Shown here piece by piece: positions 1 to 40,248 of a stretch of DNA of 40,248 nucleotides. Within the stretch, counting starts at the first letter, position 1. Each line of letters begins with the position of its first letter. A program made the translations under genes and the position numbers. The DNA is from a virus, in the IMG/VR virus record IMGVR_UViG_3300032291_001763, positions 1 through 40,248 of that record, one strand, 5' to 3'. A model generated the notes under the pieces. That model was not told the origin of the DNA, ran no database searches, and was given only the letters and a program-made list of their open reading frames with translations.

Positions 1-123
1 GAGACCGACTATTCGTCAGAGGAAATCCGAAGCATCAAGATTAAAGCCCTTGACGCCATCGAAGAACACCTCCCGAGGCGTCTCCAATACCTGAACAACT
101 ATCAACAGTTCGAGCAGGTTGCC
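1..123 (+). repeat. Terminal direct repeat, left copy
   Basis: Bases 1-123 are identical to bases 40126-40248. Because the repeat lies within a protein gene and preserves its frame exactly, it is most simply the overlap of a circular or circularly permuted genome cut at an arbitrary place by assembly, not a true physical phage end. Confidence 0.95.
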
Positions 124-444
124 AGCAAGGAATACCCGTGGTGGAAGGATAAGGCCGCTCGTGAGAGACAAATGGCTGAGTCGTTCATCAAGGCTTTCCC
201 TGAAGTCAAGAAATTCCCAGACTACAAGATGGTCATCGGGGATTTGGTCACAGGAATCAAGGTCAGAGAATCGAAGGCATCGAAAACTCAGACCGTAAGC
301 AAGTCAATCCCCCAGCCTAAGTCATCGGCAACTCCTTCAAGAGTCCAGCCGAGAGACGCCAAGGCTCAGATTGCAAGCAAGAGATTCTCAGCATCTGGTT
401 CGAGAGATGATTTGTCCGACCTCATCGCATCAAAGTTCCTGTAA
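1..444 (+). CDS. Scaffold protein, C-terminal part (gene continues from window end)
   Basis: The reading frame is open from base 1 and ends at a TAA at 442-444. Joined to the ORF at 39550-40248 through the shared 123-base terminus it gives one protein of about 339 residues. This part holds the end of the charged helical region and a basic Ser/Gln/Lys-rich tail ending in SDLIASKFL. Scaffold proteins fill the procapsid, guide coat assembly and bind coat through a basic helical C terminus; that role is inferred from acidic, coiled-coil-rich composition and position between portal and major capsid genes. The internal ATG at 172 is not the true start. The protein is not recognised by a specific motif, so the name rests on context. 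Confidence 0.75.
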   Translation, partial: ETDYSSEEIRSIKIKALDAIEEHLPRRLQYLNNYQQFEQVASKEYPWWKDKAARERQMAESFIKAFPEVKKFPDYKMVIGDLVTGIKVRESKASKTQTVSKSIPQPKSSATPSRVQPRDAKAQIASKRFSASGSRDDLSDLIASKFL

Positions 445-465
445 CTCTAAATCCTATATACTATC

Positions 466-1500
466 ATGGCTAATCTCACAGAACCCTCCTTCTCGTCTGG
501 TAAGAGAGAAGAACTCGCTGACCTCATCGCTCTCGTCGATGCTAAGGACACCCCCTTCACCTCTATGGCGAAGAAGGGCTCGTCCCCTCGCAACACGCTG
601 TTCCGCTGGCAGGCTGACTCCCTCCCGACACCCAAGACAACTGGTACTGTCGATGGCTCGGATGTCACCACCTACGAAAACTACGTCAAGGACGGTGCTA
701 CCACCTATCGTGCTGAACTCAGCAACTACGTCCAAATCTTCCGCAGAAGCGTCCGTGTGTCGCCTCTGACCCAAGACATCTCCACCGTCGCTGGCGTCCG
801 TGACGAACTCGCTAACAACGTCGCCAAGGGCATCCAAGCCATCAAGCGTGACATGGAAGCCACGATGTGCTCGAACAACGCCGCTCAGGCTGACAACGGC
901 ACAGTCCCGTACCTCACCCGTGGTCTCCACAAGTGGCTCGAAGCCGCTGGCTCTGGTTCTCAGGATTCCGTCCTCCCCATCGCCGCTTCCTTCCAGACCC
1001 CGACAGCCAATCGCTCGACAGTCGGCACTGCGGCTCTTACTGAGTCCGTCGTCCAGAACGTCCTGACAGGCATCTACGGTCAGACAGGCCAGTTCAAGGA
1101 CTACGACGCCCTCGTCGGCACAGCCCTCAAGAGAGCCTTCACGAACCTCGTGTTCACCACTCCGTCCTCTGGCTCGACGAACACACAGACCGCTATCCGC
1201 ACGTTCAATCGTGAGGCTGGTGAAAACGCCTACATCTCCTCGGTTGACATCTTCCAAGGCGACTTCGGCTCCCTGCGTCTGCACCCGTCACACTACCTCA
1301 AGGCGGCTTCTGGCGTCGGCAACACCTTCGTCGGCTACGTCGTTCCGTTCAACCTCGTCGAAGTCCGCTACGGTGGCAACGTCGCTGGCGTGACCGCCCT
1401 CCCGAACGCTGGTGGTGGCGAAGCCCGAATGATTGAAGCCGTTGCGGGTCTCTGCATCCACAACCCGCTGGCCTTCGGCGTGTTCGACTTCACTGCCTAA
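466..1500 (+). CDS. Major capsid protein (SU10 / DUF5309-like)
   Basis: This 344-residue protein forms the head shell. Its N-terminal part resembles the DUF5309/SU10-type major head proteins: an opening helix (REELADLIALVDAKDTPF), then NTLFRWQADSLPTP and, further on, RRSVRVSP and a DELANNVAKGIQAIKRDME helix. Length fits the family. It directly follows the scaffold gene and precedes small head-completion genes, the standard order. The start at 466 gives MANLTEPSF; the 21-base gap upstream reads ctaaatcctatatactatc before ATG and has no GGAGG-type ribosome site. Identification is by remembered family pattern plus context; an alignment would settle it. Confidence 0.85.
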   Translation: MANLTEPSFSSGKREELADLIALVDAKDTPFTSMAKKGSSPRNTLFRWQADSLPTPKTTGTVDGSDVTTYENYVKDGATTYRAELSNYVQIFRRSVRVSPLTQDISTVAGVRDELANNVAKGIQAIKRDMEATMCSNNAAQADNGTVPYLTRGLHKWLEAAGSGSQDSVLPIAASFQTPTANRSTVGTAALTESVVQNVLTGIYGQTGQFKDYDALVGTALKRAFTNLVFTTPSSGSTNTQTAIRTFNREAGENAYISSVDIFQGDFGSLRLHPSHYLKAASGVGNTFVGYVVPFNLVEVRYGGNVAGVTALPNAGGGEARMIEAVAGLCIHNPLAFGVFDFTA

Positions 1501-1507
1501 TCGGTAG

Positions 1508-1870
1508 ATGTCGGACTTCATCCAAGACCTGTCCGAAGTAATCCCTCCTCATCTGCGAAAGCAGGTGCAGGAGGAACTACTGCGTGGCTGGAGGTCGGAA
1601 GAAGTCAAGGCTCAGGCTTCTGCAAAACAGAACGCCGTTTTTAACCACGCCAACGAAGCCCACAATATAGATGGCGTAGGTCGTTTAAAGGCTCGGATAC
1701 CCTTAGCCGCTTGGCACTACTGGGGCCAAAGGTTAGGGTACGAGTGCTGGGAAGACAAAGGCTTCCTAGAAGAATTCTTGCGGGACAACCCAGAAACCGC
1801 CGTCCGTAATTACGCTAAACGTACTTGCGTCAACGGTGCAATTTTCACAGGTGACGGTTATCTGACATAA
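1508..1870 (+). CDS. Small head-associated protein, unknown function
   Basis: This 120-residue soluble protein starts with MSDFIQDLSEVIPPHLRKQV and contains aromatic stretches such as AAWHYWGQRLGYECWEDKGF, followed by a C-terminal RTCVNGAIFTGDGYL. It has no membrane segment or recognised catalytic motif. It begins 7 bases after the capsid gene stop and its TAA overlaps the ATG of the next gene (TAATG), so it is translated as part of the head operon. By position it may be a head-completion or minor capsid protein; nothing in the sequence proves this. Confidence 0.8.
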   Translation: MSDFIQDLSEVIPPHLRKQVQEELLRGWRSEEVKAQASAKQNAVFNHANEAHNIDGVGRLKARIPLAAWHYWGQRLGYECWEDKGFLEEFLRDNPETAVRNYAKRTCVNGAIFTGDGYLT

Positions 1871-2637
1871 TGCGTACCATCGACTTCTCAAAAATCCTGT
1901 TCGACGCCCTGCAATACAGCGGCAACGACAGACATAACATCAGTTCTGAGACATTCGCTCAGTTCCGTGATTTCGCCTCGGCTCGTATGCGTGAGGCTTG
2001 GGAGTCAAGCCAATGGACGGACATTTGCAGGCTCACGCCGTTCACCACCACGATAGACGGCAACGGTGTCGCCTATTTCACGCCAGTCGAAGAATCGGAC
2101 GAAATCCTTGGAGTGTTTTCACGGAATCCTCAGGAAACCACGAAAGCCGTCCAGATTCCTTATCAGATTTATGACACTGGCTCTGCCCGTAGGGTCGTAA
2201 TCTCGGCTCAACAGGCTGATGGTTATTATCTGTACCGAAAGGATTGTCCTTCGTTTGAAGGCGATTTGTACAGCCCTACTGTCATTTATTACCAAGGAGC
2301 ACAGATGTACTTCGACTCTGGCTCTGGCTCTGGTTCATTCACTCCAGTCTTGGGCAAGCCCCATGCTGGCAATTTCTACACCTGCACCGTTGCTTCAACG
2401 ACTGCTGGTCAAAACCCGAATACTCATCCTGCGTCTTGGACGAAGATTGAGATTCCTTATATTTTTGGTTCATTCATGTCATGGTCTGCGTCCGCTAACT
2501 GGTTAGTCTCGGAAGGACAGATGCAAGAAGCGGCTTTCCTCGAAGGAAAGGCAAAGGAAGTGCTCGAACAAGAGTACGACAAGCAATTGCGTCAGCAAGG
2601 CCAGTCAAGCAGAATCAACATGACAAACACTTACTAA
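1870..2637 (+). CDS. Tail tubular protein A-like head-to-tail adaptor
   Basis: This 255-residue protein resembles gatekeeper/tubular A proteins of short-tailed phages. The helical N-terminal half contains RDFASARMREAWESSQWTDI, the middle is beta-rich, and the C terminus has the pattern W.KIEIPYIFGSFMSW..SANWLVSEGQMQEAAFLEGKA before a helical tail. Residues of roughly 130-185 look like an inserted small beta domain (YYQGAQMYFDSGSGSGSF then NPNTHPASW), reminiscent of sugar-binding-type inserts. It is somewhat longer than T7 gp11, consistent with that insert. It is translationally coupled to the preceding gene by TAATG. The adaptor role is inferred from order and motif pattern. Confidence 0.65.
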   Translation: MRTIDFSKILFDALQYSGNDRHNISSETFAQFRDFASARMREAWESSQWTDICRLTPFTTTIDGNGVAYFTPVEESDEILGVFSRNPQETTKAVQIPYQIYDTGSARRVVISAQQADGYYLYRKDCPSFEGDLYSPTVIYYQGAQMYFDSGSGSGSFTPVLGKPHAGNFYTCTVASTTAGQNPNTHPASWTKIEIPYIFGSFMSWSASANWLVSEGQMQEAAFLEGKAKEVLEQEYDKQLRQQGQSSRINMTNTY

Positions 2638-2644
2638 CAACAAA

Positions 2645-2944
2645 ATGTCTCACTTCGCTTTCTCATCACCCCTGCTTCGTGGCTTCACTCACTCCACGGT
2701 GTCCGTCGGCACATCTGCCACAACTGTCCTTGACCACGCTCCTACGCCTACAAGACGAGTTGCTGTCATCATCCAAAACCAACACGCTTCGGCTGTCATT
2801 ACAGTCCGTTTCTCTGAGTCTGGCTCAGAAGGCTTCAAAGTTGCCGCTGGCGAGACAATCTCGCTGGACAACTATAACGGTCATATCCGTTGCGTGTCTG
2901 ATACTGCCGCCACCCCTGTTCACATCGCTTACGCCACGGCTTAA
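2645..2944 (+). CDS. Small beta-rich virion protein
   Basis: This 99-residue protein is rich in Val, Thr and Ser with alternating beta-strand pattern (STVSVGTSATTVLDHAPTPT, RRVAVIIQNQHASAVITVRF) and a loop of GSEGFKVAAGETISLDN, similar in style to small head decoration or fibre-base proteins whose strands carry an 'xV-axGetisL' motif. It has no membrane helix. The start at 2645 follows a 7-base gap with an A/C-rich leader; the stop overlaps the next ATG by one base. A structural role is inferred from the head/tail operon context; the exact position in the virion is unknown. Confidence 0.75.
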   Translation: MSHFAFSSPLLRGFTHSTVSVGTSATTVLDHAPTPTRRVAVIIQNQHASAVITVRFSESGSEGFKVAAGETISLDNYNGHIRCVSDTAATPVHIAYATA

Positions 2945-3741
2945 TGGGCGTTGAATTCCATAGGATAGGCTTGGCTATATCCTCTGGGTCTAGTCACAAC
3001 GGGTTCGGCAAGATAGTGTCGTTCCCTAGCGTTGCTCCTTCGTTCCCAGAATACGGGGAGTTTATCGAAACGCTTACCGCACAAGAGTATCCCATTGCAC
3101 AGGGTGGTGGTGAACTGACTATCAACGGAACGACATACCCGAACCAAGTTGCCGATGTGAATAGACTGGCTGACGGAGTTGGCGGCTCTTTCCTCGATTG
3201 GACTAATGTTTCCAATGTCGCTTACAAGAGCAATGGAAACGCCATCACTACGGCTAGCGGTTCTCACTCCGTAACCATCAACGGAACCAATTACACAGTA
3301 GGCTCTTATACGACCACATACTACCACAATGGAAGTGGTGGGTATTATGAGTCATCTGACAACTCCTACTCCTCGTATGGAACTTATATCACCTCTCAAA
3401 CGGGGATTACATCGTACATTAACATTGCTGGTACGGACTACCTCAATGGTTCGTATGATACAGTTTATTACTCTGATGGTGTAGGGTCGTATTATTCTAA
3501 CAATGAGAATGGTTCTTACACCTCGTATGGAACATTAATCGTTGGATTCAATAACCAAACCGAAGTTCCATCCTCTAGTGGCAATTACTTTGACAACGGA
3601 ACTACCAACGACTATTACCACGATGGTTCTGGGTCAAGTTACACCAGTACTGGCGGTTCCTATTATTCGTATGGAGAATACATCGCCAATATTGACGGAT
3701 ACAATTTCTACTGGGATGGTAATGGTGGATACTACTACTAA
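2944..3741 (+). CDS. Tyr/Gly/Ser-rich repeat protein, probable virion surface protein
   Basis: This 265-residue protein is dominated by Tyr, Gly, Ser, Asn and Thr from about residue 100. Imperfect units of about 40-50 residues recur, each with a core like YYHNGSGGYYESSDNS, YYSDGVGSYYSNNENGS or DYYHDGSGSSYTSTGGSYY, followed by an SYGTYI-type segment. A weaker unit precedes them (INGTTYPNQ). It ends with WDGNGGYYY. There are no Cys and no membrane helix. Such beta-repeats suit a filament or adhesive surface protein. It lies between head/tail adaptor genes and the tail tube gene. Function is not recognised; receptor or polysaccharide contact is a guess. Confidence 0.8.
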   Translation: MGVEFHRIGLAISSGSSHNGFGKIVSFPSVAPSFPEYGEFIETLTAQEYPIAQGGGELTINGTTYPNQVADVNRLADGVGGSFLDWTNVSNVAYKSNGNAITTASGSHSVTINGTNYTVGSYTTTYYHNGSGGYYESSDNSYSSYGTYITSQTGITSYINIAGTDYLNGSYDTVYYSDGVGSYYSNNENGSYTSYGTLIVGFNNQTEVPSSSGNYFDNGTTNDYYHDGSGSSYTSTGGSYYSYGEYIANIDGYNFYWDGNGGYYY

Positions 3742-3746
3742 ACTTT

Positions 3747-3935
3747 ATGGCTACTGAACCTATCAACATCGCTACTGGCTGGAACGCTTTCGTCAAGGAC
3801 GGCAAGTCCTGCCTTGGTTATCGTGAGTTTCCTACTGGCGGCAAGTACTTCGGCACTCTCACTCTGATTAACAAGCCTACCGAGGCTGAACTAAAGGCTG
3901 AACTCACCCGTCTCAAGATTACCTTACCTCAATGA
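3747..3935 (+). CDS. Small hypothetical protein
   Basis: This 62-residue protein (MATEPINIATGWNAFVKDGK, then GTLTLINKPTEAELKAELTR) has a short beta N terminus and an amphipathic helical C terminus. It starts five bases after the previous stop and its TGA overlaps the ATG of the next small gene (ATGA). No family is recognised. It is kept as real because of tight operon packing and codon usage like its neighbours. Confidence 0.7.
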   Translation: MATEPINIATGWNAFVKDGKSCLGYREFPTGGKYFGTLTLINKPTEAELKAELTRLKITLPQ

Positions 3936-4039
3936 TTACACTTATCCTTGCTACTGTCGCCTTCCTTGGTGGCATCTATGTCGGTACACGCTGGTCTGAA
4001 AAGATTAAGGCTGTGTACTTCTCTATCATCTCTCAATAA
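3932..4039 (+). CDS. 35-residue single-span membrane protein
   Basis: A short ORF reads MITLILATVAFLGGIYVGTR then a charged helix ending YFSIISQ. Residues 2-18 form one transmembrane helix with a GG pair; the positive end after it suggests the C terminus faces the cytoplasm. It overlaps the upstream stop by four bases (ATGA) and the downstream start by one base (TAATG), so it is embedded in the tail operon. The role is unknown; small membrane peptides in late operons can assist lysis or act during infection. Confidence 0.65.
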   Translation: MITLILATVAFLGGIYVGTRWSEKIKAVYFSIISQ

Positions 4040-6366
4040 TGGCGAATGAATACCAGAAGGATGGGGACATAGCGTTTATCGGGCTTAACAGCCGTGATAA
4101 TCCTAGTGCCTTGCCCGCTGGTATCGTAAGTAGGTCGCAGAATTTCAGACTCGACAGAGGGGTTGCCACTACCAGAAAGGGTCTCCAGAGAAAGACGATA
4201 GGCTCTCTGGTAGGTCAGACCATATACGGCACAGGCACATACATCAATACGACAGGGCAGGAAATCATCATCCTTGTCGTAGCAAACGGTCTGTACTATT
4301 ACAATCCCCAGACTGAAATCCTGTCATCCAAGGTTTACTTCCCGAACTTCGTCTCTGGCAAGACCTTGACATCCGCTGACGGGATTACCGTCACGGTTAA
4401 CTCAAACGCTCATGGACTTGTCGCAAATGACCCTGTGTTCGTGGAAGCGTCTCAAGCGGGTTACACAGGTCTGTTCACGGTTACTTCGGTAACGACCAAC
4501 ACCTTCACTTATGTGATGCCGTCTGTTGCGTCCTATGGTGCTGTCGGCTTGGTGTCATGTGGTTACAGCCACAGCCAACTCATCACAACCCCAGATGGTT
4601 GCGAGGTTTGCAATGCCTTGGATAAGGTGTTCATCAGCAGAGGTTTTGACAAGCGTCCGTTGCTTTGGGATTTAGCCAGCACGATTACTCCGCTTCCAAC
4701 TACTCCGTCATCTGGGCATAAATTCCCGAACTGCACTAGTATGCTGTTCTATGCGAATAGAATGATTGTCCTAGGCAAGCACCACGCAGAGACCAATACC
4801 CTCAGAAACTACGACACGGTTTCCGTAAGCAATTTCTTAGATTACAACGAGTGGGATGCCGTGGATGCGTTCACGGTAAACAACGGTAGCAACGACCAAG
4901 TAGTCTGTATCGCCCCTTGGACTCTGAACGAGTTCTTGGTGTTCATGCGTAACAGCATCTTCTACATCAATGTCGGCAACGACAGGTACGCATCTGGAGA
5001 CGGTCTGTCCGCCACCTCTCAGATTAAGACTCTTGCCACGGACATCGGTTGCTTGGCTAAGAAGTCAGTCGTACAGGCTGGCGGCGGTGTGTTCTTCCTG
5101 TCTGACAGCGGCATCTACTTCCTTCAGCCTCAGCCCGCCTCCGCTGAGTCCATGAAGTTGCTCACGATGGCTGACCCTATCTCATCGCCTATTGATGATG
5201 TCATCCAGAGAATCAACCGTAATTACGCCCAGAACGCAGTAGCGACCTACTGGAACAACAGGTACTATCTTGCCGTTCCTCTCGATGATTCTACGGTCAA
5301 TAACACCGTCTTGGTGTACAACTTCATCCTCAGACAATGGGAGTCGGTTGATAGATACCCTTCGCTTGTCAGTACGACCAATGCTCTCACCGCAACGGCT
5401 TGGGACTTCTATACGCTTCCTTCAGCCTCTTCATCTTCCTATTATTATATAAGCATAACAAAGAACTCAACGCCTAAGCACGGAATGGCTGTTGGTAACT
5501 ATGTGAATGTATCTTTTGGAAACTCTTACTCTGGAGCAATAACAAAGACAGAAAGACCTCCTAATGGAAGTTATCTAGTTGTTAACGCATACGAAACTGG
5601 AGCCTTGCCGTTCAACGAAAACAATTTTGCGATAAGAATTCCTAAGTCAGACTTCCCTGTTCAGCCGTTCGATGGAGTTGATGCTTGGACTTATACGGGC
5701 GGTGCTTGCTCGTTCTCAAAGGCTGAATCTATTTCCCTTAAGGAATTCATCGTTGCCAAGAAGAACAACCAGAGACGAATGTTCTTGATTGATAACAACC
5801 AAGGCGTGTTCTTGACGGAAGAACTCAACTATGACGAATTCGGAGAGTCGATAGGCAGTCCTATCCTTCCTAACCCTATTGCTGGCGTGGACTCCGTGAG
5901 CGATATCGCATTAGGTCGCTATGGTGACTTGAAACTGGTTGCCTCTCTTGATTCAGCGGGCAATCCTAATCCAAATGTCATAATCCTTGATGCCCTGTCG
6001 TTCTCTAAGAACAACATTCTGGCTGTTCTGGAAACGAGACAATACACATTTGCTGGCATGGCAGACTCCCAGAAGAGATACTCCAGCGGTATCGCTGACA
6101 AGAGATTCAGTTCCTATGAGGCGAACTTTGTCACTACGGGCGGTGAGACAATCGAGACCTATGTCGATGTCTATAACCCAGATGTGACCGTTAAGGTTGA
6201 CTCTTTCGGTGCTTCCTCAAACGAGGATTACATCAGAAGCAACCCTATCAGAAAGACAGGCTCTGGGGCTATCATCAGATTCGTATCCTACTCCAAGCGT
6301 CCTTCTATTCGCTCCGCTTACATATACGCTAAACAGCAGAACAAAAACAATTTAAATAAACAATAA
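4039..6366 (+). CDS. Tail tubular protein B-like large tail protein
   Basis: This 775-residue protein is about the size of T7 gp12 and follows the tubular-A-like gene at the expected distance. Its start (FIGLNSRDNPSALPAGIVS, then SQNFRLDRGVATTRKGLQR) matches the opening seen in many nozzle/stabilisation proteins, and later blades such as RMIVLGKHH, WTLNEFLVFMRNSIFYINVG and GGGVFFLSDSGIYFLQP suggest a beta-propeller. An inserted 'AHGL' beta domain lies at residues about 107-175 and a diverged one (HGMAVGNYVNVSFG) at about 465-540; the latter's DNA is locally AT-richer. It probably forms the distal tail tube. Assigned by pattern and context. Confidence 0.7.
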   Translation: MANEYQKDGDIAFIGLNSRDNPSALPAGIVSRSQNFRLDRGVATTRKGLQRKTIGSLVGQTIYGTGTYINTTGQEIIILVVANGLYYYNPQTEILSSKVYFPNFVSGKTLTSADGITVTVNSNAHGLVANDPVFVEASQAGYTGLFTVTSVTTNTFTYVMPSVASYGAVGLVSCGYSHSQLITTPDGCEVCNALDKVFISRGFDKRPLLWDLASTITPLPTTPSSGHKFPNCTSMLFYANRMIVLGKHHAETNTLRNYDTVSVSNFLDYNEWDAVDAFTVNNGSNDQVVCIAPWTLNEFLVFMRNSIFYINVGNDRYASGDGLSATSQIKTLATDIGCLAKKSVVQAGGGVFFLSDSGIYFLQPQPASAESMKLLTMADPISSPIDDVIQRINRNYAQNAVATYWNNRYYLAVPLDDSTVNNTVLVYNFILRQWESVDRYPSLVSTTNALTATAWDFYTLPSASSSSYYYISITKNSTPKHGMAVGNYVNVSFGNSYSGAITKTERPPNGSYLVVNAYETGALPFNENNFAIRIPKSDFPVQPFDGVDAWTYTGGACSFSKAESISLKEFIVAKKNNQRRMFLIDNNQGVFLTEELNYDEFGESIGSPILPNPIAGVDSVSDIALGRYGDLKLVASLDSAGNPNPNVIILDALSFSKNNILAVLETRQYTFAGMADSQKRYSSGIADKRFSSYEANFVTTGGETIETYVDVYNPDVTVKVDSFGASSNEDYIRSNPIRKTGSGAIIRFVSYSKRPSIRSAYIYAKQQNKNNLNKQ

Positions 6367-6367
6367 C

Positions 6368-7522
6368 ATGGCACAACTTTCTAAAGGCGACACTTTTGCA
6401 GACGGTCAACAACTGACGGCAACAAGACTCAACCAACTCGTTGACTCTTCTACCTTGCTTGTCGGTGCTATCTCTGAACAGACCAGCATCACGGCTAACA
6501 CCCTTGAGGCTACTGACGGCACTATTGTTAACGATGGCGGTGTCCTAAAGAAAGCCACAATTGGCGACATCCTAAACAGCAATCTGAACACCACGGCAGA
6601 TGTTTCAACATCCAATACGGTTGTTGCCCTTGCTGTCAACGGAAAGGCAAACAAGGACATCAATGTCACCCCTAATGATGGCGTTCTTGTCACGGGCAAG
6701 TCTTTCACCTCTGCCGATGGCATAACCGCTTCGGTGACATCTACCGCTCACGGACTTGAAAGCAATATGCTCATTGAGGCAACCGCTTCCAATGCCGTCT
6801 ATTCGGGTCAGCATATAATTACGGTTCTCTCTGTTGACACCTTCTCGTTCGTCATCAGTCAGACGACCCCTGTCGGTGCAAGCGGAACCCTTGATTACAT
6901 AAAGAAAGGCTCAATCAAGGTCACAGGCAACCATCATGTATCAAACCAACTGACAGTCGGTGGTAAGGCTAAGTTTGACGGAAGCATCGTTTCCTCTGGT
7001 TCCAACACATTCTCTGGTACAAACACATTCTCTGGTACGAACAATTTCACGGGTGCTCTTCAAGTCAATGGTACTGCTGGCTATGTTCTGACTGATGTTG
7101 TCGAAGAAACGATTGCTACAAATTCTAGCACAAGTAGCACTTCTTGGACTTCGTTTTTCACATCTGCTTCATACACTAAGCCGACAGGTGAAATCTGGAT
7201 TGTCGAATCTATTGTTCAGTTCAGCAAATGGCTTGGTGCTGGAGCAAGCGGACTGAGGCTTAACCAAACTACACCTAGCACCTCGCTTATTGGTGTTTTT
7301 GATATTGAAGGTGGTGGTTCTACATATCAGCATAACGAACAGGCAACATTTAGATTTGTTTTTAATACAGCATCTTCGTTTACTAGCACATTTACCATTG
7401 ATGCTATTTCTGAATATGCTGGTCTGAGTTTTATTCTTGGAAATACAACAGCAAGTCCGTACCTTTCTGGAATCACAATACCTTCCTCTAAATTCCGCAT
7501 CTACAAGTACAAGACAGCCTAA
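6368..7522 (+). CDS. Tail fibre / tailspike-type protein
   Basis: This 384-residue protein begins with a virion-attachment-like region (LSKGDTFADGQQLTATRLNQLVDSS), contains an 'AHGL' beta domain at about residues 108-178 related to the one in the preceding gene, then a repeat FSGTNTFSGTNNFTG and a beta-rich C-terminal tip. From about base 7090 the DNA becomes visibly AT-richer than the first half, as expected for an exchanged receptor-binding tip. It starts one base after the previous stop, with no clear Shine-Dalgarno sequence. It probably contacts the host surface. No catalytic residues for a depolymerase are recognised. Confidence 0.7.
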   Translation: MAQLSKGDTFADGQQLTATRLNQLVDSSTLLVGAISEQTSITANTLEATDGTIVNDGGVLKKATIGDILNSNLNTTADVSTSNTVVALAVNGKANKDINVTPNDGVLVTGKSFTSADGITASVTSTAHGLESNMLIEATASNAVYSGQHIITVLSVDTFSFVISQTTPVGASGTLDYIKKGSIKVTGNHHVSNQLTVGGKAKFDGSIVSSGSNTFSGTNTFSGTNNFTGALQVNGTAGYVLTDVVEETIATNSSTSSTSWTSFFTSASYTKPTGEIWIVESIVQFSKWLGAGASGLRLNQTTPSTSLIGVFDIEGGGSTYQHNEQATFRFVFNTASSFTSTFTIDAISEYAGLSFILGNTTASPYLSGITIPSSKFRIYKYKTA

Positions 7523-7989
7523 TGCTTCTTTCAGAAATAATTAGTTTTATTAAAGAACAACAGGACTTGGAGCGTCAAAAATTCTCCGAGAACGACTTGC
7601 GTGGAAAGATGCTGAAAACTTTTCCTTGGGATGAAGAAGGTATGACGCAGTACATTGTTTGGGCTTTTTGTAGAGATTATCTTTTAATTGATTCAGACGA
7701 AAATGGTCTTACAGGCATAACGGTAGCATATGTACTTCCTTTTGGTGCTGGAAATGACATATCTTCTATACTTCCATATGAAACTGATGTCCCACGGGAA
7801 AAAGAACACCTAAAGGACATTACCATAATGGACACAATTTTTAAGACTAAAGCGGCTAGAAAAAACATAACACAAAAATTTATGAAAAGATTCCCTAATT
7901 GGAGAAACCAAAGAAAGTTTGGAAACAGAAAAGGACTCCCTGTTGTCCTTACTAACAAATACATAGAACTTGTTGGAGGACTTAACTAA
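7522..7989 (+). CDS. Hypothetical protein, possible fibre-associated or assembly protein
   Basis: This 155-residue mainly charged protein opens with a helix (LLSEIISFIKEQQDLERQKF) and ends with a basic region (KRFPNWRNQRKFGNRKG). Its DNA is strongly AT-rich compared with the operon, continuing the low-GC stretch of the fibre tip. The ATG shares one base with the fibre stop (TAATG). No family is recognised. Co-inheritance with the fibre tip suggests a dedicated chaperone or an accessory tail protein, but this is only inference. Confidence 0.75.
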   Translation: MLLSEIISFIKEQQDLERQKFSENDLRGKMLKTFPWDEEGMTQYIVWAFCRDYLLIDSDENGLTGITVAYVLPFGAGNDISSILPYETDVPREKEHLKDITIMDTIFKTKAARKNITQKFMKRFPNWRNQRKFGNRKGLPVVLTNKYIELVGGLN

Positions 7990-8936
7990 TGGATTCAATT
8001 AAATTTGCACAGTTCGGTGGGCGTTCTCCCGATTGCCAATGGGTTCAAGCCGCTATGATGGCGTATAGTGCCATCTCAGCAAACCAAGCAAAGAAGAAGG
8101 CTTCTGGTCTTCTTAATGCTCCTAACAATCGTTCTTATCTCGGTGAGATGCAATCTGCCCTTTCTGCACAGGAAGACATTCAGAATCAACTTATCGACTT
8201 AGAAGGTCAATATACGCCTAGGTATCAAGAATTACAAAAGGAAACACTCATGGGTCAGATGGGTACTCTCAATGACCTGTACCGCCAAGCGATTCCGCAG
8301 TCTATGGAACTTCAGAGCCAGTATGCTCAAGCACAGGCTCCTGTCTATGGTCAAGTAGGTCAAATGGCTTCTCAAGCCTACCAGCAGACCTTAGACCCCA
8401 CTACGCAGAAACTTGCCGCTCTCCAGCAACAGAGTGCGATGGAAGACCTTACCGCTGGTCGAAACCTCACCCCTCAACAGCAACAGTTAGCCCAGCAAAC
8501 GGCTAGACAGGCTATGGCGGCTAGAGGTCTTTCTGGCAATCAAGCGGTTGCCCAAGAGGTTCTGAATTCTTATCAGATGCAAGATGCCCGTGAAAACAGG
8601 GCAAGACAATATGCAAATACTGTTTATCAAGGCGGTCTGCAACATGCCCAGAACGCTATGAGTCTTTATGGTTCTCCCTTGCTTGCAAATATGAGCACAA
8701 TAAGCCCTTATGGTTTAATGACTCAATCACAGCAAATGCAACAAGGTCTTGGTGCTAAGATATTCAATCCAGAGTCTCAATACAACGCTGATATCTATGG
8801 TGCTAATCAAAGCAATACCGCACAATCTAGAATGGCTCTTGCAAACATTTACGCAGGACAAAGTGCTGGACAGATGGACATGATGGGTAAACTTGGTGCT
8901 GCCTACATGGGAAGCCAAGGCACAGGAGGCAACTAA
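7989..8936 (+). CDS. Gln/Ala-rich internal virion (ejection) protein
   Basis: This 315-residue protein is rich in Gln, Ala and Met. It starts with an amphipathic segment (VQAAMMAYSAISANQAKKKA), has a long coiled-coil-like middle (QNQLIDLEGQYTPRYQELQK) and Gln runs (NLTPQQQQLAQQTARQAM). This composition is typical of pilot or core proteins ejected with the DNA by short-tailed phages. It is the first of three consecutive large helical genes behind the fibre. A GGAGG sequence lies nine bases before its ATG, one of few in the window. Role assigned from composition and order, not a family match. Confidence 0.65.
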   Translation: MDSIKFAQFGGRSPDCQWVQAAMMAYSAISANQAKKKASGLLNAPNNRSYLGEMQSALSAQEDIQNQLIDLEGQYTPRYQELQKETLMGQMGTLNDLYRQAIPQSMELQSQYAQAQAPVYGQVGQMASQAYQQTLDPTTQKLAALQQQSAMEDLTAGRNLTPQQQQLAQQTARQAMAARGLSGNQAVAQEVLNSYQMQDARENRARQYANTVYQGGLQHAQNAMSLYGSPLLANMSTISPYGLMTQSQQMQQGLGAKIFNPESQYNADIYGANQSNTAQSRMALANIYAGQSAGQMDMMGKLGAAYMGSQGTGGN

Positions 8937-8940
8937 TTTT

Positions 8941-11187
8941 ATGCCTTCTCAATTTGGACAATATCAAGGCGGCATCAAGGGAGTCCAAGGACTTGCCGAA
9001 ACTGGTGCTAACATCGGAAAGATGTATCAGCAGAGTCTTTCTGATTTTGGGGCTTCAATAGCCCAAGGCATCAATACTTATAACGAGAATCAGCGTAAAT
9101 CTGAGGCGGCTGATGCTACCATCGCTTCTGGCGTGGCTCGATTTCAGTCTATATCAAGCGTGTGGGGACAAGACCCTGAATTCGCCCCTATTGTTGCTCA
9201 ATACGCTCAACGCCTAGAGCAGTACAAGAACGCCCCTAGCCAGAGTTATGCTAAGAAGGCTGTCATGGCTAACGAAATCAACATGCTTGGTCAGGAGTTA
9301 GCCCAGTCCATCCAAGCCCAACAAGTCGTCAGGGGCAGAGAAATCGAGAGAGTCGGAGGAGAACTTCTTAATCAATTCAAGGATGTTGATAAGGTTACTG
9401 ACCCTGCGTTTATCAGAGAAGGAGTGGGCAAGTTCAATACTGGTAGCGACTACACGGCTAACGAAGGAGAGTTCATGGCTGGACTCAATAGATTCAAGTC
9501 TGCCGCAAAACAGGCTGGCAAGGAAATCAAAGGTACTGACGCTGAGGCTCTTGACGCATACCGCAGAAATGTTGTCGATTCTACAAACAAGGCGATGTCC
9601 GCTGGTACTCTTGACAAGGCTATTGGCTCAAGAATCATCGAACAGGTCGAGGCTCAAAGGCAGAACGAGAAAAGAGCGGCTATGGTTGCTAAGGCTAACG
9701 CTGAAGGCCGTGGACTTACTATGGCAGAGGCTGGCGAATTGTTCAAGGGCGAGAAAGTCCTTGGCGAATACAAGTCTGTTACTACGTCTGCGTATCAGTC
9801 GCCTGAACAGGCTCAGGCTGGCGTTGATGACAGGGTTCTCAAGGCTTACGCTCCTATCAAGGCTAAGGTCACTGAAGAACTCAAGTCGCTCAAGGAAAGA
9901 GCAAACGTGCTTACAAAACAGGTCGGAGAAGAAAAGAGTCTTGAATTGCTTGAAGGCAAAAGGGCTCCTATTGAAAAAACTGCTGAAAACGTTTGGAATA
10001 ACTTTGGTATTCCTGCCCTTCGTGGAGTTCTTAACAAGTTCTCAACCGTCGATGAAAACGGAGAACTTTCAACTAATTGGAAAGCATTACTTCAAGAGGC
10101 TGGCACATCTGCTATGGCTGGTGCTACCCTTGTTACTCCTTTCGGAGTAATGGGCAAGATGCTTGAAGAAGTCGGCGTATTTAATAAAGAAAAACCGCTT
10201 GCTGAACGCTTGAAGTTAGCAGAAAAGGTAGAGAATACGTTTAAGAAGGTTGGCTCTGAGGCCGAACTCACTGACGTTCAGGCTAGAATCAGAGGTCTTG
10301 AAACGACCCTTGGTGGCATCAAGACGTCGGAAGTCCAGAAGCCTATTGGCCCTGCGGCGGCTCCTGCCCCTGTGCTCTCGCTTGGCAAGATGAACGTTGG
10401 TCAGATTGAGTACGAACGCAAGGTAAGTCAGGCCGAGAAGAAGGCCAAGATTGCTGACCTCATGACCCAGCGTATTGGAACAATTGACCCTGCTACTGGC
10501 AAGAAGTCCCTGCCTGCTGGCTTCGATGCTTACTACAAGAAGATGGTTCCTGAGTCTGATGCTCGTGTGGTTGACATCGACGGAATTAAACTCTTCTGGG
10601 ATGGTTCTAAGTTGGAGCAAGTCAAGGCCGAGAAAGGCCCGTCAGCCAAGGACATTGGTGAAACAAAGGCGTATATCTTTGGCGTCCAAACTGAAAACGG
10701 CATCGAGCCGTCTGAGTTAGTGCCGAATTCTGGCATTTATATCTCTGGCGTAGTGTCTGCCGCAAGCACAAGCACGGCTGACAAGGTGAGAGAAAACCTC
10801 ACGGACATGATTGACCTCAGAGGCTCAATTTCAAGACTCACGGAGATTAACAACAAGTTCGGTGAGTCCTTGAGCCTGCGTGACCAAGGCATTTCTCAGT
10901 ACGACCTGATGAAACTCCGAGCCGTTCTGACCAAGCAAATCAACGTCAGCGGTTCTATCTCTGACGAAGAAAGACGAGCCATCAACAAGATGACTCCAGA
11001 CCCGACGGCCTTCTTGGACTTAGAGCCTAAGACCCGTGCTGGCCTTCTGGGTATCGCTCAAGGTATCGACAGAGACATCAAGACCCTTGCAACCAGCCGT
11101 GGCCTGTCTGTCATTATTCGAGAAAATGGCGGAATGACGCAAAATCAGTCGCTTCGTCAGAAGTTCCTGTCAGAACAATCTAAATAA
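8941..11187 (+). CDS. Second internal virion / ejection-type protein
   Basis: This 748-residue, mainly helical protein begins MPSQFGQYQGGIKGVQGLAE. The start at 8941 is preferred over an upstream in-frame ATG at 8893 because it lies after the previous stop and AGGAGG stands 11 bases upstream. Long Lys/Glu/Ala helices dominate; a hydrophobic GTSAMAGATLVTPFGVMGKM stretch lies near residue 395 and could insert in membrane. A Pro/Ala hinge (GPAAAPAPVLS) occurs near residue 470. There is no catalytic motif. Size and placement match the middle core protein of podoviruses that assembles a DNA-ejection channel. Confidence 0.65.
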   Translation: MPSQFGQYQGGIKGVQGLAETGANIGKMYQQSLSDFGASIAQGINTYNENQRKSEAADATIASGVARFQSISSVWGQDPEFAPIVAQYAQRLEQYKNAPSQSYAKKAVMANEINMLGQELAQSIQAQQVVRGREIERVGGELLNQFKDVDKVTDPAFIREGVGKFNTGSDYTANEGEFMAGLNRFKSAAKQAGKEIKGTDAEALDAYRRNVVDSTNKAMSAGTLDKAIGSRIIEQVEAQRQNEKRAAMVAKANAEGRGLTMAEAGELFKGEKVLGEYKSVTTSAYQSPEQAQAGVDDRVLKAYAPIKAKVTEELKSLKERANVLTKQVGEEKSLELLEGKRAPIEKTAENVWNNFGIPALRGVLNKFSTVDENGELSTNWKALLQEAGTSAMAGATLVTPFGVMGKMLEEVGVFNKEKPLAERLKLAEKVENTFKKVGSEAELTDVQARIRGLETTLGGIKTSEVQKPIGPAAAPAPVLSLGKMNVGQIEYERKVSQAEKKAKIADLMTQRIGTIDPATGKKSLPAGFDAYYKKMVPESDARVVDIDGIKLFWDGSKLEQVKAEKGPSAKDIGETKAYIFGVQTENGIEPSELVPNSGIYISGVVSAASTSTADKVRENLTDMIDLRGSISRLTEINNKFGESLSLRDQGISQYDLMKLRAVLTKQINVSGSISDEERRAINKMTPDPTAFLDLEPKTRAGLLGIAQGIDRDIKTLATSRGLSVIIRENGGMTQNQSLRQKFLSEQSK

Positions 11188-11189
11188 TC

Positions 11190-14100
11190 ATGGCTGAGTT
11201 ATTCGCTGACCCGTCTTTCTGGAAGAATAACGGACAAAAATCCGCTGGAAACTACACTGGCGTCCCTGAAGTTGACAGGGAACTTGACCAAATGCCTGAG
11301 GAAGAAAGGCAGGCGGCTCTCGCAGAGATTACGGCTCCTCCGACTGGCGAGGAAATCGCTGGAATAATTCAGGCTAAGCAAGCCGTTGGCGAGGTCGCTA
11401 ACATCACAAGAGAGCAGTACAGGCTGTACAAGGCGTACTCCAAGACCAAGGAAACTGACGTCATTGAGGCTATCGGCATGGGTGCTGAAATGGTCTGGAA
11501 TGACCTCCAGAAAGCCGCTGGGTCGTTCTACGATAAGCCTATTGATTCTGTTGCTAAACTCACGCCGTCTTTCATCGAGGCTTTCTCCCAAGGCACAAGA
11601 AGCATGTACGGCATGCTGGCTGAGTCCCAAGACCCGAACTCCGTGCTGTTCAGGGTCAAAAACGCCATCTACACAGGCTCTGACGAAGACGCCGAGTACG
11701 AGCAGTTCATGCAGGCTCTGGACTTCAACGCCAAGTCCACACGGCTCATGCAGGGTAAGGAAACCATCGTGATGGACAAAGACCTCATCAACCCAGAGGT
11801 TACGCAGGCGATGTCTTATATCGCTGACCCGTCGCTGTTCATTCCGTTCGAGGGAGTTGCCCTCAAGGGTGCTCAACTTATCGGCATGGCTGAAGGTATT
11901 GCCAAGGCTTCTGCTAGGGCTACGGCTATCAAGCAGATGGTCATCGGCGGTTCGCTCAAGTGGGGCGTCGGTGCTCCTATCGAGGCTATCGGTGGTGCTA
12001 CCCGTGCTACGATTGACGCCGCTGTTGACAGAGGCTCTCGGGCTATCTCAGCCGTCACAGGCATGCAGACAGGCGAAATTGCTTCTGCGGCTAGGATGAC
12101 TGGCCTTTCAACCCTTACGGCTGAAGCCGCAGGTATGGCTTCTGGCGTTTCTCAGGCTTACGTTGGTGCGTCTGCCGCCAGAGGCATCGGTGAGGCTATC
12201 GGTGCTGTCGGTGAACAGATGATGCGTGGGGAACGTGGTGTCCTGTCGTATGCTCAACAGGCTCTCAGAGAGTCTATGGAAGGTGGTGCTAAACTCACCC
12301 CGCAGGCCGAGAATCTTCTCAAGGCCATTGACTTCGTTGACCCGATGTTCTCGTACACGGCGGACGTGACCAAGGGTATGACCCAAGGTGCGTTCATCGG
12401 TGGTGGTCTTGGCTACCTCGGTGGCGGCGAAGAAGGCATGGCTCAGGGCATCGGTGCAGGTGCTGTCCTCGGCGGCGTCGGTGCTGGCTTCGGCAGAATC
12501 TATGCTGACATCAGCGGTGCGACCAAGACGGACAGGATGCGGATTACGACTGACCTCGGTCTGAATGTCCTCGCTGAGACTAACCCCACCCAAGCCAAGG
12601 ACTACTCTACGCTTCGTGCTGTGGCTCAGGTTAAGGGCGTTAACGTCGATGGATACATCTCTGGCCTTCTTAAGATTGCCCCTGACCTTGACACTTACTT
12701 CAAGGGTGGCGTTGACCACAAGGCTGAAATCAAGGCCAGAGGCTTTGACCCTGATACCTACGACGGTTCTTTTGTTGACCAGAACGGCAGACGATTGTTC
12801 TCGATGGCTGAGTTCGAGAAGGCTGAAGGCTTTGTTATCGACAAGGCTAAGGACGGCAGAGTCACCCTCGGCATCAACCTCGACAACCTCAAGAAGAACA
12901 CTGTTCCTCACGAGGCTTTCCATACTATTTTCCGCTCAGTCGTCATGGAGCCTGAGTTCCAGAAGCGAATGACCGAGAGCGTGTTAGGTGCTTTCGATAA
13001 GGACGGCAAGCAAATCTCAGCCCCCAAGGTTTCGCAAGACGAAGCCCTTGGTTTCTTCCTAAGATACCTCAAGGCTTTGCATAAAGGCCCGAAGTACGAA
13101 GAACAGAAAAAAATCCTCACGTCAGCACTCGCTGAATACTACCGTGATGGTCAGACCAAGGTCATGGCTGAAGACGGCAAGACTCCGTATCTGGCGAATC
13201 TGTCCGAGGAGTTCGGTGCGTACTATTTCACACAGTTCATCGAAGGCAAGCCGCTTGACTACCTGTTCCTTGGTGGCGAACTCGGCGGCGTCAGGGGCAT
13301 CATGCAGTCCGTGCAGGACGGCTGGTTGGATTACTGGGAAGGCAGAGCCAAGCGTGTTGAGCCTAAGTTCGACATGAATAACCCTGACGGTATCGACTAT
13401 GCGTTCAAGCCGAAGGGCGGCAAGAGAGTCAGAGTCGGTGCTATCGACTACCTGATGCAAGACCTCGTTCGTGCGGCGTCTCAACGCAGGCAGGACGGTT
13501 CTATCAATCTGTCTAGGATGTCCAGAGACACCCGTGAGCAGTTCCTTCGTTCTCAGGGTCTTGATGGCGTCGGTGAAACAAAAGCCAAGCCGTTCCGTCC
13601 TTCTGCCTCCAAGGGTCAGGATTCCGTCAAGATTTACAACAAGACGTTTGGCCCTGAAGTGCATAAGGCCATCCTTGCCATGCCTGACAACCTGCGTCCT
13701 GTCGTGGACGGAAACGGTGATTTCGTCGGCCCTCTAAGCAAGGAAGTCATTGAACAGATGGTGTCCACAGGTCACGTCAGCCGTGAGATGGGCAACAAGA
13801 TTCAAGTCTTGCAGGACATGGCTAACGGAACGATGCAGAGCAACATCGCTGAGATGGGCTACGTCGGTTGGAGCATGCAACAGGATGTCGGCCCGAACCC
13901 GCCTCGTGTTTATGGCGGTGAAGTTCCGTACAAGCGTCGCAAGGTTCTTGTGCTTGGTGTTGAATCCAAGATTGGCCCGAAGGGAATGTCCTTCACTGCC
14001 AAGACTCTTGACTGGCAGGTCATCGAAACCCGTGCGAATAACCTGTGGTCTGACCCTAGGGTTCGTAACAGATGGAACGACGACAGAGGCGTGTTCGTGC

Positions 14101-17100
14101 AGGATTTCTTCAGATACCTGAGCAACGCTTCTAAGACCGATGCCCAAGGCAGAGTCCCGTCGAATAAACTCTGGGCACAGGACGGCGACGTCAAGCGTGA
14201 CGTCATGCAACAGATGGCTGGTATCCCGAAGCAGGCTGGAGAAACTTACGCTCACCCGCCTGTCGCTGAAATCCATGAGGACATCCTGAACTCAGTGATG
14301 AACCTCACCGTGAACAGAATGTCTGACGTAAGAGTCACTGGCGATAACGTGTTCTTCGACGCTGACAAGGCGGCTCCGTTCATCCGAGTGAACATGAAGG
14401 TGGCTGACATGCCCTACGAGGAAACTCCGAACGGAAAGGTGTTCACAGACAAGCAAAGCGGTTTCAGGTTCACCCAGACTGCCAAGGGCGTCACTGCGTT
14501 CGATAGGCACGGTGAGTTCATCGGTTCTTACGCTAACCTCGACGACGCTGGCAAGTTCGCCAAGCGTGTGTACGAGCGTCAGCAAGCCGCCATGAAGCAA
14601 GTCGCCATGCAGGTGACTGACGAAGCCAGCCGTGGCATTACCTACAAGAGCAAGGCTCAGTTCATCGCAGACCGTATTGCCGTGACCAAGGATGAGGCTG
14701 TCAAGGCTCAACTTATTAAGGGGCTTGAGAGATACATAGAAGCACCGCAGTGGGCCGAGCAAACAAAGCAAGTTGCCGCAAGAAATATTGAAGAAATAAA
14801 GAACGGCATCTTTTCTGAAGAAATGCTCAATGCTGGATGGAATATTCCAGTCGAATACAACGGTCAAAAGTTAGACCTCGCTGAACACATCAAGGCTGAA
14901 GAAGCCCCTGCCAACGCCGCTTGGGAAGCCATGTTCCCTCGCACGTTCCGCTCAAGACTCTTGGACAAGGTGCAGTCCTTGCATAAGGCTAACCCGAACC
15001 TGTCCAATCAAGCCCTCATCAAGAAACTCCTGCGTGACAGTTCTAATGGTTACAGGTTCTACGCCGAGGCTGAAGCCAGCGGCCTGATTGATTTCCTTCG
15101 CAGTCAGATAGACCCTGCACAAAGCATCCAGAAGCAAAAAGACGCACAGGGCAACTGGACTGGCGGCATCAAGACAGTTGATAAACCGTTCGCTGATAAC
15201 AAGATTCGTGGCGGTAGAACCGACCTGCCTATCGACCTCGAAGCCATCACGGACTTTATCAAGAACAACGAAATCACGCTCATGGTGGATTCAGGTGCTA
15301 AGGCTGACTTAAACTCTGCTAGCATCACATGGGAAGGAACCAAGTCTGGATACAAAGAAACCGCACTCAGGGTTCCTAAGAAGTATGAACATGGCGTCGA
15401 AGGTCACTACGGGGTTTCCGTGGCTCACCACAGAAGTACTGTTCGTACTGACGTTAACGGAGAACAAGTCAAGTACATCGAGGAGTTTCAGGCTCAGAAC
15501 GCTCAAGAGAGAAAAACAATAGACCAAAAGAAACTTAAATCAACACAAGAAATACTGCCTGTTTTAAGCGACATATTGAATGAAGGTAAAAAAAGAGGCG
15601 TATTTGTCAAAGACTCATACGGACGCGACCAATGGGAAGTTCGTAACTTTGTTAACAGAGGAGGGTATCAGGAGTTTTTAAGAAAATTAACTAATGAAGT
15701 TTATACGCACGAAGCAGAACAAGTAATTCAGAAAAAAATAAAGGCTTTTGCCTCGGAAAATAATTCTGAAAGTTTTGATGTTAATTTGTTTTCTGACTCT
15801 TTCCCTGACCGTCTGGAATCAATCGTTCAGAATATATATGACTCTTATTCTACACTTATAAAAACAAAAAGAGAAAAGGAATTATCTCTTCAAGAAACAA
15901 CAAGAAAAATACTTGAAATAACATTTATTCTCGAATCAGCCTCTCGCAATAAGTTAACTGATAGTATAAAAGTACCTGATGGCGTAGTTAAGGCTTTTCA
16001 CGAAGTTCCTGAGTTAATAAAGTTAAGAAAAAAACTCACAGATTTAGCAAGAAATCAACGAGAATTCACAAAATACTTAGAAGATAAGGCGAAAATATTT
16101 GGTGAAGAAATTGATACAGCGTATGCGGTTTCTCCAGAAACTTTGACCGCAAGAATAAATGATGCAAAAACATTGATTAAAAAGGCTTCTTTGGAGAAAG
16201 AAACAAAACCTTTCCCTCTTGAAGACCCCTCAGAATGGGCGGCGGCTCTTACGAAGGATGTTATCACGGAGGCAATCCAAGACGGACTAGACCTCATCAC
16301 GCTCACGCACCCTGACGACGCACCCACTAAGTCTGGTTTTGCGTTAGAGAAAAGACATAAGGCTTACGGAAAACTGTTCCCTGAAATCATCCAAAAGATA
16401 GTCGGCAAGTACGGCATCGAGGTCAAGCAACGCAACGAACTGCCTGCGTTAGCCAAAGAACAATTGGCTGTTGATAAGGCTTACAGGGATGCTACGGAGT
16501 TTAGAAACAAGGTTCAGGCTGACGCTATAGAGGAGTTCAAGAAGACTCAAGGCCAAGGTGAGTCGCCTGACGTCATCTCTGAACTCTCCAGACAGTTCTC
16601 TAGAACAGCCGAAGACTTAACCAAGGAGTTTCCTGATGCCATTGACCTTGACTGGATGCAGGAAAAGATAATGCCGTTGCTCGGTCAGGTCAAGTCAGAC
16701 GCACTTCGCAATAAACTCACGGACGTCGCTCAGAGTATCGCAGACGAAGCCCTCATGTTCAAGGGTGCAAAGGAAGCCATTTACTCTAAGTACGACCCGT
16801 CTGTTATTGCTATCGACAGAGGCATGTCATTCAGGCTGAACAAGGAAATCAAGGAAGCCGTGATGCAAGGCGAACTCAGGACTGCGTACAAGCCAGAGGA
16901 GGAGCAGGGTGGTCGCACCTATACTCCTGAGCAAATGGCTGGAGAGTTCATCGGACGCTACGCCTCTGAAAACAAAGGAATTACAAAAGGTCTAAAGATA
17001 TTCTACGGAAAGATTAAAGGAACAGAGTTTTCAGAGGGAATTACTATTCGTAACAAGAATGGAGAGGCTATTGCACACATAGATTTCTTCAGACATAAAG

Positions 17101-18131
17101 ACACCGCTTCCGTAAATGGGTCTGATGTCTATGTTGGCTATGAAGGCAAAGGGTATGGAAACTTAATATACAGCGAACTGTCAGAAAGACTTCGTAGTGA
17201 AGGTATCAAGATTCTTGATGGCTGGATTACTGACGATATGGGCCGTCCGCAGAAAATCAGAAAAAGAATCATCGACAAACAGAATGAACCAATCGGAGGA
17301 CAAAGAACGAAGGTGTCTGCAAAGATTGCTGGTGGTCGTGATGTCGAGTCTTATCTAGAGCCTCAAGCCTACTACAAGCCAGAGGAAGGCGACGCACCCC
17401 TACGTGTGAACTTCTCGCCTGATGAGGTCAAGAAGAACCTTCGCAACTTGCAGTCAGCGATTGACCGCCAATCCGACGCCGACAAGGTTCCTGCTGGCAT
17501 CAAGAAGGGAGTAGGCCGTCTCATCCAAGCCGTTGAGCGTCAACGCAAGGAAAACGTCAAGGGTATGCCGCCGTCTGTCAAGGAGGGCTTCCGAGCCTTA
17601 GCCGACGCCGTGGACGCCCAAGCCGACATGGACAAGGTTCCCGCTGGGGTTCGCAAGGGTCTTAGACTTTTGTTTGAAGCCGCCCAGTACGAAGACCTCA
17701 AGCCTCAACAGGCCATGCCTAAGCCGACAGCCAGCGAGGAGCAACTCGCCAGCGGCATAGAAGCCCTAGGCCGTGCGGTTGGGGTCAAGGGTCAGGTCAG
17801 ACGTCAGCCCCAGCCTCAAGCCAAGCCTGCCCCCACAGCGGCTATGCCCCAAGCCCAGCAAGCACCCAGCCCTGTGCCTGTGCCTGCCGCCCAGCCTGCT
17901 CCTCCGCCCCTGCCCGTCAGACCTACGCCTGAGCCGTCATCGACTGCTTGGATGTCATGGACTCAGGAAAAGACCTCCAATGGTGGCTTCATCAGAAACG
18001 CCCTCGGTTATGTCATCGTGGTGAACAAGGATAAGTTCAAGGTGTATAACCCTGCCAAGGTTCTTGTCGGTATCTACGAGGATGAAGAATCAGCCAAGCG
18101 GAGAGTCCTTAAGGACATGCCGAGACGATGA
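11190..18131 (+). CDS. Giant polyvalent virion protein with HExxH, LPD-like and GNAT-like regions
   Basis: At 2,313 residues this is the largest protein, probably ejected into the host. Order: helical N terminus; Ala/Gly-rich hydrophobic region (about 200-440, with GAFIGGGLGYLGGG); a zinc-peptidase-like HEAFH at 574-578 with a possible third ligand in LSEEFGAYYF (673-674); a large middle; a region resembling the large polyvalent protein domain, with YKETALRVP, then KYIEEFQAQN near 1431 and WAAALTKDVITEAIQDGLD near 1685; an AT-rich insert between them (about 1440-1676); a GNAT-like motif VGYEGKGYGNLIYSEL (1982-); tandem ~25-residue helical repeats (about 2075-2200); a Pro-rich linker; and a short C-terminal domain. 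The stop overlaps the holin gene by ATGA. Functions of individual parts are inferred from motifs only. Confidence 0.8.
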   Translation: MAELFADPSFWKNNGQKSAGNYTGVPEVDRELDQMPEEERQAALAEITAPPTGEEIAGIIQAKQAVGEVANITREQYRLYKAYSKTKETDVIEAIGMGAEMVWNDLQKAAGSFYDKPIDSVAKLTPSFIEAFSQGTRSMYGMLAESQDPNSVLFRVKNAIYTGSDEDAEYEQFMQALDFNAKSTRLMQGKETIVMDKDLINPEVTQAMSYIADPSLFIPFEGVALKGAQLIGMAEGIAKASARATAIKQMVIGGSLKWGVGAPIEAIGGATRATIDAAVDRGSRAISAVTGMQTGEIASAARMTGLSTLTAEAAGMASGVSQAYVGASAARGIGEAIGAVGEQMMRGERGVLSYAQQALRESMEGGAKLTPQAENLLKAIDFVDPMFSYTADVTKGMTQGAFIGGGLGYLGGGEEGMAQGIGAGAVLGGVGAGFGRIYADISGATKTDRMRITTDLGLNVLAETNPTQAKDYSTLRAVAQVKGVNVDGYISGLLKIAPDLDTYFKGGVDHKAEIKARGFDPDTYDGSFVDQNGRRLFSMAEFEKAEGFVIDKAKDGRVTLGINLDNLKKNTVPHEAFHTIFRSVVMEPEFQKRMTESVLGAFDKDGKQISAPKVSQDEALGFFLRYLKALHKGPKYEEQKKILTSALAEYYRDGQTKVMAEDGKTPYLANLSEEFGAYYFTQFIEGKPLDYLFLGGELGGVRGIMQSVQDGWLDYWEGRAKRVEPKFDMNNPDGIDYAFKPKGGKRVRVGAIDYLMQDLVRAASQRRQDGSINLSRMSRDTREQFLRSQGLDGVGETKAKPFRPSASKGQDSVKIYNKTFGPEVHKAILAMPDNLRPVVDGNGDFVGPLSKEVIEQMVSTGHVSREMGNKIQVLQDMANGTMQSNIAEMGYVGWSMQQDVGPNPPRVYGGEVPYKRRKVLVLGVESKIGPKGMSFTAKTLDWQVIETRANNLWSDPRVRNRWNDDRGVFVQDFFRYLSNASKTDAQGRVPSNKLWAQDGDVKRDVMQQMAGIPKQAGETYAHPPVAEIHEDILNSVMNLTVNRMSDVRVTGDNVFFDADKAAPFIRVNMKVADMPYEETPNGKVFTDKQSGFRFTQTAKGVTAFDRHGEFIGSYANLDDAGKFAKRVYERQQAAMKQVAMQVTDEASRGITYKSKAQFIADRIAVTKDEAVKAQLIKGLERYIEAPQWAEQTKQVAARNIEEIKNGIFSEEMLNAGWNIPVEYNGQKLDLAEHIKAEEAPANAAWEAMFPRTFRSRLLDKVQSLHKANPNLSNQALIKKLLRDSSNGYRFYAEAEASGLIDFLRSQIDPAQSIQKQKDAQGNWTGGIKTVDKPFADNKIRGGRTDLPIDLEAITDFIKNNEITLMVDSGAKADLNSASITWEGTKSGYKETALRVPKKYEHGVEGHYGVSVAHHRSTVRTDVNGEQVKYIEEFQAQNAQERKTIDQKKLKSTQEILPVLSDILNEGKKRGVFVKDSYGRDQWEVRNFVNRGGYQEFLRKLTNEVYTHEAEQVIQKKIKAFASENNSESFDVNLFSDSFPDRLESIVQNIYDSYSTLIKTKREKELSLQETTRKILEITFILESASRNKLTDSIKVPDGVVKAFHEVPELIKLRKKLTDLARNQREFTKYLEDKAKIFGEEIDTAYAVSPETLTARINDAKTLIKKASLEKETKPFPLEDPSEWAAALTKDVITEAIQDGLDLITLTHPDDAPTKSGFALEKRHKAYGKLFPEIIQKIVGKYGIEVKQRNELPALAKEQLAVDKAYRDATEFRNKVQADAIEEFKKTQGQGESPDVISELSRQFSRTAEDLTKEFPDAIDLDWMQEKIMPLLGQVKSDALRNKLTDVAQSIADEALMFKGAKEAIYSKYDPSVIAIDRGMSFRLNKEIKEAVMQGELRTAYKPEEEQGGRTYTPEQMAGEFIGRYASENKGITKGLKIFYGKIKGTEFSEGITIRNKNGEAIAHIDFFRHKDTASVNGSDVYVGYEGKGYGNLIYSELSERLRSEGIKILDGWITDDMGRPQKIRKRIIDKQNEPIGGQRTKVSAKIAGGRDVESYLEPQAYYKPEEGDAPLRVNFSPDEVKKNLRNLQSAIDRQSDADKVPAGIKKGVGRLIQAVERQRKENVKGMPPSVKEGFRALADAVDAQADMDKVPAGVRKGLRLLFEAAQYEDLKPQQAMPKPTASEEQLASGIEALGRAVGVKGQVRRQPQPQAKPAPTAAMPQAQQAPSPVPVPAAQPAPPPLPVRPTPEPSSTAWMSWTQEKTSNGGFIRNALGYVIVVNKDKFKVYNPAKVLVGIYEDEESAKRRVLKDMPRR

Positions 18132-18433
18132 GCCCGATAGACCCGAGCCTCATAGAGACCGCCGAAGACTTCAAGAAAGGCGGCTGGATAGTCGCAGTCC
18201 TTGGGGCTTTAGGTGCTATCGCTAGGCTAATCATCACCGAAGAAAGGTTCTTCTGGATAATCTGGATACGCAAGGCTCTTGCTGGCGGCATCGTCGGTAC
18301 GCTCGTGTACTTCGCCATCAACCACGCCCAGATGGACGCCATGTATAAGGGCATCATCTACTCGTCCGCTGGTGCATTGGCCCCAGACATCTTCGAGTGG
18401 CTGAAGCGTAAGTTCATCAAGCAAACTAAATGA
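18128..18433 (+). CDS. Probable holin
   Basis: This 101-residue protein has about three hydrophobic segments (GGWIVAVLGALGAIARLII, then KALAGGIVGTLVYFAI and GIIYSSAGALAPDIF) and a positive C-terminal tail (WLKRKFIKQTK), similar in size and layout to LydA/holin family 3 proteins. Holins form inner-membrane lesions that time lysis. It overlaps the giant gene upstream and the spanin-like gene downstream by four bases each, so it is read at the end of the late operon, where lysis genes are usual. Confidence 0.7.
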   Translation: MSPIDPSLIETAEDFKKGGWIVAVLGALGAIARLIITEERFFWIIWIRKALAGGIVGTLVYFAINHAQMDAMYKGIIYSSAGALAPDIFEWLKRKFIKQTK

Positions 18434-19152
18434 GATTCTTAATCCCTGCCATGCTTCTCTGCGGTTGCGTGTCAACCCCATCCATCCAACCCATTACCCC
18501 TGCACCCGTTGAAACGCAAAACAAAGAGAAGGACAACTACATCACGAAAGTCGAGTCTATCGTTTCTGACTCTGCTTCTGCCCTTACTGCTGTCGTTCCT
18601 GTCCTCGATAAAGGAACTGTCAGAGAAGTTGTCGAAGCCCAAGTGACTCGCCTTTCAGGGGTGTCTAAGCCTTCAGTTGCTAAGGTTGAGGAGTTCACCC
18701 GTATCATCAAGCAGAACGACACCAAGGCTGTACAGAAGGACAAAGAGGAGGCATCCAAGGTCGATGCCGAGACCACAGCACTATATCAGATGGTAGAGCA
18801 AAAGGACTTTGAGATTCAAGAGGCTCACGCTAGGGCTGACGCTGAGTTCAAGCAGAAGGTACTCTGGCAGTTCAGCACCGTTGGCCTAGGTCTATTTACA
18901 ATCGGCCTGCTTGCACTTGCATTTACACCGTTCAAGAAATCCGCTGGTACTGTCATGGCTGGCGGGATGCTTGCCATGTCCTCCGCTTGGATATTCGACT
19001 CTGCTTGGTTCACTTGGATTGTGGGAGTGTCGATAGTAGTGTCGGTGATTGGAATCGCCGTCTCCATATACAAGGGACGCAACATAGAAGCCAGAAACGA
19101 AGCCAATCCCAACGAGAACGACAAGCGGGGCGAGGTCGATGAACCAGTCTGA
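18430..19152 (+). CDS. Spanin-like lipoprotein with C-terminal membrane segments
   Basis: This 240-residue protein starts RFLIPAMLLCGCVSTPS, a short signal with a lipobox (LCGC; likely lipidated Cys13), then a Pro/Thr spacer and a long helical, coiled-coil-like middle. Near residue 150 hydrophobic helices begin (FSTVGLGLFTIGLLALAF, then GTVMAGGMLAMSSAWIF and WIVGVSIVVSVIGIAVSI) before a charged tail. An N-terminal outer-membrane lipid anchor with a C-terminal inner-membrane anchor is the design of unimolecular spanins, which fuse the two membranes at the end of lysis. It has more membrane spans than the classic one. It directly follows the holin. Confidence 0.6.
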   Translation: MRFLIPAMLLCGCVSTPSIQPITPAPVETQNKEKDNYITKVESIVSDSASALTAVVPVLDKGTVREVVEAQVTRLSGVSKPSVAKVEEFTRIIKQNDTKAVQKDKEEASKVDAETTALYQMVEQKDFEIQEAHARADAEFKQKVLWQFSTVGLGLFTIGLLALAFTPFKKSAGTVMAGGMLAMSSAWIFDSAWFTWIVGVSIVVSVIGIAVSIYKGRNIEARNEANPNENDKRGEVDEPV

Positions 19153-19184
19153 GAACCTATCGTCTCCCTCGTAAGGAACTAGGC

Positions 19185-19457
19185 TCATTTCTTGACCTTA
19201 TAGAAGGTCGGGTCTGTGTTAGGATTGCCGTACCTGTTTGCCGTCCAGTCATCGTATTCCTTGCTTGCTCTCATGTATTCGATAGACCTAATCTTGGCTG
19301 ACTTGTCCTCGTAAATCTCCCTTGAGGTCTTAATCTTGAGTTCAATCCACAGAACCCAAGCCTGCCAGAAAGCCCAAGAAAGGAACAGGAAGGCTGTCGT
19401 ATAAGCCATGACAGTCCCAACGATGCAGAGTTGCTCGATGAATTGCTGATTGTTCAT
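19185..19457 (-). CDS. Small membrane protein
   Basis: This 90-residue protein has one or two N-terminal hydrophobic stretches (QLCIVGTVMAYTTAFLFLSW, FWQAWVLWIEL) and a charged soluble tail ending DPTFYKVKK. It is the last gene of the long leftward operon and its start overlaps the preceding stop by four bases. It ends 33 bases from the convergent rightward operon; no strong hairpin terminator is visible between them. Function unknown. Confidence 0.7.
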   Translation of the reverse strand: MNNQQFIEQLCIVGTVMAYTTAFLFLSWAFWQAWVLWIELKIKTSREIYEDKSAKIRSIEYMRASKEYDDWTANRYGNPNTDPTFYKVKK

Positions 19458-19837
19458 TTGGTTTTCTTCTTAGGCAATTCGTCAGGAAGTTTGAAAGACC
19501 AGCACTCCTTGTCGATAGGCACGAGATAGATAGGCGTGGCTTCTCCGACGTAGGCTCCAATGATGTTGTACTCATAGTACTCGACGGCTTCATCTTGGTT
19601 CATTCCAGACTCCATGAGTATCTTTATAATCTTCACGGAATCGTACACGGCGACAGTCTTGCCTTCCCTGCCCGTCTGGGCCAGCCCGACGAACGCATCG
19701 CTCAAGCCGTCTGCGATGAACACCTCGTCCGTCATCTCCATCAAGAAGTCCTTGAGTTTAGCGTCGTTTTTGAAAGCCTCTGACTCCGACTTATGCCGCA
19801 GGTCTGGCTTAGGCTTTTTGCTTGGTTTCTTTTTCAT
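19454..19837 (-). CDS. Hypothetical protein
   Basis: This 127-residue protein has a very basic start (MKKKPSKKPKPDLRHKSE), an acidic helical centre (DFLMEMTDEVFIADGLSDAF) and the segment MNQDEAVEYYEYNIIGAYVG, which resembles small phage proteins with a short 'DEAxEYxxYNIxGAYxG' motif of unknown role. It overlaps the upstream gene by 29 bases, so its start is slightly uncertain, although no closer ATG fits better. It lies in the distal leftward operon. Confidence 0.7.
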   Translation of the reverse strand: MKKKPSKKPKPDLRHKSESEAFKNDAKLKDFLMEMTDEVFIADGLSDAFVGLAQTGREGKTVAVYDSVKIIKILMESGMNQDEAVEYYEYNIIGAYVGEATPIYLVPIDKECWSFKLPDELPKKKTK

Positions 19838-20069
19838 TCTTGATTCGGTAGTGAGGGATAGGGCGAGTGACCATGCCAGACTTCACTCTGTACATGCGGA
19901 CTTCAAGAAGATTGTTCTTGAGAGCCGAAGAAAGTTTGCGTGAGATTACGGGCTCGGATAGATTCCAGAGTTTCTGGATTTCCCTGCGTGTGTAGAATCC
20001 CTTCTCTGGCTTTTCGCATACAGCGTTGCCAAAGAGTTTCTCCAAGGCCCGAAGGTCTTTGTTGTTCAT
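19809..20069 (-). CDS. Small winged-helix-like protein
   Basis: The start at 20069 is chosen because it forms an ATGA overlap with the metallophosphoesterase stop; a longer frame would run into that gene. The 86-residue protein contains GFYTRREIQKLWNLSEPVIS followed by RKLSSALKNNLLEVRMYRV, a pattern like a helix-turn-helix with a following wing, then a basic tail. It might bind DNA as a small regulator. No family is recognised. Confidence 0.65.
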   Translation of the reverse strand: MNNKDLRALEKLFGNAVCEKPEKGFYTRREIQKLWNLSEPVISRKLSSALKNNLLEVRMYRVKSGMVTRPIPHYRIKNEKETKQKA

Positions 20070-20815
20070 AGTCCTTTGATAGAATAAATGAATTCTTTGC
20101 CGACTCGGTGTGCCTGCCAGACCTTCCAGTCGTTGCCTTGGACGAATCCGTAAGTCCAGCCGCTTCCCCACTTGCTCGTGGCTAGGCGATTCCTAGCGTA
20201 GTCAGGGGACTTATGGCATAGGCAACCACCAGAGAACCCTACGGCTCCGAGGTGCTTACGAGCGTTCACTTGCTGGATAGAGTGCAGGTGTCCCATGACG
20301 ACAGCCCCTTGCGGCTCGGCGTAATGAATGGCGTGTTCCTCGACGGCACGGATGCCGCAGGTGTATCCATGCACGAAAGCGACCTTTCCAAGGCGGTGGA
20401 CCCCATCTTCTGCATGGTAATCGTAAATCTTCTTACAGCCATTCTTCTTGAGGTGGTTGTAGATGTTCTGCTTTAGGTCGATGCAGTAGTCTCTGAGCAT
20501 TCCGTTGGTATGCCCATCGATAATCTGGTCTAGTCTATCGTCATGGTTTCCATTGAGGAAAATCGTGGGTTGCACCCTGCTGATGAAATCCTTGCCAGCC
20601 TTGACATCGGAAACAAGCGACTCGTCTTCCTCCTTCCGTCCAGCACCCCTGCGGATACTGCGAAAGTCAAAGTTATCCCCTAGGTGAACAATCTCAATGT
20701 CATCATTCCCCTTGCCGAACCAGCGTAGGAACTTGAAGAACTGCTGTGCCACATCCTTGTCGATATGGTCACCATGATTGTCACCGACAGCAACGAACTT
20801 AGTTAGTTTGGACAT
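20066..20815 (-). CDS. Calcineurin-like metallophosphoesterase
   Basis: This 249-residue protein carries all the metal-binding motifs of the superfamily in order: GDNHGDH (11-17), HLGDNFDF (45-51), LNGNHDDR (88-94), a histidine in FVHGYTCG (149) and GHLHS (175-179). These two-metal enzymes hydrolyse phosphoesters, and phage versions include protein phosphatases and nucleases. There is no signal peptide, so it acts in the cytoplasm. It lies in the distal leftward operon among small accessory genes and starts after a 3-base gap. The substrate cannot be inferred from sequence. Confidence 0.9.
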   Translation of the reverse strand: MSKLTKFVAVGDNHGDHIDKDVAQQFFKFLRWFGKGNDDIEIVHLGDNFDFRSIRRGAGRKEEDESLVSDVKAGKDFISRVQPTIFLNGNHDDRLDQIIDGHTNGMLRDYCIDLKQNIYNHLKKNGCKKIYDYHAEDGVHRLGKVAFVHGYTCGIRAVEEHAIHYAEPQGAVVMGHLHSIQQVNARKHLGAVGFSGGCLCHKSPDYARNRLATSKWGSGWTYGFVQGNDWKVWQAHRVGKEFIYSIKGL

Positions 20816-20818
20816 AGA

Positions 20819-20989
20819 TTAGGTGATGAGATACCACTTGTTCATGGGCTTGGCAAACAGATACTCCCATCGAGCCTTGGCATCGGTGAAGTATTGCTTG
20901 GTCATCATAAACTCCCTTGTGGTTTGCTTCTTGTTCTCAAGATGCCCACCGCCATGTGCGGGTCGCTTCCAAGTGCGTTTCTTTCTCAT
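20819..20989 (-). CDS. Small basic hypothetical protein
   Basis: This 56-residue ORF begins MRKKRTWKRPAHGGGHLENK and ends EYLFAKPMNKWYLIT. The N terminus is highly basic and could contact nucleic acid. It is linked by an ATGA overlap to the gene before it and stands three bases before the metallophosphoesterase start, which supports it as a real member of the coupled operon. No family is recognised. Confidence 0.65.
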   Translation of the reverse strand: MRKKRTWKRPAHGGGHLENKKQTTREFMMTKQYFTDAKARWEYLFAKPMNKWYLIT

Positions 20990-21189
20990 TCGTGGGGCTG
21001 TGCGTCAAGCACGATAGCATTGCCAGAAATGATGGCACTATTGAGACGCTCGTTCTCAGCCTTAAGGCGAGCGTTCTCCTCTGCCAAGGCACGACATTCG
21101 TTGCCTAGGTTGAGGACATTCTTTGAGAGACTCTGAATCAATGAGTCATCAAAGTGATGTTCGTAGAATACTATGGTAGGAGTGTTCAT
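20986..21189 (-). CDS. Small coiled-coil protein, family member 1
   Basis: This 67-residue protein has an aromatic start (TPTIVFYEHHFDDSLIQSLS), then a leucine-heptad helix (NVLNLGNECRALAEENARLK) and the tail NAIVLDAQPHE. The central helix is nearly the same as one in the gene at 21634-21996, while the tail resembles that of the gene at 25744-25908. It is coupled to both neighbours by four-base overlaps. Function unknown; a dimeric coiled coil is likely. Confidence 0.75.
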   Translation of the reverse strand: MNTPTIVFYEHHFDDSLIQSLSKNVLNLGNECRALAEENARLKAENERLNSAIISGNAIVLDAQPHE

Positions 21190-21386
21190 TTGTTTTTGCG
21201 GATTTCAAAAGTGTCGTTAGTGACAAACTTAAATTGGTCTGTGGTCATGTGACGGATTACTCCATCGCTGTCCAGCACAATAGCAAAGACATCGTTGGAG
21301 AATGTGCCACCATCACGGACATAAAGAAGCATGCCGTATCCAAGCGGTGTCTCCACAGGCATCGGGTTTCTGAATTCGTAAATCAC
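21186..21386 (-). CDS. Small beta-rich hypothetical protein
   Basis: This 66-residue protein (MIYEFRNPMPVETPLGYGML, then GTFSNDVFAIVLDSDGVIRH) is predicted largely beta from its alternating pattern. It resembles short phage proteins with a 'P.ET..G.G.L..V....f.nD.w.V.l..gg...' signature. It is joined to its neighbours by ATGA overlaps. Function unknown. Confidence 0.7.
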   Translation of the reverse strand: MIYEFRNPMPVETPLGYGMLLYVRDGGTFSNDVFAIVLDSDGVIRHMTTDQFKFVTNDTFEIRKNK

Positions 21387-21637
21387 TTCATAGCCCTCCG
21401 CAGGTCATCCAAGTCAGAAAGGACTCTGAGCCATCTGTCATGGTCACAGTTGGCTTCTATCTTCCAGTAGTTGACAAGACGCTCCAGACGCTCGACCTCG
21501 GCCTTGAGGCTGGCGTAGTCGGAGTGCAAGACCCATTCGCCAATGGAACACTCGACCATTCCAGAGCAAATGTCCTGTGCGTGGTATGAAGGCTCAACGC
21601 ATTTGATTGCCTGCGTGTATCGGATTGGTCCGCTCAT
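21383..21637 (-). CDS. Small coiled-coil hypothetical protein
   Basis: This 84-residue protein has a Cys-containing N terminus (RYTQAIKCVEPSYHAQDICS) and a C-terminal heptad helix (ASLKAEVERLERLVNYWKIE). The helix resembles the neighbouring coiled-coil genes in style but not in exact sequence. ATGA overlaps exist on both sides. Function unknown. Confidence 0.7.
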   Translation of the reverse strand: MSGPIRYTQAIKCVEPSYHAQDICSGMVECSIGEWVLHSDYASLKAEVERLERLVNYWKIEANCDHDRWLRVLSDLDDLRRAMK

Positions 21638-21996
21638 TGGTTGTCTGGGTTGATTTCGTCGTAGGTGGTCTTGCCTTCAAGTTCCTTGAGTTTGAGTTGA
21701 GCCGCAGGGGAGTGCATCACGGCCTTGGTCATCCGCTCGACCTGTTGAAGCAATGCGTCCCTATCTTCCTGCATCTTCTTATCGACCCACGCTTCGGTCA
21801 GCCGCTCGTTCTCTTCCTTGAGGCGGGCGTTATCGGCTTCGATTGCTGTGATGGTATGTTTGCCGCCCATGCCAAGGTTATCGCAGAGAGACTTGAGACG
21901 CTTGTTCTCTTCAGCCAAGGCACGGCACTCGTTGCCAAGTCTCAGTACGTTCTTGGCGAGAGACTCGTTGATTGACTTCATTTGTTCGTCGCTCAT
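21634..21996 (-). CDS. Coiled-coil protein, family member 2
   Basis: The start at 21996 (MSDEQMKSINESLAKNVLRL) is preferred because it makes an ATGA overlap with the previous gene; an upstream ATG would extend into it. The 120-residue protein is almost entirely helical with heptads (NVLRLGNECRALAEENKRLK, DNARLKEENERLTEAWVDKK) and ends EGKTTYDEINPDNQ. Its first helix closely matches the gene at 20986-21189, implying duplication or recombination. Function unknown; oligomerisation likely. Confidence 0.75.
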   Translation of the reverse strand: MSDEQMKSINESLAKNVLRLGNECRALAEENKRLKSLCDNLGMGGKHTITAIEADNARLKEENERLTEAWVDKKMQEDRDALLQQVERMTKAVMHSPAAQLKLKELEGKTTYDEINPDNQ

Positions 21997-22223
21997 CGTT
22001 TGAAGGCGGCTCCAGTTTCCTTCCAACCTTCATGCGTATAAGCACGAAGAGCGGCGGTGTATCCCTTGGGTGTCCAGTCAATCCTGATGTTCACGTCAGG
22101 GCTTTCGTACGAGATGAAGCCTTCTCCCTGCATGCAGAAAGAAGTGTTCTCCACGGCGTCCACGATTTTATTGTTAGCCCAAGCGTCAAAGCCGAGGCGG
22201 TTGATTTCATTCGGGTCAATCAT
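21993..22223 (-). CDS. Small hypothetical protein
   Basis: The 76-residue reading from MIDPNEINRLGFDAWANNKI is chosen because its ATG lies one base beyond the previous stop; a longer frame would overlap that gene by more than 100 bases. It contains beta-like segments (FCMQGEGFISYESPDVNIRI) and ends GWKETGAAFKR. No family is recognised. It overlaps the next gene by four bases. Confidence 0.65.
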   Translation of the reverse strand: MIDPNEINRLGFDAWANNKIVDAVENTSFCMQGEGFISYESPDVNIRIDWTPKGYTAALRAYTHEGWKETGAAFKR

Positions 22224-22224
22224 G

Positions 22225-22515
22225 TCAGGCGAGTTTCCGCTTCTTGAGTTCTTCTGCAACCACATTCTTCTCGGTCTTGCTTGCGTTCTTGTTCTTCGGA
22301 AGAAGCAAAGCCTCGTTGTAGGACTTGAGTTGCGTGTCATTAAGCCGAGAGACCTGCGTGATAATCATGCGTTCGTACTCCGTGATTAGGTTCGGCAACT
22401 TGAATCGGCAAACGACCTTACGGATAGACTCAGCAGAAAAGCCGTACTTGAGTCCAGCCTCCTTGGCGGTCAATCCTTCAGCAAGGGCGACACGGGCGAC
22501 TTCCCTGCGTGTCAT
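22225..22515 (-). CDS. Small helix-turn-helix protein
   Basis: The start at 22515 gives 96 residues and an ATGA overlap with the preceding gene; the longer frame beginning at 22821 lies antiparallel in content to a better ORF and is rejected. The N terminus TRREVARVALAEGLTAKEAG then LKYGFSAESIRKVVCRFK looks like a resolvase-type helix-turn-helix that would recognise DNA. The C terminus is Lys-rich. It may regulate transcription or act with the replication genes. Confidence 0.7.
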   Translation of the reverse strand: MTRREVARVALAEGLTAKEAGLKYGFSAESIRKVVCRFKLPNLITEYERMIITQVSRLNDTQLKSYNEALLLPKNKNASKTEKNVVAEELKKRKLA

Positions 22516-22868
22516 TCGTTCGGTTTGAACAGGTGTTCCAACTGTCCGCTGTCCAGCATCGCCTGAAGGTTCTGAATCATCTCGTCCCTGATGCGTCTGG
22601 CTTGCACGATGTCCAGTCCTACTTTTTCCCTGAACACCTTGCTTCCTACCTGCAACTTCACATAGTACTCCCGCTTGTCGTCTGGCTTGTACAGGTGATG
22701 GTTCTCGTCGTAGTCGGACATGTTCCGAATCACCATGCGACGCTGACCCTCCTTCGGGTCGATTATCGGGCAGTCCAACAACCAGCAAGCCCTTGCGTAC
22801 GTCAGGCCGTATTTTACGCATTTCTCTATTAGGTCTGGGATTTCTTCAGGAGTACGTTTCCGTCTCAT
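22512..22868 (-). CDS. Hypothetical protein
   Basis: This 118-residue protein begins MRRKRTPEEIPDLIEKCVKY with a helix-turn-helix-like opening (YGLTYARACWLLDCP), followed by a charged region and a C-terminal helix (ARRIRDEMIQNLQAMLDSGQ). A DNA-binding role is possible but weakly supported. It overlaps both neighbours by four bases (TGA/ATG). Confidence 0.7.
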   Translation of the reverse strand: MRRKRTPEEIPDLIEKCVKYGLTYARACWLLDCPIIDPKEGQRRMVIRNMSDYDENHHLYKPDDKREYYVKLQVGSKVFREKVGLDIVQARRIRDEMIQNLQAMLDSGQLEHLFKPNE

Positions 22869-23251
22869 CGGATACCAGCCTTAGCCTTAGCCCATTTAGC
22901 CAAGGCACTACCAGACGTGACGCCGTGGCTCATGTCATCACCAGCGGACTCGAGGTACTTCAGGTTGTTCCTGAGTTCAGCGATGTCGCTCATGTATTCC
23001 TTCGGTGTCTTGCCGTTCATACGCTCAACGAGTTCAGACACCTCTATGCCGAGCATGAACGCAACGGCACGGGCGGTATTGCTCTTGGGGTTCAGCGGGA
23101 TGCAGAACTCACCGTTAGCCTCTTGGATTACTTCGTCAGCCTTGGACATCGGTATGCAGAGATACTTGTTCTTCTTGTTGCGTTGAGATGCGATTGCTCG
23201 TCTCAGGAACTCAAGCCCCTTGGTCTTCGGTTCTGCTGTCGTTGATGACAT
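22865..23251 (-). CDS. Hypothetical protein
   Basis: The start at 23251 (MSSTTAEPKTKGLEFLRRAI) gives 128 residues; it overlaps the preceding gene by 41 bases, and no closer ATG exists. The sequence includes KNKYLCIPMSKADEVIQEAN and FMLGIEVSELVERMNGKTPK. It is soluble with no recognised motif. Position immediately after the annealing protein gene makes a role in DNA metabolism possible, but that is inference from location alone. Confidence 0.65.
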   Translation of the reverse strand: MSSTTAEPKTKGLEFLRRAIASQRNKKNKYLCIPMSKADEVIQEANGEFCIPLNPKSNTARAVAFMLGIEVSELVERMNGKTPKEYMSDIAELRNNLKYLESAGDDMSHGVTSGSALAKWAKAKAGIR

Positions 23252-23432
23252 CGCCTTGGGCCTCGCTGAACTTCTTGACAAGCGTGTCCAGTTTCATGGA
23301 CAGCATCTTGTTCTTGACGGTGAAGTTGATGTACTTACTGCCCTTGCGGTCAGAAGGCTTGAGCAGGCGGGCAACCGTACCGTCGGAGAGGACGATGTAG
23401 TTGGTGGCCCCGAATCGTTTGTATGTTAGCAT
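23211..23432 (-). CDS. Small hypothetical protein
   Basis: This 73-residue protein begins MLTYKRFGATNYIVLSDGTV, with a compact beta pattern ending in RLLKPSDRKGSKYINFTVKN, and a helical C terminus. It resembles small phage proteins that share a 'y.vLsDGtvaRlLkp' pattern, whose role I do not know. It begins 23 bases after the ERF gene with an A/C-rich leader (accaaccaag before ATG) that has no ribosome-binding consensus. Confidence 0.7.
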   Translation of the reverse strand: MLTYKRFGATNYIVLSDGTVARLLKPSDRKGSKYINFTVKNKMLSMKLDTLVKKFSEAQGDVINDSRTEDQGA

Positions 23433-23455
23433 CTTGGTTGGTGGTTAGGATTAGA

Positions 23456-24238
23456 TTAGAACGGAACGTCGTCGCTGGTCTGGACAGGAGCCGCACAAGA
23501 ACTCAGTTTCTCGAACAGACGCTGGGCTTCTGCCTTGACCTTGAGGTCACGAGCGGACGGGTTCGGGTTATCACCGAACGGCTTAGGCGTCCAGCGTTTA
23601 GCGAAGTACGTCAGGTCGCCGAACTTGACTTCACGGTTAGGCTCGATGAGCGGAAGGCTGGATAGAGGCTTGCCCTTGTGGTCGCCGAACGGGACGAGGA
23701 CATCGCCAGCGGGTTCAGAAGACTTCTGGGTGAAGGCAGGAGCCGCAGACGGAGCAGAGGCAGGGGCAGACGGAGCGACGTAAGCCTTCTTAGCCGCAGG
23801 GGCCTTGGTGCGAATCTGTCGGTCGAGTTCAGCATCGTCATCGTCGGTGGCACAGCCTGCGATGGACGCCAGCGAGTAGCGACGGATGTAGGAATAAAGG
23901 ATTCCAGCCTGCTGTCCGCTGATGCCCTTCTCGGCAGGGATGTCAGCGTCGGACTTGATGTAACCGCCGTCCTTGTGGATGACGATAGTGGTGACGCCTA
24001 CGGTTCCTTCCGTGCCAGTAGGCATCTGGATGATGGCAAGGCCGTGCTTGGCGGCGATAGGCTTCAGGACTTCCAAGTGAGCCGAGAGGCTGGCGTACTT
24101 GGAGCCGTGAAACGGATTCACGGAGTCAGCATGGATGTCCTTGGTTTCAGCCACGAAGTTAATCAGGGCTTGGAACAGGGCTTGTTGGTTTTCTGCGGTG
24201 TTGGTGTGCATCTGGTTGAGATAGTCGAATACGCTCAT
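23456..24238 (-). CDS. ERF-family single-strand annealing recombinase
   Basis: This 260-residue protein has the ERF signature: NPFHGSKYASL (41-51), then AGILYSYIRRYSLASIAG (111-128) and an acidic CATDDDDAE. ERF proteins coat single-stranded DNA and pair complementary strands during phage recombination. A disordered Ala/Pro/Ser linker follows, then a small second region (VPFGDHKGKPLSSLP), and an acidic tip SDDVPF that mimics the SSB interaction tail. It should work with the RecE-like exonuclease at 26648-27466. It starts its own transcription unit: a promoter ends about seven bases before the ATG, suggesting a leaderless message. Confidence 0.9.
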   Translation of the reverse strand: MSVFDYLNQMHTNTAENQQALFQALINFVAETKDIHADSVNPFHGSKYASLSAHLEVLKPIAAKHGLAIIQMPTGTEGTVGVTTIVIHKDGGYIKSDADIPAEKGISGQQAGILYSYIRRYSLASIAGCATDDDDAELDRQIRTKAPAAKKAYVAPSAPASAPSAAPAFTQKSSEPAGDVLVPFGDHKGKPLSSLPLIEPNREVKFGDLTYFAKRWTPKPFGDNPNPSARDLKVKAEAQRLFEKLSSCAAPVQTSDDVPF

Positions 24239-24245
24239 GAGTAGT

Positions 24246-24273
24246 GTTATGTTGGTCTTTGTTTGTATGTCAA
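24246..24273 (-). promoter_or_regulatory. Sigma70-like promoter for the ERF operon
   Basis: On the minus strand TTGACA (24273-24268) is followed after 16 bases by CATAAC (24251-24246). The expected transcription start falls at or within a base or two of the ERF ATG at 24238. The -35 is a perfect consensus match and the -10 matches in four of six bases. The implied mRNA has almost no 5' leader. Confidence 0.6.
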
Positions 24274-24291
24274 GAGTTGATTGGATTATTT

Positions 24292-24468
24292 TTATTTATT
24301 TTCAGCGAGTCGCTTTTCGGTGTCGAGGACGTACAGCATGCCAAGACGGACGTATTGCGAGCGGGTCATGCCTGCCCTCTTGGCATACTTGGTGAGTTTG
24401 TCAAACAAAACTTTTTCCATTCTGCAAGTTAGCATGACTTCAGCATTGATTCTGTTGGTCTTTTTCAT
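24292..24468 (-). CDS. Ribbon-helix-helix type DNA-binding protein
   Basis: The start at 24468 overlaps the transglycosylase stop by ATGA, giving 58 residues. After a basic start (MKKTNRINAEVMLTCRMEKV) comes a helix pair typical of CopG/Arc-like repressors (KLTKYAKRAGMTRSQYVRLG). Such proteins dimerise and bind short palindromes. It sits just upstream of the ERF promoter, so it could regulate it. It is well supported as a coding gene by the overlap; family assignment is by pattern. Confidence 0.75.
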   Translation of the reverse strand: MKKTNRINAEVMLTCRMEKVLFDKLTKYAKRAGMTRSQYVRLGMLYVLDTEKRLAENK

Positions 24469-24941
24469 CGGGAGAGAATGTAGTTCGCACGAGCAAGGAT
24501 GCTTTTGCGTTTGTTGTCCAGCCAAAAAGATTGGTGGTCGAAGGCTTTGTTGTATGCACCTTGGAAGCCCATGTTGTACGCCATGTACAGGGAGATTGGA
24601 GTGACCTTGACCTTCATCCTATGCATCTGCTTCTCAAGGATTTCAAAATAAGCCTTGCAAGCAAGACGGCTTACCTGCGGGTCTTTGGCGAACTTCTTGT
24701 GGTTGTCAGCGAAGTCCAGCCATTCGTCACGGGAGATGCCATGATGAGCGGCGTACACACAAGCCTCACGCCAACTGGCTTCATGCATCTGCCAAGCCCC
24801 GATAGCCTTTCCTTTGTCGCCTACGGCTTCGTAGTTGAAGTTGGATTCAATGACCGCAACTTTGTCGATGAACTCTTCTGTGATGACAGACTTGGCCTCG
24901 ACGGAGGCACAGCCGAGAAGGAGTGCGAATAGTTTATTCAT
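24465..24941 (-). CDS. SLT-type lytic transglycosylase with lipobox
   Basis: This 158-residue protein has the soluble lytic transglycosylase fold signature: catalytic glutamate in VAVIESNFN (E32), GKAIGAWQMHEASW, and LYMAYNMGFQGAYNKA. It cleaves peptidoglycan and probably serves as the endolysin, since no other wall hydrolase is recognised. The N terminus MNKLFALLLGCASVEA looks like a short signal with a lipobox ending at Cys11, so it may be exported by the host and lipid-anchored rather than released through a holin. It lies in the leftward replication region, away from holin and spanin. Its leader reads acctaatcc before ATG. Confidence 0.85.
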   Translation of the reverse strand: MNKLFALLLGCASVEAKSVITEEFIDKVAVIESNFNYEAVGDKGKAIGAWQMHEASWREACVYAAHHGISRDEWLDFADNHKKFAKDPQVSRLACKAYFEILEKQMHRMKVKVTPISLYMAYNMGFQGAYNKAFDHQSFWLDNKRKSILARANYILSR

Positions 24942-24988
24942 GGATTAGGTTTTTTAGGAAACGTGTATCACAATACTGGATAAAGGAA

Positions 24989-25014
24989 GGGGACAGATTT
25001 TTTAGGTCTGCCCC
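24989..25014. other. Hairpin A with ATTTTTTAGG loop
   Basis: GGGG-A-CAGA (24989-24997) pairs with TCTG-CCCC (25007-25014), with the single A as a bulge, around the loop TTTTTTAGG. A second hairpin with different stem but a nearly identical loop lies at 30456-30479. The same 9-mer TTTTTTAGG recurs at 24949-24957 just upstream of the transglycosylase start. No trailing T-run on either strand makes it an obvious terminator. Confidence 0.5.
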
Positions 25015-25048
25015 CTTTGGGGCGTCCACCAACCAAGATGAACGTCGC

Positions 25049-25747
25049 TCAGTTTGCAGGTGAACTCTGGGAATCAACTCCGATTCCTACGCAAGTGTAA
25101 TAATCTTTTAGACGGCGGATAAGGGCAACGCCAGTTTCCTTGTCCCTGTTCTCGAAGCGTTCGACGAGCGACGAACCATTGAAGTTCGTGGTGATGACAG
25201 TAGGACGGCGAGCCGTGCTTCTTTCGTCGATGACGGCGAACAGGTCTGACGCCATGCGGGATGTCAAGCGTTCCTTTCCGAAGTCGTCAAAGGCCAAGAG
25301 TTTTGCATTGATGACAGACTCGATGACCTCGGCGTGTTCCTTGTCTTGGAAGCCTTTCTCAATCATGCCCTCGAACTTACGCATCGTGAGCACCATGAAC
25401 TTCATGTTCACGGACTTCTCGGTTTCCTTGACCCAAGCCCTGCGGACTACTTCCCAGAGTCCACGAGTCTTGCCTACGCCTGAGTTCCCGTGGAACAAGA
25501 GTCCTGATTTGTCGCCGCTTGGATTCCATTCCTCGACCTGTTGGCGAATCTTCGGGTGCAACAGCATGAGGTCTGTATCCCTGAAAATCTCTGGCATGGA
25601 CGGAGGATACACGCACGGGCCAAGACCCTCACGCTTCACACGCTCGGCGTCAAGATGCTCACGGCATTGCCACCAGCGTAGCAGGGTTCCGTCCTGCTTC
25701 TGGAACAAGGCTCCACGGCGTCCACAATGACAGGCGATGTCGCTCAT
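25049..25747 (-). CDS. DnaC/DnaI-like AAA+ helicase loader
   Basis: This 232-residue ATPase has Walker A GNSGVGKT (87-94), Walker B LLAFDDFGKE (150-159), and a sensor-like segment ending in ALIRRLKDYY. The family loads the replicative helicase on DNA at the origin. A short N-terminal Cys/His cluster (CHCGRR, then WWQCREH, residues 6-31) could bind zinc. There is no phage helicase nearby, so the target is probably the host helicase. It follows the initiator-like gene two positions upstream, forming a compact replication unit. The start overlaps the stop of the small upstream gene (ATGA). Confidence 0.85.
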   Translation of the reverse strand: MSDIACHCGRRGALFQKQDGTLLRWWQCREHLDAERVKREGLGPCVYPPSMPEIFRDTDLMLLHPKIRQQVEEWNPSGDKSGLLFHGNSGVGKTRGLWEVVRRAWVKETEKSVNMKFMVLTMRKFEGMIEKGFQDKEHAEVIESVINAKLLAFDDFGKERLTSRMASDLFAVIDERSTARRPTVITTNFNGSSLVERFENRDKETGVALIRRLKDYYTCVGIGVDSQSSPAN

Positions 25748-25908
25748 TCTACGGGCTCGGCATCAGGCACGATGGCCTTGCCAAGAATGATTTGTTCGTT
25801 CAGTTGTTCAATTTCAGAACGCAGTCTGTCGAACTCCTTGACAATCGTATCAGCCATTCCGTGCTGGACTAGCCAAGTGATATTCTTCTCGTTGATTTCT
25901 ATTCTCAT
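25744..25908 (-). CDS. Small coiled-coil protein, family member 3
   Basis: The start at 25908 is used because upstream ATGs run into the initiator gene. The 54-residue protein reads MRIEINEKNITWLVQHGMAD, then a heptad helix (VKEFDRLRSEIEQLNEQIIL) and the tail GKAIVPDAEPVE. The tail resembles NAIVLDAQPHE in the gene at 20986-21189. The leader ccgaaccaacc before ATG has no Shine-Dalgarno sequence. Between initiator and helicase loader it might bridge the two, but that is only a guess. Confidence 0.65.
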   Translation of the reverse strand: MRIEINEKNITWLVQHGMADTIVKEFDRLRSEIEQLNEQIILGKAIVPDAEPVE

Positions 25909-25919
25909 GGTTGGTTCGG

Positions 25920-26648
25920 TTAGAATGCGTCGTGGTCTTTTGCTGTCAAGGGCTTCTTGTGATACGCAGGCTGATTGTTCTGACGAGGAGCGAACAGACC
26001 CTGCCAGCCAGAACGGATGGACTGACTGATGCTTTCGATAGACCCTGCCTCTCCCCAGAGGACGAACTGTTTCCATTGGGCCTTGATGCTCTTGGGCTTC
26101 AAAGCCTTCTTCATTTCCTTTCGGTAGTCAATCCATTCAGCCCAAGACTTCTTGAACTCATCAGAACTGAAAGGCATAGGCCCAATCTCCTTGTCCTCCG
26201 CCCAAGGGATATCGTCTTCCGAAGAAGGGGTAGGGGTAGTTTTATCTTCTTTATTATCTTCTTTGTTATATGTATGCAATTCCTTGCATCCCCCCTGTGA
26301 AGTTCCTTTCATCCCCCCACGCACAGAATTGCACCCCTCGGAGCGAGTCACCTGTGTGTCCGCCAAGGCTTCTCGGACTGCCTGACGCTCGACTGTTCGG
26401 ATGACCCGATGACCGTCTGTCTCCTTGCGGGTGATAAGGCCAGCGTCTTCAAGGTCGCTCAGGATGTTCTGAATCTGACGCACAGTTAGGCCAAGGTGCT
26501 CGGATAGGTAAGCGTTGGATGCGAAGCACCCATCGGCGTTGTCAAGGCTCTCCAAGACGCCATAGACCACCTTGGCGATGAGGTTGATGTTCTTTGCTTG
26601 GAAGATGGCGGACGGAATCCAGACGCCCGTGAATTTAGGCTCTTGCAT
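25920..26648 (-). CDS. Winged-helix replication initiation protein (O/DnaD-like)
   Basis: The start at 26648 (MQEPKFTGVWIPSAIFQAKN) makes a TAATG overlap with the exonuclease stop. The 242-residue protein has an N-terminal winged helix: KVVYGVLESLDNADGCFASN, AYLSEHLGLTVRQIQNILSD, LEDAGLITRK. A Ser/Thr/Asp-rich linker follows and then a Trp-rich helical C-terminal region (SWAEWIDYRKEMKKALKPKS). Phage initiators of this type bind origin DNA and hand over to a DnaC-like loader, which is encoded two genes downstream. No iterons are obvious inside the gene. Confidence 0.7.
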   Translation of the reverse strand: MQEPKFTGVWIPSAIFQAKNINLIAKVVYGVLESLDNADGCFASNAYLSEHLGLTVRQIQNILSDLEDAGLITRKETDGHRVIRTVERQAVREALADTQVTRSEGCNSVRGGMKGTSQGGCKELHTYNKEDNKEDKTTPTPSSEDDIPWAEDKEIGPMPFSSDEFKKSWAEWIDYRKEMKKALKPKSIKAQWKQFVLWGEAGSIESISQSIRSGWQGLFAPRQNNQPAYHKKPLTAKDHDAF

Positions 26649-27466
26649 TAGATTTCGATTTCTTGCAGGTGAGACGGATAGCCGACCCAATCGCCGTCCT
26701 TCTGGCAAAGCAGGAAGTCGTTAATGGCTTGCTCCCAGAGGTCAACAGGACTCTTTACTCTGTATTTCATCAGGTTATGGATGTTAAATGTGTAGCAGGC
26801 TAGGCCGTGAGGAGCCTTGTCCTCGACAGGGATATACACAAACCTGTTCACAGTCAGGCCGTTCTGGATAGCCAGCCAAGTATAATGCACGGCTTGCACC
26901 CAGTACATTCTCTCCCTGACCATCTTGGAGAAAGCATACGGTGTTGCTGTCTGACACTTCTTGAAGTCCCAGATGGTTCCTGTTGCGGCGTCGTAGCCGT
27001 CGAGCATGCCTTTGAGTCGGACTTCACCCTCGTCGGTGACGGCGGTAGCGAACAAGCAGAGTTCTTTTTCCGTGGACTTCTTATAGAGTTCCGTGGCAAG
27101 ACCTCCGTTCGTAAGCACAGCCTCACGCATACCACGCAGACGCATCTCCTCCTCGGCGTCGATGACGATAAGCCCAGCGTTCTCAACCTCGAACTTGGCC
27201 TTGGCTTCCTTGTCTGCGGTTTTTCTGAGGTCGAACTTAGGCCCGACTACATAGCAAGGCTTCTCGTCCAGCATGAGCGAGTGAAAGCAAGTCCCGAAAA
27301 TCATGTCAGGCGTGGGCTTGAAAGGGTTCTCGGTGCTATGGATGTAGTGCTTCGGTGAGACGAAGAACTTGGAGAAAGCCGATTGGCTCAGCCCGAAAGC
27401 ACTTCGGTAATTACCGTCTTTTTCGCCCCGCAGGATAGCAGGGTCTTTTCCTTGGATGGTGAACAT
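26648..27466 (-). CDS. RecE-like PD-(D/E)XK exonuclease
   Basis: This 272-residue protein has the motif set of exonuclease VIII/DUF3799-type nucleases: GTCFHSLML (58-66), an acidic helix region with EKEL (133-136), MLDGYD (154-159) and TIWDFKK (164-170), whose D156 and D167-x-K169 make the catalytic PD-DxK. It degrades double-stranded DNA ends to leave single strands for the annealing protein. Its ERF partner is in the same leftward block but about 2.5 kb downstream and under another promoter. Its own promoter-like elements lie inside the end of the endonuclease VII gene. Confidence 0.85.
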   Translation of the reverse strand: MFTIQGKDPAILRGEKDGNYRSAFGLSQSAFSKFFVSPKHYIHSTENPFKPTPDMIFGTCFHSLMLDEKPCYVVGPKFDLRKTADKEAKAKFEVENAGLIVIDAEEEMRLRGMREAVLTNGGLATELYKKSTEKELCLFATAVTDEGEVRLKGMLDGYDAATGTIWDFKKCQTATPYAFSKMVRERMYWVQAVHYTWLAIQNGLTVNRFVYIPVEDKAPHGLACYTFNIHNLMKYRVKSPVDLWEQAINDFLLCQKDGDWVGYPSHLQEIEI

Positions 27467-27489
27467 ACAGTTGGGTTAGAAAACAAATG

Positions 27490-27516
27490 GTATTACAACA
27501 AAGGCAAAGAAGTCAA
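27490..27516 (-). promoter_or_regulatory. Possible promoter for the exonuclease-replication operon
   Basis: On the minus strand TTGACT (27516-27511) precedes TAATAC (27495-27490) with a 15-base spacer, and lies 24 bases upstream of the exonuclease ATG. The spacing is shorter than the usual 16-18, so this is a moderate candidate. Confidence 0.35.
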
Positions 27517-27893
27517 GCCTTGGCCTGCTTTTTCTTCAAGCGTCTTTCCTTGGCTTTCTTGTTCCTTCGGATACGTTTCTCGTCAGACGTCTTGTGCGTC
27601 GGATGGATTTCCGTCCGAGGGTGAGCGTCGAACGCATCCCAATACGCAAGCACACGAGCCACGAAACCATAACGGGTGCTCGTGCGTTTCGCTCGGTTCG
27701 CAAGGTTGTTAATCTTTCCCTCGATGCCGTTGCAGTTCCCGCACAGGACGCCTCGGATTAGGCCAGTCTTGTGGTCGTGGTCAAGACAAGCCTTCACGCT
27801 CGTGAGGTCTATGTTGCACAGCCAGCAAGTCCCGTTCTGGACTTTGGCGATTTCTGCACGGAGTTTAGGGATGTCTTTGGGCTTCAATCTCAT
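27513..27893 (-). CDS. Recombination endonuclease VII family protein
   Basis: This 126-residue protein has the His-Me nuclease core: C23-x2-C26 in CWLCNIDL, the catalytic LDHDHKTGLIRG (37-48) and C51-x2-C54 in CGNCNGIEGKI. Two CxxC pairs bind structural zinc. T4 gp49-type enzymes cut branched DNA such as Holliday junctions before packaging. The C-terminal third is a Lys/Arg-rich tail. It is somewhat shorter than T4 gp49, lacking a large dimer domain. It overlaps the membrane peptide gene upstream by four bases. Confidence 0.9.
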   Translation of the reverse strand: MRLKPKDIPKLRAEIAKVQNGTCWLCNIDLTSVKACLDHDHKTGLIRGVLCGNCNGIEGKINNLANRAKRTSTRYGFVARVLAYWDAFDAHPRTEIHPTHKTSDEKRIRRNKKAKERRLKKKQAKA

Positions 27894-28030
27894 AGGCGGA
27901 TGCGACGGCTTGCGTCTTGCTTGCGTTTAGCCGTGTCTCCCAGAGGAGTCAAGGCCAACAACCAGCAAATCAGCGTCAGCAGGAAGCATGCTGGGATAGC
28001 GACGAACATGAACATTAGGATATAGGCCAT
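27890..28030 (-). CDS. 46-residue membrane protein
   Basis: This short ORF reads MAYILMFMFVAIPACFLLTL followed by ICWLLALTPLGDTAKR and a basic tail. One long hydrophobic helix of about 27 residues is followed by a positive cytosolic tail. It overlaps endonuclease VII by ATGA. On its own strand TACAAT (28044-28039) stands eight bases before the ATG, suggesting a nearly leaderless transcript. Function unknown. Confidence 0.65.
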   Translation of the reverse strand: MAYILMFMFVAIPACFLLTLICWLLALTPLGDTAKRKQDASRRIRL

Positions 28031-28072
28031 ACAAGGATATTGTATCTTGGGGGTTATGTGGTGTAGTGAATT

Positions 28073-28534
28073 ATGGATTACGAGTCAAAGAAAGAGCGGA
28101 TTAACTCCAACCCCGCCAGCAATTGCACGGGTGCGAGTCTGCCCGACGAGACGAAGAAGAAGATTATGGAGATGACCTTGCAGGGTAAGTCCGTTGTGGA
28201 CATAAAGGAAGCCACAGGCGTGAGCAAGCCCACGATATACGCCCTGCAACGCAACGAAGGCGACAAGTTCGACCTCGGACAATGGAAGAAGACCACCACT
28301 TCCGTGATGTCTCAGATTGTAGCCCGTGGCTCCGAGAGGCTTCTGAGCGAGATTGATAACATCCCCGCAGGTCAGTTGCCTCTTACGATTGCAATCTTGA
28401 CGGACAAGATTATGGCTCTCCAAGACGCCCCTACCGTGGTCGTCGAACACAGATTGAAGGTCAGCCACGAGGACATCAATCAGATGATACGGGGCGACAG
28501 GGTGATAGACATCCCGCCGTCCGATGCCTCTTGA
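28073..28534 (+). CDS. Helix-turn-helix protein, possible small terminase or regulator
   Basis: This 153-residue protein has an N-terminal HTH (MTLQGKSVVDIKEATGVSKP, TIYALQ) and a helical C-terminal half (LPLTIAILTDKIMALQDAPT) followed by VVVEHRLKVSHEDINQMIRG. Small terminase subunits often pair such a HTH with a 'DKIaaLqG.PT..vEH' segment, so this is a candidate packaging-recognition protein, although it lies seven kilobases from the large subunit. A transcriptional regulator is the alternative. It is read opposite to its neighbours and shares a 42-base intergenic gap with the divergent membrane peptide gene. Confidence 0.75.
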   Translation: MDYESKKERINSNPASNCTGASLPDETKKKIMEMTLQGKSVVDIKEATGVSKPTIYALQRNEGDKFDLGQWKKTTTSVMSQIVARGSERLLSEIDNIPAGQLPLTIAILTDKIMALQDAPTVVVEHRLKVSHEDINQMIRGDRVIDIPPSDAS

Positions 28535-28555
28535 CATACCTGCGTCATACATAAT

Positions 28556-28831
28556 ATGACCCGTATGCTTCAATACAGGTTTAAGAACCTCAATATAAAG
28601 CACGACGGAATTGACCTGCTGGTTAATGGCGTGGGGCATTATGTGATAGAGGATTTCGAGGAGGACGGCAAGGAGGCGGCTTTCGAGTCCGCCGTGCTAT
28701 ACGACGCTCTCGGCAAGGAAGGCTACATCACCAGCAAGGAAGTATTGGGTCATATAGCGGATACCGCTGTCGCTTATCTGAACAACGACAGCCATCTTTG
28801 CAGGATGCTCGGGAATAAGTCCGTGGTTTAA
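28556..28831 (+). CDS. Hypothetical protein
   Basis: This 91-residue protein begins MTRMLQYRFKNLNIKHDGID and includes a charged helix (EDFEEDGKEAAFESAVLYDA). The preceding gene's stop codon lies within TTGACA (28531-28536), which is too close to the ATG for a normal promoter. Its end overlaps the convergent gene by four bases. No family is recognised. Confidence 0.7.
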   Translation: MTRMLQYRFKNLNIKHDGIDLLVNGVGHYVIEDFEEDGKEAAFESAVLYDALGKEGYITSKEVLGHIADTAVAYLNNDSHLCRMLGNKSVV

Positions 28832-29343
28832 GGCATGAAGTCGGGCGTGATTTTCTCACGCTCAACTACGTTTCCCATTTGGATTCGGAAGTGAACGGGT
28901 TCGAAGTTTCCGCACTCCTCGACGCAATACAGGTGGAATACAAGCGTCGGGAACATCTGCGAGAACTTGATGATAACAGGCATAGGAGGAGCCCAAGCGG
29001 TCTTGAACTTCCAGATTGCCACGGAAAATCCTGCGTCCTTTTGGATGCCTCCGAACTTCGTTTCCATAGCGTTCCACTTGGTTCCCCAGTTCTCAATGCA
29101 GAAGTCGTTAGCGTTGCAGAACCCGAACTTATCTTTCATCTGCTGTCTCTTACGGTTGCGTTCCTCGGCCTTGGCCTTGTCTCCGCCGTAGGTATGGAGT
29201 TCTTCTGATTTGAGTTCTTCTGGGCAACGAATCGCCTTATTGAAGTCGAACGGAAGTGACTTCGACTCAACCGCCGCAAGAAACACCGTGAGCATCCCGT
29301 CGTTTCCCTCGACGGCGAGGTCGTTATCTACATAATTAGGCAT
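28828..29343 (-). CDS. Api92/DUF1281-like protein
   Basis: The start at 29343 (MPNYVDNDLAVEGNDG) is chosen over an upstream frame ATG because the family begins MPNWxxN. The 171-residue protein has the family pattern: an opening beta strand, ESKSLPFDFNKAIRCPEEL, then FCIENWGTKWNAMETKF, whose NWGTKW is the hallmark, and a later FSQMFPTLVFHLYCVEECGN. The family has a ferredoxin-like fold and is found in phages and mobile elements; its function is unknown. It overlaps the next gene upstream by eight bases and the convergent gene by four. Confidence 0.75.
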   Translation of the reverse strand: MPNYVDNDLAVEGNDGMLTVFLAAVESKSLPFDFNKAIRCPEELKSEELHTYGGDKAKAEERNRKRQQMKDKFGFCNANDFCIENWGTKWNAMETKFGGIQKDAGFSVAIWKFKTAWAPPMPVIIKFSQMFPTLVFHLYCVEECGNFEPVHFRIQMGNVVEREKITPDFMP

Positions 29344-29803
29344 AGTATTTGTCCTGTTGGTGATTAAGTTCAAGTATCCCGAGGTTAGAGATAACCGCAA
29401 GGTCAATGTCAGTCGGGCCTTGGAAAACATTCAAGGCATTGAGTTCTTCGTTCTCCCACTTCCAGCGGGCGACATCGAAAGCATTGTAATGTTTCTTCCC
29501 CTTGATGCCGACCCAAGCATAACGGACTGTCCCCGTCAAAAGCATCACGTTGCTTCCGTATTGGATAGGGTAGTCGATTAGGTAGTTCTTCAACTCTTGC
29601 TCCTTGCTCGCCGTGGACACTCCGAGGAGTTCATCGGAGCAGTCAAGGCAGATAGAAGCAAGGCGGGACAGCACGAGGCACTTGAACGCCTTGGCCTCCT
29701 CATCATCGGGCGAATGAAACGCAAGCGAGGCAATCACCTTGTCGGCCTCCTTAAAGGCGTTGAGGGCTATATGGGCGGCGTTTTGTTTGTCTTGTGAGTT
29801 CAT
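29336..29803 (-). CDS. Hypothetical protein
   Basis: This 155-residue protein begins with a helical segment (NAAHIALNAFKEADKVIASL) and a Cys-containing stretch (VLSRLASICLDCSDELLGVS), followed by a beta-like centre (NVMLLTGTVRYAWVGIKGKK). The leader ctaatcct before ATG lacks GGAGG. It lies between the Api92-like and ArdA-like genes in an accessory cluster. No family is recognised. Confidence 0.7.
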   Translation of the reverse strand: MNSQDKQNAAHIALNAFKEADKVIASLAFHSPDDEEAKAFKCLVLSRLASICLDCSDELLGVSTASKEQELKNYLIDYPIQYGSNVMLLTGTVRYAWVGIKGKKHYNAFDVARWKWENEELNALNVFQGPTDIDLAVISNLGILELNHQQDKYYA

Positions 29804-29807
29804 AGGA

Positions 29808-30140
29808 TTAGATGCTTCGGAAGAAGTATTCGCCCGATTGCCAGAAATCCCCGCCGAGGATTAGGTCACGCCCATAAGCGTCGTAATCGAAATACGGACG
29901 CAGGTTCTCGGGCATTTCGTCAAGCGTTCCGAGGTCGTCGCAAATGTATTCAGCGAGGTCTGCGGCGTTGCGGAATTCACCCGCAAAGGCATCCTTGCAC
30001 TCTTCCCAATTCTCTTCCGTAGGTTCTTCGAGGTGGAAGTTTTCAATCCAGCAAGCGAAGATTGCTTCGCAGTTCGGAAAGCCGTCGGGGTTCGCTTCAA
30101 AAAAACGGACGGAGAGGGCTTGGGCTTTTTCGTAGGTCAT
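29808..30140 (-). CDS. Minimal ArdA-like antirestriction protein
   Basis: This 110-residue acidic protein resembles ArdA in its C-terminal half: FAGEFRNAADLAEYICDDL (52-70), LRPYFDYDAYGRDLILGGDF (80-99) and an ending GEYFFRSI. ArdA proteins mimic B-form DNA with surface Asp/Glu and block Type I restriction enzymes. Canonical ArdA is about 165 residues in three domains; this one is shorter and could represent a reduced form. Very acidic composition agrees. It stands in a cluster of small accessory genes with other probable host-interaction functions. Confidence 0.75.
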   Translation of the reverse strand: MTYEKAQALSVRFFEANPDGFPNCEAIFACWIENFHLEEPTEENWEECKDAFAGEFRNAADLAEYICDDLGTLDEMPENLRPYFDYDAYGRDLILGGDFWQSGEYFFRSI

Positions 30141-30158
30141 AGGATTATGGGTTAAAGA

Positions 30159-30377
30159 TTAGACACAGTTTCCGTTTTCGTCGATTTCAAACGCCTCGGT
30201 ATCGCCGTTGGAGTTGCAAAGGGCTTCGTCCACGAGTTCCGTAAAACGCTTGTGGCCTTTTTCATTGTCTCCGACATAATCGGAATACTTCTGACGGGCT
30301 TCCGAGCCAGACTTTGCGTCCACTTCATAGCAGACACAGATGGTTTCGATTACACGATATTTTTTTAGTTTGCTCAT
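30159..30377 (-). CDS. Small hypothetical protein
   Basis: This 72-residue protein starts MSKLKKYRVIETICVCYEVD and continues AKSGSEARQKYSDYVG, a pattern resembling small DpnD/PcfM-type domains ('y.V.et....y.VeA.s..eA'). It is acidic at the C terminus. Its leader caacccaacca before ATG lacks a ribosome site. It is the first gene of the accessory leftward unit. Function unknown. Confidence 0.65.
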   Translation of the reverse strand: MSKLKKYRVIETICVCYEVDAKSGSEARQKYSDYVGDNEKGHKRFTELVDEALCNSNGDTEAFEIDENGNCV

Positions 30378-30455
30378 TGGTTGGGTTGGTTGTTATTATG
30401 TAATACAGATAAAAGAGAATGTAAATAAGGAAGTGAAAGTTTTTCGGCTGTCGGC

Positions 30456-30479
30456 GGGGGTGATTTTTAGGCCACCCCC
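30456..30479. other. Hairpin B with ATTTTTAGGC loop
   Basis: GGGGGTG (30456-30462) pairs perfectly with CACCCCC (30473-30479) around ATTTTTAGGC. The loop matches that of the hairpin at 24989-25014 although the stems differ, hinting at conserved structure. Both lie upstream of leftward genes. The rest of 30378-30658 holds another short hairpin, CCCC-ttgc-GGGG at 30517-30528, and no convincing gene. Confidence 0.5.
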
Positions 30480-30658
30480 ACCTTAATAAGCCGTGTTGCA
30501 TTTGTTGGTTGGTTAGCCCCTTGCGGGGAAGTTATTAGGGAACCCTTTTGCCTATGAACACAATGAATGACAGCGGGGTTTTACAGACTTCCCAATCAAA
30601 CCTAATCGCAAGGTGGTTGTTTAAGCGGGCTGTTCTACCGCCCTTGCAAAGTTATCCC

Positions 30659-30682
30659 AATAAAGGGGAGGTTGCCCTCCCC
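30659..30682 (-). terminator. Intrinsic terminator after the 77-residue leftward gene
   Basis: On the minus strand a perfect seven-pair stem, GGGGAGG with CCTCCCC around a four-base loop (30665-30682), is followed by TTTATT (30664-30659). It begins six bases after the stop codon of the gene at 30688-30921. Confidence 0.65.
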
Positions 30683-30687
30683 TGCGA

Positions 30688-30921
30688 TTAAGCCTTATAA
30701 GAACCGAGGAACTCGAACCAATAACGGGAACGGCCCACGGCAAACCAAAAGCCGCAAGAAGCGGTTTTGTCTTTCCCCGTGTTTCCGTAGCGTTTTAGTT
30801 CGCCTTCCTCATTCACAATCAAATCCCCACAGGCAGGGTCTGACAAAACGACTTTCGCCGTCTCTTTAAGTCCGCTTGGGTATTCAATCGTAATTTCCTT
30901 ACTTGGGTTTAGGTGTCGCAT
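30688..30921 (-). CDS. Small beta-rich hypothetical protein
   Basis: The start at 30921 (MRHLNPSKEITIEYPSGLKE) is preferred to an upstream ATG at 31053 because the extended part is Gln/Gly-rich noncoding-like sequence. The 77-residue protein has beta strands (TAKVVLSDPACGDLIVNEEG) and ends CGFWFAVGRSRYWFEFLGSY-KA. It has its own intrinsic terminator just downstream, which supports transcription. No family is recognised. Confidence 0.6.
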   Translation of the reverse strand: MRHLNPSKEITIEYPSGLKETAKVVLSDPACGDLIVNEEGELKRYGNTGKDKTASCGFWFAVGRSRYWFEFLGSYKA

Positions 30922-31449
30922 TGGGATGAGAAAGAGCGGGTGTCGGGTTGAGGGTTGCCCCTGCCTAACATCTATTAAGTTATACCTCCCTTGACCTTGT
31001 GCAACCTCTTTTTCAAGCCCCTTGTATCCATTAGACGGACTAACAGGTTGCATAAGGTTTGCTTATCAAAGCCCGTAGAGGGGTGCTTCTTTTGGCCTAT
31101 GCAAGACCCTTGACCCTATACTGAAAACGCCTCTGAGGGCATTTGTGCAAGGGTTTTTAAAGCGTTCTGTATCAATGACTTACGGGATGAGTCTGTAACT
31201 TTTTACACGGCATAGAATTATTCTAAGTCAATGCCAATCTCACAAGGGATTTGGGTATTAGAAATGCTAATGAACCCACGCTTGAAATCTAATGACAGTT
31301 TCAAGGGCCTTGGCACGCTACCTGCACAGGTGGCTACATAAGGAAAACTTATGAGGCCATTAGGACTGATAATAGGTCAAAGGGTCTTGAAATAGGCGTT
31401 GACCTAACCCAATGGGTGCTTTCAATGGGTCTTGCATTAAGCATCCTAT
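30922..31449. other. Divergent control region without a convincing gene
   Basis: This stretch separates leftward and rightward gene sets. It holds a TATACT -10-like element at 31117-31122, a perfect 6+1+6 palindrome TAGAATTATTCTA at 31213-31225 that could be an operator, two copies of CAATGGGT 13 bases apart (31410-31417, 31423-31430), and a promoter-like pair at 31399-31426. The composition is rich in short CCCT/AAGG words. No long ORF with good start context was found. Confidence 0.5.
31399..31426 (+). promoter_or_regulatory. Possible rightward early promoter
   Basis: TTGACC (31399-31404) and TTCAAT (31421-31426) are separated by 16 bases, 23 bases upstream of the first rightward small gene. 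Two direct repeats CAATGGGT flank or overlap the -10, a position where a regulator would block or aid polymerase. Confidence 0.4.
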
Positions 31450-31731
31450 ATGAACAACCCCCGCCTCACGCCCGTTCGGGCTATCAAAGTTAAATACATC
31501 CCGCCCACTAACCACAAGGGAGGCCGACACAAGGCCGAACTCCTCGGGACGCATTTGACCCTAACCCTCCCTTATGATTACGCAACCAATGACGGCGGGA
31601 AGCATAAGACCGCCCTTGCCCTTCTCTATAAGGCAAAGCAAACCGACAACCTCCAACACTTCGGGCAAAGCGAACTTTCGGAAACTTTCGCCTTGAACAA
31701 TGACGAAACCGTTTTCACGCTTTCCCTCTAA
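31450..31731 (+). CDS. Small hypothetical protein (rightward accessory gene 1)
   Basis: This 93-residue protein begins MNNPRLTPVRAIKVKYIPPT and continues NHKGGRHKAELLGTHLTLTL then YDYATNDGGKHKTALALLYK. The N-terminal part is basic and beta-like; it resembles short phage proteins with an 'iKV.Y.ppTn.rGsR.ka' pattern of unknown role. It is first in a set of five rightward small genes with the recurrent atcct leader before ATG. Function unknown. Confidence 0.7.
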   Translation: MNNPRLTPVRAIKVKYIPPTNHKGGRHKAELLGTHLTLTLPYDYATNDGGKHKTALALLYKAKQTDNLQHFGQSELSETFALNNDETVFTLSL

Positions 31732-31735
31732 TCCT

Positions 31736-31819
31736 ATGCGAACCCTAAAAGACCTTCTAACCGCCCTTGCCATTGTCGCCTTGCTTTGGCTGTACGCCGT
31801 TGCCTTTCTGTCTCTATAA
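31736..31819 (+). CDS. 27-residue single-span membrane peptide
   Basis: The ORF reads MRTLKDLLTALAIVALLWLY followed by AVAFLSL. A positive N terminus precedes a single transmembrane helix that fills the rest. It begins four bases after the previous stop, with the leader taatcct before ATG that recurs in this cluster. Its stop codon lies within the AT-rich element shared with 32228-32242. Very short, so support comes from start context and position. Confidence 0.5.
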   Translation: MRTLKDLLTALAIVALLWLYAVAFLSL

Positions 31820-31828
31820 TTATATAAT
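31800..31828 (+). promoter_or_regulatory. Promoter predicted to give a leaderless mRNA
   Basis: TTGCCT (31800-31805), a 17-base spacer, and a perfect TATAAT (31823-31828) are followed by six bases and then the ATG at 31835. Transcription would begin essentially at the start codon. The -10 lies within tataattatataata (31815-31829), repeated exactly at 32228-32242. Confidence 0.55.
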
Positions 31829-31834
31829 AATCCT

Positions 31835-31993
31835 ATGACCCAAACCGCAAACCTGTTCCTTATGGAGTTCCAAGCCCTTTGTGGTCAATGGGGCGTTTCC
31901 CCCGCTGTCGCCCTTGAAGATAAGGCCGTAAGAGACGCAATCAAAGCAAGAGACTTGGACGCCTTGAATGAAGCACTTTCTAATGTCTTCTAA
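31835..31993 (+). CDS. Small hypothetical protein (rightward accessory gene 3)
   Basis: This 52-residue protein reads MTQTANLFLMEFQALCGQWG, VSPAVALEDKAVRDAIKARD, then LDALNEALSNVF. It is mostly helical and acidic at the end. A consensus-like promoter sits so close upstream that the message should be leaderless. No family is recognised. Confidence 0.6.
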   Translation: MTQTANLFLMEFQALCGQWGVSPAVALEDKAVRDAIKARDLDALNEALSNVF

Positions 31994-32002
31994 TATAAAC
32001 CT

Positions 32003-32233
32003 ATGAACCGCAAGACCCTCCCCGCCTCCCTTGGTGTCTTTCTCGCCTTGAACAAGCGAACGGATGCCCCTGCTTTCTCCGCTCAATACTGGCATGCCCA
32101 CACCCTGCTAATGAATGAAGTAAACCGACTAAATGCTCTACTTGTAAAATACAAGGTTGCCACAAAACCCTTGGACTTCTCTGAGGCAATCCGCTACGCT
32201 GTCCAGCAAGTAAGGGTTTGTCATTCTGTATAA
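32003..32233 (+). CDS. Small hypothetical protein (rightward accessory gene 4)
   Basis: This 76-residue helical protein begins MNRKTLPASLGVFLALNKRT and includes YWHAHTLLMNEVNRLNALLV. TAATAT (31991-31996) lies six bases before the ATG, again fitting leaderless initiation, though its -35 is weak. Its stop overlaps the second copy of the AT-rich element. No family is recognised. Confidence 0.65.
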   Translation: MNRKTLPASLGVFLALNKRTDAPAFSAQYWHAHTLLMNEVNRLNALLVKYKVATKPLDFSEAIRYAVQQVRVCHSV

Positions 32234-32242
32234 TTATATAAT
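32228..32242 (+). repeat. Repeated AT-rich promoter-like element
   Basis: The 15-base word tataattatataata occurs here and at 31815-31829, each time covering the stop codon of a small gene. It contains TATAAT cores. Just downstream lies an inverted repeat CTAATA-cccct-TATTAG (32256-32272) that could be an operator; related ctaatacccc words occur near 32277 and 33196. Confidence 0.5.
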
Positions 32243-32358
32243 ACAAAACCCCTTAACTAATACCCCTTATTAGCCCGCCTAATACCCCTCACCCGTCCTT
32301 AACTTAGTCTTGTGCTTCCGTTCCAAGGGCCTTTAATCACCTACGCACAACACATCCT

Positions 32359-32610
32359 ATGAATAACGAAAACCAACCCTCACCCGCAAAAATAGAATTC
32401 TACGGTTACGCTCTTCCCTCGGGCTATACCTTGAACGAAGCCCAAGCCCTCTCGCTTGAACGGGTGGCAAAACGATGGGAGGTTAGCCCGTTTGCCCTTT
32501 TAGACGGGGCAAGCCAAGGTTTTGGGAACCCTGAAACGGCGGAACTCCTAATCAATCCCAAGGGTCAAATTTGGCTTGGAATTGAGAGAGACGGGTATTG
32601 CCACTCCTGA
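32359..32610 (+). CDS. Small hypothetical protein (rightward accessory gene 5)
   Basis: This 83-residue protein starts MNNENQPSPAKIEFYGYALP and has ALSLERVAKRWEVSPFALLD and AELLINPKGQIWLGIERDGY. The leader acacatcct before ATG is like that of its neighbours. It is the last protein of the rightward accessory set and is followed by a strong terminator. No family is recognised. Confidence 0.7.
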   Translation: MNNENQPSPAKIEFYGYALPSGYTLNEAQALSLERVAKRWEVSPFALLDGASQGFGNPETAELLINPKGQIWLGIERDGYCHS

Positions 32611-32639
32611 GCAAACAAAACGCCCCACAAGCCAAGCCC

Positions 32640-32662
32640 GCCCCCTCAATGGGGGCTTTTTT
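32640..32662 (+). terminator. Intrinsic terminator ending the rightward accessory operon
   Basis: GCCCCC (32640-32645) and GGGGGC (32651-32656) form a six-pair stem around TCAAT, followed immediately by TTTTTT (32657-32662). This lies 30 bases after the preceding stop and is the clearest terminator in the window. Confidence 0.9.
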
Positions 32663-32699
32663 GTGCCTGCCTCTTTTGGCCTTTGCTCCTTTCTGGCGC

Positions 32700-32960
32700 A
32701 AGGGTCTTGGTTTATTATAAAATAATATTATTATAAAACTAAGGGATTATTATAGTATTATACAATGGTCTTGTATGGGATTTATGGTTACAAGGGATTG
32801 TGTATTGATGGATTGAATACAAGGGATTGTGTATTGAATTAGTCCCTACATACAGACTTTACTTTATAATAACATTAGTAACCAACCTATGATTACATTA
32901 TATTATTATACAACCGCCTGCCTTGGTATTCTATTATAATATTATAGACTGACCTGCCTG
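32700..32960. other. AT-rich repeat region, candidate replication origin
   Basis: A noncoding tract of about 250 bases is strongly AT-rich and repetitive: TTATTATA occurs at 32712, 32728 and 32747, with further tattattata and attataatattata words near 32905-32945. It also contains a 20-base direct repeat (32789-32808 and 32818-32837). AT-rich, repeat-bearing DNA between two transcription units could serve as an unwinding element. No homology to a known origin is recognised. Confidence 0.4.
32789..32837. repeat. Pair of 20-base direct repeats
   Basis: tacaagggattgtgtattga occurs at 32789-32808 and again at 32818-32837, separated by nine bases (29-base period). They sit within the AT-rich noncoding region and could be binding sites for the phage initiator. 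Confidence 0.8.
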
Positions 32961-33171
32961 CCTGCCAAGCATACCCCCCATAGGGGCGGGGGGGGTCTGT
33001 TATTGCCCTACCGCTGGCCGCCCGCACTGGTCAACTCAGAACATTTTTTTATCCAAATAAGCCCTAGGCTATCAGGTTTATTATGTCTAATGAGTCAGGC
33101 TGTATGCATTATGTCTAGTCTTGGACTCCAAAATTATTTTAGGCTAAAAGGCATTTCAGACAAGAATATGC

Positions 33172-33202
33172 TTGACAGCGAAGCGACGAATCCCCCTAAT
33201 AC
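33172..33202 (+). promoter_or_regulatory. Possible promoter upstream of the tRNA region
   Basis: TTGACA (33172-33177) and TAATAC (33197-33202) are good matches but are separated by 19 bases, longer than optimal. If used, it would transcribe toward the hairpin-rich region and tRNA genes; a hairpin at 33245-33260 lies soon after. Confidence 0.3.
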
Positions 33203-33244
33203 CCCCTAGGGTTTCACCCCCTTACGCTCGTTGATACTCGCTTT

Positions 33245-33269
33245 CCCCCAATTCTGGGGGATTATTATT
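33245..33269 (+). terminator. Terminator-like hairpin
   Basis: CCCCCA (33245-33250) and TGGGGG (33255-33260) make a six-pair stem with a four-base loop, followed by ATTATTATT instead of an unbroken T-run. It could terminate transcription from upstream or mark the boundary of a following RNA. Confidence 0.45.
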
Positions 33270-33905
33270 CCTGACGGAAGGAAACAGAGTTGACTGGAGG
33301 AAGGGAGACAAAGACAGCGAAGCGGTAACTTACCTGAAAGGACAGAATAAATACAGTCTGCCCTGAAATACCTGCTTGACCTGAAGGAATACTATGCCTG
33401 AATACCTGAGTTCTTTGAGAGAACTGGGGAATAGTAAGAAGTAATGAATTTGAGGGCTTGCACTAACAGCAAGGGCATGACGTTCTGATTGCGGTTGAAT
33501 ACACACGTTAAGCATAGGAGAACACAATTGTCTCAGGGGGAAGTACCCTGACCCTCCCTTTGATTTGGAGAAATCCTAGATAACTAATCCGTGAGGCTCA
33601 TTACCTCGTAATCTGGTGCGAGTCCAGAGGTGTGCATGGCGGGTAACAGCAAGTGTCGTTGATGCGTCCAGTATGTAACGGCTGAACAGGCTTACGGCTC
33701 GATGCCGTGTGAACGCAGAGACTCTTGCAGGAAAGAGAGAGGAATGATATCTTCCTCAAAAGCCCTTGAGTTGCTCCTATAGCGGCTCTTACCAACCTAA
33801 ACACATACAGACCTGAAATAAACGAAGGAACGGACTCTTTGATATAACGGGGCGTAATTAACCCAAGGCCAAGAGGACTATAACTGACAGCAACGTCCGA
33901 GGGCC
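33270..33905 (+). other. Hairpin-rich noncoding stretch, possible RNA gene(s)
   Basis: No credible protein is seen here. The + strand has short hairpins, such as AGTTCT/AGAACT (33409-33425), TCAGGG/CCCTGA with a seven-base loop (33533-33551) and GAGGAA/TTCCTC near 33740, plus repeated cctgaa words at 33330-33410. At 33592-33640 an anticodon-arm-like hairpin with loop CTCATTA (CAT) and a T-arm-like TCTGG-TGCGAGT-CCAGA lie in tRNA spacing, but no matching 5' acceptor or D arm was found. It stands directly before the tRNA cluster. Confidence 0.4.
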
Positions 33906-33916
33906 GACCTTTTTTC

Positions 33917-33987
33917 ACCCCGATGGTGTAACGATAGCACAAGTGGTTTTGGTTCACTTTGTCGGGGTTTGAATCCCTGTCGGGGTA
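33917..33987 (+). tRNA. tRNA-Gln (UUG)
   Basis: The acceptor strands ACCCCGA and TCGGGGT pair fully. The anticodon loop TTTTGGT (33947-33953) gives anticodon TTG, and the T arm has TTTGAAT in a CGGGG/CCCTG stem. The D loop is somewhat unusual (taacgata). Discriminator A; CCA is not encoded. Confidence 0.85.
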
Positions 33988-33992
33988 CTTAT

Positions 33993-34065
33993 GCGGTAGT
34001 GGCGGAATGGCAGACGCATCGGACTTAAAATCCGCTTTTTGTGGGTTCGACTCCCGCCTGCCGTA
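33993..34065 (+). tRNA. tRNA-Leu (UAA) with a short variable arm
   Basis: GCGGTAG pairs with CTGCCGT, with two wobble pairs. The anticodon loop CTTAAAA gives TAA. The T arm is GTGGGTTCGACTCCCGC. The variable region is only about ctttttg, much shorter than in typical type II leucine tRNAs. Discriminator A; CCA is not encoded. Confidence 0.85.
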
Positions 34066-34068
34066 CTT

Positions 34069-34156
34069 GGAGGGTTGTGTGAGAGGCTTAAACACGAGCA
34101 CTTGAAATGCTCCACGGTTCACCCCGTCATCCGTTCGAATCGGATACCCTCCTCCA
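34069..34156 (+). tRNA. tRNA-Ser (UGA)
   Basis: GGAGGGT pairs with ACCCTCC. The anticodon loop CTTGAAA gives TGA. A long variable arm (ccacggttcaccccgt) marks a class II tRNA. The T arm is TCCGTTCGAATCGGA. CCA is encoded after a T discriminator. Confidence 0.9.
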
Positions 34157-34160
34157 TTTC

Positions 34161-34233
34161 GGGGATATAACTCAGTGGTCAGAGTGGGCTCTTTATAAGG
34201 GCTAAGTCGGGGGTTCGAGCCCCCCTATCCCTA
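34161..34233 (+). tRNA. tRNA-Ile (UAU)
   Basis: GGGGATA pairs with TATCCCT. The anticodon loop TTTATAA gives TAT, which reads AUA. The D arm CTCAGTGGTCAGAG and T arm GGGGGTTCGAGCCCCCC are canonical. Discriminator A; CCA is not encoded. Confidence 0.9.
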
Positions 34234-34238
34234 CTTTC

Positions 34239-34310
34239 ACCCTGTTAGTTCAACGGATAGAACATCTGCCTTCTAAGCAGAGAATCTTGGTTCGATTCCA
34301 AGACGGGGTA
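34239..34310 (+). tRNA. tRNA-Arg (UCU)
   Basis: ACCCTGT pairs with ACGGGGT with one wobble. CTGC-CTTCTAA-GCAG gives anticodon TCT, which reads AGA and AGG. The T arm CTTGGTTCGATTCCAAG is canonical. AGA is a frequent arginine codon in the phage genes by eye, so this tRNA probably supports its translation. Confidence 0.9.
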
Positions 34311-34350
34311 TTTTGCTTGTATTGTACGTTTCTTCACAAATCATCCTGCC

Positions 34351-34752
34351 ATGACCGAAAAAGACCTCGCTATCTCCCTCGGGGTAAGCCGTGACCAAAT
34401 CAAGGAAATCCGAGAGAACGCCATCGAGGGCAGGCACTTCACCCGCAAGGAGTCCAAGAAGCCTCGGCATATGTGGGAAATCTCTTGGACGGAAGACGGC
34501 ATCAAGCACGTCATGGACGCTATCGGCCTCGACCACAAGCAGGAAGCCCCAGAACCCGTAGGCGAGAAGCGAGGAACGGTGTACAGCAAGTTCATGAACG
34601 TCCGCTGTCTCGGTGTGCTCATCGACGGCAAGCAGGAAATGGTGCTATGCAAGGATAACCGCAAGTTCGGTATCGGCATGCCTGTCTCGGTACGCTGGGA
34701 CGGCTCCCGCTGGGTAGTCTCCCGCCACCCCCGCTACGCAGGGAAGTACTAA
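34351..34752 (+). CDS. HTH-bearing hypothetical protein within the tRNA cluster
   Basis: This 133-residue protein starts MTEKDLAISLGVSRDQIKEI, a short helix-turn-helix-like opening, followed by REN-AIEGRHFTRKESKKPRHM, then a helix ending near GLDHKQEAPEP and a beta-rich second half (CLGVLIDGKQEMVLCKDNRK). The second half reads like a small sugar/nucleotide-independent fold of unknown type. It sits between the Arg and Thr tRNA genes and ahead of the packaging genes; a small terminase role is possible but unproven. Leader: atcatcctgcc before ATG. Confidence 0.75.
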   Translation: MTEKDLAISLGVSRDQIKEIRENAIEGRHFTRKESKKPRHMWEISWTEDGIKHVMDAIGLDHKQEAPEPVGEKRGTVYSKFMNVRCLGVLIDGKQEMVLCKDNRKFGIGMPVSVRWDGSRWVVSRHPRYAGKY

Positions 34753-34776
34753 GACCCTTGACTCACAGACTTTCAC

Positions 34777-34851
34777 GGCCTAGTAGTTCAATGGCAGAAC
34801 GCCTGCTTTGTAAGCAGGATGTTGCAGGTTCAACTCCTGTCTGGGCCTCCA
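34777..34851 (+). tRNA. tRNA-Thr (UGU)
   Basis: GGCCTAG pairs with CTGGGCC. The anticodon arm CCTGC-TTTGTAA-GCAGG gives TGT. The T arm is GCAGGTTCAACTCCTGT. A T discriminator and encoded CCA follow. It is separated from the other tRNAs by the gene at 34351-34752. Confidence 0.9.
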
Positions 34852-34887
34852 TTTCACAGACCTCAAAAACAAAAAAATTTTTAAATC

Positions 34888-34992
34888 ATGCCTAAAGAAC
34901 AAAAACGTCACGAGAAGCAGGAAAAGCACAACTATAAGAAGGGTGCTAAGAAGGTCAAGCCGTGCGGGTACAAGACCAAGGGTAGAAAGTAA
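34888..34992 (+). CDS. 34-residue Lys-rich peptide
   Basis: The ORF reads MPKEQKRHEKQEKHNYKKGA then KKVKPCGYKTKGRK. Nearly half its residues are basic, suggesting nucleic-acid contact. Its TAA overlaps the ATG of the next gene (TAATG), which supports it as real. It follows an A/T run after the Thr tRNA. No family is recognised. Confidence 0.55.
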   Translation: MPKEQKRHEKQEKHNYKKGAKKVKPCGYKTKGRK

Positions 34993-35234
34993 TGGCTACC
35001 TACAAGGGCAGAAAGGTCAGTCTTAACAAGCCGTTCAGGACTCCGAGCGGCCCGAAGAAGTCCGCTGTGTACGTCAAGGCTGGCGATAAGGTCAAGATTG
35101 TGCGTTTCGGCGACCCCAAGATGAGTATCAAGAAGTCCAACCCTGCCAGACGCAAGTCTTTCAGGGCTCGGCATAAGTGCAGTACCGCAACAGATAAGAC
35201 GACGCCGAGATACTGGTCTTGCAAGGCTTGGTAA
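34992..35234 (+). CDS. Small conserved phage protein (FGDP...RARH...YWSC type)
   Basis: This 80-residue basic protein has a compact pattern, KAGDKVKIVRFGDPKMSI, NPARRKSFRARHKCSTATDK and a C-terminal YWSCKAW. I recall the same pattern (FGDP, RRKSFRARHxC, YWSCKxW) in uncharacterised proteins of many tailed phages (DUF6321-like), often beside capsid or packaging genes. Two cysteines and a His could bind metal. It ends two bases before the terminase start. Function unknown. Confidence 0.75.
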   Translation: MATYKGRKVSLNKPFRTPSGPKKSAVYVKAGDKVKIVRFGDPKMSIKKSNPARRKSFRARHKCSTATDKTTPRYWSCKAW

Positions 35235-35235
35235 C

Positions 35236-36843
35236 ATGTCTTTCTCGCCCACACCTCACCCCGTGCTTCTTACGCCGTCTCAGGACGACATAAGGACGCT
35301 GGTTGACAAGTACGGCGAACAGAAGACGGCCGAGATTCTTACTCTCAGGGAAGACAAGATTCTTGCCGAGAAGTTAGACCCGTATCGTCATGGCTTTGAC
35401 CTAGGGCATTGGAAGGAAGCGGACGAACTCCTGAAGTCCAAGCAAGAGATACTTATCCTTGGTGGCAACAGAGCCTCGAAAACAGAGTGGGCGGCGAAGC
35501 GGGTAGTCCAGACCCTGATTAACCTGAAGGACGCAAGAGTATGGTGTCTGCATACTACGAACCAGTCAAGCGTCCAGATGCAACAAAGCGTGGTGTACAA
35601 GTATCTTCCGTCGGAGTTCAAGGAACTCAAGAAGAACCGAATCCAGAACGTGCAGTACACCCAGAAGAACGGATTCTCTGACAACACGTTCATCCTGCCG
35701 AACAAGTCGCAGTGCTTCTTCATGAACTACGCCCAGAAGCGTGACGTCATCGAAGGCGGCGAAGTTGACCTCATCTGGTGCGACGAACTCGTGCCGCTGG
35801 ATTGGGTCGAGACGCTCAGGTATCGTATCGTCACCCGTGGCGGCAAACTCATCGTGACGTTCACGCCTGTCACTGGATACAGTCCTGTCGTCAAAGAGTA
35901 CGTCAGCGGTTGCAAGTTCATCGAGACTCGGCCTGCGGAGTTGCTCTCGGAGCACGTTAACGTCCAAGGCGTTCCTCGTGGTCATATGCCGTTCAAGGCT
36001 GACTGCATGAACAAGAATTCCTCTGTGATGTGGTTTCACTCGCAGTTGAACCCGTACTCCTCTTGGGATAAGATGACCAAGACCCTTCAGGGTAAGAAAC
36101 CTTATGAAATCAAAATCAGAGCGTACGGCTGGGCCGATAACGTCGCTGGCAACCAATTCCCTAGGTTCAACCCAGACGTCAACGTCGTCAAGCCAGAAAA
36201 CGTCCCCGCTGAAGGTACTAACTACATGGTCGTTGACCCTGCTGGCTCTCGTAACTGGTTCATGCTTTGGGCTAGAGTTAGTCCTAATGGGGATATATAC
36301 GTTTATCGTGAATGGCCTGACGAATCTGAGGGCGAGTGGGCTGTTCCTTCTTCAGAGCCTGACGGCAAGATGGGGACTGCTCAACGAAACGGGGCTGGGC
36401 GTTCTCTTGCTGAGTATAAATCGCTCATTCTAGACCTTGAGGACGCAGAGGAAATATCCGAGCGGTACATCGACCCTCGTGCTGGCGGAACCAAGGCTGT
36501 CACGGATGACGGCGGCCAGACGCTGATAGACATGCTCGATGACGGAGAGCAACAGATGCACTTCACCCCAGCGGCAGGCATCAGGATTGAACAGGGCGTC
36601 GCCATGATTAACGACGGCTTTGCTTACGACTATAATCAGGAACTCAGCCCGCTGAACAAGCCTAAGTTGTACATCAGCGAGGCATGCGTGAACCTGATTT
36701 ACTGTGTCAAGGAGTGGACTGGACAGGACGGAGACAAGGGTGCGACCAAAGACCCTATCGACTGCCTGCGATACCTTATGGTCATGAATCCAGAGTTCAC
36801 GGATAACGACACGATGAAAGGATACGGAGGAGGCTCTTACTGA
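35236..36843 (+). CDS. terL: Terminase large subunit
   Basis: This 535-residue DNA-packaging motor has the ATPase Walker A-like ILGGNRASKTEW (75-85) and Walker B LIWCDEL (180-186), a motif near TFTPVTGYSP, and an RNase-H-like nuclease half with VVDPAGSRNWF, IDPRAGGTKAVTDDGG and C-terminal DPIDCLRYL. The Walker A has Ser where Gly is usual (A-S-K-T). The length is typical. It docks on the portal and translocates DNA into proheads. Its stop overlaps the next small gene (TGATG). Confidence 0.95.
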   Translation: MSFSPTPHPVLLTPSQDDIRTLVDKYGEQKTAEILTLREDKILAEKLDPYRHGFDLGHWKEADELLKSKQEILILGGNRASKTEWAAKRVVQTLINLKDARVWCLHTTNQSSVQMQQSVVYKYLPSEFKELKKNRIQNVQYTQKNGFSDNTFILPNKSQCFFMNYAQKRDVIEGGEVDLIWCDELVPLDWVETLRYRIVTRGGKLIVTFTPVTGYSPVVKEYVSGCKFIETRPAELLSEHVNVQGVPRGHMPFKADCMNKNSSVMWFHSQLNPYSSWDKMTKTLQGKKPYEIKIRAYGWADNVAGNQFPRFNPDVNVVKPENVPAEGTNYMVVDPAGSRNWFMLWARVSPNGDIYVYREWPDESEGEWAVPSSEPDGKMGTAQRNGAGRSLAEYKSLILDLEDAEEISERYIDPRAGGTKAVTDDGGQTLIDMLDDGEQQMHFTPAAGIRIEQGVAMINDGFAYDYNQELSPLNKPKLYISEACVNLIYCVKEWTGQDGDKGATKDPIDCLRYLMVMNPEFTDNDTMKGYGGGSY

Positions 36844-37028
36844 TGCAAGCGTACTATCCGATGATTCTTACCAGAACCAAGGCGATGCTTTTCGCAGGAA
36901 TAAGCAGGCACGTTCTGGAAACCTTAGCCAAAGAAGGCAAGGTCAGATATTTTACCACAAGCGGAGGCCACAGACGCTTCGTTCGTGCAGATTTGAACAG
37001 ATACTTAAATGAAAAACTACAAAAATAA
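36843..37028 (+). CDS. MerR/excisionase-type HTH protein
   Basis: This 61-residue protein reads LTRTKAMLFAGISRHVLETL then AKEGKVRYFTTSGGHRRFVR and ADLNRYL. The 'tSGGHRRF' wing is characteristic of MerR-superfamily DNA binders and excisionase-like proteins. It overlaps the portal start by 20 bases and the terminase stop by one base. A GGAGGAGG stretch lies 10 bases upstream. A DNA-binding gene between terminase and portal is unusual; it might recognise packaging DNA or regulate late genes. Confidence 0.8.
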   Translation: MQAYYPMILTRTKAMLFAGISRHVLETLAKEGKVRYFTTSGGHRRFVRADLNRYLNEKLQK

Positions 37029-39189
37029 CAAGGATAAGTTAGTCTTCGCAAGCGAAACACCCGACATCGGGTATCTCATCGAGGAGTACCAGCGTTCCGT
37101 CCAGAACGGCGGCAACATCGCTAACATGAACCAGAACGACGACATCAGGTTCGCTCGTTGGGCTGGACAATCAGAAGACGGCAAGAAGCACAGCGTCGAT
37201 AGACCTGAGGGCGACCCTGCTTTCCCGTTCGAGGGTGCGTCCGACGTGAGATGCAGACTGTCTGACTCCACTATCAACGAAATCGTGTCCATCCTGATGA
37301 CCACGTTCGACAGATGCCAAGTCAAAGTGTCTGGAACGGAAATCAACGACTACGACTTCGCCGCTTCAGCGAACATCCTCATGAACTGGCTCACCCGCAA
37401 TAAGTTGCGTTCTGAGATTCGTCGTGAGGCTGAACTCCTCGCCCAGTACGGTACGCAGTTCGGTTGGGCTTCCCTGAACATCATTTGGGAAAAGGAAATG
37501 GGCATCCGTCATCAATCCATCTCTATGGACGACGTGATGGCTATGGTGCGTGAAGCCGCCCAGCAGAACCCAAACTCTGCGTTGCTTGAACTGCCTGCGG
37601 CTATAATGGACGAAACCCGTGAGGACTTCGCCATCAGCATCATCCAGCAGTTCGTTCCGACGCTTAAACTCAAGGCTATCAAGCAGGCCGTGCGTGACTT
37701 GCGTAAGGACGGATTCGCCAAGATTCCTGAACAGTTCATCTCAAAGAACCAGCCTTCTATCATGGCGGTCAAGCCGTACGAAGAAATTTCGTTCCCGCCC
37801 GAGACTATTGACATCCAGTCCGCTCGTGTGGTGTTCCGCAGAACCTTCGTGAACGAAGTTGAACTCCGAGGCATGGGTGCTCGGTATGAATGGTCTGAGG
37901 AATTCTTGGACTCCGCCGCTAACACCGCTGGCCTTTCGTCTCAGTACAACGACCCGAACCTGATGCCTGCCGCCAGCCTTATCAACAATCAGGTTCATAG
38001 AAACGATAACCTCATCGAACTCGTGTACGCTTACAGCCGTAGCATCGACGAAGACGGTATCCAAGGCGTGTATCAGACTATCTTCTGTCCTATCAACGGC
38101 ACGGAACTCTACGCCTCGCATGACCTACTTGGTTACGCTCACAACAAGTACCCGTTCGTGATTTACAGACGTGAGAACATCCGTCGTCCTATCTACGAGT
38201 CTCGTGGTATCCCTGAACTCACGATGACCGAGCAGGAGGAAATCAAGGCTCAGAAGGATGCTATCCGTGACCGCACTGCGTTCACAACGATGCCTCCCAT
38301 CCTCGTCAAGAAGCGTTACAGCGGAATCAACAAGATTGCCCCAGGAATTCACCTTCCTGTGACATCGCCTGATGACTATCGTTTCATGGCCCCTCCGACT
38401 GGCGAAACTGGCACATCGTTCAACCTGATTGACAGAGTGAACATGGATAACGCTGGTTACTTCGGCCTGCATCACCCGAACATCATGCCTGCCAAGATGC
38501 AGACCCTGCAACAGCACATGGTGAACACATGGCTCGATGTCTGGAGCGAAGCGTTCGGAATGACGTTCAGCCTGATGCTTCAGTACATGACGCCCGCTGA
38601 ACTCGAAGGAATCACAGGTGCTCCCGTGCCTCAGAACGTGTCTGGCGTGAGCAACATGTACGATTTCAATATCAAGTACGACGTCCGAGAACTCGATACC
38701 CAGTTCGTCATCGAAAAACTCAAGGCTATAACGCAGTTCGTCCTGCCGCTCGACTCAGGCGGCGTCATCGACAAGAACAAGTTGGTCAAGGCGGCTATCG
38801 AGGCAATCGACCCCGATAAGGCCAAGGACTTGATTATGAACACCGCTTCTGCCAGCCAGATGCTATACAAGGAAATCCAGTCAGACGTGGCCCTGATGAT
38901 GCTTGGTAACGAGGCTCAGTACGTCGAAAACGACCCTGCCGCCCCGACTAAGTTGCAGTACATCCAAGACATCATGCAGAAGAACCAGAGAGCCCAGCAA
39001 AGCATGCAACAAGACCCTCAGTTCAGAGCGATGCTTGAGAATTACATCAAGAATCTCCAGATGTCGGCCATGCAACAGCAGAACAAGCAGATTGGCAGAA
39101 CAGGCGTTACCCCTGTTGCTCAACAGGCGGCTTCTGGCATGCAACAGCAGATTCAGGCGGCTAACGAGTCACAGGGAGGCCAGCAGTAA
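37009..39189 (+). CDS. Portal protein
   Basis: This 726-residue protein forms the head vertex through which DNA enters. It has portal-like N-terminal sequences (FPFEGASDVRCRLSDSTINE then LMTTFDRCQV), a middle with ENIRRPIYESRGIPELTMTE and a Gln-rich C-terminal coil (QSMQQDPQFRAML, AMQQQNKQIGRTGV). Size agrees with large podovirus portals. Position directly after the terminase and before scaffold and capsid is standard. The start at 37009 has no evident ribosome site (agatactta before ATG) and is probably coupled to the overlapping HTH gene. Confidence 0.9.
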   Translation: MKNYKNNKDKLVFASETPDIGYLIEEYQRSVQNGGNIANMNQNDDIRFARWAGQSEDGKKHSVDRPEGDPAFPFEGASDVRCRLSDSTINEIVSILMTTFDRCQVKVSGTEINDYDFAASANILMNWLTRNKLRSEIRREAELLAQYGTQFGWASLNIIWEKEMGIRHQSISMDDVMAMVREAAQQNPNSALLELPAAIMDETREDFAISIIQQFVPTLKLKAIKQAVRDLRKDGFAKIPEQFISKNQPSIMAVKPYEEISFPPETIDIQSARVVFRRTFVNEVELRGMGARYEWSEEFLDSAANTAGLSSQYNDPNLMPAASLINNQVHRNDNLIELVYAYSRSIDEDGIQGVYQTIFCPINGTELYASHDLLGYAHNKYPFVIYRRENIRRPIYESRGIPELTMTEQEEIKAQKDAIRDRTAFTTMPPILVKKRYSGINKIAPGIHLPVTSPDDYRFMAPPTGETGTSFNLIDRVNMDNAGYFGLHHPNIMPAKMQTLQQHMVNTWLDVWSEAFGMTFSLMLQYMTPAELEGITGAPVPQNVSGVSNMYDFNIKYDVRELDTQFVIEKLKAITQFVLPLDSGGVIDKNKLVKAAIEAIDPDKAKDLIMNTASASQMLYKEIQSDVALMMLGNEAQYVENDPAAPTKLQYIQDIMQKNQRAQQSMQQDPQFRAMLENYIKNLQMSAMQQQNKQIGRTGVTPVAQQAASGMQQQIQAANESQGGQQ

Positions 39190-39431
39190 TGCTACCCCCT
39201 GAAATCATGCTCGGCCTGTCTGGGCCCGAGAACAACCCTACTTGGAAGGCCGTGCTTATGCTGATTGATGCGTCAATCGAGTCCGAGACGGCTAGGGCAA
39301 TATCCTTGGAAGTCAAGGGTGAGGACAGGGCTTGGTACTGCGGACGTGCAGACGCCCTGAATTCCTTCAAGGACGTTCTTCTGAATACCAGACAGGAAGT
39401 CCTCAAGGGAACCGCCCAAGCAGTAGAATGA
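39189..39431 (+). CDS. Small hypothetical head-module protein
   Basis: This 80-residue protein, MLPPEIMLGLSGPENNPTWK followed by AVLMLIDASIESETARAIS and an ending NTRQEVLKGTAQAVE, is mainly helical. It sits between portal and scaffold, coupled by TAATG upstream and ATGA downstream. Small genes here are common in related phage layouts, but no function is recognised. Confidence 0.75.
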   Translation: MLPPEIMLGLSGPENNPTWKAVLMLIDASIESETARAISLEVKGEDRAWYCGRADALNSFKDVLLNTRQEVLKGTAQAVE

Positions 39432-39538
39432 TTCGTAGAAAAACGGATTACTGCGTTCAAGTATCTTGCTTTCAAGACGGCACAGGTAACTTTGCCTCTA
39501 AGTTCTGGGACTCACAACCCTGTATAAAAGGACTTTAG
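39428..39538 (+). CDS. 36-residue hypothetical protein
   Basis: The ORF reads MIRRKTDYCVQVSCFQDGTG then NFASKFWDSQPCIKGL, with three cysteines. It overlaps the previous gene by ATGA and ends 11 bases before the scaffold start. The overlap supports it as a real gene. Function unknown. Confidence 0.55.
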   Translation: MIRRKTDYCVQVSCFQDGTGNFASKFWDSQPCIKGL

Positions 39539-39549
39539 ACCTCTATCTA

Positions 39550-40248
39550 ATGGAAAACAGCGAACAAGCCGACCTTGGGACGGCTAAAAACAACCCCACG
39601 AATAAAGTCGAAGGAAATTCCGCCACCTTGGACTTAACACGACTGACTGACATTGTTAGTAAGTCACTCCTCAGCGGAGAGGAAGAAAATGAGCCGTCTG
39701 CTGGCTCAGGCCAAGAAGAAGCAGAAAACACAGCAGTTGAAGCGACTGCTGAACAAGAACAAGACGTTCTTTCTCAGGAATCAGAAACAGACCAATCCGA
39801 AGATTCGGATGAGGACTCCGAGGGTGAAACCAAGGACGACTCTGAAGAACAGGAAAGGGGTCTGCCAAAGGGAATCAAGAAACGTATCGACAAACTCTCT
39901 GCTAAACGCAGGGAGGCTGAAGCCGAGGTCGAAAGGTTACGTTCTGAAGTGGAGCGACTGTCGCAAGAGGCCGAAAAGCCAGCCCAGACTCCTACCGAAG
40001 ACAATCCTTACTCAAACCTAAGCACCGCAGAAGAAGTTAATCGTGAGATTGACCAAGCGAAGCGAGTCAGACGTTGGTGCGAGATGAATCCCGATGGTGC
40101 AACAGTGACCAATAAAGACGGCAGTGAGACCGACTATTCGTCAGAGGAAATCCGAAGCATCAAGATTAAAGCCCTTGACGCCATCGAAGAACACCTCCCG
40201 AGGCGTCTCCAATACCTGAACAACTATCAACAGTTCGAGCAGGTTGCC
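39550..40248 (+). CDS. Scaffold protein, N-terminal part (gene continues at window start)
   Basis: From MENSEQADLGTAKNNPTNKV this frame runs off the window end after 233 residues and continues in frame from base 1. The first 110 residues are strongly acidic (SESETDQSEDSDEDSEGETK), then a coiled coil (RREAEAEVERLRSEVERLSQ). Acidic N terminus, coiled coil and basic C terminus match phage scaffold proteins. The leader acctctatcta before ATG has no Shine-Dalgarno match. Confidence 0.75.
   Translation, partial: MENSEQADLGTAKNNPTNKVEGNSATLDLTRLTDIVSKSLLSGEEENEPSAGSGQEEAENTAVEATAEQEQDVLSQESETDQSEDSDEDSEGETKDDSEEQERGLPKGIKKRIDKLSAKRREAEAEVERLRSEVERLSQEAEKPAQTPTEDNPYSNLSTAEEVNREIDQAKRVRRWCEMNPDGATVTNKDGSETDYSSEEIRSIKIKALDAIEEHLPRRLQYLNNYQQFEQVA
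40126..40248 (+). repeat. Terminal direct repeat, right copy
   Basis: These 123 bases equal bases 1-123 exactly, showing that the contig closes on itself and that unique length is 40,125 bases. Confidence 0.95.

What the first reader, a model, noticed from the sequence alone, without database searches (positions are those of the whole stretch)
23456..32610. Predicted leaderless messages and scarce Shine-Dalgarno sites
Seen: TATAAT ends six bases before ATG at 31835; TAATAT six bases before 32003; CATAAC seven bases before 24238; TACAAT eight bases before 28030. Many other starts after gaps have aatcct, aacct or accaacca before ATG and no GGAGG. Exceptions with GGAGG: 7989, 8941, 36843, 39189. 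Inferred: transcription at these genes begins at the start codon and translation uses leaderless or non-SD initiation.
Basis: partly seen in the sequence, partly recalled or inferred. Interest (0 to 1): 0.65.

Follow-up and report, generated by a model that had tools for sequence, protein, structure and literature searches.

The report
Leaderless early genes in Verrucomicrobiota-like phages
This uncultured phage and its relatives appear to start several messages exactly at the protein's start codon and largely do without the usual ribosome-binding signal, as some bacteria of the phylum they probably infect (Verrucomicrobiota) also seem to do.

Summary
The quoted strings are all present, and Shine-Dalgarno (SD) sites are scarce. 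Taken singly, the four -10-like strings prove little: promoter-like sites in 19-35 kb are no commoner than in shuffles. TAATAT before 32003 contains the upstream gene's stop codon. The strings before 31835 and 28030 are absent from close orthologs. Only 24238 (TTGACA-16-CATAAC-7-ATG) belongs to a conserved pattern. A better test supports the general idea. In the window plus 15 related phages, the -35 word TTGAC piles up at -41..-33 from ATG (37 sites, 3.5 expected), mode -36: where a -35 box lies if transcription starts at the A of ATG. A -10-like signal follows at the canonical spacing. Two genomes of the order carrying related phage genes (Opitutae MAG G018, and G038) show the same peak and SD scarcity; an SD-using Verrucomicrobiota genome and E. 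coli do not. SD enrichment is confined to overlapping genes, which explains the GGAGG exceptions. The window has an overlooked case at 28565. 'aatcct' is a start-proximal motif, not a promoter. Published Akkermansia TSS mapping (10% leaderless) gives phylum-level precedent. No RNA data exist for these phages; the window's own host is unproven.

The parts
24268..24273 (-). -35 box TTGACA at -35 from ATG 24238 (Erf gene 23456-24238)
   Evidence: sequence; TTGAC at -35..-37 before orthologs in six phages counting the window
24246..24251 (-). -10-like CATAAC, 16 nt after the -35 box, 7 nt before ATG 24238
28531..28536 (+). -35 box TTGACA at -34 from ATG 28565; shares CTCTTGACATAC with the 24238 promoter
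   Evidence: TTGAC about 34-40 nt before the equivalent Met in listed orthologs (counted by hand)
28552..28557 (+). -10-like TAATAT, 15 nt after the -35 box, 7 nt before ATG 28565
28565..28831 (+). gene with predicted leaderless start at 28565; the longest ORF (from 28556) begins inside the -10
   Evidence: most orthologs align from residue 4 of the long form
31800..31828 (+). TTGCCT-17-TATAAT promoter-like site ending 6 nt before ATG 31835; weak support
   Evidence: 10 of 12 consensus matches; not conserved in orthologs; TATAATTATATAATA repeated at 32229
31991..31996 (+). TAATAT before 32003: TAA is the stop codon of gene 31835-31993; not a convincing promoter
28039..28044 (-). TACAAT before the 46-aa ORF 27890-28030; not conserved
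29801..29809 (-). AATCCTATG start context, 4 nt behind the upstream stop; other copies 30138-30146(-), 31730-31738(+), 31829-31837(+)
   Evidence: 4 found, 0.21 expected
7970..7991 (+). SD GGAGG before 7989, an overlapping (-1) gene junction
36820..36845 (+). SD GGAGG before 36843, an overlapping (-1) gene junction; the same type at 39189, and at 8941 (gap 4)

Best explanation
The phage follows the translation-initiation habit of an SD-scarce Verrucomicrobiota host. A subset of operon-heading genes, mostly early or DNA-metabolism genes (24238 Erf and 28565 in the window; exonuclease, transglycosylase and a gene upstream of the terminase in relatives), are read from sigma70-type promoters. Their -35 box TTGAC lies about 36 nt, and their -10 about 7-14 nt, before the start codon, so transcription starts at or within a few nt of the A of ATG. 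The leaderless or nearly leaderless mRNA is then presumably bound directly by initiator-tRNA-loaded ribosomes. Other genes use G-poor, A-rich, SD-free leaders, often with TCCT or TCTA next to the ATG. SD motifs are enriched only at overlapping genes, where ribosomes reinitiate. Shown here: the sequence statistics, the conservation and the match to host-lineage genomes. Inferred: the transcription start, the ribosome mechanism and the identity of the window's own host.
For: TTGAC at -41..-33: 37 sites against 3.5 expected in the window plus 15 relatives (p 4e-25), mode -36, none at -33..-31; reverse word GTCAA flat. The start model used only -25..-1, so it could not create the peak. 10 protein families lie in the peak. 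A -10-like hexamer at spacer 16: z 4.5 in phages, 2.9 in G018, 4.5 in G038. G018: 15 against 2.0; G038: 25 against 4.4; SD-using G254: 0 against 1.6; E. coli: 3 against 0.9. SD 4-mers at starts with gaps over 30 nt: 9% in phages, G018 and G038; 71% G254, 57% E. coli, 73% lambda. Of 77 leaderless-like starts 76 are ATG and 3 carry an SD 4-mer. Related phage genes in Verrucomicrobiota genomes. Published: Akkermansia 10% leaderless TSS against 0.4% in E. coli (PMC4782308); SD-scarce Verrucomicrobia with intact CCUCC (PMC10783764).
Against: No mapped 5' ends. TATAAT or TANNNT shows no sharp peak in the phages, and many individual -10 boxes are poor, especially where GTAATAC follows TTGAC directly. 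A second group of 11 families has TTGAC at -56..-49, compatible with 15-20 nt leaders or wrong starts. Several window orthologs of peak genes (24941, 27466, 34351) lack a clear TTGAC. Phage orthologs are not independent. The host is inferred from distant relatives.
Confidence: 0.74

Rival explanations
1. The genes have short but real leaders (about 5-20 nt), G-poor and unstructured, read by SD-independent 30S initiation (S1 or A-rich context, as in Bacteroidota). True leaderless starts are rare.
For: Strong G depletion and A enrichment upstream of starts; shoulder of TTGAC at -53..-42 in G018 and G038 and at -56..-49 in phages.
Against: The mode at -36 and the cliff at -33 place the expected TSS on the ATG rather than 10-20 nt upstream.
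Confidence: 0.2
2. TTGAC near -36 is an operator or other DNA element with fixed spacing to the gene, not a -35 box; the real promoters lie further upstream.
For: Operator-like GTAATAC sits beside TTGAC in many cases; some -10 boxes are poor.
Against: The same peak appears at unrelated chromosomal genes of G018 and G038, and -10 scores rise exactly at spacers 16-18.
Confidence: 0.06
3. The aatcct motif pairs with the host 16S rRNA, for instance with GGAU just before the anti-SD, and acts as an alternative SD.
For: AATCCTATG is enriched, and ATCC is complementary to the GGAU that precedes CACCUCC in ordinary bacterial 16S tails (general knowledge).
Against: Only 4 nt match, and it abuts the start codon. 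The commonest words at -4 are mixed (TCTA, TCCT, TAAT, ACCA), and the host-lineage genomes prefer CC at -2,-1 instead. The host 16S could not be read.
Confidence: 0.05

Closest known systems
Leaderless ('TA-led') genes of bacteria (Zheng et al. 2011, PMC3160421; Actinobacteria, Deinococcus-Thermus)
   Same: Promoter directly abuts the start codon, SD absent, operon-heading genes
   Different: There the signal is a TANNNT -10 near -12. Here it is mainly the -35 word TTGAC at -36, with a weaker -10. Verrucomicrobia does not occur in that paper's text.
Akkermansia muciniphila leaderless transcripts (Cappable-seq, PMC4782308)
   Same: Same phylum as the probable hosts; 10% of mapped TSS lie at gene starts
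   Different: Experimental and cellular, a gut organism; here a prediction in phages and in Opitutae-type genomes
[quoted passage not shown]
   Same: SD at no more than background before non-overlapping genes
   Different: The 16S tail could not be tested here; SD enrichment remains at overlapping genes
Phage C75C1 (OQ984151)
   Same: Terminase 33% and capsid 32% identity; similar gene order, with Erf, exonuclease and endonuclease VII on the opposite strand
   Different: Host not recorded; its overlapping genes show more SD (50% of 8) and there is no TTGAC peak, from only 10 usable starts

Membership tests
leaderless genes (bacterial, sigma70 type) | -35 and -10 boxes placed so that the TSS falls on or next to the start codon | tested here: met
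   TTGAC peak at -36 and -10 signal at spacer 16 family-wide; in the window met for 24238 and 28565, partly for 31835, not for 32003 or 28030
leaderless genes (bacterial, sigma70 type) | no SD before the start | tested here: met
   2 of 37 phage leaderless-like starts have an SD 4-mer
leaderless genes (bacterial, sigma70 type) | AUG start codon | tested here: met
   37 of 37 in phages, 39 of 40 in G018 and G038
leaderless genes (bacterial, sigma70 type) | mapped 5' end at the start codon | not testable with these tools
   no RNA data
leaderless genes (bacterial, sigma70 type) | TANNNT peak near -12 (Zheng definition) | tested here: inconclusive
   no sharp TATAAT or TANNNT peak, but -10 score raised at spacer 16 behind TTGAC
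SD-scarce initiation with intact anti-SD | SD not above background | tested here: met
   6-9% against shuffled 5-10% and coding about 20% for non-overlapping starts
SD-scarce initiation with intact anti-SD | CCUCC in the 16S tail of the host | not testable with these tools
   16S tails absent from held genomes
phages of Verrucomicrobiota | relative integrated in, or matched to, a Verrucomicrobiota genome | tested here: met
   34% identical terminase in a 400 kb Opitutae contig with SU10-type capsid gene, recombinase-like gene (DUF6538) and tRNA-Met; 50% in a Pedosphaera MAG contig; weaker homologs bring the phylum total to 19 of 388 genomes. Not shown for the window itself.

The most novel reading that the evidence does not exclude
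In a lineage of Opitutae-type Verrucomicrobiota and in their phages, leaderless initiation is the default for operon-heading genes and SD is kept only for coupled genes. The phages additionally set a palindromic operator (GTAATAC) inside these leaderless promoters, so one regulator may control many leaderless early mRNAs.
Probability: 0.35. Interest if true: 0.6.

Novelty: new member of a known kind. Interest (0 to 1): 0.47.

Why it matters
Phages of uncultured Verrucomicrobiota are little studied. The result gives a sequence signature (TTGAC about 36 nt before ATG) that predicts gene starts, transcription starts and a shared initiation style in phage and host, and could help assign hosts. It also shows that SD-based start prediction will misplace starts here, as at 28556 versus 28565.

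Tried and rejected
TATAAT or TANNNT peak near -12, as in Deinococcus or Actinobacteria: no clear peak in the phages. Two-box promoter count over the region: not above shuffles. Reading aatcct as part of a promoter: rejected because it recurs 4 nt behind stop codons and stays in an ortholog without TATAAT. TAATAT at 32003 and TACAAT at 28030 as promoters: rejected. Megablast of the window's 20-40 kb against known phages: none. Rfam: only tRNAs. 16S tail of host genomes: not present in the held data. Library searches for a paper on leaderless phages of Verrucomicrobia or on Phage C75C1: none relevant.

Full report
What the window is. The 40,248-base window is a whole IMG/VR record of an uncultured tailed phage. 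It carries a major head protein gene (466-1500, phrog_1328), a terminase (35236-36843), a 2313-aa protein, a leftward block with Erf, exonuclease VIII-like, replication-initiation and helicase-loader genes, and six tRNAs. IMG/VR holds more than 400 terminase relatives and more than 540 capsid relatives. The closest named phage is C75C1 at 33% terminase identity, host not recorded.

Host. A scan of about 85,000 genomes found only two terminase relatives, both Verrucomicrobiota. One lies in a 400 kb contig of an Opitutae MAG (G018), beside a recombinase-like gene (DUF6538), an SU10-type capsid gene and a tRNA-Met, so it looks like a provirus. The other is a 13.5 kb contig of a Pedosphaera MAG. 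Among 388 Verrucomicrobiota genomes 19 hold a homolog, most of them weaker, including G038 of the same order as G018. This makes a Verrucomicrobiota host likely for the family. It is not shown for the window itself.

All are present. Their value differs. 24238: TTGACA-16-CATAAC-7-ATG, with TTGAC at -35..-37 before orthologs in six phages counting the window. 31835: TTGCCT-17-TATAAT-6-ATG, but orthologs of 88% and 79% identity have only ctaatcc(t/a)-ATG, and the AT-rich element recurs at 32229 behind gene 32003. 32003: the TAA of TAATAT is the previous gene's stop, and no proper -35 exists. 28030: a 46-aa ORF whose two orthologs lack TACAAT. As a class, promoter-like sites in the region are not above chance.

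SD usage. I took the window and 15 related phage records and called genes and starts with my own script (generic version). Non-overlapping starts carry SD 4-mers at 6-9%, equal to shuffled upstreams and below coding background (20-22%). Overlapping starts are enriched over shuffles (26%; strong SD 12.8% against 5-7% in coding controls). At starts with gaps over 30 nt the same script gives 71% in an SD-using Verrucomicrobiota genome (G254) and 57% in E. coli and 73% in lambda, but 9% in G018 and G038. In G038 overlapping genes keep SD (43%).

Leaderless signature. If transcription starts at the A of ATG, a -35 box must begin near -36. TTGAC does so. Upstream of 261 starts with gaps over 30 nt, 37 TTGAC words begin at -41..-33 against 3.5 expected (p 4e-25); the mode is -36 and none lie at -33..-31. 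The reverse word shows nothing. The start model used only -25..-1, so it could not have created this peak. Collapsed to protein families, 10 families lie in the peak against about 2-3 per bin, and 11 at -56..-49, where some starts may be wrong or leaders short. A -10-like hexamer follows at spacer 16 (z 4.5). G018 (15 against 2.0, p 3e-9; -10 z 2.9 at spacer 16) and G038 (25 against 4.4, p 1e-11; z 4.5, 3.1 and 3.6 at spacers 16-18) repeat it in their own genes, with a shoulder of short leaders at -53..-42. G254 (0 against 1.6) and E. coli (3 against 0.9) do not. Nearly all leaderless-like starts are ATG (76 of 77), and 3 of 77 carry an SD 4-mer. Most orthologs align from that second Met, and TTGAC lies about 34-40 nt before the equivalent position in the orthologs I counted (distances counted by hand).

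Other starts. Most remaining genes have G-poor, A-rich upstreams, often with TCTA or TCCT next to ATG. AATCCTATG occurs four times in the window (0.21 expected), two of them directly after a TAA stop (29803 and 31736). This is a feature of non-SD initiation, not a promoter.

Known context. Akkermansia muciniphila has 10% leaderless TSS against 0.4% in E. coli (PMC4782308). Akkermansia and the Verrucomicrobia bacterium IMCC26134 are SD-scarce with an intact CCUCC (PMC10783764). Zheng et al. define leaderless genes by a TA signal near -12, and Verrucomicrobia does not occur in their text (PMC3160421). The present case is thus a new member of a known kind. Within the library searched I found no earlier report of it in this phage family or through its -35 box.

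Limits. No RNA data. The host of the window itself is inferred. The 16S tails are not in the held genomes. Start calls are computational, and phage orthologs are not independent samples.

Noticed in passing
window 27490(-), 24965(-), 30400; many intergenic regions of the related phages: Seven-base near-palindrome GTAATAC/GTATTAC/GTGATAC; GTAATAC occurs 25 times against 1.2 expected in upstream regions of 12 genomes, often 2-5 nt behind TTGAC or at about -20. It looks like an operator for a phage regulator set inside the promoters.
   Followed up: partly
upstream of orthologs of window 34351-34752 (e.g. L020, L026, L042): Inverted repeat TCGAC-N5-GTCG between TTGAC and the ATG, conserved among relatives: a second operator-like element.
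   Followed up: no
window 31815-32946: AT-rich palindromic element TATAATTATATAATA: six copies with up to 2 mismatches in this stretch and one at 5443, against 0.02 expected for the window. Role unknown; possibly replication-related or a mobile promoter.
   Followed up: no
window 33250-33916: Stretch with no long ORF in front of the tRNA cluster and no Rfam match; function unexplained.
   Followed up: no
G018 contigs (L193-L212, L308-L317): C at -1 in about 80% and at -2 in about 60% of starts of this Opitutae MAG, a strong start-proximal signature of its own.
   Followed up: no
window 28556 versus 28565: The longest ORF starts at 28556, but orthologs and promoter geometry favour ATG 28565.
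   Followed up: yes
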